The notes beneath the pieces were generated by a model, which saw only the letters and a list, made by a program, of their open reading frames with translations, searched no databases and was not told the origin of the DNA. From assembly GCA_027625915.1 (NCBI GenBank), contig JANTQA010000008.1, positions 11,967,001-12,031,000 on the forward strand: DNA of 64,000 nt, read 5' to 3'. This DNA is from Anaeramoeba flamelloides (lineage: Eukaryota; Metamonada; Anaeramoebidae). Made by a program: the position numbers and the translations under genes. Below, in pieces: positions 1 through 64,000 of this stretch (positions are counted from its first letter, which is position 1; each line of letters opens with the position of its first letter).

Positions 1-384
1 AACAAATTCTTTTGCATCCCTTTTTGCAAAATCTATTTTGTTTAAATTTAAATATTAATGATCATAATAATAATAATAATTTAATCTTTTTAACAAATAA
101 TAGTGAAGAAAGGGATTTAATAGTTAATTTGTTTTTAATTTATCATCATTTTTCTTTAAGAAATATTAAAAAAAAATCTAAATTTATGAATTGGCAATCA
201 TTAATTGAAATTAATAATCATAAAAATATTCTTCAACTGTCCAATAATTTAAATTATTCTTTAAATGATTTTATTAATTGTAATACGTTATTTTTAAAAA
301 CTAGTAGATTTGAATTTATCCCAAATAATAACGATGATAATGATGATAATGATGACGAAGATGATGATGATGATGATAATGATA

Positions 385-445
<61 letters not shown>

Positions 446-2378
446 CAATGACAACGACAATAATAATGATGATGATGATGATTTTAATGAAAAAAATTTA
501 TTAATTTATAATAGTTTTGGTATCAATAAAATCCAAAAAACTATATATAAACCTTCATTATATGACTCATTTCATAATTATTGTGATTTAATTAAAATTA
601 CATTAAAAAAAAAACATTTTATAATCAAACTAAATCAAAAGATCAAAATTTATCGAAAATATAATAACTGTTCAAAAATCTTTTTTGAAAATATTAATGA
701 TTTTTTAGTAAAGTTTTATATCGACGAATTTAATGCTTTATTATTAAATTTTAATACCATTAAAGATAGACAGTGTTTTATTTTAGATTTTGAAACAAGA
801 AACCAAATAAATTTAGATTTAATGAAGGAAGACAGCAATAATGAAAATAACTATGATGTTGTAAATGGGGATTTTAAAAATGATTATACAGATAACAATG
901 ATCAAGGTATTAAAATTAATTGTAATTTACTAACTGAATGCACTGAATTAGAAGTAACTTTAATTATTGAACGAAATTATTTCAGTGTTCAATATGAAGA
1001 AAAGAAATTGATTGTTTCACCTTATTCAATATTTATTTTGTGTCAAATCAATGAATTGAATCCTAAGCAACTTATTGTTTCATTTTTACCAAGGAGATTA
1101 ATGATTTTAAATTTTTTAAAGAAAAAAGTTAGTGAACAAATATTTAATATATTTCAAACACACCAAGAACATTTTTTAAAAAATAATTATAGTAATATAC
1201 CAAATAGTTATTTTAAAAAATTTCAAAAAAAAAATAATAAGCAAAAATATTTTGATACAAATATTTTAAATGATAATTTACTAAAATTAAAACCATTAAA
1301 TGATTTATTAAAATCAAATAATAATATTTTTAATAATAACAAAAATTTGATTGAAAATTTCATTTGTTTGTTTTATAATGAAATTGAAAATAATTTGAAT
1401 TATTGTAAAATTAAATTAATCTATGATCAAATTTTGCAATTAATGTATAAGATAAACTATAATAGTAAATTAAAGATTAAAAATATTTCATTAAAAAATA
1501 GTAAATTAATCAAAAATAAGAAAATTAACAATCTATTAAAAATCCAATTATTTAATGGGAAGCATTTAATGTTATTTTTTGATAATGGTAATTACCTTAA
1601 TAGGTTTACCCACTTGTTTAATAAAATTAATAATAATGACAATGACAATAACGATGGCAATGACAATAATGTTAATAGAAATGAATTTTATAAAATTAAA
1701 TATATTAAGGAAAGTAAAGATAGTCAAAAAGAGAATCAAAAAGATAAGAAAAAAAAAGCCATTTTGTTTTTAACATTAAATCAGATAGTTATTTATCAAA
1801 GATCAAATACCGTTGAAGAAATTTTTAATGAGTCATTAAAAAAATTTTCTTTTTTTTTACATAAAAAAAATAATACAATTATCAAAATGAAAATTAATAA
1901 TCAAATTACTTATTTAATTAAATTTAAAAATGAAGTCAAGAAAAAATCTTTTTTATTTAGATTTGAGTCTTTTAAATATTCAAATCATTTTTATCAAATT
2001 GAAAATAAATTTCCATTCATTTTTAATTCGATACGATTATTAAAAGGTGATAATGAAAACTTCAATAAGAATAATGGTGGGAATTACAAAATAATTTTAC
2101 ATTTTTATTATTTAAAAATTATAAATGATAATGATAAGGACGATGGTACCGTTAAGCAAATTATTTATTATGATATGATTAACAAAATTAAAAAGATTAA
2201 AAATAAAAAATTATCAATTTTATTAAATTGCAAATTTAATAAGAATTTTGTTTTGCGGTTTAACAATGAAATTGAATTTAAAACTTTTTTTTCAAATATT
2301 TTACATTTTTTAAAATATACTGAAAAAATTCAAAAAAAAAAGACAAAAATTATTAACAAAAATAACCCTAATCCCTAA
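1..2378 (+). CDS. Tandem PH-like repeat protein, 5'-partial, first frame
   Basis: The frame is open to the left edge, so the true start lies outside the window; the first in-window triplets read Gln-Ile-Leu-Leu-His-Pro. I do not recognise a named family. The protein is very rich in Asn, Lys, Ile and Phe. It shows a recurring pattern of one or two short beta strands followed by an amphipathic helix (for example around 2180-2320, Ile-Leu-Leu-Asn-Cys-Lys-Phe then Phe-Val-Leu-Arg-Phe then a helix with Phe-Phe-Ser-Asn-Ile-Leu). This resembles the C-terminal half of PH-like domains, and at least five such modules are visible. A long Asp/Asn tract lies at 331-480. The frame stops at 2376, but the same kind of module continues in another frame from about 2314, so this and the next entry are probably one gene with a frameshift near the A10 run at 2332-2341. 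Function is unknown; phosphoinositide or protein binding would be only a guess. Confidence 0.55.
331..480 (+). repeat. GAT/AAT trinucleotide tract encoding poly-Asp/Asn
   Basis: An imperfect (GAT)n tract with AAT, GAC and AAC variants inside the first coding frame, giving about 45 Asp/Asn residues. The antisense reading (poly-Ser) is an artefact of the repeat. Confidence 0.9.
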
Positions 2379-4029
2379 AAAAAAAAAATATCAAAAAATA
2401 ATATCTTTAATCAATCAAAATACTTGTTTTACCTGTAAGCTTTTTCAAAATAAAATTGAATTTGATAAATTATTCAATACCATATTAATTTTTAATGAAA
2501 AAAATTTAATGCTTATAACTAGAGTAAATAAAAATGTTTATAATTTAAATGATATTATATTTAAAAATGGAAAAAATGAAAATAGTTTAAAATTAATAAC
2601 TAGATCAAATACAGAAAGTTTAATTTTGCAATTTGATAATAATAAAATCTTAGAGAATTGTATTAAATTATTTAATAATAGGATGGCAAATATTAAGAAA
2701 TCAAATAAATTAATTTATTTAAATAATGAAAATGAAAGTGAGGAAGAAGTGGATGTGGAAGAGGAAATTCAAGTAAACGATCTATTAATGAGTAATGAAA
2801 TTGGTGTTGATAATAGCAAGGGTGTAGAAGTTATTAATGAAGAAAATGTAAAGGATAAAGAAAATATAAAAAATGTGAAAAATAATATAGATCAAGAAAA
2901 TAAAAATAAAGAAAGAAATGAACAAAACATAAATGAACAAAATAAAATAGATGAGAAAAAGAAAGAAATTGTGACAGATAAAAGGCAAAAAGAAAATAAT
3001 AAAGAAATCAAAAAGGGAAAGATGGGAAAAAATATTAAAAATGAAGAAAATAAAGACATGAATAAAAAAAATGAAATACCTGATAAAGTAAAAGAGGTGA
3101 TGAAAAGTTATTCAATTTCAATTTGTAATAAAAAACAACAAGTTAAAGAAATTGGCGAATTAATTCTCAATACTACTAAATTGGAAATATTATTTAAATT
3201 AAAATTAAAAGTACAGTTACTTCCAATTACAAAAAATACTAAACAAATGATCCATCCCAAAAATAGAAAATTTTTAAAATTACAAAATGATAAATCAGCA
3301 AATTCTTGGTATATTCTTTTTGATTCAAGCGAAAGTTGTAAAAACTTTTATAACTCTCTATCAAACTTAATTAAAAATACTTTTCTTAAATTTAATGTAA
3401 TAATATTTGATACAATAAAAAAAAAAAAGTCAAAGGCAGAAATATTATTTGAAAAAAAGGGATTAAATATTGTCCAGCAAATTAAAGAAAGCCGAAGGGT
3501 GAAGGGTGGCGAGGGTGTTGATGAGAGGGGTGGGAAGGGTAAGGAAAAGCCATTAGAAAAAGAAATTCAAAAAACAAATATATTTTTTAAATTTAATAAA
3601 ACAAATTTAAAATTAAAAAACGACAAGCCTTTAATATGTAAAATTTATTCAACTGAAAAAAATTTTATTATAAAATTCAATTCCATTGAAAAACTTGAAA
3701 AATTTTCAAATGCCTTTTGTAAGCAAAAAAAAAACATCAATAATGTTAAAGAACAAGTTATCATTCAAGTGAAAATTATAAAGGCCTCAAACAGTGAAAT
3801 AAATTGCCCAAAAAATGCCCATTTATTTTTACAAGAAAAGCTTATTAAACTGCAGATTAAAGATGGGAAAAAATATACATTTAATTACATGAAAGAAAAA
3901 GTGAGGATTACTCATTTAGAAAAGAAAGACACAATATCGAAAGTTTATTTAGATAAAAAAAATAAATTTATTTTTGCTTTCAAAAATTCTTCAAAACGTG
4001 ATCTTTTAAAGAATTTTTTTAAAAAATAA
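2314..4029 (+). CDS. Tandem PH-like repeat protein, continuation in second frame
   Basis: This frame is open from 2314 to the TAA at 4027-4029. The ATG at 2509 lies inside a module (Cys-Phe-Thr-Cys-Lys-Leu-Phe ... Phe-Asp-Lys-Leu-Phe-Asn upstream of it), so it is unlikely to be a real start. Further strand-plus-helix modules follow around 2590-2690, 3290-3380, 3600-3720 and 3940-4026. Between them is a Glu/Lys/Asn-rich linker of about 130 residues (2720-3090). A Gly/Arg-rich patch at 3490-3545 (Arg-Val-Lys-Gly-Gly-Glu-Gly-Val) is encoded by an unusual G-rich stretch. The simplest reading is the C-terminal half of the preceding gene, separated by a homopolymer indel. Whether that is an assembly error or a true lesion cannot be told here. 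No catalytic motif was seen. Confidence 0.55.
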   Translation, partial: NILKKFKKKRQKLLTKITLIPKKKKYQKIISLINQNTCFTCKLFQNKIEFDKLFNTILIFNEKNLMLITRVNKNVYNLNDIIFKNGKNENSLKLITRSNTESLILQFDNNKILENCIKLFNNRMANIKKSNKLIYLNNENESEEEVDVEEEIQVNDLLMSNEIGVDNSKGVEVINEENVKDKENIKNVKNNIDQENKNKERNEQNINEQNKIDEKKKEIVTDKRQKENNKEIKKGKMGKNIKNEENKDMNKKNEIPDKVKEVMKSYSISICNKKQQVKEIGELILNTTKLEILFKLKLKVQLLPITKNTKQMIHPKNRKFLKLQNDKSANSWYILFDSSESCKNFYNSLSNLIKNTFLKFNVIIFDTIKKKKSKAEILFEKKGLNIVQQIKESRRVKGGEGVDERGGKGKEKPLEKEIQKTNIFFKFNKTNLKLKNDKPLICKIYSTEKNFIIKFNSIEKLEKFSNAFCKQKKNINNVKEQVIIQVKIIKASNSEINCPKNAHLFLQEKLIKLQIKDGKKYTFNYMKEKVRITHLEKKDTISKVYLDKKNKFIFAFKNSSKRDLLKNFFKK

Positions 4030-4644
4030 TTGAACCGATGTTTTGATTTTTTCTGAAAAATCTTCTCGTCATATTATTTGTTAATGAATTTATTTCTAAA
4101 TATTTGGAAGAATGCTTGCTTGATCCATTTATTAATATTAGAAAAATTTTAAAACTTTTCTTTAACAATAAATCATTTTTTTTTTTTTTTTTTTTTTTAT
4201 TCTCCGGTTTTGTAGAGAAATTTATCTCTTTATTGTATTTTTATTTGAGAAAATGAAATCAAATTTAAAATTCTTCTAACGGTCGTGTTTATTCTATTCA
4301 CTCTTTGAATTAGAAATTACGAATTTAGTCATTTCAATATTCCCCAATCAACAGAGTAAGTGTTTTTTCGATGATTTTAAAGCCTGAACAATAGATCAGT
4401 TAGAAAGATTCTTAATAATATATTTGCTTCGTTTTTAAATCAAGTTAGTTATTTATTAATAAAAATCAAATCACAAATTTGAAAATCAAAAGGATCGGAT
4501 GTGTATCGAGTTGAATTTTTTGAAAGAATATTTAAAAAATAGAGAAGAATTCTTGGTTGAGACTTTATATCTGCAATAATTGTAACAAAATTGTAACTAT
4601 TAACTTTCTATCAGAAATTTAATTTGTAACAAGAAATCTTAAAG

Positions 4645-4775
<131 letters not shown>

Positions 4776-4786
4776 CCCAAGTATAC

Positions 4787-5322
4787 TAAACCCCAATTCA
4801 AAATTTTTAACACACCAAAATTCGATTTGTAAAAATAAAAACTTATTTAATCAATTCAAGAAGATTTACCAAATTAGAACCATTCACTAATTGAAATGTT
4901 AACACTTTTTTATAAATTACAATACTCAAAAAACAAAAAATAAATAATTATCAATACAAATAAATCAATGGTGTGTTAAAAATTTTGGAGAGAGCAAAAC
5001 AAAAAAATACATTAGTAAATTTGTTTAAATTCTATTAGGATTATTGATTGATCAAAGGGTTAGATACTACCAATTAATTTTATTTGAGTTCTTCTATTTA
5101 GAACAACTTGACTTGAACATAATATCAATTGTTCAAAAAAATTTTGATCCAGACGAAACAAATTACGTTATTCAAACAATGAAATAAAAAGAAAAACTAA
5201 AAGATGAAAAAATGATTTTCATATTTTACAAAAATCAAAATTATCTCCAATTTCAATGAAATTATATTATTGTGATTGTTTGGAACGTTTTAGCTGTGTG
5301 GAAAATTTTAAATTTTAGTTTA
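4787..5322 (-). mobile_element. 535 bp family, diverged copy
   Basis: Starts TAAACCCCAATTCAAAA and ends in TTTTAGTTTA. It is of the same length as, and collinear with, the copy at 17574-18107, including the block TACATTAGTAAATTTG and a block related to TAGATACTACCAATTAA. No coding frame is present. It is clearly more diverged than the other three copies, so probably the oldest insertion of this family here. Confidence 0.6.
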
Positions 5323-6062
5323 ATTGCCTTCGAAACTTAATTTTTAATTTTAATTGTTTTCAAAGGATTATAAGATATAGAATTGATAATTAATTATCTG
5401 CGTAAGAAAAATTTATAATTAAAAACTGGATAGTTATATATATTTGAAAAATAACTTGAAAAAAATTTTTCAACCTTTGGAAAATTGTTCTTGATTTTTG
5501 TGATTTTATTATTTATCCAAATTTATTTTGTCAAAAAAAAATTTTTTTTTTTTTGAGTAAAAGTTTGTATAGACATCAAAAATCTCTTATTTTTAATGAT
5601 TAAAACAGATCATACTCTACTTGAAATTTTTTTGGGGACTTTGCGCCACAAAATTGCTTTAAATACTTGATTAAATAATTTATTCATTACAAAAGAGATT
5701 TTGGTGTCACATTGAAAATTTGTTTTATCTGTTGATTACTATCCAATAGCAATATATACATATATCTATTTAAATAATTTAAAAATAAAAAAATTGAATT
5801 AAAATTAGAAAAAAATAATATTTTTTTTGATTGTAAAATTTGGAAATTTTTTCAACAAGAATTTTTTTACAAATTTAAATAATTTGGTCAATACTTTGAG
5901 TCAGACTAATAAATGATTTTTTATTAATTTTTACTATTTTTTATTTTTTGACTTTAAAAAATCTAGACATAAAATAAACAATATTATTGAATAAGAGACC
6001 ATATATCAGAACTTATTTTCCAAGATCAGGATTAATTTAGAATGGAAAATTCAAAAAATCAC

Positions 6063-7303
6063 AAATATATTAGAGGTTTTGATGATAACATATATTATCA
6101 TGATATTAACAATAAAATCGTGATATTATTAAAAATCGTGATTAGTCCAACTTTATCGCGATATTCAACATTATCGCGATATTCACATTATCGCGAAAAA
6201 ATGAAAAATTATTTTTTTGAGATTACCTTAAAAAAATCTTAACTTTAACAAAGTCTTGTAACTTTTACAACACTTTTCCCTTTCATAAATGTCAGAAAGT
6301 GTTTGTAAGTGTTGTGGACTGTCTTCAAGTGTTTGAAAGTTTTGAAAGACAGAAAACTTTTAGAAAGGGATTGAGTTGGTTTGTTGTGGAAAAAAATTTT
6401 ATTCTTTTCATTTTTTTTTTAACAAAATATAAAATCTCAAACAAATTTTATGATCAAACTAATAATTACCCATTCCAACAATATAATTGAATAAAAATAG
6501 AAGTATTTTCTTAAAATGGGGTTGTTACATTCACAATTTTAAATAACAAAAAAGAATAAAGAATAATTTTCCTTCTTATTAGTGATCGGTCAAAACAAAA
6601 ACCTCTAAGCTTTAATTGTGTTTTCTATCCAATACAAAGATCCTCAAAGAAGAAAAAGAACAAGAAGACAAATCTATAAAAAATCTTAATAATTAGTGAT
6701 CATCTAGTAAGGATGTTGTGAAAGCTAATGAAAAGTTTACCAAACCCTTTTAGCTTTCTGAGAATATTGAAAATCTTTTAACCCAAGATCACATTCTCTA
6801 AAAAACGGACAAAGGGTTGGTTGTTTTAGAAGGTCTTTTATTCAACTCAATTTACAACACAACGATTAACTGAAAAAATATTTATTTCTCTTTATTTCTT
6901 ATTGTTGTTGATCTTAAAGGATCGATAGATTTGTCAACCAAACAAAATGAAAGTACAATAAAACTCTTGGATCTGATCCTTGATTGAATAAAGTATCTTT
7001 TTTGTGGTTTTTTCAAAGAATGACTTTTTTTCACATAATCTATTTTTTGATCAAAAAAAATTTTTTTGTCAAAATATTTCTGAATTAGCCCAAAAACCCA
7101 TCAACTATTATATCGCGATTACTTTTTAATCGCGATATTTTGGCATTTATCACGATTTTATAGAATTATCGGGATTTGTTATATTATCGCGATAATATTG
7201 AATATCTGGATTTTCTGATATTATCTCAATTTGATGGAAATTATCGCGATTTTTGTAACTTTATCGTGACATAATCATATTATCATCAAAACCTCTATTA
7301 TTC
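6063..7303. mobile_element. 1.25 kb element with ATCGCGAT subterminal repeats
   Basis: The left end AGAGGTTTTGATGATAA (from about 6074) is matched in inverted orientation at the right end, TTATCATCAAAACCTCT. Just inside each end lie clusters of the palindromic word TATCGCGATA and variants: four or more on the left (6115-6200) and six or more on the right (7110-7265). The flanks read ATT next to both ends, a possible 3 bp target duplication. Terminal inverted repeats plus subterminal transposase-type motifs suggest a non-autonomous DNA transposon. The middle (6250-7100) has only short chance frames and no recognisable transposase. Confidence 0.65.
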
Positions 7304-8784
7304 GAATGATTTTACACAACTAAAAATTCGAAATAAAAAAATTTTGATTTCGAAGACTATTATATTATCTTTGAATAATATTTAAAAGTTATTTTTTATT
7401 TTTTTTTTAAATTTAGGAATGATTACTTTATCTATTAAAAAAATTTTTACTTATTTAATTCCAATGTAATAAATGAGATATTTTTGTAATTTTTTTTATT
7501 TTTTTATTCATTCAAGTATTTTCTATTGTTTAAACAAAAGTTTTAGAAAAATATTCATATTAAAATTTTAATTTTGGCCCAAAGAAAAGAATTTCATTTT
7601 TCTCTTGATTAAATATTTATTAAAAATTTATCAAGAAAAAAAAATTTAAAATTTCTCCGGAATATATGTCCCTACGAACCAAAAAACACTAAAAATGGAA
7701 AACTGATCAAATACTTTCCATTAATACAAATAAAAAAACTAAATGAAAAAATTAAAATAAATAAAGTTTCAATTTAACTTTTTCTTGAAATCATTTTTTG
7801 CCAAAATCATTGAATTCAAACTTGAAATTATGTATATTTTTAGATTCAGTATCTTGTTTTAACTCATTTACTAAAACAAATTCTAAATTATGGGGAATTT
7901 TCTTTTCATAAAAGGCACTAATTTGGTCCTCAAATGTTTTTTTTAGTTTTAAATGGTAAAATTAAAAAAAAGTTAAACAAAAAAGATAAACTCTCTGGAA
8001 AAGAATTCTAATTTAATATATTAACTTATTCGTGGATTTCAAACTTTTCTCAACCCCAATTTTCCAAAAAAAAATAAAAAAGTGCACAGTAATTTCAAAA
8101 AATAATTTTGATATTCAAAAGTTGAGAGTCTTTTTATTCTAAAAAATTTTATCCCAGTGTTTAATTGAATTAAGTATGAAACTTAGATTTCGAAAACTAT
8201 TAATCAGAAAAAAATAGTGCTTAATTTTATTAAGGACATATATTTTTTAATATTTTTTTTTATCTAAAAATTAATCACATTATTTGATTTTTATTATTAA
8301 TATATCAATGGATTGAGTTTTGAATTACTATTATTGAAATAAAATTTCTAATTTAAAAAATTAAAAAAAAAACTAACTACAACGGATATCTTTTTAATTA
8401 AATTCCAGCAAATGATATTATTATTATTTTTTTAATTTTAATTATTTTTCTTCTTCTCTCTTATTCTATTTAGTAAATTTTCAAGGATTACTCCTTTCTC
8501 TCAATAAATAAATAAAGTTTGGTTATTCTTTCAACTCTTTAAACTGTATCAAAATTTTTGGAATTTAGTTTTGTTGAATTTTATTTTCACAGTAATTGAC
8601 AAAAATAAAAATTAATAATTTAATGATTTTTATTTATTTGTTGAATTTTTTTTTTTTATTTTGAATTGTTAATATTGAATTAAACTATTTTTTGAATCTA
8701 ATTATTATAACAATTAAAAAAAAAATAAAAATAAAACAAAAAAAAAAAAAAAAAAAAAATAAGAAAGTGAAAAAAGAAAAAGAG

Positions 8785-11700
8785 TTATAATTGTTCAGAA
8801 ACATAAACAAGGAATTTTGATGATTCATATAAACATGAAACGCATAAAAGTAAGGAAAATAATATCAGTAAAGGGATAAAGCAATATGCCCAACTAAAAG
8901 AAAGGAGGAAATTAATTTTCAGATATATCAATAATTCAACCAAGAAGAAGCAACAAAAGACAAAAAACAGAATTAAAGAAAACATGACGATTAAAGAAAA
9001 GCGTTTTGAATCATCGTCTTCACTTGTTTCATGGAAAACTTGTCTAAAGCCGTGTTTAATATTCTTATCAAATAAAATGACTAAGAAGGGCCATAGTGAA
9101 ATCCCGAAAAGTGGAGAAAAATCTGCCAAAAATAGCCACATAAAAATGAACCCATATGAAAAATCCCAAATTTTCTCCATTTTGATGGTAAAAAAAACTA
9201 TAAAAACAAAATGGAACAAAGAGATGCTGACTAATAGCCCAAGGAAGTAATTAATATCCCAAGAGCCCGGGTAATTTTTTTTGTCTTTGAAATGGTGGGC
9301 TGTTACGCAAGCCGAAACAGACATTATGCCAGAAGGTATCACCAATAGCATCCAAGAGAAATCTGCGCCATCAAGTTTTAACGGGAATAAAATAAATAGA
9401 ACTACAAATGCAGACGAAGTTAAAAAATTTCCCCTCGCTAGCTTAAATTGCGCCATGTCTAATTTCCCATATAGCGCCTGTGCAAACGAAAAAACCAAAT
9501 ATAAAATGCTCCAAACGATCATTGGCGATAGGCAAGCTAAAAATGAAATGTCTATTTTTTCGATCATTTTCCTTAATAAAAAAATGCTTGACATAAGCCC
9601 AAATAGCCCTAAAAAGAATACCTGGCGGCGAAATCCTGTAAACATCAAGCATCCCTTCGCAACTTTCCGTTTTTGCTCGTCTTGGAAAAATGCCTTTTTA
9701 GTTTGTTCTCTTAATTTCCATACTTTTTGGACTTTTTCCAACTGGGTGATAAAAATTATCTTTGGATCAGTTTTGACACATGATTGAAACTCTGGTAAAA
9801 GTTCTACTTCTTCCTGTAATAAAAAATCATCTTCAGAGTCCGATAATTCTCTTAGTTCATTGTCCATTCTCTTCCTGCTGTCACTATAGCTGGTGTTATT
9901 ATTATTGGTGGTAGTATTATTATAATTGCCACTACTACTGCTACTACTACTACTACTACTACTACTACCACTGCTATTAGAATGGTGATTAAATTGTTTA
10001 TTTTCTAAATTAACATTATTTTTGTTATTGTTTTCATCTTTGGCATTATTATTATTGAATAAAATTGAATTAGAATTTTGTACGCCAATTGTATGTTTTT
10101 TTTTTTGAATTTTATTAAATTTATTTGTATTTGAAAAACTATAATTTTTTTTATAGTTTGTATTAATATTATTTTCTGGATGGCTTTTTAATAAGGAAAT
10201 TTTTTCAAAAAATTTGATATCTTCAGGATCGGTATAATCACTAAATTCGTTTTCACTTGATTGTGTAAAAAGATTATTATTGTTGCTTTTCTTTATGCCA
10301 TTATTATTATTTTGAAATTTGTTATTTTGATCATCATTATTATTAGCAATAATCCCTTGATGCTTCTTATATTCAATTTGCTTGCTTTGCAATTTTTTTT
10401 TTTTTTTATTTTGTTTTTTTTCTAAATTATGATAATATTTAGTGATGCCTGCAACTCCTTTAAAAACAATGTCTTGATGTAAAACCGTTCCAAAGGTAGA
10501 TTGCATACCTAAATAGCATCGGATATAATCAATACTACGACTATATTTTTTTAATAATGGATTCCACAAAACAGGATCGCTGCTAATATTATTAAATCGT
10601 TTGCTAACGCAACTACAATAGCATAATAAAAAGGGTTGATCGATATATTGTAATATTTCAAGCACAACTATTTTATTAATTTAAAATTTTTATTTGAATA
10701 TTTTTTATAATTTTGGATTTAAAAGAAAAATATTTCAGAATGAGATTATTTTAATTGGTAAATTTTAAAAAACAAATATGTCTTGTTTTTTAAATTCTAG
10801 TATATATTATAAAAAAAAATCATCACTTTGGTTTTTTTATTGTTTTATTAAAATAATGTATTTTTTTATTATAATAATGGATTGTTTTATTAAAATAATG
10901 GATTTTTTTATTTCATTTTTCAAAAATTCAAAAAAATTATTACATACAAAAATTAAATATCTTTAGACTTTTAAAATTTTCCTAATATTCACAATTAAAA
11001 ATCTTTTCAGGGATTTTTTTCATGTCCAGTATTTTGTTCACGACTATACTTTGTTAGAAATATCTTTTCACACGCATATATATATACATTAAAATGCCAT
11101 CAATGAAGATTTTTATTTTGTAAAAAATCCTTTAATAGTGTTTTTATCCTGATTCAAAAAAATTCATACTTGAGCTTTTTTTTTTTTGATTTGAATTAAT
11201 TCATATTTAGAGATATTTCAAGTCTCTAATTATCTTTTCAGAAACTCATTTTTTTCAAGTTCTTTAGATTCCTTACTCTTAGTTTTTAATTGGTAATTCT
11301 AAGTAGGGGATCAAATTGTTTACTGTTTTTTGAATTTTAAATGGTAAGAAAATTAAATTTTCTTCTCTTTTTTTATTGATTAGAATATTCAAATTTTGAT
11401 ATTTTTTTAGAGTTCAACATTTAATCCCATTTTTGAAAAAAAAAAAAAAAAATAATTACAAACCCGCTTCTAATAGTATCACTCAGGTAAAAGATAATCA
11501 CTTGGTTGTCTCCTGAAATTATTATGAAATAACGTTTATAATAATTTAAATAATTCTTCATCAAGATGTTCTGTTAATGTTGTTAAAATTTTTATGAATA
11601 ATTCTGAAAAAAATATTTTTTTCACACTTTTCAGAAATTACTCTTCTTATTTTAAATTAAAATTTTGTTTTCTTTTAATTTATAATTCCGAGTAATCTGT

Positions 11701-13484
11701 AAAATTTCAGTTTCAAAAAGTTTTTTTTTTATATTTTGGGTTCATTTCAAGTAATCTAATTTAACAGATTGATCTAGAAACATTTTAGAATCAAACATTA
11801 AAGTTGTTTTCAAAAAGTGTTTCCAAAAGATCCCTCAAAATATGTCTCTTGAAGCGTGTCATCTGTTTTAATAGAAACTTTTGAAATGTATTTTGTCTCA
11901 GTTTTTTTAAATATATTAAATAATGAGTTGTATAATATTGCTTATTTCATAGTATTTGTAGTGATCATATTTTTCAAAGTTTTGCCCGATCTGTAATTTA
12001 AAAGTCAAGCAAATTAAATCTGGGGTATCAGTGCTGAATTGATGTAAACCAGATCTTCACTCCTTAGTAAAATAATTTTAAAAAAAGTGTGGCATAAATG
12101 TTTTTAATGGTTGTAATGAAAATAGGTCTATTGAGGTTTGTTGACCATTTCAAAGATCCTTTTTGAATGCTTTTTGGTTTGCTCTTTTTAAAAATTCCTC
12201 TACTATCTAGTGTTATGATTTTTGAAAACAGTTTTGTTTTTTTTTGAGCAACAGTTACTTTTTAAAGATCGTTGCTAATCAATATTCATATATAAAGCTC
12301 TTTTAAAAAAGTGAGAACTGAAAGTTTTATAAAGTGATGTTCTAAAAGTATTAAAAAGTGATAGTTACCAAGAGTTTTAAAAGGTGCTGTTCAAATTGTT
12401 TGTGTTACGCTTTTAAGTTGTTTGAGCAACACTTACAAATTTTTAGTTCTTACTTTTTAAAAATCATCGTTGAACATGTATCGACTGAAGCGAAATATTT
12501 GAAAAAGACTTTTTTTTTTTTTTCAAGCAAAAAGACTAAAATTGGTTTGAATGGAATAGCCCACAACAAACATTAAAACTTTTTCTTTTTCTTTTTCTTT
12601 TTCTTCCAAACCTTTCATGATCATTCATAAAAATTAATAAGAAATGGAATGGTGTTGAAATTGGACCATTTTAGAATTTTGCTGAAAAAAATTTATTTAA
12701 AAGTTGCTTACTTCTGAAAAACAGGTCCAAAGGACATAATTTTCTGAAAAGATAGGCTTTTTGTAGTGTTAATTTGGAAAATCCTGAATTTTTTTGGAGC
12801 CAAAAAATAGTTTGCTAAAAAAGAAAAGAATAAATTTTTGGTTTTTTTTTTTATCAATTGTTTTTTTGGGTGTTGTCTAAAGATCTGAGAAATAACAAAA
12901 CCTAAACTTTTATTTTGTTTTTTGAAGCTTGCATGCAAAGGAACTTGTAATTCTTTTGTCTCTTTCTTTTCATACTTTTTTCAGAATCTTGTTTGAATTT
13001 TTAATTTTTTTTATTCGCTAAAGGCTGGCTTAGATCAAAATTCGGTAGTCTGAAAAGGTGTGTTTAATTGAACACTGTCCCAGAATGAAACCATTAAAGA
13101 TTAAAAATAGGATTAAAGCATGACAACAAAGACTCGAATTATGAACAGTACATCAAAAAGTTTGAAAAGGTGGCTTGGGATTTAATAAACGATAAAAAAA
13201 AATAAAAAAAAATTCTTACTCTCATCAGGCAGCCAATTAAAACAATCAAGATCTTTTTCTTTTTTTAAATTGTCCAATTTTTGATCACTATCAGAGCAAC
13301 CGCTACTTGAAAAAAGATCTGAGAAGTAGTTGGCTTGTGGTTTGTTGTCAGTTGTAGGATCTTTTTGGTAGTTGTTGTTTTTTTTGTTTTTATTTTTTTC
13401 TTCAACCCAATTAAATTTAAATAACTCTTCAATATCCTCTGTTGTAATACAGGGATTGTTTTTTAAATGGTAAATGTTGTGCAT
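8785..13484 (-). CDS. F-box protein with TMEM185-like multi-span membrane region
   Basis: Two exons: 13484-13220 and 10667-8785, 715 residues. The first exon ends ...Cys-Phe-Asn-Trp-Leu-Pro-Asp-Glu plus one base at a GTAAGA donor. The second begins after AG with TT GTG CTT GAA. The join gives Leu-Pro-Asp-Glu-Ile-Val-Leu-Glu-Ile-Leu, a textbook F-box start, continuing through Cys-Ser-Cys-Val-Ser-Lys-Arg-Phe and Asp-Pro-Val-Leu-Trp (residues about 84-125). An Asn/Ser-rich linker follows, with a Ser tract near residues 321-336. From about residue 440 there are eight or nine hydrophobic spans, including Pro-Leu-Lys-Leu-Asp-Gly followed by Trp and Pro as in TMEM185/Fragile-X-F proteins (residue about 520). 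F-boxes recruit Skp1-Cullin ligases; a membrane-anchored substrate receptor is an inference. ATG 13484 is the first in-frame Met of exon 1; a further 5' exon cannot be excluded. Confidence 0.82.
9925..9968 (-). repeat. Trinucleotide tract encoding poly-Ser
   Basis: (ACT)n on the + strand, read as AGT/AGC serine codons in the F-box protein linker. Confidence 0.85.
10668..13219 (-). other. 2552 bp intron of the F-box gene
   Basis: Donor GAGA|GTAAGA at 13219-13214 and acceptor AAATAG at 10673-10668, phase 1. The intron is AT-rich and gene-free. It contains a short tandem duplication at 10838-10905 (GTTTTATTAAAATAATG twice) and a pair of related segments near 12243-12290 and 12421-12480. It is far longer than the 139 bp intron in the polymerase gene. 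Confidence 0.75.
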
Positions 13485-16400
13485 AATTATCACACAACGT
13501 GTTGAGGTGGTTGATTTTGAAAAAAAATATTTAAAATTGACAAGAAAACAAAAAATAAATTTTCATGTAGATTTTAAATCTACCAATAATTCTTATTTCA
13601 CAAAATATGATTTGAGTTTCTTCATTTGGTGTGTTTTCAGAAGACAACAAAAAAAAGTAAAAATTAGTAAAAGAATTATTTGGGAATTATCATCATTCCG
13701 AACAATTGTTTGATAACTTTATAAAATGTAATTTTTTTGAACAATATTGTTTAAAAATGTTCACAGTCGTGATTCTAATTGCTCACTTACATTAAAATTG
13801 TTAACTCTTTTGGAACTTGATTGAAAATTTTTTTTTTTTGTTTAAAAATTGGTTTTTTAGTTATTCTTATCTTGTACATGACAAAAAAGTTTTTTTATGT
13901 GGAAAAAAACTATCTACGAATAAGATTTATCTGTTTTTTCTCTTATTTGGAAATCAATTATTTTACAGTTTTTTTCAAGATATTGATTGTATTGGAAAAC
14001 GAATTTTTTAGAAAGAAAACAGTGGGTAAATTAATTATGAAAGTTATAAGCAAAATTTAAACAGTACAACCACTTTTTCAATTGAAAAATTTTCTGAATT
14101 AATATTCCAAAAACTTTTTGAATCTCTTTTGAGTAAAGATCAGAGAAAGATGTAAAATATTTAAAAATTTAATGAAAATATTATTTGTATCTTTTGAATC
14201 AATTTCAAATTTAATTGTAAAAAATTATGGTGGTATTATGTAACCTCCAAAGGTTTACATTAGAATTGAAGAAATTCATAGTAGACTCTTTTTAAAATAT
14301 CAATGTTAAATTGATAAAAGAAATATACTTTTTAATTTAACTTTTTTTTTTTTTTTTTTGAAAATCACTTTTTTCTTGTTTGTGAATGAAAATCTTAAAA
14401 GAGAGTTTTGAAATTACTTGTTAGAACAATTTTAAATCTTTTTAGAAAAAAAATGCTTTGATTCGAAGAAGACAAAAATTCATTGTCATAACTATAATAA
14501 CTATATTTGCAAATAAAAGCCATCGTTTTTTTTCTTCTTTTTCAAATACAACATCTAATTTATTTTCTAATAGTATATATGTATGTACCCGGAAAAATCA
14601 ATTGTGAAGGTTAATTCCATTATTTATTTAGATAATTTTATATTATGAATTGGTTTTGAAAAATTGATTATTTTTATTTTTCAAAATAGAAAAGATTTTC
14701 AAATTTACTCTGTTTTTAAGAAATATTTTAATGTGAGCTTTCATTTTTTATTATGACAGTTTTCATAACAAACTTCAAAAAAACAATACAACTTCGTTAT
14801 TGTATACCATAGGTTTATTTGTTCATTTATTTGGTGGAACTTCACTACAAGGAAAATTTAAACACCGAAAATTAAAGTTAACCAAAACTATACATTGGAT
14901 TTCAGTTATAGTTCTTTTATAAATTATTTTTTTCAAAGTTATCATAATTTTATGTAATAAAAAAAAGATAGCTATTAAACTCTTGAAAATCAGAATACCC
15001 CCCTTTTCAAAAATACCAACTTTTGAAAAAAAACACCTATTTTGGGATATTTTTTTAATGAAAAAAGTTGAAATGAATTAATTTTTGATTGAACATTTAC
15101 TAAGAAAAAAGAATAAATGTTGAAGCAATTTGCAGAAAACAATCGGGGATGTATATAAAAATCCAAACATGAAAAAAAATAAAATGATAAAAAATATTCC
15201 AAAAACAGATAAAAAATTAGATTTTCAATTTAATTTAGCGATGTCTTTGGATTTAACTATTTTGTGCTATTTTGAAATTGAAAAATATGTTTCTTTTTAG
15301 ACTATTAAAAAAAATACTTGAAAATTATCTCTTCGCTAAGTCAATTAAAAAATTAAAAAAGTTTATAATTAAAAATGAAAAAAATATTACTGAAAATTTT
15401 ATTTTTTTTTCAATTCCTATTAATATCTATTAAAGTTGTAAACCTTTTTGAAAATTGTTATGTATAATAATGTTTATTATATGAGTGTATTTTAAAAATA
15501 CAAAATTTATAGATTTTTTTTTTTTAAAATTTTCCTTGTCTTGATGTAGAAAAAATAAAAAAGCTTTTTATTTTGAAATATTGTACAGAAAATTAAGCAG
15601 ATTTATTCATAAGAAAAGCAATTAATGGGATAACTTTAAGAACGCTGATTTTCAACTTAAAAGTCTGAATATTGATTAACTCAAGTTTGAAATTTGTGTT
15701 GAGATACATTTTTTTCAGAAATGGTCAGGTTTTTTTATACTAATATAAAGATCTTTTATAATTCTTCAAATCGACGTTTAAGTGTTTTTTTACTCATCAA
15801 AATTTTAGAGACATTTAAACGATACTTGATTAACCCACTTTTAATTTGATATGAAAATACGTTAATTTGAGGTTTATTCTTGACAAATGTTAATCCCCGA
15901 ATTTACAAATATCAGGAGATTTGTATTCGCCCGAATTTTTTTTTTTTCTAACAATTTCGGAATTAGTGAAAAAAATCTTCATATTGTGGAAAGTTTAAAT
16001 ATTCAACCAATATTATAATCTTAAGGTTGATGAACATTATTTTTAAATTTATCTAATTAGGTCACTTTGTGGTTAAAAAAATCTATTTTTTTGAAAAATT
16101 AAATCAGAGGTTATTCTTTCCAAACATTTTTCATGGATTAAAAAGATTTGATGTAACAACCAACTTCATATAAAAAATCAAAAATATCCTTTCTGTGAGT
16201 TTTTATGTTAATTATTATTTAGAAAATCTTGAAATTAAAAAAATTGAAAAAAAGTTAAATTTCTAAAATTGAGTTTTTAAAATCTGGAATTCTATTGTTT
16301 TAGTACCTATTTTTCGATTAGAAAAATAATAAAAAAAAAAATTAATTTCAAATAATGAAAATTTTTAATTATGCTCATTAGTAAAAAATGTCATAATATG

Positions 16401-16857
16401 ACTGTTCAATATTATTTCTAATTAATTTTTTTTTAGAAATTTAAACTCAAGTATCATAATATTTTGTGTCTGAAATATTCCCAAAAATACCCGAAAATAG
16501 AAAAAAGTCCATTTTTTTTTAATTACTAGAAATCACTTTTTAAAGAACTTCAAAGAAAGTATAGTGTCAATATACCTAGTTTAACACTAAATTGGACTTT
16601 TATTGGGGAAAAATATATTGTTTTCAATTGAAAATTACCATTGTAAAAAATGTAAAATTTTTGAAATAGTACCCTATACATTTTGTGTGTAGGGGATTGA
16701 TATCTTTGAAGACAGTAACATTTCTGATCATATTAAATGGTATTTACAAATGTGAGACAATAAATTTGTAAAAAATTTTTCTAATTGTATATCATTACTG
16801 TTAATTTTGTAATCTTTAATATAATCTAAAAATAACTGAGTAATATCTAATTGTACA

Positions 16858-17542
16858 TAAACTATTTTTTAGTCAATAGGGCCCAGTTGTAATGGATAAA
16901 ATACACGTGTTTAAAGGTTTTGCATAGATATTCGAAGAAAAATTTTATTTTGGAAATTATTTTTTCACATTTTTGTTTTTTTTTTTTTATTTTTTTTTCA
17001 AAACCTCATTCAGTTGCAAAAATTTTTTTTATTGCAAAACCAATAGTCACTTGGTAAAAATGTGTTATTGTAAGATTATTGAAACCATGTAAAGATTGTT
17101 GAGAAACCATATTGATTTCTATTGTAATTCTATTCGATCTTTGATCTTGATATTTGATTAATAAATTTGAAAAATTTTCACTTCATTTTCTTTTCCTTTT
17201 TCAAATAGAGACCACACACCAACAGACTTAGTTTTGGGAACTTGGTTTCAAAAAGAAAAGTATGGAAAATGAAGTGAAAATTGTTTCCTATTTATTATTT
17301 AAATATCAGTAGAAGTTTAAAACAAACATCGTTGTTTTTCTAGACGGTGACCTAAGAATTTGAGTTTTGAAATTTTTAAGAAAATTTAATTGATTAATTA
17401 GTTTTCTTTCAAACATATATCAACGATTCTTTGATGTGTATTATTCTGCTTAATTTTTTATTTTTTCTTTAAAGGTCAATTATATAAAATAATTGATATT
17501 TGAAAAAAAATGTTGATCCCCCTTTGACTAAAACAGAGTTTA
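16858..17542 (+). mobile_element. 690 bp family, copy 1
   Basis: Begins TAAACTATTTTTTAGTCAA followed by a GGGCCCAG block, and ends with CTTTGACTAAAACAGAGTTTA, its inverted match. It aligns along its whole length with 33809-34504. A long internal inverted repeat surrounds the words TTTTCACTTCATTTTC and GAAAATGAAGTGAAAA (about 17177-17285). It encodes no protein. TA...TA termini fit a Tc1/mariner-type non-autonomous element, which is an inference. Confidence 0.75.
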
Positions 17543-17573
17543 TATTGATAATTTATTATTATAATTCTAAAGG

Positions 17574-18107
17574 TAAACCACATTCCAAAAATTTGGACAC
17601 AGCAAAAATCAAAAATTGTCAAAATAAAAACCCCAATTTATTATATTTTTCCAAAACTAATATAAAATACACATTTAAGTCACCCAGTATTAATTTTTTT
17701 TATTAGTAATTATTTTCATCCAAATAAAAGAAAAAAAATATAAACCTCAAAAAATAAAATTGAGATGTCAAAAATTATAAAACGAGCTGAACAAAAAATG
17801 TATTCGTAAATTTGTTGAAATTTCATCCGCAATTGTTGATTAATCAAATGATTAGATACCATCGACCAATTGTATGTAATCTTCCAATTTAACAAATTCA
17901 ACACTGACCTTCTATCAACCATCTAAAAAATTTTTCAAGATCTAAAAAAACAAATTAACAAACTGGAAAAAAGGAAATGAAAACAAAAAAGACAAAAAAT
18001 GAAATAGTTTGTAAAAAATCAAAATTATTTTTAAATTGAATGTAAACTTTAGTATTGTTATTTTTTCAAATGTTTAAACTGTGTCCAAAATTTTGGAATT
18101 TAGTTTA
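17574..18107 (-). mobile_element. 535 bp family, inverted copy
   Basis: Ends TAAACCACATTCCAAAAA ... TTTTGGAATTTAGTTTA. It is the reverse complement of the copies at 27425 and 46092, sharing the blocks TACATTTTTTGTTCAGCTCG (as complement) and ATACAATTGGT. It lies only 31 bp from the preceding element. No coding capacity. Confidence 0.8.
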
Positions 18108-18302
18108 TATTCCCTTCCCATTAATTGATTTCTGTTTGAAAATTAAAATAAACTAAATTTCATAATAAATTGCCCATCTTACATTTGGATAATGAATTGC
18201 TTTTGTATCGTTTTGAAGTTTTTCCTCTCACAATGAAAAGTTTGCAAATAAATCATTTTTTCTCTTTTTTATTTTTTCAACAGTGTTTTGTTAAAATGGA
18301 AA

Positions 18303-18413
18303 ATGAAAATGGAAAATTGGAAAGAAGTAACAGATGAATTAATGAAAAATTTGGTTTCAGATATGAAAAAGCGATTAGATTTAGTTATTCAAATGGAAGG
18401 AGGATCGATAAAT
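18303..18413 (+). CDS. Possible small exon, unrecognised
   Basis: A short frame starting Met-Lys-Met-Glu-Asn-Trp-Lys-Glu-Val-Thr-Asp-Glu-Leu has balanced, helix-like composition, unlike the flanking homopolymer DNA. It is preceded by a good acceptor-like ATTTTTTCAACAG (18271-18283) and followed by a weak donor-like GGTTTTTTTAC. Spliced to the AG at about 18524 it would end after Asp-Lys-Lys as a protein of roughly 40 residues. No family recognised. It could be one exon of a larger gene or chance. Confidence 0.25.
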
Positions 18414-19277
18414 GGGTTTTTTTACTTTTTTAAATTTTCTATTTTTTATGTAATGCTTCTTTCAAAATAAATGTCCCAATTGTTTTCAACAGTTTTTTTT
18501 TATTTTTTTTTAATTTATTTTTAGACAAAAAATAAATATCTCGTGAGTATAGTATTGAATATTAAAATCTAAATTTTTATATTATAATAGATAACTTCAA
18601 TTATTAAAAATATTTTTATTTAAAATTTGATTTTTTATGAGCCAATTATTATAAAAGATAGTTTATTTTCAATTTTTTTACTTTTCATTTCAAAAAATCT
18701 CTCAAAATTTAATTTAAAATTAAAAATCTTAATTTTTAATTAATTTAATATTCTCGAAATTTGAAATAAATAAAAACCTTCTTGAAAATGAATTATGATT
18801 AACTATTATTTATCATTGCTTTTCTGATTATCATTGTTTTCAAATCTCCATTAAAATTTCATTTCATTAATTTTACAATTCAATGAATATAGTATCAAAT
18901 TTCTTCCTCAGGGGTTTATTATTATGATTATTTAATTGTCTTTTACAAAAAAAAAATCCCCATAATAAATCAAAATGTATTATTTTTTTTTATTTAAAAA
19001 AAAAAATAAAAATAAATTATTTGATAAGATTAGAAAAAATTAAATATATACAAAAAAAGTTAATGAAACAAAGAATATATAAAATCCACGATCATAATAT
19101 TATATGATAGATTGGTGTGTATAATAATAAGCAAATTATAGTCTTCTTCTAATCTTACAAATCGAAAATTTTAAGCTATTAAATTATCAGATCGATCCAT
19201 CATTCCCCCCTCTGGACGTGTTGTAAATTCTTGTTCTTCCTCGTCATTGTAATCTTTCTTGTAAATCTCAACGATCT

Positions 19278-21153
19278 TTAGTCATTGTCGTCATCGTCTG
19301 TGCTGATCATAATTGAATTATTAAATATTTTTTTTTTATGACTACGATTTGATTTTAAAGTTGTTGGCAGTTTGTCTTTGATAACATCAGTTAACGTTAA
19401 AGGGGAAGACGATTCCAAATATTGGGAATCTTGATCATTGTCACTATACTGGCCAAATTCTTCTTTTAATGTCCTAATCTGCATTTCGCTCTCTGTTAAT
19501 TGTTGCCTTAATTCCCAGAGTTTTCTTTTTTGATTTCTAGTTTCTCGAAGCAAAATTTTATTTTGAACATTTGGGGGGAGTGCTTCAGGATTGATTTCAA
19601 AATCCATTTTTTCTTTGTCCTTTGAATTGAACTGATGTTGGTGATCATCTGTTTGATAATTATTATGATTATATTTTCCCATGCTGTTATTATTATTATT
19701 ATTAGAATCGTTTCTTTGTGACCATATTTTATAATTCATTTCAATTCCTAAGAAAATTAAAACTATTCCAAGCAAAAATGTTAAAATTGCAATATAGATC
19801 CCGACAAAAGAAATCATCACAGAAGGGATTGTCATCATTAAAAAGGTTATGCCAATTGAAAATAGTTCTAAATCTCTTGTTTTGTATGGCCTAATAAGAA
19901 TGTAAGATAATGAAAATAATGCAAATATTGGAAATAATAGTAATCCAATTGTTTGTTGATTAAGAGTTGGGTATCCTAAAGTAAGAAAGGCAACCCCTAT
20001 TTGAAAAAGAAATTCAACAAGTATGAACCAACAACGATTTGGTTTGAAACGATTAGTTGATATTTGAATTAGTGATGGGAAATTTTTTTCTTCTTTATCT
20101 TTTTTTGTTTCTGTTTTGGTTTGGGCTTTATTTTTGGTTTTGTTATCGTTATCGTTATCAGTTTCTTTTTCTGAATTCGTGTCAGTTCCTGTTTTTGATT
20201 CTGATTCTTGTGTTTGTTCTGGTTCTGGTTCTGGTTCTAATTCAATTTCTTTTTGATTTTCATTTTGATTCGTTTTTAATTCATTAGTTTCAAAAGCTTT
20301 CAATTCAATACCTTTGTTAATATTTTCTTTGTTGGTTTCCTTATCTGATTCTGATCCACTGCCTGAACTTGAACGTGAATTTTTATTTGAATTATTATTA
20401 ATATTGTGGATTGGTTTTAATTCAATGTCTGATTTCAAACTTAATTCTGAATCTGTATCTAAATTTGAGTTTGTGATTGTGTTTGTATTTGTTTGTAATT
20501 TTGATTTTGGCTGTGGATTATTTTTTGTATTAGATTGTGAATTATTTTTCGAAAGGGAATAAAAAAATATTTTTATAAATAAGATCAAATAAACCAAACT
20601 GTAAAAAATTCCTAAAATTACAAAGTAAAATTTCGATTTCTCCCAATTAGCTTTAGTTATTTGGATCCTGCTGTTGGTTGGGAATTTCATATTATTAGAA
20701 GACTCATCATATTCGAAGGATAAAAGCAAGATAAACACATAAATAATTGGAAGAAATACAAATTGAGCAAATTTGTAAAAAAAATTCTGAACAAAATAGA
20801 ATTTCGAAACGAAAGTTTTTTTTTTCATACTAATCTCCAAGTTTTGAATTAAATCGAAAATAAGGAATAAAAGAAAGACGGCAATGGGTATGGATGTAAC
20901 GATTTCCCAATATTTCATAAATGAAAACCAACTATTGCATTCAATTGGGAACATGTATAATAAATCTACTATTAACCAAGAATTAATTTTCCTTAAATAT
21001 GGTACAAGTTCGCTATATTCCAATATTGGAAGTAACATTACAATGGCAATAATTTGTAGCCACTGGATTAAAATTGTTAAGAGTGAATTGCCTTTTTTAA
21101 AAAGCCAAATTGTTTTTGAATAATTATATAACTTTTTAATTTCGTTATTTGAA

Positions 21154-21251
<98 letters not shown>

Positions 21252-22747
21252 GTGATGGTGATTATTTTTTATCTTTTTGTTGTTTTTTGGATTTAATTTT
21301 CCTTTAGTTGTATAAAAAAGATATTTACACAGCATTAAAAAAATGAGAATTAAAGGCACTAAAAAAAATTTTAAGAGATTAAGAAATAGTGATCCACATT
21401 CTGCGCAGCCGTTGGTATCAAGAAATTTCCCTTCATCACAGGCAGTGCAATTTAACTCTGGGGAAAGCGAAAATGTGCAGGTGTACGAGCCCAGGCATAA
21501 CAAAGGATCAGAGCATTTGTAACAACTTGTTGCCCCAATCTCTTGTCCAAGTTTCAGTTCGAGTGTTAGATGGCCAGACTCGCATGCCGTGCATTGACTT
21601 GACCCTGTAGAGTTTGAGTAATAGCCAGATTCGCATGCCGTGCAGCTTGTTTGCTTTGAATTTCGGTAAGTTCCTGGGGGGCATGCCACGCACCCGGTTG
21701 AGCCAGACAGGAAAGAATATGATCCCAGGGGGCAGTTTTCACAGCAGTCGCTGCTATTTGATCCAGCTGTCTCGGAAAATGTGCCGATGGGGCAAGACAA
21801 GCATAAAGCAGCAGAGGAAGCGCCAGATTTCTCATTGTATGCCCCCGCTGGACAGGAAACACACGGGTAATGATCAGCACCTTCGGTGGGCGAGTATGTC
21901 CCAGGGGGGCATTTGAGACAAAAGTCCAGAGATGTTTTTCCCTCCAATAAGTTGTAAGTGCCCGCGGGGCATGCAAAGCATGAAGAGAGACCCCCCGCAT
22001 TTCCATATGTGCCACTTGCGCATTCCGTGTAGTTACTCGAACCTTCCCCCGAGTACGTGCCAATCGGACACGTAACGCAACTCTCAATCCCATACGATCC
22101 ATTGTTCGGGTTGTATGTGCCAGACGGGCAATTAATACACTCATCGCCCGTGGACATATATTGGCCCATTTGGCAATTATTCTCTTCAGTTAAAATTATG
22201 CTGCTTTGGTGCCTTAAAGCCATTTTATTACCCAAACCCGATTCGGTTTGAATTCTTTGTTGTGTAGTTTTTTTTTTTTTTTTTTTTTTTTTTGTTTATT
22301 GTTTTTTTTGAGTTTTTGATTTCATTTTTTTAAATGTAAAGTTGTACGAAGAGTTTTCTCAAATTAGTTTGTTTTTTATTAAAAGACCAAGTTCCTTTCT
22401 GTGGTCGGTTTTGTTGACAAACAATAAATTTCTTGACAAAAGTATTTTGGATTTGTTAGGGAGATTGCCCATCGACGGCTTTTATTGAGTTGAGTTAACG
22501 TAAACAAGATTTATTGAACAAATGAGTTGACAAAAAATTGGCAATCTTTTATGAATTCAAACAACATCAAAACAAAAGTATTTTTTTTTCTTTTTTTTTT
22601 ATTTTGTGAAATTTTAAAAAAGAATGTTTACCTTTTGGTGTCTATACGCAGAAATAAAGAGAACAAAAGAATAATAAGAACAATTAAATTTGTTTGACGA
22701 GTAAGTTGCTTACTCCAAAACAAAAAAATAGTCATTATTTGCTTCAT
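19278..22747 (-). CDS. Cys-rich (ephrin-receptor-like repeat) multi-span membrane protein
   Basis: Two exons, 22747-22632 and 22254-19278, 1030 residues. Exon 1 encodes Met-Lys-Gln-Ile-Met..., then a hydrophobic stretch Leu-Ile-Val-Leu-Ile-Ile-Leu-Leu-Phe, a plausible signal peptide. Its GTAAAC donor joins in phase 2 to exon 2 (AG|A = Arg39). Residues about 60-320 carry repeated Cys-Pro-x-Gly-Thr-Tyr motifs with paired cysteines, the GCC2/GCC3 ephrin-receptor-like pattern. A first membrane span (about 328-350) is followed by a His then Asn homopolymer (about 371-407), several spans, an acidic Glu/Lys/Thr/Ser-rich loop (about 604-764), four more spans (about 778-884) and a C-terminal coiled coil (about 925-978). 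It is probably a surface receptor or channel-like protein; ligand unknown. The Cys-rich part is notably less AT-rich than the rest. Confidence 0.8.
21152..21262 (-). repeat. Trinucleotide tracts encoding poly-Asn and poly-His
   Basis: (ATT)n followed by (ATG)n on the + strand, read in the gene as about 13 Asn codons and 20 or more His codons. Confidence 0.9.
22255..22631 (-). other. 377 bp intron of the Cys-rich membrane protein gene
   Basis: Donor AAG|GTAAAC and acceptor AACAAAG. Splicing supplies a signal peptide that the long second exon lacks, in the correct phase. A T-run of about 24 (+ strand) lies close to the acceptor side. Confidence 0.65.
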
Positions 22748-25335
22748 AAAAATGTGTAGATCTTTTTCAGATTAAAACATTGGGGAATTAAATAAAAAAA
22801 AAAAAAATAAAATAAAGTTTTGAATTGCCCAAATAGAAAAAATGAAAAAAAATCTATTCTGGATTTAAAATTGAATTATATGTTACTTTTTAGATTATTT
22901 TTTGGAAAGAATGTTTCTATCTTTTTGTGCCAAAAATAAATTTTTTTCGGACCTTACCTAATTTTAAATTGACTTCAGTACACAATAAAAATTGTTTTTT
23001 ATCTTTCTTTTAAATGCAAAAAATAATAATTCTCTCAAAAAAAAAAAGTTGACAAATAAATAAAAAAAAGTCTTTACTTTGAAAACCAATTGAATTTTAT
23101 TTCCAGGAAGCAATTTTTGTGGGATTTGATCTATTCTCAAGTTAAAAGTTATTTTTTGAAAAACTTTAATTTTTCTTTTTTTAAAAATAGTGAAATCAAA
23201 ATTTGCTCATTTCAATTGTAGCAAATATTTAGTTTACCAACAAATCATTTCACAAAAGAAAACAGAATCCTAAAAAAGGTTGTTGTATAATATGTTTAAT
23301 GCCAATTGGGAAAATATTTTCACTTTTGTTACTTTTTTTTTTTCTAGAATTTCCAAAACAACAAAAAGAAAATTGTTAACTCGATTTTTATGAGGATCAA
23401 TTATTTAACTCCTTGCCTTGGGTAAGGCCAGAGGCATGGTTGAAGGGAATTTTTAAGATTGACTGATTACAATAATCAAAAGTAAATCGATTTAGTATTT
23501 AAAACGAAAAGTAATAAAAAACGTAAATTATCTCTCAGAGAGTTTACTATTCGATCTTGAACTTATGGGTGATCTGAATTGTTTAAAATATGAAATTATA
23601 CGACTCAAAAGAAGAGGATATTTACACAATTCTTCAAAAATAACAAAAAATTAATGTTTAATAAATATCCCAAAAAATTAATCTTATCGCTATATAAATT
23701 GGTAAAACTGTTTATCTCATGTGTGTAACAATATTTTGTTATTTTGGGTCTCTGCTGCTTGATCTCAAACATAGATAATCTTTTATGGGTTACTCAAAAA
23801 GAAATTGTTTTTCGCTTTCAGAATTTGTTGAAGAGAGTGGTGTTGAGACAGAAACCTTGAACCATAAAAAATTAGGTTTTCACAAGGTTTTTTATTGAGA
23901 ATGTATTTTGGTTCTCTTTCCTTTTTTTGAAAAATTTTCTTAACGTTGCTGTTCAAATTATAAAAATGTCAAAAGTGGGTGAAGGTTTCTATTATTTTTA
24001 TTTGGTATATCAGAATTAAAAAGATGACATATTGAGCTATTGTATAACAATAGATGTTTTTTTATGAAGCACCTCCTCTACTCCCCAGTGTTAAGAGTTA
24101 TTAGTCATTTCTTAATCGAAAAAGAAAACGTTTCATCATCACGTTCAAATGTTTGTAGATGATTTAATTTTAAACCAAAAAGGAGAAATATTAAAAATTG
24201 AGAAAAATATAAGAATAGTTTCCAAAATTACCACAAGAATCGAAAATGAACATAAACACTTTTAAAACTTTATAACCAAATCAATTATCAGAAACAAAAT
24301 AATTTGGAATTCGGTTCGAAAAATAAAAACATAAAAAACCAAACTACTGAAAAAGTTAGAGATAAAAATAAAAAAAATCCAAAATGATTTTAAACAAAAA
24401 AAAACTGGTTAACGGAGTAATATTAAAAAGGTTCAAAACAATACATATTCATTCAACTTATTTTATTTCAATTTAAAAGAGTTTGACTCAAGAGATAGAT
24501 ATGAAATTAAAAAAGTTACAACATTTTTTAACAATAACTCCAAATTTCCGAATAAAATTTATATTTTTCGAATAAGAATTTACTCAAATTTCATCAAGTT
24601 TAAAATAAACGATTTTAAATGTTATTGGTGTACCAATAATAATATTTTCTTATTTGTTGTGAGTCCAGATTTGAATTTTAAGAAAAAGTCAGACAAGTTC
24701 AAAGATACAACAGTTATATTATTATGTGATTTGATTTGATCTTGGAAAATAATTTTTCATTTTTGCAATTATTTTTAAAAGATTTTTATTTTTTTTTTTG
24801 ATGAGAAATGTTCTTACTAAAATTATCAGTACAGTCTTTCCAAAGAGACCGTGAGAATGTTTCAATATCAAATTTTGATGTTGACATAGATTTTTAAAAA
24901 GTTGAAAATGAGAATAATAAAGCTCATATTGAAAAAAATTATAAATTAATAAATGAGTTCATATTGAAGAATTGTTATTGAAACTCATAAAATAAGTTTT
25001 CAGTGCACGTAATGACTCTAAACAACGAAAATCAGCTCAGAAACCACATAAAATTTAATTTTAAAAAAATCTATTTTTTTGATTATATCAGAAGACTATT
25101 TTTCAAATCAACTCATTTATGAAAAAAGTTTTTCAAATAAAGCTTTCTTATTCTTATATTCTTAGATTTAAAAATCTATATCAAGATCAAAATTTAGTCT
25201 TGAAAAAAATCTATGGTAGCCTTGGCGAAGATGTATAATGATAGTAATTCAAAACACAACACATGGAGTTATCACTATTATCCATAAAATAATGTGATTA
25301 ATTTTATACTGGATAGAATAAATGAAAAAAAAATA

Positions 25336-25903
25336 TAAACACCATTTCACTCAAAGTAGCCCAGCCCAAAATGAAAAATTCACTATATTTTTAAGAATCA
25401 ACCAAACTTAGATTGTTTAGAAATACGAGGAATAATAAACTTCGTATTAGAGTCGATTACTATCAAAGAAAATCCCTGGACAAACCATAAATTTTCAAAA
25501 AAAATTAAATGTTAAAATTTTTTTTGGGTTTCTTTGATTCGAACTTCTCGTTCAAAATTCTCAATTTATTTCCGAAATAATAAATATTTAGAATTAGATT
25601 TTTAACTTTTAAATGTATGAATTTTAAAAGAACATACAAATCCTAACTTTTCCTTATGTTAATTGGAATTTCAAAGATTTTTTTTTCAAATTTAATTTTT
25701 AAAAAAAATAAAAAAAAAAGAAGAAAAAGAAAAAAAAAAATAAGCAAAAATCAAAATACAAAGAAAAAAATTTACAAAATGAGAAAAAATGACAATAATC
25801 TATAATATTGAAATTATAGTTTAGGAAGAATAATGAATTATACCCATAGGATATGTTATATTTAGTCAATAAAACTGGGCCGCTTTGACTGAAAAAGAGT
25901 TTA
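25336..25903 (+). mobile_element. 560 bp family, copy 1
   Basis: Begins TAAACACCATTTCACTCAAA with a GTAGCCCAG block, and ends GGCCGCTTTGACTGAAAAA then GAGTTTA. The ends are inverted matches and share the core TTTCAGTCAAAG.GGCCCAG with the 690 bp family. The interior aligns with 40730-41286 (shared words ACCAAACTTAGATTGTTTAG and ATTTACAAAATGAGAAAAAA). Non-coding. Confidence 0.75.
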
Positions 25904-26140
25904 TATTAAAACGAAAATTTAACCTATTTTGAGATAAAATTTGTATAAATAATGGATCAACTTACAAATAAAATTCATTTATTTATGCCACAATTAAAAG
26001 TTTAATATCAAAAAAAAATTAAAATACCAATTCAAGTAATTAAAAAGAATTCGAAACCTAAAAAAAAATTAAATAAGTCGCTTAAATTTGTTAAATTAAC
26101 CAAATATTTTTTTTAAAGATAAAATAACCAATCCAATATT

Positions 26141-26141
<1 letters not shown>

Positions 26142-26229
<88 letters not shown>
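26142..26229. repeat. Compound microsatellite (AC)n(AT)n
   Basis: About 24 AC units followed by about 20 AT units, ending exactly at the left terminus of a MITE copy. Confidence 0.95.
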
Positions 26230-26234
<5 letters not shown>

Positions 26235-26427
26235 AGTTTCTAATATAAGGCACAAACTTTCAAAGGAATTTAAGACACAAAAAAATCTCAAATTAAGGCA
26301 CAAAAATTTGGATTTTTTTTTAACAAATTATTTTATCAGAATCTGAATTTTGTGTCTTAATTTGAGATTTTTTTTTTGTGTCTTACTTTTCGTTGCATTC
26401 TGTGCCTTAAAAGTAGAACTTACTGTA
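26230..26427. mobile_element. 197 bp palindromic MITE, diverged copy
   Basis: Begins AGTCAGTTTC and ends CTTACTGTA, with inverted blocks AAGGCACAAACTTTCAAAGG and complement-like TTGCATTCTGTGCCTT. It shares length and structure with the copies at 28959 and 40448 but has more substitutions. The AT microsatellite abuts its left end. Confidence 0.75.
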
Positions 26428-27035
26428 TACATAAAAATTAACTTTTAAATATTATTCAAGGATAATAAAATAATCTATTTATCCAAAAAAAAAAAAAAAA
26501 AAAAATTTTTTTTTTGATAAAAATATGAAAAAAATCTTCCAAATAATTCAATTCACCAATCCGAATTAATATAGATATTTAAAAATAGTTTTTGATCGAT
26601 TGTATCCACTTATATAATATTTTAAATTTTATTAATAGATTTACAAAAGTTATAAATTAATAAAATATTAAAATTAAAAGAAAAATCAACTTGGATTCAA
26701 GATTGAACTTGTGATTAATAATTTAAAAGAAAAAAATATTTGTTGAAAAAACTGACAAATTTTATTATGGCATTTCTCAATAAAAAAAAAATAGAAAATT
26801 TAAATTCAAGTTCCCTAAAAATTTTTATAACTGTTAATTGGCTAAAGCCAAAAATCTACCCAAAACCAATGAAAAAGGTTATTTCAGCAATTTTACTTAA
26901 GCCTCCTTATTTTTGAACTTTGTGATGAATTTTTAATTATGATAATTTGATCTAACTGTAATGAAAAATAATAATATTTTTTTTTTTTCAATTTAATTTA
27001 TAAATTTTTTTTTTATTTAACAAGTATTTCTAAAC

Positions 27036-27056
27036 AAATATATATATATATATATA
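27036..27056. repeat. Short (AT)n microsatellite
   Basis: About nine uninterrupted AT units. Confidence 0.8.
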
Positions 27057-27424
27057 AATTATCGAATGGCAACCCACAGGCAAAAGAAATATTTTACACG
27101 ATTTGAAAATATACTTTTATAACGAATCAACTGTTTATTAAAGTATTTTAAGAAATATTTGGTGTAAAAAAAAAATATAAAAAATTCCCAATAAAGAACT
27201 TTCATGTTTCAATAATTAAAAATATATTTTTCTTGATAATTAGATAAACTTCTCCAAAACAAAATCCTTATTTTTTAAAATTTTGGGAAAATTTCTATTG
27301 AAAAAGAATAAAAATAAAAAAAATAAGAAATTTTTTTCAAATGTTAAAAAATTTTTATTTAAAGCTAATTTTTTATATATCCCCCTTTTCAATTTTTAAA
27401 TACAAAATTTTCTTTTGAAGATAA

Positions 27425-27963
27425 TAAACTAGATTCCAAAAATTTGGACACAGTTTAAACAGTGGAAAGAACATCATTTCTGCACTTTAAATCCAAATTG
27501 GAAAGAATTTTGATTTTACAAACAATTTCATTTTTTGTCTTTTTTGTTTTGTTTTCATTTCCTTTTTTGAAGCTACGTAATCTGTTTTGTTAGATCTCGA
27601 AAATTTTTTCCAAGGGTTGATAGAAGGTTAGTGTTGAGTATGTTAAATTGGAAAATCACATACAATTGGTAGATGGTATCTTAACATTTGATCGATCAAC
27701 AATTGTTGGTGAAATTTCAACAAATTTAGCAATACATTTTTTGTTCAGCTCGTTTCATTATTTTAGATACACTGATTTTTATTTTTGAGTTTTATATTTT
27801 TTTTTTATTTGAGTTAAAAAGGATACTTATTAAAATATTAATACTGGGTAACTTAAATGTTTTTTTTTATATTAGGTTTGGAAAAATACAATAAATTGTT
27901 TTTTTTTTTTTGCCTATTTTTGATTTTGGGTGTGTCCAAATTTAAGGAACGGGGTTTAGTTTA
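27425..27963 (+). mobile_element. 535 bp family, copy
   Basis: Begins TAAACTAGATTCCAAAAATT then TGGACACAG, and ends GTGTCCAAATTTAAGG then GGGGTTTAGTTTA, its imperfect inverted match. Long shared interior with 46092-46627. No protein encoded; short frames at its right end are chance. Confidence 0.8.
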
Positions 27964-28958
27964 TAAATATTATATCTTTTATTTTTTTCATAATAATTCA
28001 AATACAAAAATTTATTTCAAGTATAGTTGTGGTATTTAGGGTTCTAGACGATACAAAACCCGGGCAAAAATTGAACAAATCAGAAAACTGTTCCATAAAA
28101 GAATTTATTATGTTAAAAAAAAAATTCTAAATTATTGGATTTTAACATTATATCGGCCTTTTCAAAATTTTAAAAACAATATAATAGATATATTAATTAG
28201 AAAATAGAAAACTTGAAAATATTACATAAAAATCTAAATAAAATCAGCGAATATTGTTAAAACCTTGGGAATGGAACATTCAACAATCACTAAAAATTAT
28301 AAAATATGAGAATAAATAAATCAATAAACATCCATACCACCAAGTGTATCCACATAGAAAACCTTTCAAAAAATTAAAATAATTAAGAAAAATAGAACAG
28401 AAATACCCACATGCCTTTAAATTCTGGAAAAATAAAAGGTTATTTTGCCAACACTAGTTTTTTTCGTGTAAAAAATCATCTAATAACTAATCAAAAAAAA
28501 AAAAACATCTAATAAAAAAGAAAATTAAATGGTTCAAATTCTAAAGTAACACAAACACAATACATACAATACTTATAAAGAAATACTTATATTTCAGGTA
28601 TAAATACAATAAAAACAAAATCTTATTATTTTTACAAAAAAATATTTCAATTTAGAAATAGATCAAGATTCCCGTCATTTTTTAAGAATGATGATTGTAT
28701 AAAGAAAACCGAATAATTCCGATTAAAAAAAAAAATTCTATTTTTTCAAATCAATAATAACAGCCAAATTAATTTTGAAGGAAAACTTTATATTTATCTT
28801 ATTATTGGGAAATAATACTGAAGATTGCATTTCTTTTTTAAAAATTCTAATAAAACTAATTTAGTATTTAGAGATACACAACCAAGTACCACCTAGTTCA
28901 TAATAGTACTATAGAGCATCCATAGCTCTAGGATTTACCAATATTCAAAAAAAAAATA

Positions 28959-29157
28959 TAGTCAGTTTCACTTTTAAGGCACAAACTTTCAACGAAATTT
29001 AAGGCACAAAAAAATCTCAAATTAAGGCACAAAATTTGGAATTTTTTATTTTACAATTTATTTTTACTAGAATTTGAATTTTGTGCTTTAATTTGAGATT
29101 TTTATTGTGCCTTAAATTTCGTTGAAAGTTTGTGCCTTAAAAGTGAAACTGACTGTA
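28959..29157. mobile_element. 197 bp palindromic MITE, well-preserved copy
   Basis: The left half, starting AGTCAGTTTCACTTTTAAGG, is repeated almost perfectly in inverted orientation, ending CTTAAAAGTGAAACTGACTG then TA. Arms are about 80 bp with a short A/T-rich loop. TA at both ends fits a Tc1/mariner-type target site. Near-identical to the copy at 40448-40648, so recent. Confidence 0.88.
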
Positions 29158-29480
29158 GTAAAAAAACTTTGATTTTACTAAATTATTTTAAATTCTTGAA
29201 ACCATAATAACAATTCTCTTGATGGTTTCAGCTTTTTCACTAATATACATTGATTTTCCATTTAAACATTAAATTCAAGAAAAAATAAGTAAAGTTTTTT
29301 TTTAATTTTTGTATTGATTTCGAAAATTAAATTTTTTTTTTCTCATCAAAACCAAAATTAAAAAAAACCTCACAGTAATTTTCTCGAATTGAAAATAATT
29401 GGGTAAAATTTCAGATTTTGATGCCTATTCTATTGAAATATAGTAAAAATTATAAAAAATGTACACCAAGTTCCGTTTAG

Positions 29481-29545
29481 TGCCATATTTTTTTATTTAC
29501 TTTTTGAAATAAACCAATAATTTATTGAATTTTCTGTATTTTTCA
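29481..29545 (+). repeat. Short dispersed repeat, copy 1
   Basis: Contains TTACTTTTTGAAATAAAC followed by a TTATTGAATTTTCTG block. Related segments lie at 29750-29815 and 39132-39195. Confidence 0.45.
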
Positions 29546-29694
29546 AAAATTAAAAAAAAAAACCAAACTGAGGCGTCCTTTAAGTACCATAGAGTGCTTT
29601 TACTGTTCCAGAATTCAAAGGAGTCGACATCAAAATCTAAAATTTTACTCAATTCTTTTGAAAAAAAAAAGCTAAACGTATTTTTTTGTTTTAT

Positions 29695-29912
29695 CTGTAA
29701 AATCTATTGATTTTCGTTAGGTTTTTTAAGTTTTTTATTTTATTCGTCAAGTGTTCGAGGTTTTTTTTTTACTTTTTGAAATAAACAGAAAATTTTAATA
29801 AATTTTCGGTTTATTTAGAAACATAAAAAAAAACGTAACGAAAATCTATTGATTTTCTGAATAAATAGAAAACTCAAAAAAACCTAACGAAAATCAATTG
29901 ATTTTCGAAATA
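29695..29912. repeat. Cluster of ATTGATTTTC palindromes
   Basis: Three occurrences of GAAAATC(A/T)ATTGATTTTC within 220 bp, the outer two in inverted contexts (GTTAGGTTTTTT on one side, AAAAAACCTAACG on the other). A short dispersed-repeat copy lies between them. Confidence 0.6.
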
Positions 29913-30176
29913 AAATAGAAAACCTCAAAAAAACCTAGGACACTTCACAAATATCCAGAAAACTCAAGAACTCATAATGTCTCATAAAGGTAAATTATTT
30001 TCAATCCTACAAAAAATAACAAAAATAAAGGAAATTTTGTATGATTTAAAAAAATACTTTTTTATCATAAAATTTTTTCAAATTTTTTAACAAACCAAAA
30101 GTATCACCTCCATTTTTTCTAATTTGTTATGATTGTGCAAACCATTTTCCAAATCGTGATGTAAAATAGCAATTTT

Positions 30177-31044
30177 CCATTGTGAAAAAAATTTGGGTCA
30201 TTAAAAAAAATTGGGTCAGTCAAAAATTTGTTTTCGTTTTTTTAAATAATAAATATTAGCAAAATGATTTTTGAACAAAGTAAAATTTTATGAACAAATC
30301 TTACATTTAAGAAAAACCAAAGTCACTATCAATAATAATTTCCAGAAGTAAAATTAAATTGTTGCATTTTAACCTTTTAGAATTACTGTGGAACTCCAAA
30401 AATACAAAAATTTATTTTTAATTTTAAACTTTACTAAAAATAAGAGAACTATTTAATAGGAAATATTAAAATCTATCAATTCAATAAGAAATTTATCATG
30501 ATTAATGAACGCAAATTTATCACGGTTAATTTTAAATATCCTTTTAAACCAAATTGAATAATAAAATCTTCCAAAAAAGCTGTTTTTTTTAAAGAGGCTG
30601 TTTTCCACTAATGTTTACAATCAAAATTTCAAAATACCGAAATATCAAGATTTAAGCAACCATTTAAATTCTTTAAATCACCATAGGCAAACCTTAATTT
30701 TAAAACGGTTATTAATTTTTGGTCTTCCCAAACAATACTTAACTTGATCTTGGAAGGTAATCTAATAAAAAAAAATCAACATTTTTAGTAAAGTTTACAA
30801 TTAAAAATAAATTTTTGTTTTTTAGGAGTTCCACAGTAATTCTAAAAGGTTAAAATGCAATAATTTAATTTTACTTCTGGAAATTATTATTGATAATGGC
30901 TTTAGTTTTTCTTAAATGTAAGATTTGTTCATAAAATTTTACTTTGTTCAAAAATCATTTTGCTAATATTTATTATTTAAAAAACGAAAACAAATTTTTG
31001 ACTGACCCAATTTTTTTTAATAAACCAAATTTTTTTCACAATGG
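30177..31044. repeat. Large inverted repeat, 265 bp arms
   Basis: The left arm 30177-30441 and right arm 30781-31044 are reverse complements with only a few differences by eye, for example around TTACTTCTGGAAATTATTAT and its complement. They are separated by a 339 bp unrelated spacer. This could be a foldback-type transposon with long terminal repeats or a recent inverted duplication. It lies about 300 bp beyond the 3' end of the RCC1-BTB gene. Confidence 0.85.
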
Positions 31045-31360
31045 TTTGAAAAAAACTTTTTCCTAATTAATTTAAACTTTTTTTTTAAATTTCACTTTGC
31101 TTAAATTATAAAATTTTGGATAATTATTCCTTTCCCTCAATAAATAAATAAACAAATTACATATTTTTTTCAATAAACATAATTTTTTTTTTATTTCAAA
31201 AAAGAAAACCATTAAATTAAAAAATAGAATAATTAAATTTATTTTCCATGTCTTTATTGTGATTCATTTATTCTTGTCAATATTTTGTAATATAATAGTA
31301 AAAAAAAAAAATTTTTTTCGATCGAAATAAATTCTTTGGAGAATAAAAAATTATTAGTTT

Positions 31361-34300
31361 TTAAAATTTTAAATTGAATTGTTGTTTGATATTATTTAGA
31401 TTTATATCAAGTAAACTTCCTTCCAATTGGTAGTATTCAATTGCATCGCTTAATTCTTCAACGATCAATTGAGGGTCATCATCTGCTGTCAGTTCAATTG
31501 TATTAGTATACAAAAATTTTATTAAAATTTCCAAACTTTCAATGGTTTTATTGGAATAGTCTTTAACTCGTTGTGTTTCTTCTTTAACATTTGAGAACAT
31601 TTCTCTAAATAGGCCTGATCTGACAGCTAAAATAAATTTATGAACAGGGATTTCTTCAAAATCTTCCTCTCCAATTTCATCATCTTCTTGGTCGTCGTCG
31701 TCATTCATTGAAACCAACACATAGAAATCTTTTGATTCTTCATCTTTGTATAATCTTAATAAATCGTCTTCAATCTTCTCCGTCAAAGGCTGTATTCCAA
31801 GTTCCTGGCAAATTTCTTTAACGATTGACAACCTAGCACCCACCCCAGAGTACACATATAAGAAAAAAGTCTTTAAATCTTCTTTGTTATGAGCTTCCAA
31901 TTTCTTTTTAAAGGCATTTTCTTTCAACCCTAAGCGATATTCAACAAAAAATTTGTTGACCTTAACTGTATTAATTTCTAAATCGACCATTTCTTCGTTA
32001 TCAAATGCCATGGCAAATTCTTTAGCCATGGAAGGTTCGCTTTTGATGTAAACAAAATTTGTGTAGCACCCACAATGTATTTTTATATCATTTTCTGTGT
32101 TTAATTCATTAAACAGAATTTTTACTGGGGACTGTGTAGTATTGCCATGTGGTATTTCTCCCTAATATATTGTTAGTTTTCAAAATAGAAAATAGAAATT
32201 AAAAAATAATTTAAATAGGAATTATCCAAGAAGAGAGTGGCGCCATTAAAGAAATTAAGATCTGAAACCTGTGGAATTTTATTGTAAACTCACATTTTTT
32301 TTAAAGGAAATAAAAAAAATTGTTGATTTAGAATTTTATTTGAAGGCATTGCTTTTAAGTTTAACAAGACATACCGATATACCCCCTTATCACTATAAAC
32401 ACATTATATTTCCCGATATAATTCTTTAACAAAAAAATCGAATAAGTTTGTATTAAAATTAAAAAGTATAACAATTATGAGCTTTTTTAAAAAAAAGATC
32501 ATTACAGGAAATTTATTTGCAGAAAAAATAAAAATAACTAATTTCATTTGATGTAAAAAAATATCCTTCCCTGAGTAACCCCTATAACAAATATTTCTTC
32601 TCTTATGATTCAATTAAAGTCACAGTCTTATAATAAAGCACAAAACTTTTTAAATTGTCCACAAATGATCTCAATTATCAATGAAAAAAAAAACAAATTT
32701 TTATTTCTCTTTATAAACCCCTTGAAAATTAGATCCCATTGCTTGGCAGAAAGGTAATGAAAGGTGTGTTTCTTTCTAATTTGAGAAATAGTTTGAAGGG
32801 AATTTTATTTGTTATCAATTATTAGTATATATATTATTACTTAACTAACCATTTTTAGTGAATTTCCAATCAATAAAATTTAAAAAGTAAATTTGCTCCA
32901 CTTTTTTCGAAATAGCTTATATTGAAATATAAACGCCTAAAAGTATTTAAATATCCTAAAATTATTAACAATTATTTATTGATTCTTTAATAATAATTCG
33001 ATTTGTGTGTTAGTATGACATTACACAAATGAACAATATTAAAATTTCTGATCTTGATTATGCTTGATATTTTTTAGGGGTAAAAATTGATTTTTATTGT
33101 TTTCTTTCTGATCGAAAAAAATTTTTTTCACCAGCTCTTTAGTCTTGAAAAAAATTTTTGATATAATTGAAAATCTTATAACTGTATTCGATTATTTAAA
33201 AAAAAATCGTTTGTGTACTTATCATATCGCCCAGTTTTTTTATTTAAATTAATGGTGCCATTGTTTTTTCCAAAAAAAGTGTTATATTTTTGTGCAAATT
33301 TTTTGGAAATATTTTGATGAACATATACATCAATTCAAAATTATTAAAGCCCTAGTACCAGTATATAGGCAAAAAATTTCCATTTTTTTTTGTCATTTTT
33401 TTTCAATTAACTTTTTTGGAATATCTTTAAGTTATATTTTTGAACAAAGTATTTGGATAGGTTTGGATAGTAATCATTATTAAATTTCAGGTAACCTTTT
33501 ATTCATGGGGTTTTTGAAAAAGAAGATTGGAAAAAAAATGACAAAAAAAAATATACATTTTTTGCTTTTAAACTGGTACTAGGGCTTTAATCGTTCAATA
33601 TCTTCACAATTCTTTTTTAAGGGTCGAGTCATTACGGTGAAATTTTTTTTTCTGAAATGGGTCAAAACTTTTTTGTAATTTTTATGAGGACCTAACACCA
33701 ACCAAAAACCAACCAACCTGTGATGCACAATCGATCTCAAAAAATCAACAACTTAAGATGAGGACATTTTTAGAAAAAAGAACCAAAGAGGGACACTCAA
33801 TTTCCAATTAAACTATTTTTCAGTCAAAGTGGCCCAGTTATAATGAGTGAAATACATGTGTTTCAATGATTATCATCGATATTCGAAGAAAAATTATATT
33901 TTGGAAATTTTCAAAATCGAAATCATTTTTTCACATTTTTGCTTTTTTTTTCGATTTTTTTTTTGCACCTAAATCAGTTGCAAAAATTTTTTTTATTGCA
34001 AGATCAATAGTCACTTGATAAAAATGTGTTATTCTAAGGTCATAGAAACTATGGAAATGATTGTTGACAAATCAGATTGATTTTTATTTTAATTCTATTC
34101 GATCTTTGATCCTGATATTTGATTAATAAATATGAAAAATTTTCACTTGTTTTTCATTTACTTTTTCAGATAGAGACTACAAATACCAACCTAATTTGTT
34201 GGGGACTTGACTTCTGAAAGAAAAGTATGGAAAATGAAGTGAAAATTGTTTCCTATTTATTATTCAAATACCAATAGAAGGTCAAAACGAACATTGTTGT

Positions 34301-36485
34301 TTTTCTTAATGTTGCCCTAAGAATTTGAGTTTTTCAATTTTTAAGAAAATTTATTTGTTAATTAGTTTTCCTACAGACTTATATCAACAATTCTTTGATG
34401 TGTATTATTCTGCTTAATTTTTTATTTGTTCTTAAACGGTTAATTATATAAAATAATTGATATTTGAAAAAAAAATTGGGCCCCTTTGACTGAAACAGAG
34501 TTTAGAATGGTTAGAATCTACAATTTTGAATACAACTAGGTCAGTTTTGAAGTGTCGCTATTTGGCGCTTTTTGAGATCTCGGTGATTTTTTTTTTACTT
34601 TTTTTTCATTTTTCAAATGAGTTATTTTGTTGAGAAAAAATATTACAAAAATCCTTACTTGGTCCAATTTAGAATGTTACAAAATAACCACAAATTGGAA
34701 GAAATTGAATTTAATTGATTGCCAACTTCGAGAAAGCAATTTGTTTTAAATTAAAGAAATTTAACCATTTGGAAATAGATAATGAATTTTTTTTTTTTAA
34801 ATTTTGATTTTTTGAAATTTCGGAACTCTTTCAAACTTATTTTTCTTCGTTGAATTTTTTATCAAAGATGATCAAATGAAATTTTTTTTTTTGTTATTTG
34901 AATTTTGTCAAGCAAAAGAAGGACTATTTCATGATCCCCTTCTTGGTCTCAGGTCACCCCTTGATTATGGAGTAAAATCACGGTAAATGACTAGACCCTT
35001 AAAATTTATTTAAAGAACCCTATTTCTTGTTTATATACTGCTGTCACCCCCATTGATTTGTTTCTTTTATTTCTACAGTCAGCCTATATTTTTTACAGGA
35101 GTTAAATTTTAGTAAGGGATTAAAGGTAAAAAACATGGGTATTTTACATCACTATTGAAGACTCATTTTTAATTAAACAGATCAACTCATAGGACTATTC
35201 TGACTAAATCGATTTATTAGGGTAATTTGAACCAAATGTGGACTAATATGATTTACCTTCAAAGGCAATAAACTTTACTTTTAGACTTTTTCTTGATGGA
35301 AGTTAATACCTTAAGAAATTAAAGACTGTTTTGCACAATTTTTTGAGACAAGGCTAGAAAAATAAGAATTTTGGGAGAGAAGTCCTGAAAAAGAAAGTAA
35401 AATGAAAATATAACAAGTTGCGCCCTGTGTTTCGTTTGAGTTTTGGTAATGTTCCCAATCTGGCTTTGAAAAAAAAAATGAAAAAAAAATGAGAAAAAAA
35501 TTTTTGTTAATTGTTTGTTGTTTGGGAAAAGAAGAAAAAAAAAATCTTCTTTTACCTTCGATCCTGTCCCCCAAGCCCACAATTCATTTTTCATTGATCT
35601 AGCTAAAGTATGGTAACAACCTGATTGTATTTGAACAATATTTTCCTTTTCCAAAGTGGGTATTATTTTAAATACTTGTGAATTTTTTCCAGTCTGATAA
35701 ACAATGTTGTTTTCCTCTTTGTTCCTTTTGATTAAACACGAAAAAGAATATCCCATTGACATATCAACTATTTCGTCACCTTTCAAATTGGGAACTAACT
35801 TTGGAGTTTTCCCTGGATTTTTGTCACCTACTCCTAATTGCCCAGATGAGTTATGCCCCATCGCAAAGACTTGATTATTCTCCTTTACAAAAAAGAAGTG
35901 ATAAGACTCGCATCCTGCCCACATTTTTTTTACATTTGTGCTACAGAGCTTTGGTATGAAAGAATCGCTAGGATCGTTACCATTGAGCTGCCCAAAACCG
36001 ATCCTTCCACAGTAATACAATTCGTTGTTATCACACAAAAAGAAGGATTGATCATACCCACAATCGATTTTTTTAACAGCTAATCCATTTTCCTGAAAAA
36101 ATAGAAGTTCTGTTGGTGTTTTTGCATATTTCAAAACACCGAGCCCCAGTTGTCCGAACTTGTTTTGACCCATTGTAAAAACCCTCCCCATCTTCGTTAA
36201 AAGAAGAAGGTGATGAGTTCCTCCTCTCATTTTGGCAATTCTTCCTAATTTGTATTTTTTTTTTTGTTCGCCAAAGAGGTTTGGATCGTCTTTAGAAAAA
36301 TAAATGACAGAATTGTCTAGATCACTTAAGGCAAACCAAGTCATTTGATAGCCACTCCCTACATGAGTAAATTTGAATGGGATTGCTGTAAAATTTTTAT
36401 TATTTGTTGGCCTCACCCCCAAAGAATTATTTTCTGTTCTCCCACACGAATAACCGTTTATATTCTCTGTTGACTTTAGGCTCAT
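31361..36485 (-). CDS. RCC1-repeat and BTB domain protein
   Basis: Two exons, 36485-35556 and 32161-31361, 576 residues. Residues 1-310 hold RCC1-type blades (Phe-Thr-Met-Gly-Gln-Asn-Lys-Phe-Gly-Gln-Leu-Gly; Phe-Ala-Met-Gly-His-Asn-Ser-Ser-Gly-Gln-Leu-Gly). Exon 1 ends Leu-Trp-Ala-Trp-Gly-Thr-Gly-Ser-Lys at a GTAAAA donor. Exon 2 begins in the same phase with Gly-Glu-Ile-Pro-His-Gly-Asn and completes the blade, then His-Cys-Gly-Cys-Tyr-Thr-Asn-Phe-Val-Tyr. The BTB domain occupies about residues 455-558 (Lys-Asp-Phe-Tyr-Val-Leu-Val, an acidic insert, then Ile-Pro-Val-His-Lys-Phe-Ile-Leu). RCC1 propellers bind proteins or membranes, and BTB domains dimerise or recruit Cullin-3; an adaptor role is inferred. 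ATG 36485 opens the frame. The ATG at 32029 is internal, not a separate gene start. Confidence 0.87.
33343..33592. mobile_element. 250 bp foldback element
   Basis: The left arm starts ATTAAAGCCCTAGTACCAGT and the right arm ends ACTGGTACTAGGGCTTTAAT. Arms of about 70 bp include a TGTCATTTTTTTTC block and its complement; the loop is about 110 bp. It lies in the RCC1-BTB intron. A single copy is seen in this window. Confidence 0.75.
33809..34504 (+). mobile_element. 690 bp family, copy 2
   Basis: Begins TAAACTATTTTTCAGTCAAA then GTGGCCCAG, and ends GGGCCCCTTTGACTGAAAC then AGAGTTTA. Aligns full length with 16858-17542 (shared AAAAGTATGGAAAATGAAGT and TTGATGTGTATTATTCTGCT). Inserted in the RCC1-BTB intron. 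No coding frame. Confidence 0.8.
34510..34900 (+). repeat. Dispersed 0.4 kb repeat, copy 1
   Basis: Shares, in opposite orientation, a series of collinear blocks with 59300-59720: AGTTTTGAAGTGTC, CTTTTTGAGATCTCG, TCAAATGAGTT, TTACAAAATAAC, GAAATTTAACC and TTTTTATCAAAGAT. It starts immediately beyond the 690 bp element. Termini not resolved. Confidence 0.6.
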
Positions 36486-39131
36486 TTTACAATTTGAATT
36501 GAAAAGAGAAGATTTTTTTGAAAGAAATATTTATGTTCGAAAAAAACGAAACAAAAGAAGAAAAAATGAATTTGTTTTGGAAAATAAAATGATCATTTTC
36601 ATTATAGAAATGAATCTTATAAATAGAGAACAAGATGAAAGTGGAATTGATAAGAAAAGATTTGTGGTCTCAAGAGAAAATACAATTAGTAACATTAATA
36701 CCTTAAAAAATAGTTACTTTGGTTTTATTATTAAGAAAGTTGGTACATTTTATCATTTTTCAAAAAAAATTAATTGTAAGAATATTAATGAAAAATTGAT
36801 TTTTTTTTGAACAATGATTTTGAAAAATTAAAAGTTAAACAAACTTCACTCACTACTTTATTTGTGAAAAGAAAAAAAAAACCAAAGTATAATTCAAGTT
36901 GAGGCTTGATTTTTTCAAATTTATGAACATTTTTTTTTTCCTTTTTTAGAAGTCAGGACCTTTTACCAGTTTGGAAAATTTTAATTGTTAAGGCAATAAC
37001 TTGAAAATATTTTTTGAATGTCATCAGATATTAAAACTTTGAAACCAAAACATCACTCGCCGTTTTTTTTTTTTGTGAATAGAAAGGGAATTCATGATAA
37101 ACCAGAGTAAATTTTTCAATTTTTTGAGCATTTTTTTTGATTGAATTTTTGAATTATATTATATTAGGTTTTGGATCTGGGAATGTGTTTATGAGAATGA
37201 GTGGAATTAATAATCGAACAGTAAACTCATAAAATAGATCAGAGAAGGTGTATATTTGAACTAATCTTTTCTTTTAGAAGATCAAATACAAAAGATCACT
37301 GTTCCAAATGAATTTGTTAAATTTAAAAACCAAAACAAAAAAAAAAAACATCTTTATCTTGTTAATTAAGATGAATCCAAAAAATGTGTTGCCTTGAATT
37401 TCTCACCCCACCACTATTTATTATTATTTAACGGAAATGTTATATAACAATATAAAGTCTTTTTATAAATATTTTTATAAAACCAAAGCCTAAACAAAGA
37501 ATAATATTTCAAAAAATAAAATATAAAGGAATTGAACCCCCAAAATAAAAAAAGAGTTACAAAAGATCCAACTAAATGAGAAGAATTAATTGAGATCAAA
37601 ATTACAATTAATATTCAGAATTATTTTGATTTTTAATTTTAATAATAAAAAAATAATCATCAAATGAAACAAAAAGATCCAATAAATCTTTATTTTTCAA
37701 GATGAATTCAAAAAGTATCATTTTTACTGAACTCGGATCTATTATTATATGAATTAAATGAAAATTAGATTTGAAAATTCATTTTGGAAATTCTTTAGAA
37801 ATAAACAGTAATTTTTTTCTCAAAAATTTTCCAAACAAAATTATTTCCATAAAGAATTAAAAATAAAACCAAACAAAGAATAAGTAATTGTGTAAAATGT
37901 TATACATAAGATCGGGTAATAAATGATCTTTATTTATTTTAATTTGATTAATTTTTTCATTTTTTTGATTTCCGTTTTTTTCGTGGGTAATGAAAATATA
38001 TTATAATAAATTATCTTCAACATATTTTTTATTAAAATATCAATTTAGTAAAAAAAAAAAGATTTTTGAATTATTCGGTTTTATTTAGACTATTGCACCC
38101 AAAATTTGTAATATATATATTTACTCCCTTTGTAAATTTATAAATTTCCAGCAGAGTGTATAATATTTTTAAGGTCAATAATATATTTATCATTTTATAA
38201 GAATGTTGAATAAAGAGATGTTGAAAAAATTTTAATTTGTCTTTTATTGAAATTTTGTAAAGTAATATGTAAGTATTTTTAATGAATGAAAACTCAAAAA
38301 TTACTTTGTCAAAGTTTGATAAACAAATTTTCCTTTTTCAAAGCTCACTCCTCTTCCATTTGATAATGTTTTAGTGTTCGGGGTGAGAGTATAATGATAT
38401 ATTGACAATAAACTGGGTGAACTTGGTATAAAATTTAGAAATAAAATATATTTTACTTTTTAATTGTTTTGCACAGAAATTTTACAAGTTTTTTGTTCTA
38501 TAAATATATTAGTTCAAAACCCAAAAATCTGAAAATTTTGCAATATTTTGAATTTTCTTTATTCTGCTTTCTTTTCAATGATTTTTTCACTTTACAATAT
38601 TTTCTAGTTCAATAGTCTAAGAAAATCAAAATAAAATTGTTCTTTAGACTCGTACCCAAAAAAAAAAAAAATTATATGTTAAGAACATTCATCGAAAAAA
38701 AATTTTTGAAAAATAAATTAAACATTTTCTAAATTTTTCACTTTCCAATGACATCATTTTTAATAAACTTTATTTGTTAATTAGGGTTTTTTGATCAAAA
38801 ATTATCATGATTTATATTTTAGAATTTAATTTGAAAAAAAAACAATTTTATAGGTTCTATATAAATATTTTTTTCAAATTTAATTGTAAAGAATTTAAAT
38901 ATTTTTTTTTATCATAGTAAGATGTTATTATATTAGATTCTTAAAAGCATTTTAAAATTTGATAAATATATTTCAAATGAATAAACAATTATTTGGACAA
39001 TTTTTGAATTATTTATGGTTTATAATTGAAAAAAAAATTTTTTTTTTTGATTTTCCGTTAAGTTTTTTTGGGTTTTCTGTTTATTTGTGAAGTTTTTTAG
39101 CTTTTTTTTTTGAGTTTTCTATTTATTTGTT

Positions 39132-39195
39132 AAGTGTTCTAGGTTTTTTTTTACTTTTTGAAATAAACCTAAAATTTATTAAATTTTCTATTTAT
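39132..39195 (+). repeat. Short dispersed repeat, copy 3
   Basis: Shares GTGTTC(T/G)AGGTTTTTTTTT then ACTTTTTGAAATAAAC and a TTAAATTTTC block with 29750-29815 and 29481-29545. Confidence 0.45.
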
Positions 39196-40447
39196 TCGAA
39201 AAAGTAAAAAAAAAAAAAAAAAAAACTACTGTTAGGGTTTCTTGAGTTTTATGTTTTATTTCAAAAAGTTAAAAAATATGCCTATATCTTTACCATAATT
39301 TAAAAGAATTGAGTAAAATTAAGATTGTTCTCCTTTCTTTTGAATACTAGAAAAGGTGTGCACTCCGAGGCAAAAGAAGGTTTTTGGAGGACATTTTTGT
39401 AAGATATTTTTAATTTTTGAAAAATCAAGTAAAACCTATAATTTTATTGCATTCTTCAAAATCCCAGGAAAGTTATCACACTTTCAATATTTATCATCAG
39501 TTATTTTTTTCAGTATTTGGGTTTTTGAGATGAGTTTAGCATTTTCAAAAGTTTGGGTTATTATATATTAAATTAAATGTCTTGAGGTTGAATTAACTAC
39601 AATTCATACCCCCTTTCATTTGTTATTTTTTTCCCCGGATAAAAAAATCCTTTTTTCTCGACAGGGGGCTTTTAAAATGAATTTTACTATTGAAAAAAAT
39701 AAATAAAATTACCTTGGGGATGTTAAGTATAAGAATTTTGATTATATTATAAATAAAATTTATGATTAACAAGTATGAAATGATAATCGAAGTAGTAGTT
39801 TTATAAAACTTGTTTTTTTTTCAATTTTTTTTTTTCATACGAGTTTCGGGCATTTTATAAAATTTTTATTTTTGTTTTGATTTATACTAGGTATATTCAT
39901 ATTTTATACACTACATGAATTTAAATTTAATATATTATACAATAAAAATGAAGTGAAAGAAGGATAATTAACGTAAGTCAAAATATTTCATTTTTAGATC
40001 TTTGAGTTTTTTAATCAAATTCACAGAAAGGTATCTTGATCAACATATTTAAGGAAATTTTATATAAAAAATATCAAAAACTTGAATAATTTTGCTTTTA
40101 GTATTGTAACTGGATTATCCAACGTGTTTTTAAGTATTGTGATAAACCTAAAGTAAACATATAAGGTTTGAATATAATTTTAGATCAAACTAGTTAAAGA
40201 AATTTTTAGTTGGTGGACCTTTTCAAATAAATTTCAATTTTGGATCAATAAAATACTATTAAGGTATGATATATATCTGAAAAAAAAATGAAATTTTCAA
40301 TTTGAAGGTCTCTTAAGCGAATATTCCCACAAATTATTAAATCTGGGATTAGTAACTGTATTTATTTCCTCCTAATCCAAAATACAAATAATCTGGTATT
40401 GATACTAATTAAAAAACACAAAATATTAAAGAATAAAGAAATTTTAC

Positions 40448-40648
40448 TACAGTCAGTTTCACTTTTAAGACACAAACTTTCAACGAAATTTAAGGCACAA
40501 AAAAATCTCAAATTAAGGCACAAAATTTGGAATTTTTTTTTTTACAATTTATTTTTACTAGAATTTGAATTTTGTGCCTTAATTTGAGATTTTTTTTGTG
40601 CCTTAAATTTCGTTGAAAGTTTGTGCCTTAAAAGTGAAACTGACTGTA
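40448..40648. mobile_element. 197 bp palindromic MITE, well-preserved copy
   Basis: TA, then CAGTCAGTTTCACTTTTAAG ... CTTAAAAGTGAAACTGACTG, then TA. Arms of about 80 bp are almost perfectly complementary, and the copy is nearly identical to 28959-29157. The clearest copy for defining the termini and the TA target duplication. Confidence 0.9.
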
Positions 40649-40729
40649 GATAATTCCAAAAATAAATAAAAAAAAAGGTTTCCTTTCATCCTGTTTAAGT
40701 TAAATATGATCTTTTCTCACATATTAATA

Positions 40730-41278
40730 TAAACTCCATTTCACTCAGAGTGGCCCAGCCAAAAGAGAAAAAGTCACTTTTTTTTAAGAATTAACCAAAC
40801 TTAGATTGTTTAGAAATACGAGAAATAATAAAATACAGATAAGAGTTGATAACCATAAAAGAAAACGCCGAGAAAACCATAAATGTCAAAAAAAAAATGT
40901 TAAAAAAATTTTTGGGCCCCATTCATTGGAACGTCTCGTCCAAAATACTTAATTTCTTTACATAATTAAAATTGTTGACAATAATATTTTTGAATTGTAA
41001 ATGTATGAATTTTTAAACGACATATACAGCCTAACTTTTCTTAATATTAATAAGGTTTTTCAAACTTTTTTTTTTCAAATTTTAAATTAAATAAAAAAAC
41101 TAAAAAATGTAAAAAGCAAAATAAAAAAAAAATAAAATTTAAAAAATGAAAAATTTACAAAATGAGAAAAAATGATTTTGATCTAAAAATTGAAAATTTA
41201 GTTTGATAAGAGTAATGAATTAAACTCATAGAATGTGTTTTATTTCTTTAATAAAACTGGGGTCCATTGGCTCAAAGG

Positions 41279-41286
<8 letters not shown>
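40730..41286 (+). mobile_element. 560 bp family, copy 2
   Basis: Begins TAAACTCCATTTCACTCAGA then GTGGCCCAG, and ends TCCATTGGCTCAAAGGGG then GGTTTA. Collinear with 25336-25903. It lies about 80 bp from the MITE at 40448 and is followed directly by a (TA)n tract. Confidence 0.75.

Positions 41287-41317
<31 letters not shown>
41285..41317. repeat. (TA)n microsatellite
   Basis: About 16 TA units continuing from the right terminus of the 560 bp element. Confidence 0.9.
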
Positions 41318-41320
<3 letters not shown>

Positions 41321-41565
41321 CAAATTTTTCTATTAATACAATAGTCACCTAAGAAAGAACAGTAATCAATTACAGTATTGGTTTACAAGAAAATTATTTA
41401 ATCTTACTTTTTTACTGTAGTGACCAAAAATATCAGTTTCCAGTCAATAAAAACCTTAAATAAAAGGAAATCTATTCTTTTTTTATTTTTTTTTCTTGTT
41501 CTAACAAAATATCTAATTTTATACCCGATATATTGTGTAAGTTTAAATACATTTAGTAGCTAAAA

Positions 41566-42125
41566 ACTTTGATATTTTAAGCAAATTTTAAAGTCTGAAT
41601 TGAAATTTGTTCAAAATTTTTGCTAGTTTTACTAATTTTTTCTCAAGCTTGATATTTGTTTTAAAGTTGACTTTTTTTCTTTAATTGTATATTTTTTTCT
41701 CCAATTTTAAAATTACTATTGTCAAAATAACCCATGTAAAAAATTTTCATCCAGATTTTTAAAATAAAGAGTGTGTTTATTTTTATATAGAATGGTTATA
41801 CCTTAACTGATCAAATAACCCAACAATAAATCATGATAAAATATGGAATTGGTTTCAAAAAGTTGTGATATTAAAATTGAAATTCTAAAAATAACGGAAC
41901 AATTTGAAAATTTTATATTGAAAAATAACATATTTATTGAAAAAATATTCTCTTAAAAAAAACATAATGAATTCAAAAAAAATGAGAAACATACAAAAAA
42001 ATTTCTAATATTCAAAAAGAAATTTTTGAATATCGGAATAATAAAAATTTATAAAAACTGATAAATTACTAAAATTTTGAATAAATTTCAATTCCGAATT
42101 TAAAATTTACTTAAAATATCAAGGA
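41566..42125. repeat. Diverged inverted repeat
   Basis: The segment GATATTTTAAGCAAATTTTA ... GAATTGAAATTTGTTC (about 41570-41645) reappears inverted at about 42050-42125, with perhaps 75-80% identity by eye. A related segment is at 57840-57935. Probably an old foldback-type element. Confidence 0.45.
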
Positions 42126-43330
42126 TTTTACCTTCAAAATTGATTTGAACTTAGATATATTATTGTGTAGCAAATTAGATGCTATATTGGAACAAAAAGA
42201 AAAAATGTAGGATTATGTTTGAAAGATAGATTATTATCTCTTGGTACGTTTTTTTTTTTTTACTATGATAACAATAGATTATTTATTTTTAGAATTTCTT
42301 TTATGATCAGCAGAACTATAAGAAGTGTATATCATATTTAAAATTAAATTTTATTTTTTTTTTTTTTTTCTTCATTTGATCTTATAACCTTCTAGAAAAA
42401 CACTGTTATTTTAATTTGTATCAGCGTTTTTACTGAGTCTAGTCCTGTTATTTTCACAGTTGAATTAAAAGCCAACTTGATGAAAAAGTAATTAAATTAA
42501 TTCTTCATTAGGTGTGTTTTTAAAGGCTGGGTAAGTCATATATTAGAGTAGAACAAAAAAAAAAACACCAAAAATCACACTAGTTTTCAAAATAAATATA
42601 TTGTAATCTTTGTAAAGATGCTCATTACTACTTGAAGAAAAATCAAAAGGGTGAGATTTATAATGTATTTGAAGAATTTTTTTGAAATGTACCCCTTAAA
42701 TCTAAAAGTTTTTTTTTATCTTAATAGAAATACAAAGACATTTTAACGATTCAACACGTTGAAATATTTTCCCTATTTAAAAGAATCTTCGACCTCTTAA
42801 CATCTTTTTGGAGGAATTGATTATTCTCCAATCTCAAAAGAAAACTCGTTCAGCCAATCTATGGTTGTTTTGGATGAGAAAGACAATTAAAATCTTGTAT
42901 TTTTTTTTATTATAATAAAATGAAGCTTCTCGAAACCAAAACTGATTCAAGTCATGTTTTAATAACTAAACTCAGTTCTCAATTACCTTTTTATTGAAAA
43001 AGTTAAATTGAATAGAAATCAAAAAGTTTGACTTTGGGTTTGTCTTTTTTTCACAAAACATAAAAGATGAAAAATATTTCTTCAAACAATTTCTTCGATA
43101 GAAGTAATAAAATCATTTGCTTTTTCTCAACCAACTATCTGGAAAACTTAAATTTTCAAATAGTTTTCATATTTTGTTTTTGAAAAAATTCCACAACCTC
43201 TACTCTAAAAAGCAACTTTTGTTCTTCGTCAAATCAAGAAAAATTCATCAGTTTTGCTCAAAAACTTTACATTTTTTTGAAAAAACTCTATTGTTTCTTT
43301 TTTCAAATTTTTTCACCTTTACTTTTTGAG

Positions 43331-44761
43331 ATGACAGCAACTAACCTTCCCTTAATTAAACCAGAGTCACTTATCAAACAAACTACTATAATTGGAGAGC
43401 ACACCCTCTTAAAAGGATCTGAAGATGAGCTTGTCAAAGTTGAAACCATCATTCTTCCAGTGTCTACGAACAAATTAAGAAAAAAACTCTATGAAGATTT
43501 ATGTGTCTTGATGAATGGCAGTATGAATGAAAATCTTCAAAGGTGTCTTGGCAAAGTGTCCTGTGAAAAAAAGGAGCCTACAATTTTTGTGAATGAATAT
43601 TTATCGACAACACTCGAGGATTTAATTGAACAAAAAACAAAACAAAACAAATCATTCAGCGCAACAGAAATTTGTGAAATTGTTCTTTCGATTGTCAATG
43701 GATTAGATTTTGTCCATAACAAAGGATTTTGCCATCGTACCTTATGCTCAAAATATCTCAGGTATTGTGAAAAAACCAATAAATTCAAAATAACAAATTT
43801 CCAAAACGCACAAAAATACAAGTGCACCGAAAACGAAATTGAAAAAGAAGAAAAAGAAGAAAAAAAAGAAGAAGAAAAAGAAAAAGAAAAAGAAAAAGAG
43901 CAAAAGCCTTCTAGCCTTCAAATCACACGATACTCGCAACCCGAAATCATACCAAGGCCACAGAAGCAAATCGCAGCACCTGACGCAAGTGCTGACATTT
44001 ATTCGCTTGGTGTGATCCTATATGAAATCACCGAATTAGAAATGTACCTTAATACACTACCAGATCTCTCTGCGGCAATTTTAGTGGCAGACAAGGGCTA
44101 TCGCCCTGTCATTTCAAAAACAAACGAATTCAAAGCAATTATTGAGAAGATGTGGGATCAAAACCCAGAACGGAGGCCTAGTTTGAAACAAATTAAAGAA
44201 GACATACTTAGCTTTCAAGAAACCATTGGTAACAAAGTCAAAACGGAGCAAGAGGTTAATAAAAAAAGGCCAGAGTATTACGATAAAGAAGTCGTCTATT
44301 CCCTTGAGCAATATTCCAACCAACAGAAGCCAATATTCGAGGAAATCACCACGGGGCAATTACTGAAACTATTAGAAACAAGCACAGACTCTGTGGTCAA
44401 TTCGTACTCCCCTTATAGCAAATTTAAAGTCGGGGCTGCTCTTCTTGGCACCAACAACGAAATCTACTGTGGCGCAAATATTGAAAACGTCTCCTATGGG
44501 CTGACAATTTGCGCAGAAAGATCCGCCTTCTTCCACGCAGCCTCAAAGGGGTGTAGAGAATTTAAGGCCTTAGTAATCACCTCTTCAGGCGTAGAAGACT
44601 TTACTTACCCATGCGGCGCCTGCAGACAGGTCATTGTGGAATGGGGCCAATTCCCAGTAATACTCTATCGTCTACAGGATAAGGCAATCAAGGTTACCAC
44701 AGGTTTCGGCTTACTCCCCGAAGCATTTACCCCCTTTATACTTGAGAATTCAATAAATTAA
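43331..44761 (+). CDS. Pseudokinase-cytidine deaminase fusion protein
   Basis: 476 residues in one exon, with ATG at 43331 (the frame is open upstream but has no other ATG). The N-terminal two thirds have protein-kinase architecture, with Tyr-Ser-Gln-Pro-Glu (APE position), Ala-Asp-Ile-Tyr-Ser-Leu-Gly-Val and Glu-Arg-Arg-Pro-Ser. The catalytic motifs are lost: HRD is His135-Arg136-Thr137, DFG is Thr155-Asn156-Phe157, no glycine loop or VAIK lysine is evident, and the activation segment is a Lys/Glu run. Residues about 340-476 are a cytidine deaminase with Ser-Pro-Tyr-Ser-Lys-Phe-x-Val-Gly-Ala-Ala, zinc/catalytic Cys394-Ala-Glu396, and Pro-Cys428-Gly-Ala-Cys431. This family deaminates (deoxy)cytidine to (deoxy)uridine in pyrimidine salvage and normally has about 130-150 residues, so the domain is full size. 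The deaminase part is visibly more GC-rich than its surroundings. Confidence 0.9.
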   Translation: MTATNLPLIKPESLIKQTTIIGEHTLLKGSEDELVKVETIILPVSTNKLRKKLYEDLCVLMNGSMNENLQRCLGKVSCEKKEPTIFVNEYLSTTLEDLIEQKTKQNKSFSATEICEIVLSIVNGLDFVHNKGFCHRTLCSKYLRYCEKTNKFKITNFQNAQKYKCTENEIEKEEKEEKKEEEKEKEKEKEQKPSSLQITRYSQPEIIPRPQKQIAAPDASADIYSLGVILYEITELEMYLNTLPDLSAAILVADKGYRPVISKTNEFKAIIEKMWDQNPERRPSLKQIKEDILSFQETIGNKVKTEQEVNKKRPEYYDKEVVYSLEQYSNQQKPIFEEITTGQLLKLLETSTDSVVNSYSPYSKFKVGAALLGTNNEIYCGANIENVSYGLTICAERSAFFHAASKGCREFKALVITSSGVEDFTYPCGACRQVIVEWGQFPVILYRLQDKAIKVTTGFGLLPEAFTPFILENSIN

Positions 44762-45174
44762 TTATTTTATTAATTAATAGCATGACGTTTATTGATTAAT
44801 ATCGGAATAAATGAAATAATCGAATTGTCAATTACTAATTCATTTATTGATAATTTCTTTATGTAGAATATAAATTTGTTAATTACTCAAGAGTTATGTT
44901 TTTAAGTTCATAATCAATCTTTCTTAAATGCCGAACCAATTTTTTTATTTCTATTTTTTTTTTTTTTTTTTTTATTTATTTTTATTCATTTATTTGTTCT
45001 CCTCCTTCCCATTATTCTTTCTTTATTCAATCGTTTATTATTCGAATAAAATATACTTTTATAGTAGTTATCATTTTTTCTCTATAATTCATTCTTTTTT
45101 TTTTTTAAATACTGTGTCTAAATTAATTGCTAAAACTAACTTTTCTTGCTTTTTACAACTTATCAAAAAAACTA

Positions 45175-45323
45175 AATTCAAGGCCTAAAAAACACTGGTG
45201 TTTCATTCTATCAAAGTTTAGGATTTTCTCAGGGTATGTCAATGCATACGGACATTCAGCAAGTTCAGCGATACAATGAAAATTTATATGAAATCATATT
45301 TTATTGTTGGTATATAATTGTGT
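45175..45323 (+). CDS. Short exon-like open frame, unrecognised
   Basis: An open frame reading ...Gly-Val-Ser-Phe-Tyr-Gln-Ser-Leu-Gly-Phe-Ser-Gln-Gly-Met-Ser-Met-His-Thr-Asp-Ile-Gln-Gln-Val-Gln-Arg-Tyr, ending at TAA 45321-45323. Its composition (His, Trp, Cys, Gln) is unlike chance AT-rich frames here. It follows an AG at about 45180 (AAATTCAAG), so it could be a last exon. No family recognised and no partner exon found; chance is possible. Confidence 0.25.
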
Positions 45324-46091
45324 AACTTTTAATAAAAGATCAATAAGTTGATATTTGAAAAAAAAAAAAAAAAATCATAAAAGAGTTCATTTTCCAGATA
45401 TTTTTGTCATCTGAAAAAAATCAATCGTTGTTATTTAAAGAGTGAAATATAAGTTTTTTACAAGGCTTTTTGGCTGAGATAATAGACTATGGGTATATAA
45501 AGTTTTTTTCTGAGACTAGTATATTCAAAACAATTACATAATTTTTACCTCTTGTTACTTTACTATTTTTTTTTTTGGTTTTGGGAAATTCCGTTTTCAT
45601 AAGATTTTGTTTCATTAAAGATTTTCAAAATCGATTTTTTTTTTGTTTTCTTTTTGAATTAAAAATATGAAAGTTCTTAATACTCTCTTTATCTAAAGCG
45701 AGTTAAAAAAATCTCAAAATTTAATTTATGCAAAAAAATAAAGTTATTATTTTATTTTATTGTGAATTTGGAGAGGTAATTTTTCTAATTTATCCCTGTT
45801 TTGCCCTTAGTTTTTTTTTAATTTCAAAAATTAAAAAAAAAATTTCAAATATTTACTTATTTTTTTCCAAAATTTAAAAAACTGCTGTTAGTTTATCTAG
45901 TATTCAAAAGTCTTGAGTTAAATAATTATTTTTTCTCCATTCTTTTGAATTCTGGAAAATATAGGCACTTGATGGCACTCTAAGACATTTTATGATACAT
46001 AAACCATTTTTATATTTTTTACTCTAATGTTAATAGTAGCAATAGTATAACTCAAAAATAAAAGTTTTTCATTAAAGAATATAAAGAAAAG

Positions 46092-46627
46092 TAAACTAGA
46101 TTCCAAAATTTTAGACACAGTTTAAACAGTTGAAAGAACATCATTACTGCGCTTTGAATTCAATTTGGAAAGAATTTTGATTTTACAAACAATTTCATTT
46201 TTTGTCTTTCTTGTTTTGTTTTCATTTCCTTTTTTGCAGTTACGTAATCTGTTTCGTTAAATCTGGATTTTTTTTTCAATGCTTCATAGGAGGCCAGTGT
46301 TGAGTTTGCTAAATTGGAAAATAACATACAATTAGTAGATGGTATCTTAACATTTGATCAATCAACAATTTTTGGTGAAATTTCAACAAATTTACAATAC
46401 ATTTTTTGTTCAGCTCGTTTCATTATTTTGGATACACCTGTTTTTATTTTTGAGTTTTAAATTTTTTTCTTTTATTTGGATTAAAATGATTACTTATTAA
46501 AACTTTAATACTATATCACTTGTATGTTGTTTTTATAGTAAGTTGGGAAAAATACAATAAATTGGGGGCTTTTTTGCCTATTTTTGATTTTCGGCGTGTC
46601 CAAATTTTTGGAATGGGATTTAGTTTA
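46092..46627 (+). mobile_element. 535 bp family, copy
   Basis: Begins TAAACTAGATTCCAAAATTT and ends GTGTCCAAATTTTTGGAATG then GGATTTAGTTTA. Same orientation as, and long collinear identity with, 27425-27963 (shared TTGATTTTACAAACAATTTC and TTAACATTTGATC). Confidence 0.82.
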
Positions 46628-47591
46628 TTTCAAATAAAAACAAAACAAAGTGAAAGATAAGAAAGAAATAAAAAAGGTTAGAATTGGTTTGTAGGGATTG
46701 GGTGTACAAGAAATTTAAATCTGTTAAAGAATGGGTTTTGAAGTGAAGAAATTTGTGATCCCTAATCCAAAGAGTAGTCAAAAGACCTTTTAATTGCAGT
46801 AATTAGAAGTATTTTAAACTCAATTTAGTTTTCTGACAATAAAAGAGATTAAAAAACTATAAAAAAAGTATGGAATTAATTCCAAAATATATTTTTTTTA
46901 TACTTTGAATGCTCTTTTATATTTTTCATTTTATTTTAATTGTGTTGAATTTTCAAAATAGTTTTCAACTTACCCACATGTTGATTATTTTCTTCTACCC
47001 ACAGTTTAATAAACAAAATATTTTGATATCAGGAGCGAAAAATAGAAAAAAGTAAAACGGAAAATACAAAAAAAAAATGATAATATTTCGAATTTAGTAT
47101 GAATTAGAAAAATAATTTTGAATAAATAATTCATTCTTTTTTTGTTTTAATATCAACTCTATTAACTTTTATTCAAAACTTATAAATTATAGCCCAACAA
47201 AAAACTTGGATTATTATAACAATTTAAGGCTATTTGGTATAATTTATATTATCTCTATTTCTGTTGTTTTGCACAATAAAATTTAAGAGAATGTATAAAT
47301 GGTTTTAATATATATATATATTTAATTTTTAGTTATTATTTACGTAAATAAATTTTGATAAGATATAAAAACATATTTTTTTTAATTTATATTTGACGTT
47401 TAAGCAATTACTGGGTGAGCAATTTTTATAAAAATTATCAATTTAACCTCTTTATCCGAAATCCAATTTTTCATATAATTCCTATATCGAAAGAAACAAT
47501 GAAAAATATTCTTTTTTTAAAAAAAAGTTAAATCTAGTAAATTGCATATAATAAATTCCGTTACAAAAATACAGATCCACCTAAAATAATA

Positions 47592-47792
47592 TACAATCCG
47601 TTCCACTTTTGAAACACAAACTTTCAAAAAAATTTAACGCACAAAAAAATCTCTAATAACAAGTTCATTTTTAGAAAATTTTATTTACACAAATTGTTTT
47701 ACTAGAATTCGAATTTTGTACCTTAATTTGAGATTATTTTTGTACTTTAAATTCCGTTGTAATTATACGTCTTAAAAGTGTACTCCACTGTA
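47592..47792. mobile_element. 197 bp palindromic MITE, degenerate copy
   Basis: TA-flanked. It begins CAATCCGTTCCACTTTTGAA and ends CTTAAAAGTGTACTCCACTG. The internal order matches the MITE family, but the arms no longer pair well, so it is the oldest of the four copies. Confidence 0.7.
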
Positions 47793-49893
47793 TTGAATAT
47801 TATATATATATATGTATATGTATTCAAGAACAACAAATTATAAAATTTTTTGAATAATTCACTTTTAAACTCATTATAAACATATAAAACGTTGATATAT
47901 CAAAAATTCAATAAAAAAAATAAAACTAATACCTAAAAAAATTTTATTCACAATTTTTGAAAAGAACAATACCAATTTTTATACTCCAACTTTCACTAAA
48001 AAAAATAAACAAAGAGATTTTTTACTAATAATTATCTGAATTTCAAAAAACCTTACATATTATTAAATTTTCTAATATTTATTGGTAATATCAAAGATGG
48101 ATTTTTTTCTGATGATCTTTTTTAAAAAAATGAAAAAGAAAAAAAAAAGAGGAAATAAAAAAAAATAATAATAATAAAGATGAATAAGTGAAGGTAATTA
48201 AACGAAAAAATAAAATTTGAAGCAATTAGAAAAAAGAAAAAAGAAAAAAAAATAAAACCATATTAAAAAAAAATGAAACAAAAATTAGATTAACGAAAAG
48301 AAAAACTGATTCTGATACAAAAATTGAAATTATTTGTATAATAATTTATGAAAAAAACCACCCAAACCCTCTTTCAATAAAATTAAAAAACTAGGAAAGA
48401 TTGTTTAAAAAATAGTTCAAGTTTAGTTTTATGTTTTTAATCAATTTATTTGATCATAATATCTATCCACGTTTCATCATTTAGTTCTGTTTAAATACAA
48501 AATTAAAGCTTTATACTATATAAATTCATTTATTAATATAAGTTTAATAAAAATATATACAAATTGATATAAGATAAACTATTAAAAGAATCAAATTTTC
48601 AAACTATTATTCAGAGAATTTGTTATTTAATCAATATTTATATTTTATATATACCACTTGGTTTTTTTCCCCAAAAAAAATCTTTGAAATTTATGGAAAA
48701 TAATACAGAAATATTTATTTTTTTTTCATTTATTGGTTTTTAATGCCTTTTATAATTCAGATTAATCAATTTACAAACATTTGACAGGGCTTTATTAAAG
48801 GGTATATTTATTAAAAGAAAAGGTAAAATTAGACCAAATAAAATAGGTGATATATGATCTCCTTGAAATATATCAAGAACTTCTCTTTGATAATATTTTA
48901 ATAAAAAATTTTTAATATTTTTATTTCTAAAAAAAAATTTTTCTTGTTTTTTCAAATAATTTTAAAAATATTAAATAAAAGTATCTATCTGTATCAATCA
49001 TTATAATATAGGCTAGACCTTAACTCACCCCCCCCCAATTTATTTTTATTTTCTGTTATTACCTGTATTTAAAATAATTAATACAACAATACAAATACCA
49101 TATTTTTTCAAAAAATCAAATTCGTGATTAATGAATCAAATTCCCAGCATAACTCAGTTAATTTTAAAAAAAAATCCTGGTTTGCTTAAATATCAGCAAA
49201 TTACAATTAAAAAAAAAAATAGGTCTCTAAAAACCAAAATTGATTGTTTTTACATATATACTAATGATCAGATTCAATTTTAACTTTATTTTGTTCTTTA
49301 ATCTTGAAAAAAATAAAAAAATAAACAAAAGTTACTTGTCCAGATTATGGTATTTTAAAAATATCCAGACCAAGAAACAAAGAAGATTAAAATAAAAAAA
49401 AATAAAAAAAAATAAAAAAACAGTCAAGATAACTAAAAAAAAACTTTTTTAATTAAAAATTTCGCAAAGATACCCTTGATTTTAAATTAAAAAAAAAGAG
49501 ATCACGAATAAAATACAAAATATTCATAAATTCTGAAATCAAAGAAAAAATGCATAAATAAAAAAACTTTTAAAAAAAAATACCGCTTGATTGGCATCCC
49601 TCTTTAAAAATTTCAAAAATGTGTTTTAAATTAATTGAATTGAAAACTAAGAAGGTTGTGATTCTTATGGTTCCAATTATTGATGAACCAATTGAAGAAA
49701 AAATATTTTTGAAATTATATTGTTCTATAATGTCCTCAGGAACAACCAGAGAAATATTTTAATCACACAAAAGAAATAATTTTTTTTGGATAATGTAAAG
49801 AAAAAAGCCTAGTACATATTATTCTACAGATATTTTCAAATAAAATTAAACTACTTATGATCACTTGAACATGTAAACATATAATTTAGACTA

Positions 49894-51543
49894 TTATTGG
49901 AACAATTGTTCTAATTTTATTTCAATTCTTTTGGTAATTACCATGCAGGCTTTGATCGGGTTTTTTTCAAGATTTTGAAAAATCTGATCAGTCTTTTTGC
50001 CATATATCAAATATAGAGTTTGTACCAGAAAGGGTAGATTAAACAAATTGCTTGTGTCTGCTTTTTTTTCTTTTTCTTTTTTCATTTTCTCAACAAGCCC
50101 GATTAGCAAATCAATCAAATAATTGTGTGTAGTTTCCAAATTTTTGATGATTCTTTCAATTTCAGAAACCTCACGATTATAATTTTCATTAAAATATCTT
50201 TTTCTGCTTGTAGCTCGATTATTTGTTTGATTTTGATTCTTGTTTGAAAATGTATTTTGGTTGGGAAATGAGTTTGGGAAAATAGATATTTTTTTTTCTA
50301 TTGTATTTCTTCTAAATTTTAAATTTTGAGAGATCAGATCATTCTTAAAATTCATGTTTGCTTGAGTGTATTTGGATAACTGCCCGTCTGTATAATTTGG
50401 GCCTTCTGTTATGATGTTATTTTGTAAAAAGGAATTCTGAACAAAAAGCAAGTCCTCATGGAATTGATTTTTGTTTGTATCATAAGAGCCTTGTATTAAC
50501 GATTTGAAATATTTTTCAATTGCCAATAATTTGCACCGCTCAAAGTGATCATGTAAGAGTAAAAACAATTCACATAGCGTGAGCTTTTGTTGAGTAAACA
50601 AAATGATTAACTGGATAATCGTCAAAAATATATCATCTGGCAAAAGTACCAATAAAAAGTATAAAACACTCCTAATTTGTGTTTTTAGATTTTGGTTGTT
50701 TGCTTTTTCTTTCTTACATTGAAAAATAAATTTTTCATTTTTGTTTTCATTGGAGAGAATTTCTTTTTCTTTTTCTTTTTCATTCAATTTATTTACGTTC
50801 TCTTGGGCAAACTGTTGGTTGTTTCTTGTTATTTCTTGAGAATTTATCCCAGACAAATACTGGTTTAAAAACAAAGGATTTTTCGAATTTTTGAGAGTTT
50901 TCTCAAATTGAGTTGAAAGTCGAAAATTCTTTTGTTTTTCTCCTTTTTCCAAATTGGAATTCGTATTCTCTAAGAAATCTGATTTGTGCCTGTTTGTTAG
51001 GCTTTGCGAAGTATCAACAGTTTGTTGATTGAAACTTTGAGTTTGGTATTTGGGTAAAAACTTATCAAACAATTCCAAAAGTGTAGGATAGTTTTCCAAT
51101 AATTTCTTGATCTGTTCCTCTAATTGCGTAAGCCGAAGTGTGCCTTGATAGTAGCCCAGCAGCACCTTGGAAATTTGGTTTTTGATTTGTGTTGTTGTTT
51201 CGTTTTTCACTTTTTGCATCATCTCAATACACAACTGTAAAGAGACTGGCAAAAATTGTTTAAAGCCAGAAAGCAAAGAATGCTGATTTGAAAAAATCTC
51301 CATAATCCTTAAGACCATTGACAACAGTCCGATTTCGTTTTCCTTATAGCTACGCAGAACACTTAGAAATTCTTGGTATTTGAAAGGCTCGTTCCGAAAC
51401 TTTATTGAGACTCTTTTTAAATAATCCATTGCTGAAGCTAGCTCTAGATTCTCGAGTTCTTTGGGAACACCAACTGATTTCACGGGTTGTATATTATTCT
51501 GTTGCAACTCTTTTGTGTTATTGGTTTGGAAAGGGTTGTTCAT
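49894..51543 (-). CDS. Sin3-like protein with paired amphipathic helix (PAH) domains
   Basis: 549 residues, one exon. An in-frame TAG lies six bases upstream of ATG 51543, which fixes the start. Residues about 36-100 match a PAH domain closely: Ala-Met-Asp-Tyr-Leu-Lys-Arg-Val, Phe-Lys-Tyr-Gln-Glu-Phe-Leu, Gly-Phe-Lys-Gln-Phe-Leu-Pro. A second PAH-like segment lies at about 120-167 (Tyr-Tyr-Gln-Gly ... Leu-Leu-Glu-Leu-Phe-Asp-Lys-Phe-Leu-Pro), and a weaker helical-pair region near 280-345. The rest is Asn/Gln/Lys-rich linker. PAH domains are the repressor-docking modules of Sin3 histone deacetylase scaffolds. The HDAC-interaction domain of full Sin3 (over 1000 residues) is not evident, so this is a short PAH protein whose nuclear, corepressor role is inferred. 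Confidence 0.75.
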   Translation of the reverse strand: MNNPFQTNNTKELQQNNIQPVKSVGVPKELENLELASAMDYLKRVSIKFRNEPFKYQEFLSVLRSYKENEIGLLSMVLRIMEIFSNQHSLLSGFKQFLPVSLQLCIEMMQKVKNETTTQIKNQISKVLLGYYQGTLRLTQLEEQIKKLLENYPTLLELFDKFLPKYQTQSFNQQTVDTSQSLTNRHKSDFLENTNSNLEKGEKQKNFRLSTQFEKTLKNSKNPLFLNQYLSGINSQEITRNNQQFAQENVNKLNEKEKEKEILSNENKNEKFIFQCKKEKANNQNLKTQIRSVLYFLLVLLPDDIFLTIIQLIILFTQQKLTLCELFLLLHDHFERCKLLAIEKYFKSLIQGSYDTNKNQFHEDLLFVQNSFLQNNIITEGPNYTDGQLSKYTQANMNFKNDLISQNLKFRRNTIEKKISIFPNSFPNQNTFSNKNQNQTNNRATSRKRYFNENYNREVSEIERIIKNLETTHNYLIDLLIGLVEKMKKEKEKKADTSNLFNLPFLVQTLYLIYGKKTDQIFQNLEKNPIKACMVITKRIEIKLEQLFQ

Positions 51544-54500
51544 CAATGGCTAAATTGAGAGTCAATTTTTCAAATCGTCCTCCTAAATCAATACTTTTTT
51601 GATCCAATTGCTTGACAACAAAAAATGATTATTTTTTGGGTTAATTAGGATCATCAACTTTTTGGTGTTTTAATTCTCGTCATGAGTTTTACGTTTATCG
51701 ACATATTATAATTTATTGTTGAATAAACTTGATTTTTGAATTTCTCTTTTTTATTTTTCGAATTTACTTTATGAGGGTTGTTTTATTGCACACGAAAAAA
51801 AGTTAATCAGACTATTAACTTTTTAAGAATTTTTTTTTTTTTTCTACCTGAATGATATTGCCCTGGACTTCGAGATATTAACTTGGTTGAACATTCATTT
51901 AAATGGAATTATTTTTTTTTATTACTAAAAAAACCAAATAAAAAACCTACATATTGTTATCAAGGTTTCAATAAGAACAATGATATAAATCGAGTAAGAT
52001 CTCATTTCTAATGATTTTAGGATCACTTAGACTTTTTTCTATTTTTGATTAGTATATTTGCTTTTCACAATGGGAAAAAAGTTCACTTGATTTTTTTGAT
52101 GTTTCTTTTACACAGAGTGTTCGATTGTCCAAATGCTTAAATTGGCCACTCTTTTGGAAAAAATAGTAGGAAAGCGAAGTGACTATTTATGCCCCAATTA
52201 TTAGGCAAACATAATTTAGCGAAATATTTTCAAATTTGAAAGAAAACTTTTCTTTCTTAATTCGAAAAAGACAATATTTATTTTTATTTCAACACTTGAC
52301 TGAAAAGGAATATAACCCACGGTGGATCTAAGTTCCCAATCAAGAACTTTCTTAATTTCTCCGTTTTTGGAAAGTTGATATTTTGGCTCTCCTAATTCTT
52401 AAAATGTTTTTCAAAGTTTTTAATTTAGCTATTCCTGTGTAAGCAAAAAATAGTATAAAACACATATTTTTTTACTCAACACCAACCAATTTTCAAAGTC
52501 AATTTGATCATGTTTTTTTCTCTCAAATAATCCAAATCTTTTACATTAGGTTCGTTTTATGGAATTTATATCTGGGTTGTTATGATCAAAAGTTTATGAT
52601 GCCCAATTAAAGTTAGGAGTTCAATGAGTCTTGTTTCTCGAATTATTTACTTTTAAGTTGAAAATTCAACTTTTTAAATTATTTTTTTATAATAATTAGA
52701 AAGCAAAATTTTTTACTTGTTATTTTAATAATTTGCCAAAATTAGAAAAAATTTTACTGAAGAGATGGTAGAGAACAATACATAATTCAAAAAACTCTTT
52801 CTGATCAAAGGGTGTGGGTTTGACCTTTCAAAAATCTACAAAATTTCAATTCCCAACTAACAAAGTCAAGTTTTGCCACCATTAATTTAGCAACCAGTAA
52901 AAAAATATATATATTTTTATTTGAATTCCTGATTGCTCAAACAGATTTGAATTTGATAACACTGTTTATTCAAAACTCTTGTTGGGTTTTGTCAAATTAA
53001 ATTACACTTTTTTAATTTTATTTGTTAACAGATTTTGACGATAATTTGCCAAAATTTTAGGTAGTTTACATATACCCGAGTACCTAATTTTTTGGATTTC
53101 AATTTGGAGTGAGAATTCTTCTACAATTTGCAAAATAACAAAAGAGAGAGACTTTTCAGAAGAAATACTTTGTAAAATGCATTTCTTATGTCCAAATTGT
53201 TATTTAATTCCTAGAAAAAAACGAATTCGGTAACTTTGAAATTTTCTGTATTCCAAGTATTTCTTGACAACATTTTCTTTATTAATTTTACTATTAAAGG
53301 ATGAAAGGGATCCAAATGATCCATTATTTGAAATTAAAATGTTTATGCATTTCATTCGAGATTTTGCTGGTTTTTTAAGGTGCGGTGCATTTACTTTTAA
53401 ATATTCACTTTCCCAAATTGTAGCATAATCATGAATAATAGCAAATTTTGCTTACCAAACCACAAATGATATTTTTCATTCTTTCCTTTGAAAAGATATA
53501 CAAAAGGAAATTCAAATAAAAAAATATATTTTGCCATTTATTTTTCAAATAGTGTAACAACGTTATTTTATATTAGAGTGTATTTAGTGAAGAAAAACAT
53601 TCTCTTCAGAGAATTAATTGTAAAATAATTATTTAAAATTTTTTTTTTAACTTTCAAAAAAAAAAGTAAATTTTGATAAACATTATATATTTAAAGATCA
53701 CAATTCAAGGCTACCCAATGCGAAGAAGAAAGAATTAAAGGATTTGTCGGTGTTAAATTTCTAATTAGTTATTGTCAAAAATTTGGAAAATAGTCCAACA
53801 AAAATCTCTCCTAATTTATTTTTAAAAAGAAACTTTGGTTATTAGTTTGTGATTCTTTGTTTCCATGATGTTTTTGATGTTTTTGTGATTCAGATACCTC
53901 ATAAAATCAGAAAATTATTTGAAATATAACTGAATATCCAAAATTGATGAATTTAAATAACAAAGTATCTGAAGATCTTTCGTAAATACTCTTTTTAAAG
54001 AGAATAAACTTTAATTAGTTCACAAAGCGTAATAATATCCAAGAATAAAAAGACCTATTAGTATAAGATCCAGCGTCTTATTTTCCTATTTTTTTTCTTA
54101 TTGCTTTAATCAAATTATCATAATTGCAATTTTATCTCAAAGCCCAATAAAAAATTCTATTCAAATGTCTTTAAAGATCATTTTTAATTGATTTTGTGAT
54201 GAATTTAGTGTTTTTTCTCTTTATAATCTGTAAAATTATGTGTAAATTTGTAAACAACATTTCATTATTAAAGTGAAAAATTACAGTAAAAGTTTCTTTG
54301 CATCTGAACATTGTTTTTGGAAATAACACATTTGAAAAGATCAACCATTTAGTTATTTAAGAAACATTTTAAATTCCCTTAATTTGGAAATTTTTTCCAC
54401 TCATATCTCAGAAAATTATTAGTCTTGTGACTAATATTGATAATATTTAAAATAGAACTAATGACCAATTTCAAGTTAATTACTCTCCAAATCATCACTA

Positions 54501-56269
54501 ATCTTCTCAAAAATTTGTTTTTGAAAAAAAAAATAATTTATATTTCTAATTTAACTTTAAAGTTTAAATTTTTGTCAGAATTAATAGCACGTAATGCCGT
54601 GGTTATAACTGTTTATGGTTTTTATTTTTAATTAATTTTCAAAATTTGTGCATTTATTAATAACCAACAAGAGTGCTGACTAATTTACGGTTGACTCAAC
54701 TCACTTAAAATCGTTTTACTTAATCCGATAATCAGTAAAAAATTTTTCATTGTTGTGATATAAAATTCACATCGTTTGAAATTCTTATTTTCTCCACGAC
54801 TGATAAGAATTATTTTTGCTACCCAATAGAGATTTTGAAAATCAATAAGAATGTAGAACTATAGGGATACATTAGCTTGAGTAAGTTAATAATTATACCC
54901 CACAAAAAATTATACATACTGGATTTTTCCCATCAGTTTTACAATTGTTAAAATAAAAAAATTATTTTCTTAGAATGATGACATTTCTCAACTCACAATC
55001 GAAAACTTCTGTGACACATTCTTTATATTTAAGATCGAAAAGAATTATTTTTGTTTAGATCACAATACTGTTATTTTCCAATTAATAAATGATTATTTTT
55101 ATTTCAATTTCCAAAATGAATATTAATTATAACAGTTACAATCAATTTAGAAGAGTAAAAATTTTGTCTTAGAGTTACATAAGGAAGTTTTGTTTGTCGT
55201 CTAAAAATATTATTTCTAAACGGTGTTGTAAAGATCTTTGAATGTTTTTCAACTAATTGGATGATTAGAAAAATATTTTGGAATGTGAAAGAAAAATTTT
55301 CATTTTTTATTTTTTTTATTGTTAAAGAAGTGTAAATTACACTCTGGGTACCCTTTTACTTAAATTCCCAAAAAGAAATTTAAGCGTAAAATCATAGATT
55401 TCACGATTATTATTTAATGAAAATAGTTTCAAACTGTTTGTTTTAAATTAATTCATTAAGATTTTTTTTTTTTTAATTTGTTTTGAAATATTAATCTATC
55501 TTTTTCATAGGAAGGATAGACCCATAAAAAATGATGAATATTTTCAATTTGTTTTAATAAAGAGTTCTAAATATTTGAACAACTATAGATCAAATGAAAT
55601 AGGTTACTTTATTAAGTTTTTTAGAAACTTTATAGATGGTTTGATTCTATAAAGTGCTAAGGTTTTCAGAATAAGATTTGGTTTTACAGAATTGAGTTGC
55701 TTTTTTTTTTATTTTTTTTTTTGCAAGTTTCCCAAATCTTGTTTTCGCAAAATCCCAGTACAAGATACCGACTCGACAGCAAAAATCCAGTCCAGGTAAC
55801 GACTCAACAGATTGTACTGAAAGTCCAATTCGGTTCACTTTGGTTGGCTTCAGATCGCATTCGTTGGATTCAGTTCTCTACAGTTGCATAAGTCCAGCTC
55901 AATTCATTTTAGATCTGATCATTAACAAATTTGGTTAGGTTAGTCATGACCAAGTCCACCAATTCTTATAATGATTTTTTATTCCTTGAACCTCTCCAAG
56001 CACCTAAAAAAACAAAAAGAGGAGGAACCCAAACAACTTAAAAAGAGAAATTTGGAAAAGGTAAAAAGTATAAAAAATAAATTTTCATTTTTTAATGTGA
56101 ACATAATAGTAATAATTAAATTTATCAAGTTGTATATTATTTAGTGATTAATTCTAGTAGAAATTTTGGAGGAGAGAAGAATTTTGTTCTTACTTTTGCT
56201 TGAACTTCATTTTTTTTTACTTTTGACACAATAATTTTTACATTTTTAGATATTGATATTTGCATTGTA

Positions 56270-56440
56270 AATGAGAATAATTTTCATTTCTTTTCCATTT
56301 CCTTTTTTCAAATAGAAAGTACAAATTACAACTTACTTTTATGAAAACTGTATTTATTAAAGAAAATATGGAAAAGGAAGTGAAATTTTTTTTGCATTTA
56401 TAATTCAAATACCAACAAGTGAATATATAACCGGAGAAAG
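56270..56440 (+). mobile_element. Degenerate internal fragment related to the 690 bp family
   Basis: Shares the sequence order TTTTCATTTCTTTTCC, TTTTTTCAAATAGA, then ATATGGAAAAGGAAGTGAAA and CAAATACCAACA with the middle of 16858-17542 and 33809-34504. The termini are not recognisable. Confidence 0.5.
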
Positions 56441-59299
56441 AAAGGTTTTTTGAATCGTATCTTAAAAGTTTCAATCATCAGATCTGGCGTTTCACTTGAG
56501 TTTTCCTTATTTAGTTTTTGATACAAAGGTTGATTTCAATTTGGTTTATCAGAAAAAAAGATTTTATTTCTACATTAATTACATCTGTAGTATTTTTCTA
56601 GGACAAGAGATTAACCAAGACATCTTTTCTTCAAATCGAATACTTGAGGTTTTAGAATAATTTTATTTTGAATACCTGACTGTATTGAGGTTTTTAAAAA
56701 AACATATTTACCATTTGGTTTTAAAACAATTTGCTATGTATTTGACCAATTTTTCTCAAAAATGTTTACTGATTAAATCAAAAACTTAAAGTTTTTCGAA
56801 AATAAAAATTTGTATAGATAAAAAATATATAAAGATCATGTTTCTTTTTTTTTTTATAGAAGATATATAAAATAAAAGAACAGATTAACTGGCATTGAAA
56901 AATAATAAAATATTCTATTTTTTTTTGAAAGCTAAAACAAATCATTAAAATAACCTTTTTTTCTAAACAAAAATTTAGAAATTCTGGAAAACCTAACCTC
57001 TATAAAAGGAAACTAGTTAACTCCCTTCGAAATAAAAAAAAAATAAATAAACATTTTTTTAGGAATATTTATATTGGTTATTTTCTGAAAAAAATTCTTA
57101 ATTAGATAATACTCTACTGTTTATGAGTATTATTAATTTTTTTTTCTCCTTTTTTTAGTTTTTTTAGGTGATAAATAGTTGAGATGTTTGTTAAAGTCTC
57201 TAATTATAAAAAATTGAAGGGGTGGATGAATAAAAGAAATGTGAATTTTCTCTAGATCTTAATTACAAGTTATGTTTTTAGTTAAAAATAAATAGAAGTC
57301 GAAAGGTGTTGTTCTTGAATAGTGTTATTTATTTTGTTAGTTTAAAGAAGGAGAAGAAAATAAATTTATAAAAAATTGTTTTAATTTTGAAAAAGGTAAT
57401 TTTTTTGTTAAGAATAATTAATTTTAATACTTTTATTAGAATTTAAAAAATCCATTAGTCTAGTTTTAAAGATCAAAAAAAAAATGAAAAAAATAACATT
57501 AAAGTATTTTTTCTTTTTTTTTTTGATTTTTTTAATCATTGAAGATCCTCACATTTCAACTGATAATTGCTCATGCAATTTGACTCATTGATTCGACAAA
57601 AACAAAATATTTTTTAATCTGGGTCTTATAAATATCAGCTTATAAAGAAAAATATATTGTTTATTTTCTCAACTTTGCACAAATAACGACTAATATTGGT
57701 TTCATAAAGTTCTATTATTAAGTTAGAAATCTGAAAAATTGAAGGTTCAAAAAGAAAAAATTCAATTGTAAAATAGTGTTTTTTTTAGAGAAATTTTTAA
57801 CCCTTAAAAAAACTAAAAAATGATGAAAATGAGAGAATTACATGAAATTTTCTACAAATTTCAATTCTTAATTTAAAATGTACTTGGAACATGGGGTTTA
57901 CCTTCAAAATTGGTTTCACATTAGGGTTAATGTTGAATATTGTTGAGGTTTTATATTTAAATAACCTACCCTTAAAAAAAGGCATGGGTTTTAATTTGAA
58001 ACGGTATTTTTTGTTTTATCAACATGGCAATTTCTGTTCACTAAAATAAACGATTGCGGAAAATAATTGTAAAATGGTCACAAACCTTAATTTTTTAAAA
58101 TATTTTGTTACTTATTATTTTCCATCATATTTTAAAACAAAAATCACATTCAAAAATTAAATTTATTAGGAGAATATAATCGCAAAACATGTAATTAAAA
58201 GAAAATTTCAGGATCTCCACATTTACTTTAAATTTGTTCCATGCTCGATTGACGCTTGAAACTAAAAGGAGTATTATGAAATAGCCCTTCTTTTGATTGA
58301 AAAAATCCTACAGTTTGTTAAAAAACCCCTTTCGAAGTTTTAATATGTGTTTTTGGAAATTATTAGTGTTGTTTTTTGCAATAACTGTTGTTTTTTTTTC
58401 TAAGGAGTTTTCTTTTTTTTTTAAATGTTTTTATTTTCATTTTGTGTTCAATAAAAAAATACAGTTCAGTTTAACTCTAATTTCAAATCAAACAATATCT
58501 ACATTAGATCATATTATCAAATGTTTTTCTACAACCTTCAAGGCCAATCTCCTGATAAAAGAGATCTAATTCAACCAAATTTAAACAAAACAACACCAAA
58601 ATCCACAATCAAACAAATCTTTCAATTTGAATAAATACAAAAAAAAATCAATAAAACGGATAAAAAGAGTTCCTTAAAAACTTTTTTGCTTCTATCTCGA
58701 GATATTAAAAAAATGAGATATCAATTTTTCAAAGTTTTTTGACAAATGAAAACAAAACCAAAAATTTCATTTCAATTACCTTTTTTCCTTTAACCTATAG
58801 TCTTCAAATCATATCTGGTAATTGGTTGACTTTATTTACTTACTTTTTTGCCTCTATTGGAGGAGATAAGAATTCAAAATGAAAAAATATTTCATATTGA
58901 ATCAAAAGTTAATTAACCAATATTTTATCTGATCCAAAAATCTACAAGAACATACCCAATAACCAAATTATTTATAAATCAATTCATTTTCAACAAGTTT
59001 AATAATGAGAGGAAATTAAATTTCTTATAAGATCAATTTTCAGAGATTATAATAAGATCTTTCAATTTTTCAATTCAAATAGTATAAATAATATTTTTGA
59101 AAACGAGAGAGACAATATTATTCTCAAGAAATACTTCATTTTTAAAAATAAGCATACTCTTGAAAATTTTTCATTTCAACAACAAATAAAAAAAGAAAAC
59201 AACTGAAAAAAGTTGAAAAACAACACTTAAAAACACATTTTTGAAAAAACCACAGTTAAACTTGAAAAAAATATTTATAAAAGTCAACACGGGCTATTG

Positions 59300-59720
59300 A
59301 ACATACATTAATAACAAAAAAAAAATTCAGAGGATAATCTTTGATAAAAAAATCAAATAAAAAAAAAAGTTTAAGAATATCTCAATTCTAAAAAATCAAG
59401 TTTTATAAAATAAGATATAACTTTTCTTATTTTAAATTTACAAGTGGGTTAAATTTCTTCAATTTTAAAACAAATTGTTTTTCTTTTGGTAGAAAAAACA
59501 ATTTAATTTAATTTGACTCAATCTAATTTGTTGTTATTTTGTAACCCTTCTCTATTTGGTATATTAAGGATTTTGTAACAGTCTGGAGATTAAAAAGAAC
59601 TCATTTGAGAAATAGAAAAAACTGAAAAAAAAAATCTTCGAGATCTCAAAAAGTGTAAAAGATAGACACTTCAAAACTAACAAAGTTGTTTTCAAAACTC
59701 TAATTCATTTCAATTCAAAT
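59300..59720 (-). repeat. Dispersed 0.4 kb repeat, copy 2
   Basis: Inverted relative to 34510-34900, with the same blocks in order (GACACTTCAAAACT, CGAGATCTCAAAAAG, AACTCATTTGA, GTTATTTTGTAA, GGTTAAATTTCTTC, ATCTTTGATAAAAA). Moderately diverged. Confidence 0.6.
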
Positions 59721-61344
59721 TCGGAATTATCTTACATTGTTTGTCTTTTTTCTCTAAAAATGCCAACTTTTTTTGATTGTTGATTTTTTGGAGATCGATC
59801 ACGTGTAATATGTTGGTTAGTTTTTATATAGGATTTTATACACTTATTAAAATTACAAATTTTTTTTAATCCATTTAAGAAAATTATTTTTACCAGTAAT
59901 GGCTTTGACCCTTAAAAAACTTTTTTATTTTTGTTTCGGAATAATAATTATGTATAAATTTTCACTTAATTTTCCTTATTGTTTCTTTGATATATAGAGT
60001 TTTTGAATGATATAGATTGGAATTTGGGCCACTGACCATTTGTTATTCCTTTTTTATTGTATTTAATCCTTTGTTGTCTTGTTAAACTTGAGTGAACTTG
60101 CAACCTAGAAAAGAAATGTTTTCAAAAATGAATAAAATAATCAGTTGGAATTATAGCCCAGTTAAATTTCAAACACCAATTAGAAATTATTTTAGGAAAT
60201 GCTTACAAGAAAACCAATCGAGTTTTTTATTCTCCAATATAGTCTTAATTGTAAAACATAAGGATTTGAATTTATCAGAGTTTTGGTTTTCATGTTTTTG
60301 TTTGTTGCCACTATTTCAATTTCCAATCAAATACTTTGCCAACTCTTGATGACTTGAAAATTCTTACGATATACCAGAACAACCATAAAATTTGACAGAC
60401 AAAGAAATTGACTTTTTTTGTCTCTGATAAATTTAAAAAATAAAATCGTCTAATATTCCCTATTATTAAATTTTATGTTTTGAGCTATATAAAAAAATTT
60501 TCTTATTTGATAACCTGTGAAAAAAATCTTGTTGTTTTTGAAAAAAATTTACTCTCAAAAGTAAAGATTGAAGATCGATTTTAAAAATTAAGAATCACTT
60601 TGAAATGGTCTGCCTTTTGATTTTAAGGTGTGTAGAAATTAAGGATCCACCAAAAATTTGAAAATTTTTTAAAATTATTGATCAGAGATAAGGTTGAAGT
60701 AAAAAATTCAAATTTTCATATTTTCTCTATGAGAAATTTTTGTCCTCTGATAAAATTTCACGTTTTGTAATAGTCTATCGTTTAACCATAAAATCCAATT
60801 ATAAAAAGTAAAGTGCGAGATCGAAAATGTATTTTCTGTTTATCCGAGATTTCATAATATTCTACCAACTCAAAATCGCTGGAAAATTCAGCTCCATTTT
60901 CACAACCAAAAAAACCACTCAATAGTTTCTAACTTGCACAGAATAATTCTTTTGTTTTGTGATGCGAATTTTTAATCTTCTTCTTGAGTCAATAAAAAAA
61001 CAAAAAAAAATGCAGTTAATGTAAAAATGACAAAAAAATGTTTTGAATTAATGCTTTAAATTTATATACCCTTTTTGGGTAATTTCATAAGTCTAGAGTT
61101 TTTCATTAGTTTGCAAAAAAGAATTATATTCGTTAAACTTTAAAAAAATAAAAAATATTTCTCCGTTCTTTTTTCCTTAACTCTCTCACAACTCAATTTT
61201 AGATCACTTACTATCAATTAAAATTTGTTAGAAGAACTCAAAACAACAAATATTCAAAATCATTTTTCTTTTAATAACCACAAATAGAAATTTTTTTTTA
61301 TTTTTATTAATAATTTAATAAAAAATCTTTCGTAAAATTAAACT

Positions 61345-64000
61345 ATGAGCCAACGTTTTGTAGATCTCACCAAAAAGAAAAGAAAGGAAGAAAGAAGTAA
61401 AGAAGTTATTCATGAATTAACAAAAGAAGATCTTAAAAAAAGAAAATATAAATGGAAAAGACCTGTTGTTCCAAGCATTGATCCAAAAAAGGACACAATT
61501 TCCTTTATGCACTTAGAAATCGATCGCTACACAGGGGAGCCTATGAAAGGGATGCCTGTGCCCAAGCTGGGACAAGTCCCAATCATTAGAATTTATGGTA
61601 TAACGATGAATGGTAACAGTGTGATGGCGCATATCCACGGCTTTACACCATATTTTTATATTCAAGCACCAAGTGGCTTTACTGAAAATGATCTTCCAAA
61701 TTTTGAGGATGCTTTAAATGTAACGGATAATTTTTTTTTTTTTTTTTTTCTTTTCCTATCAAAAAAAACAGAAGAAAACAATTTTTTAAACAAAAACATT
61801 AAAAAATCAAAAAACATTATTTTTTTTATCTTTAAATTATTATTGAACCATAAATTAGATAAGACTAGGAAACGACATTAAACAAAATAACTTAAAAAAC
61901 ATGATTTATATCCGACGGGTTGAAATTGTTCAAAAAGAAAGTGTATATGGTTATAAGGAAGGAGGAAAGCAACCATTTTTAAAAATCTTTACATCTTTTC
62001 CTAAGCATGTACCAATTGCAAGGAAGATCTTATCAGGTGGCTTTTCCTTTCCAAAATTTGGAACCAGATATTACCAAACCTACGAGTCTAACATTTTGTT
62101 TGCACTTAGGTTTATGATTGATGTTGATATTTATGGTGGGTGCTGGTTGGAAGCCCGGCCACACACTTATCGTTTAAGATCTGAAAATTACAAAATTAGT
62201 AGATGCCAAATAGAATTCGACATTGGGTGGGATGAGCTTGTCTCACACCCAATTTCTGGTGAATGGCAAAAGGTTGCTCCTTTAAGAATTTTGTCTTTTG
62301 ATATCGAGTGTTCTGGCCGAAAGGGGCATTTTCCTGAACCAGAAATTGATCCTGTAATCCAAATTGCGAATGTTGTTACATATAGGGGATCTACTAGTTC
62401 TTCTACCAAGGAAAAGGAAAAGGAAGAGGAAAAGGAAAAAGGAAAAGAAAAAGAAGGGATCAAAGAAATCGAAAAAAAGGAAGTTCTCAAACAAAAAAGA
62501 TCATTTACCGAAATGGATATGGATCCAAATTACAAACAGGAAGAAGAAAAAGAAGAGCAAGGATTAACAAAGTCTGGCGATTTAAAAAAGGGGGAAAAAA
62601 TGGAAATGGAAATGGAAATTGAAATGGAAAACAATGATAATAAAAAAAAAAAAAAAAAAAAAGACATCAAAATAGAGATCATTAAGGAACCCAAATTTAA
62701 AACTGTGCCACCACAAAGCACCTTTTCTACAAAAAAAATTGGGGAAGCAGATTACACTGAAAAGCATGTAGCAAATGAAAAGTCTGTAATTAAAAACGTA
62801 TTTACATTAAAGTCTTGTTTAAACATCCCCGGTGCGGAAATTTTGCCATTTAAAAAAGAATCTGATTTATTATCGGGATGGTGTGAATTTGTTCAAGAAA
62901 TCGATCCAGATATCATTATTGGTTATAACACAATAAATTTTGATGTCCCATATTTAATTAATAGGTCGAGGGCATTGAAAATACCAAACTTTGTCTATCT
63001 TGGGAGAATCAAAAACCAGCGATCTTCTGTTATTGATCGAACAAAGACCGCAAAGTCCTACGGGAAGAGAGTGACAAAGGAGACCTTCATCCCTGGGAGA
63101 TGTCAAATGGATTTGTTGCCAATTATCAGGGAAAGTTATAAATTGAGTTCTTATAAACTGAATTCCGTATCTTTAAAGTTTTTAGGAGAGCAAAAGGATG
63201 ATGTGCATTTTTCAATCATTAGTGACCTGCAGAATGGCAATGCCGAAACAAGAAGAAGGTTGGCATTGTATTGTTTAAGGGATTCCGAATTGCCCTTAAA
63301 ATTGCTTGACAAATTGATGATTATTGTCAATTATGTCGAAATGGCCCGTGTTACAGGTGTACCATTAAATTATTTATTAACCTCCGGGCAACAGATTAAG
63401 GTTGTTTCCCAATTATATCGAAAGGCCAACAGTAAAGGGTATGTTATTCCTTATTTGCCAGTTCAGCCAAGTGATAAAAAATACACCGGTGCAATTGTCA
63501 TCGAGCCCAAAAAGGGCTTTTATCAAGATCCAATTGTCACTCTGGATTTTTCAAGTCTGTATCCTTCAATTATGATTGCACACAATCTTTGTTATACCAC
63601 GTTGATTAACCCAGAAGAGATCAAAAATTATAAGCCAAAGGATTATGTTAAATCCCCAAATGGCGACCACTTTATAAAGCCACATGTAAGAAAGGGGATT
63701 TTACCAGAAATTTTAAATGGCCTATTACAAGCCAGGAAAGTGGCGAAGGGCTTTTTAAAAAAGGAAAAAGATCCCTTTAAAAAAAGTGTCTATAACGCAA
63801 GACAATTGGCCTTAAAAATTTCTGCCAATTCAGTTTATGGTTTCACCGGGGCCACCATTGGTAGATTGCCCTGCTTGCCAATTAGTTCATCTGTAACTTC
63901 CTTTGGGAGAGAAATGATTGATCAAACGAAAAAGCTTGTTGAAGAAAAATATAACACCGGTAATGGATTAGATCATGATTCAGTTGTTGTTTATGGCGAC
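61345..64000 (+). CDS. POLD1: DNA polymerase delta catalytic subunit (3'-partial)
   Basis: Exons 61345-61719 and 61859 to the right edge; 839 residues visible of a family of about 1100. It is the leading/lagging-strand replicative B-family polymerase with 3'-5' proofreading, acting in the nucleus with PCNA. Visible motifs: Exo I Phe-Asp273-Ile-Glu275, Exo II Asn485-Phe-Asp487, Exo III Tyr596-x3-Asp600, polymerase motif A Asp688-Phe-Ser-Ser-Leu-Tyr-Pro-Ser, motif B Lys778-Ile-Ser-Ala-Asn-Ser-Val-Tyr-Gly, and motif C Tyr-Gly-Asp cut by the window end. Family hallmarks such as Arg-Lys-Gly after Exo I and Gly-Gln-Gln-Ile-Lys-Val are present. An extra segment of roughly 120-130 Lys/Glu/Met-rich residues (about 302-437) separates Ile-Gln-Ile-Ala-Asn-Val from Asn-Val-Phe-Thr-Leu. 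All catalytic residues seen are intact. Confidence 0.96.
61720..61858 (+). other. 139 bp intron of the polymerase delta gene
   Basis: Donor AAAT|GTAACG and acceptor AAATTAG, phase 0. It contains a T-run of about 20. The junction reads Phe-Glu-Asp-Ala-Leu-Asn then Ile-Arg-Leu-Gly-Asn-Asp, matching the expected spacing before Val-Glu-Ile-Val-Gln-Lys-Glu-Ser-Val-Tyr-Gly-Tyr. Other nearby AGs (61863, 61868) give the wrong phase. Confidence 0.85.

Follow-up and report, generated by a model that had tools for sequence, protein, structure and literature searches.

The 64,000-nucleotide stretch of Anaeramoeba flamelloides DNA analysed here (the window) carries a gene that, by its sequence, joins an N-terminal pseudokinase of TKL type to a cytidine deaminase (CDA), and the same fusion is encoded at three further sites of the genome. 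The protein is read, with a probability of about 0.6, as a functional CDA of pyrimidine salvage in which the pseudokinase serves for regulation or docking and not for catalysis. Selection appears to keep the pseudokinase on this housekeeping salvage enzyme in all four gene copies. Should the deaminase be under pseudokinase control, this lineage would have coupled its pyrimidine recycling to a signal.

Gene and domain layout

The frame was translated from an ATG at 43331 to a TAA stop, giving a single unbroken frame (43331-44761, forward strand) of 476 amino acids. The translated protein was searched against Pfam, as the first-pass annotation had proposed for both halves. Pkinase (PF00069; E = 1.2e-17, residues 77-290) and dCMP_cyt_deam_1 (PF00383; E = 2.7e-15, residues 347-439) were each matched above the curated cut-off, and PK_Tyr_Ser-Thr (PF07714; E = 4.5e-17, residues 44-291) was also matched above cut-off. 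The proposal that a kinase fold and a deaminase share one uninterrupted frame was thus borne out, both by the open frame at 43331-44761 and by the four fused copies in the genome. The layout of the gene is as follows.

43331..44761, + strand: whole gene, pseudokinase-cytidine deaminase fusion, without evident intron (open frame, Pfam, three full-length paralogues)
43331..44245, + strand: kinase-like domain, residues 1-305, TKL type by profile and catalytically degenerate (PF00069, PF07714, four-copy profile)
44246..44344, + strand: linker, residues 306-338 (paralogue alignment)
44285..44320, + strand: conserved linker motif KEV[VI]YS[LY]E[QE]YS[ND] (paralogue alignment)
44345..44758, + strand: cytidine deaminase domain, residues 339-476 (PF00383, TIGR01354 above cut-off, mouse and human CDA)

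Four fused copies in the genome

The genome that contains the window (254,072,379 bases in 76 contigs) was scanned for further copies. The deaminase is encoded at four sites on four contigs, named C9 (the window), C17, C13 and C1, with 96% (C17) and 75% (C13 and C1) identity to the window copy, and each site lies within an open frame of 476-525 aa. A genome search with the kinase part returned the same four loci as its top matches. The full translations all read kinase, linker and deaminase with no internal stop, and the kinase and deaminase Pfam families were matched in every copy (PF00069 and PF07714 each in 4/4). The copies fall into two deeply diverged groups of paralogues, C9/C17 and C13/C1; across the groups the kinase parts are 36-37% identical and the deaminases 73-74%. 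Three segments of the window, 19093-22947, 42739-45170 and 49396-51665, have collinear matches on C17. The two groups and these collinear blocks together indicate an older pair of paralogues, each doubled afterwards.

The block duplicated between C9 and C17 was compared over the window and contig C17:3125001-3149192, where DNA identity is 74-82%. C13 and C1 share two stretches (93% and 85%) with order preserved. The genome as a whole may be an old doubling or a hybrid.

The chance that the fusion is an artefact, produced by an assembly join or by two neighbouring genes, is practically negligible. Two donor-like GT sites do lie close to the kinase/deaminase junction (44229 and 44275), and possible internal Met starts are present in three copies, directly before the deaminase in C17 (Met345) and directly before YSPYS in C13 and C1 (Met361), so that an internal start for the deaminase is conceivable in those three. 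Against this, the window copy has no Met beyond residue 274, so that a separate deaminase would lack a start codon in frame, the linker motif is conserved across copies, and the fusion recurs on four contigs, in two cases with only 36-37% kinase-part identity to the other two. An assembly join near 44250-44350, named in the first-pass annotation as a result that would overturn the fusion, does not fit four contigs that carry it in one frame. Since four separate contigs each carry the fusion as a single open frame, a two-gene or assembly artefact at the window locus was rejected.

The kinase-like half

A profile built from the kinase part of the four copies was compared with PDB chains. RIPK1 ranked first, followed by MLT/MAP3K20, CTR1 and B-Raf, all of which are taken to belong to the TKL group; on this ranking the domain is of TKL type. 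PADLOC matches were confined to the kinase part of the fusion protein. The domain resembles TKL kinases and pseudokinases in its significant kinase-domain match and in the C-lobe motifs PE, DxYSxG and NPxxRP. It differs from TKL kinases in being joined to a nucleoside-metabolising enzyme and in having lost the VAIK Lys, the HRD Asp, the catalytic-loop Asn and the DFG Asp. The positions concerned were located by alignment, the first three against both the paralogues and other kinases of this genome.

43439..43450, + strand: VAIK position, reads VETI, beta3 lysine lost
43733..43741, + strand: HRD position, reads HRT, catalytic Asp lost
43796..43804, + strand: DFG position, residues 156-158, reads NFQ
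43829..43909, + strand: Glu/Lys-rich insert in the activation-loop region (DFG to APE), in C9 and C17, not in C13 and C1

In the four-copy alignment the VAIK site reads VETI or VETV, the HRD site HRT in C9, HGY in C17 and HGN in C13 and C1, and the DFG site NFQ in C9 and C17 and SLE in C13 and C1; the catalytic-loop Asn is replaced by Tyr or Thr throughout. All four residues looked for as the mark of an active kinase are therefore absent from 4/4 copies, and the domain is catalytically degenerate, as had been claimed from the window alone. The individual motif calls stood for HRD (changed to HRT) and for the lysine motif (now VETI). The DFG position had been placed at TNF and is corrected to NFQ, since KITNFQ of the window copy aligns to KITDFG of same-genome kinases.

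For comparison, 13 kinase-like proteins encoded elsewhere in the genome were aligned; they represent 13 of 14 non-fusion loci (L020 omitted) drawn from 20 loci out of 56 matches to the kinase-part search. HRD Asp and DFG Asp are both retained in 12 of the 13 when the alignment is judged by eye, the exception being L026. A motif search over the 14 loci recovered both motifs in 10. L020 gave DFG only, and L022, L026 and L027 gave neither motif; L022 and L027 were missed by the pattern, and both Asp are present in them by eye. The VAIK Lys discriminates less well, being shifted or missing in the alignment of several of the 13. Loss of the two Asp in 4/4 fusions, set against retention in 12/13 other kinases, suggests a loss that both paralogue groups share and that is not general in this genome.

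The exception, L026 (contig C48, frame 1498-3030, - strand), encodes a pseudokinase-like protein of 510 aa, in a frame without a visible deaminase. It reads HGN for HRD, shares TNF around the DFG site with the window copy, and has a long insert rich in Glu and Lys. It is possibly kin to the fused pseudokinase.

A bifunctional protein, in which the kinase-like domain would be active by unusual chemistry in the manner of WNK, CASK or SelO, is highly improbable. SelO is a further precedent for activity without the standard kinase residues. Kinase domains that lack those residues are sometimes active, with WNK and CASK as examples (PMC4718504). The joint absence of Lys, HRD Asp, loop Asn and DFG Asp from every copy speaks against such an activity, as do the HRD and DFG substitutions, which differ between the two groups.

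Selection and conservation

Synonymous and non-synonymous changes were counted by the Nei-Gojobori method within each pair of copies. The dN/dS of C9-C17 is 0.183 for the kinase and 0.052 for the deaminase; that of C13-C1 is 0.197 and 0, respectively. These four values differ from neutrality (p from 2e-16 to 3e-10; Fisher test on rounded counts of synonymous against non-synonymous changes), and on these counts both halves are under purifying selection. The N-lobe alone gives 0.63 for C13-C1, with few changes, and the linker gives 0.44-0.76 between groups on 33 residues. Conservation of the kinase half in the four-copy alignment clusters in the C-lobe, away from the active site, and is highest in one stretch.

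43928..44200, + strand: best-conserved kinase stretch, residues 200-290 (RYxxPExIPRP ... DxYSxGVxLYE ... PDLxAAIxVADKxYRP ... QNPxxRP)

Here 47 of 91 columns are identical in the four copies, compared with 47 of 214 elsewhere in residues 1-305 (p = 7e-7, for a range picked after inspection of the alignment). Ten of the 33 linker columns are identical, eight of them inside the KEV[VI]YS[LY]E[QE]YS[ND] motif.

The main rival to a regulatory or docking module is a passive anchor, in which the pseudokinase places the deaminase (at a membrane system, the symbiosome or the cytoskeleton) or stabilises it and leaves its activity uncontrolled. This is possible, on the unlikely side of even. The kinase half diverges much faster than the deaminase, as a loosely constrained tether would also be expected to; the Glu/Lys-rich stretch of the activation loop is present in just one of the two groups; and conservation biased to the C-lobe suits docking as well. 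A full-length kinase domain under purifying selection in both groups is, however, more than a simple tether would need.

The deaminase half

The C-terminal part was scored with NCBIfam and compared with solved structures. It passed the equivalog cut-off of TIGR01354 (tetrameric cytidine deaminase) with 119.7 against 113.65 bits, and the closest solved structures were mouse CDA (E = 6.3e-26) and human CDA (E = 1.3e-25). Two motifs are invariant in the four copies and in all 17 bacterial CDAs aligned, which are a subset of the 80 loci kept out of at least 587 relatives that an alignment query returned from bacterial genome contigs.

44510..44518, + strand: Cys-Ala-Glu (4/4 copies, 17/17 bacterial CDAs)
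44609..44623, + strand: Pro-Cys-Gly-Ala-Cys (4/4 copies, 17/17 bacterial CDAs)

Cys-Ala-Glu is presumed to supply a zinc ligand and the catalytic, proton-shuttling Glu, and Pro-Cys-Gly-Ala-Cys the two remaining zinc ligands. The intact deaminase centre described from the window alone thus holds in every copy. An AlphaFold model was computed from an alignment that included the 17 bacterial CDAs and no kinase relatives. Its mean pLDDT is 62.9 and its pTM 0.41; the kinase part is poor, and the ten-residue blocks over 341-460 in the deaminase all lie at pLDDT 88-98.

Cytidine deaminases of the TIGR01354 class are active as homotetramers. The fusion is like other members (human and mouse CDA, bacterial Cdd) in possessing the whole domain with its CAE and PCxxC zinc centre. 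It differs in that the solved chains are 133-150 aa long, whereas about 305 aa of kinase-like domain precede the deaminase in the fusion, and in that the same genome yielded fusions only and no free-standing copy. The deaminase superfamily also includes editors. A deaminase aimed by the pseudokinase at nucleic acid, or at another substrate than free nucleosides, has a very slight probability, given a domain within the tetramer-class CDA equivalog and closest structures that are the mouse and human enzymes.

Recent lateral import of the deaminase was considered and set aside: the step in G+C is inconsistent across copies and makes poor evidence. Third-codon G+C of deaminase and kinase, respectively, is 0.478 and 0.334 in C9, 0.486 and 0.320 in C17, 0.367 and 0.378 in C13, and 0.345 and 0.372 in C1. 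A tree of 90 deaminases, in which human and mouse CDA were the only other eukaryotic rows and columns were few for the number of rows, clusters the four copies (SH-aLRT 100) and leaves their placement among the others unsettled.

Pyrimidine salvage context

PF00383 matched six sites in the genome, namely the four fusions and L110 and L111, which scored equally; no free-standing cytidine deaminase was found with this profile. The best NCBIfam match of L110 was TadA (75.6 against a cut-off of 150 bits), and its motifs are HAE ... PCxxC, presumably those of an ADAT2-like tRNA deaminase. Judged from L110, the pair is taken as ADAT2-like tRNA deaminases.

OMP decarboxylase (PF00215) was not found in the genome with a profile that was positive in 14/14 control genomes, all of them prokaryotes, and introns or divergence could hide such a gene. 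The uridine kinase profile gave 26 genome matches, 12 of them above 160 bits and none over the cut-off of 220.3; one locus, L119, passed the PRK05480 uridine kinase cut-off (191.6 against 180). With no OMP decarboxylase match and many uridine kinase matches, pyrimidine salvage is probably important in this organism. A salvage role is likely for the fused CDA, and that role may even be essential.

Loss of de novo pyrimidine synthesis is a possible reading of the missing OMP decarboxylase match. Thymidylate synthase gave one genome match and DHO_dh seven, among which L127 was best matched by PreA, a dihydropyrimidine dehydrogenase subunit (312.4 bits, cut-off 335). PNP_UDP_1 gave nine matches, in part fragments of a single gene; the best match of L116 was purine nucleoside phosphorylase, below cut-off.

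Proposed function and comparison with known fusions

The deaminase half would convert cytidine and deoxycytidine to uridine and deoxyuridine and, like its class, would assemble as a homotetramer. The pseudokinase may bind a partner or its own kind through the conserved C-lobe, and this binding may determine how the deaminase assembles, how active it is or where it is located, in a manner comparable to RNase L. The suggestion in the first-pass annotation that a pseudokinase regulates or localises salvage is plausible in view of the selection on the kinase half and of a genome in which neither another CDA nor OMP decarboxylase was found. A bolder version is rather doubtful: all CDA of a protist seemingly deficient in pyrimidine synthesis would be gated by its TKL pseudokinase, which would respond to a partner, a ligand or phosphorylation by switching the tetramer on or off. 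Were it true, a metabolic enzyme would have acquired a pseudokinase switch resembling that of RNase L, perhaps used to tune nucleoside traffic with intracellular symbionts.

Membrane guanylate cyclases carry a pseudokinase and a cyclase in one chain, and pseudokinases on output enzymes, in these cyclases and in RNase L, act as signalling switches. The fusion, known from its open frame, is like RNase L (ankyrin-pseudokinase-RNase) and the guanylate cyclases in combining a pseudokinase with an output enzyme in one chain; their output domains, RNase and cyclase, are unrelated to its deaminase. In RNase L the pseudokinase is regarded as a scaffold for homodimerisation of the fused RNase, and ATP is still bound in a canonical way (PMC4718504). 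Such ATP binding is unlikely for the fusion, given its motifs.

The first-pass annotation knew of no described protein with this architecture. The titles and abstract starts listed by searches of one open-access library agree, in that no kinase-CDA fusion was found in them; eukaryotic protein databases lay outside this search. In the main text of the Anaeramoeba genome paper no word begins with 'deaminase' or 'kinase' (PMC11550330). On this literature search, the pseudokinase-CDA fusion may be a new architecture.

Sequence collections were queried as well. A deaminase-only query of genome contigs returned 58 stretches with no relative among them, and the fusion query of viral contigs (IMG/VR) returned 11 stretches, again with no relative. 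In plasmids (56 records) and phages (16 records) the CDA matches stayed under 60% identity. No kinase was seen by eye upstream of CDA, within an 800-base flank, in the 80 bacterial loci kept out of at least 587; 13 of the 80 had an upstream frame of more than 60 aa, of which up to the last 120 residues were inspected.

In four loci from Clostridia MAGs (L072, L077, L093, L106) the frame ahead of CDA runs on for 188-233 aa uninterrupted by a stop. It contains HGxxHLxGYDH, taken to be the YbeY motif, and these loci are apparent YbeY-Cdd fusions.

Genome and window background

G+C content of the window is 24.4%. Anaeramoeba genomes are A+T-rich, the A. flamelloides assembly is almost six times the size of that of A. 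ignava, and A. flamelloides has more than 1100 ribosomal protein genes where A. ignava has 82 (PMC11550330). The uL14 profile (PF00238) gave 32 exon matches in the genome, about 16 gene copies, which fits this expansion of ribosomal protein genes.

Two repeats were noted in the window. A dispersed repeat of about 540 bp lies at about 4785-5322, 17574-18111, 27423-27960 and 46088-46630, and also matches near the C17, C13 and C1 fusion copies. A second repeat, of about 200 bp, lies at about 26246-26428, 28961-29162, 40440-40648 and 47592-47794; it matches the same places in both orientations and is therefore probably an inverted-repeat element.
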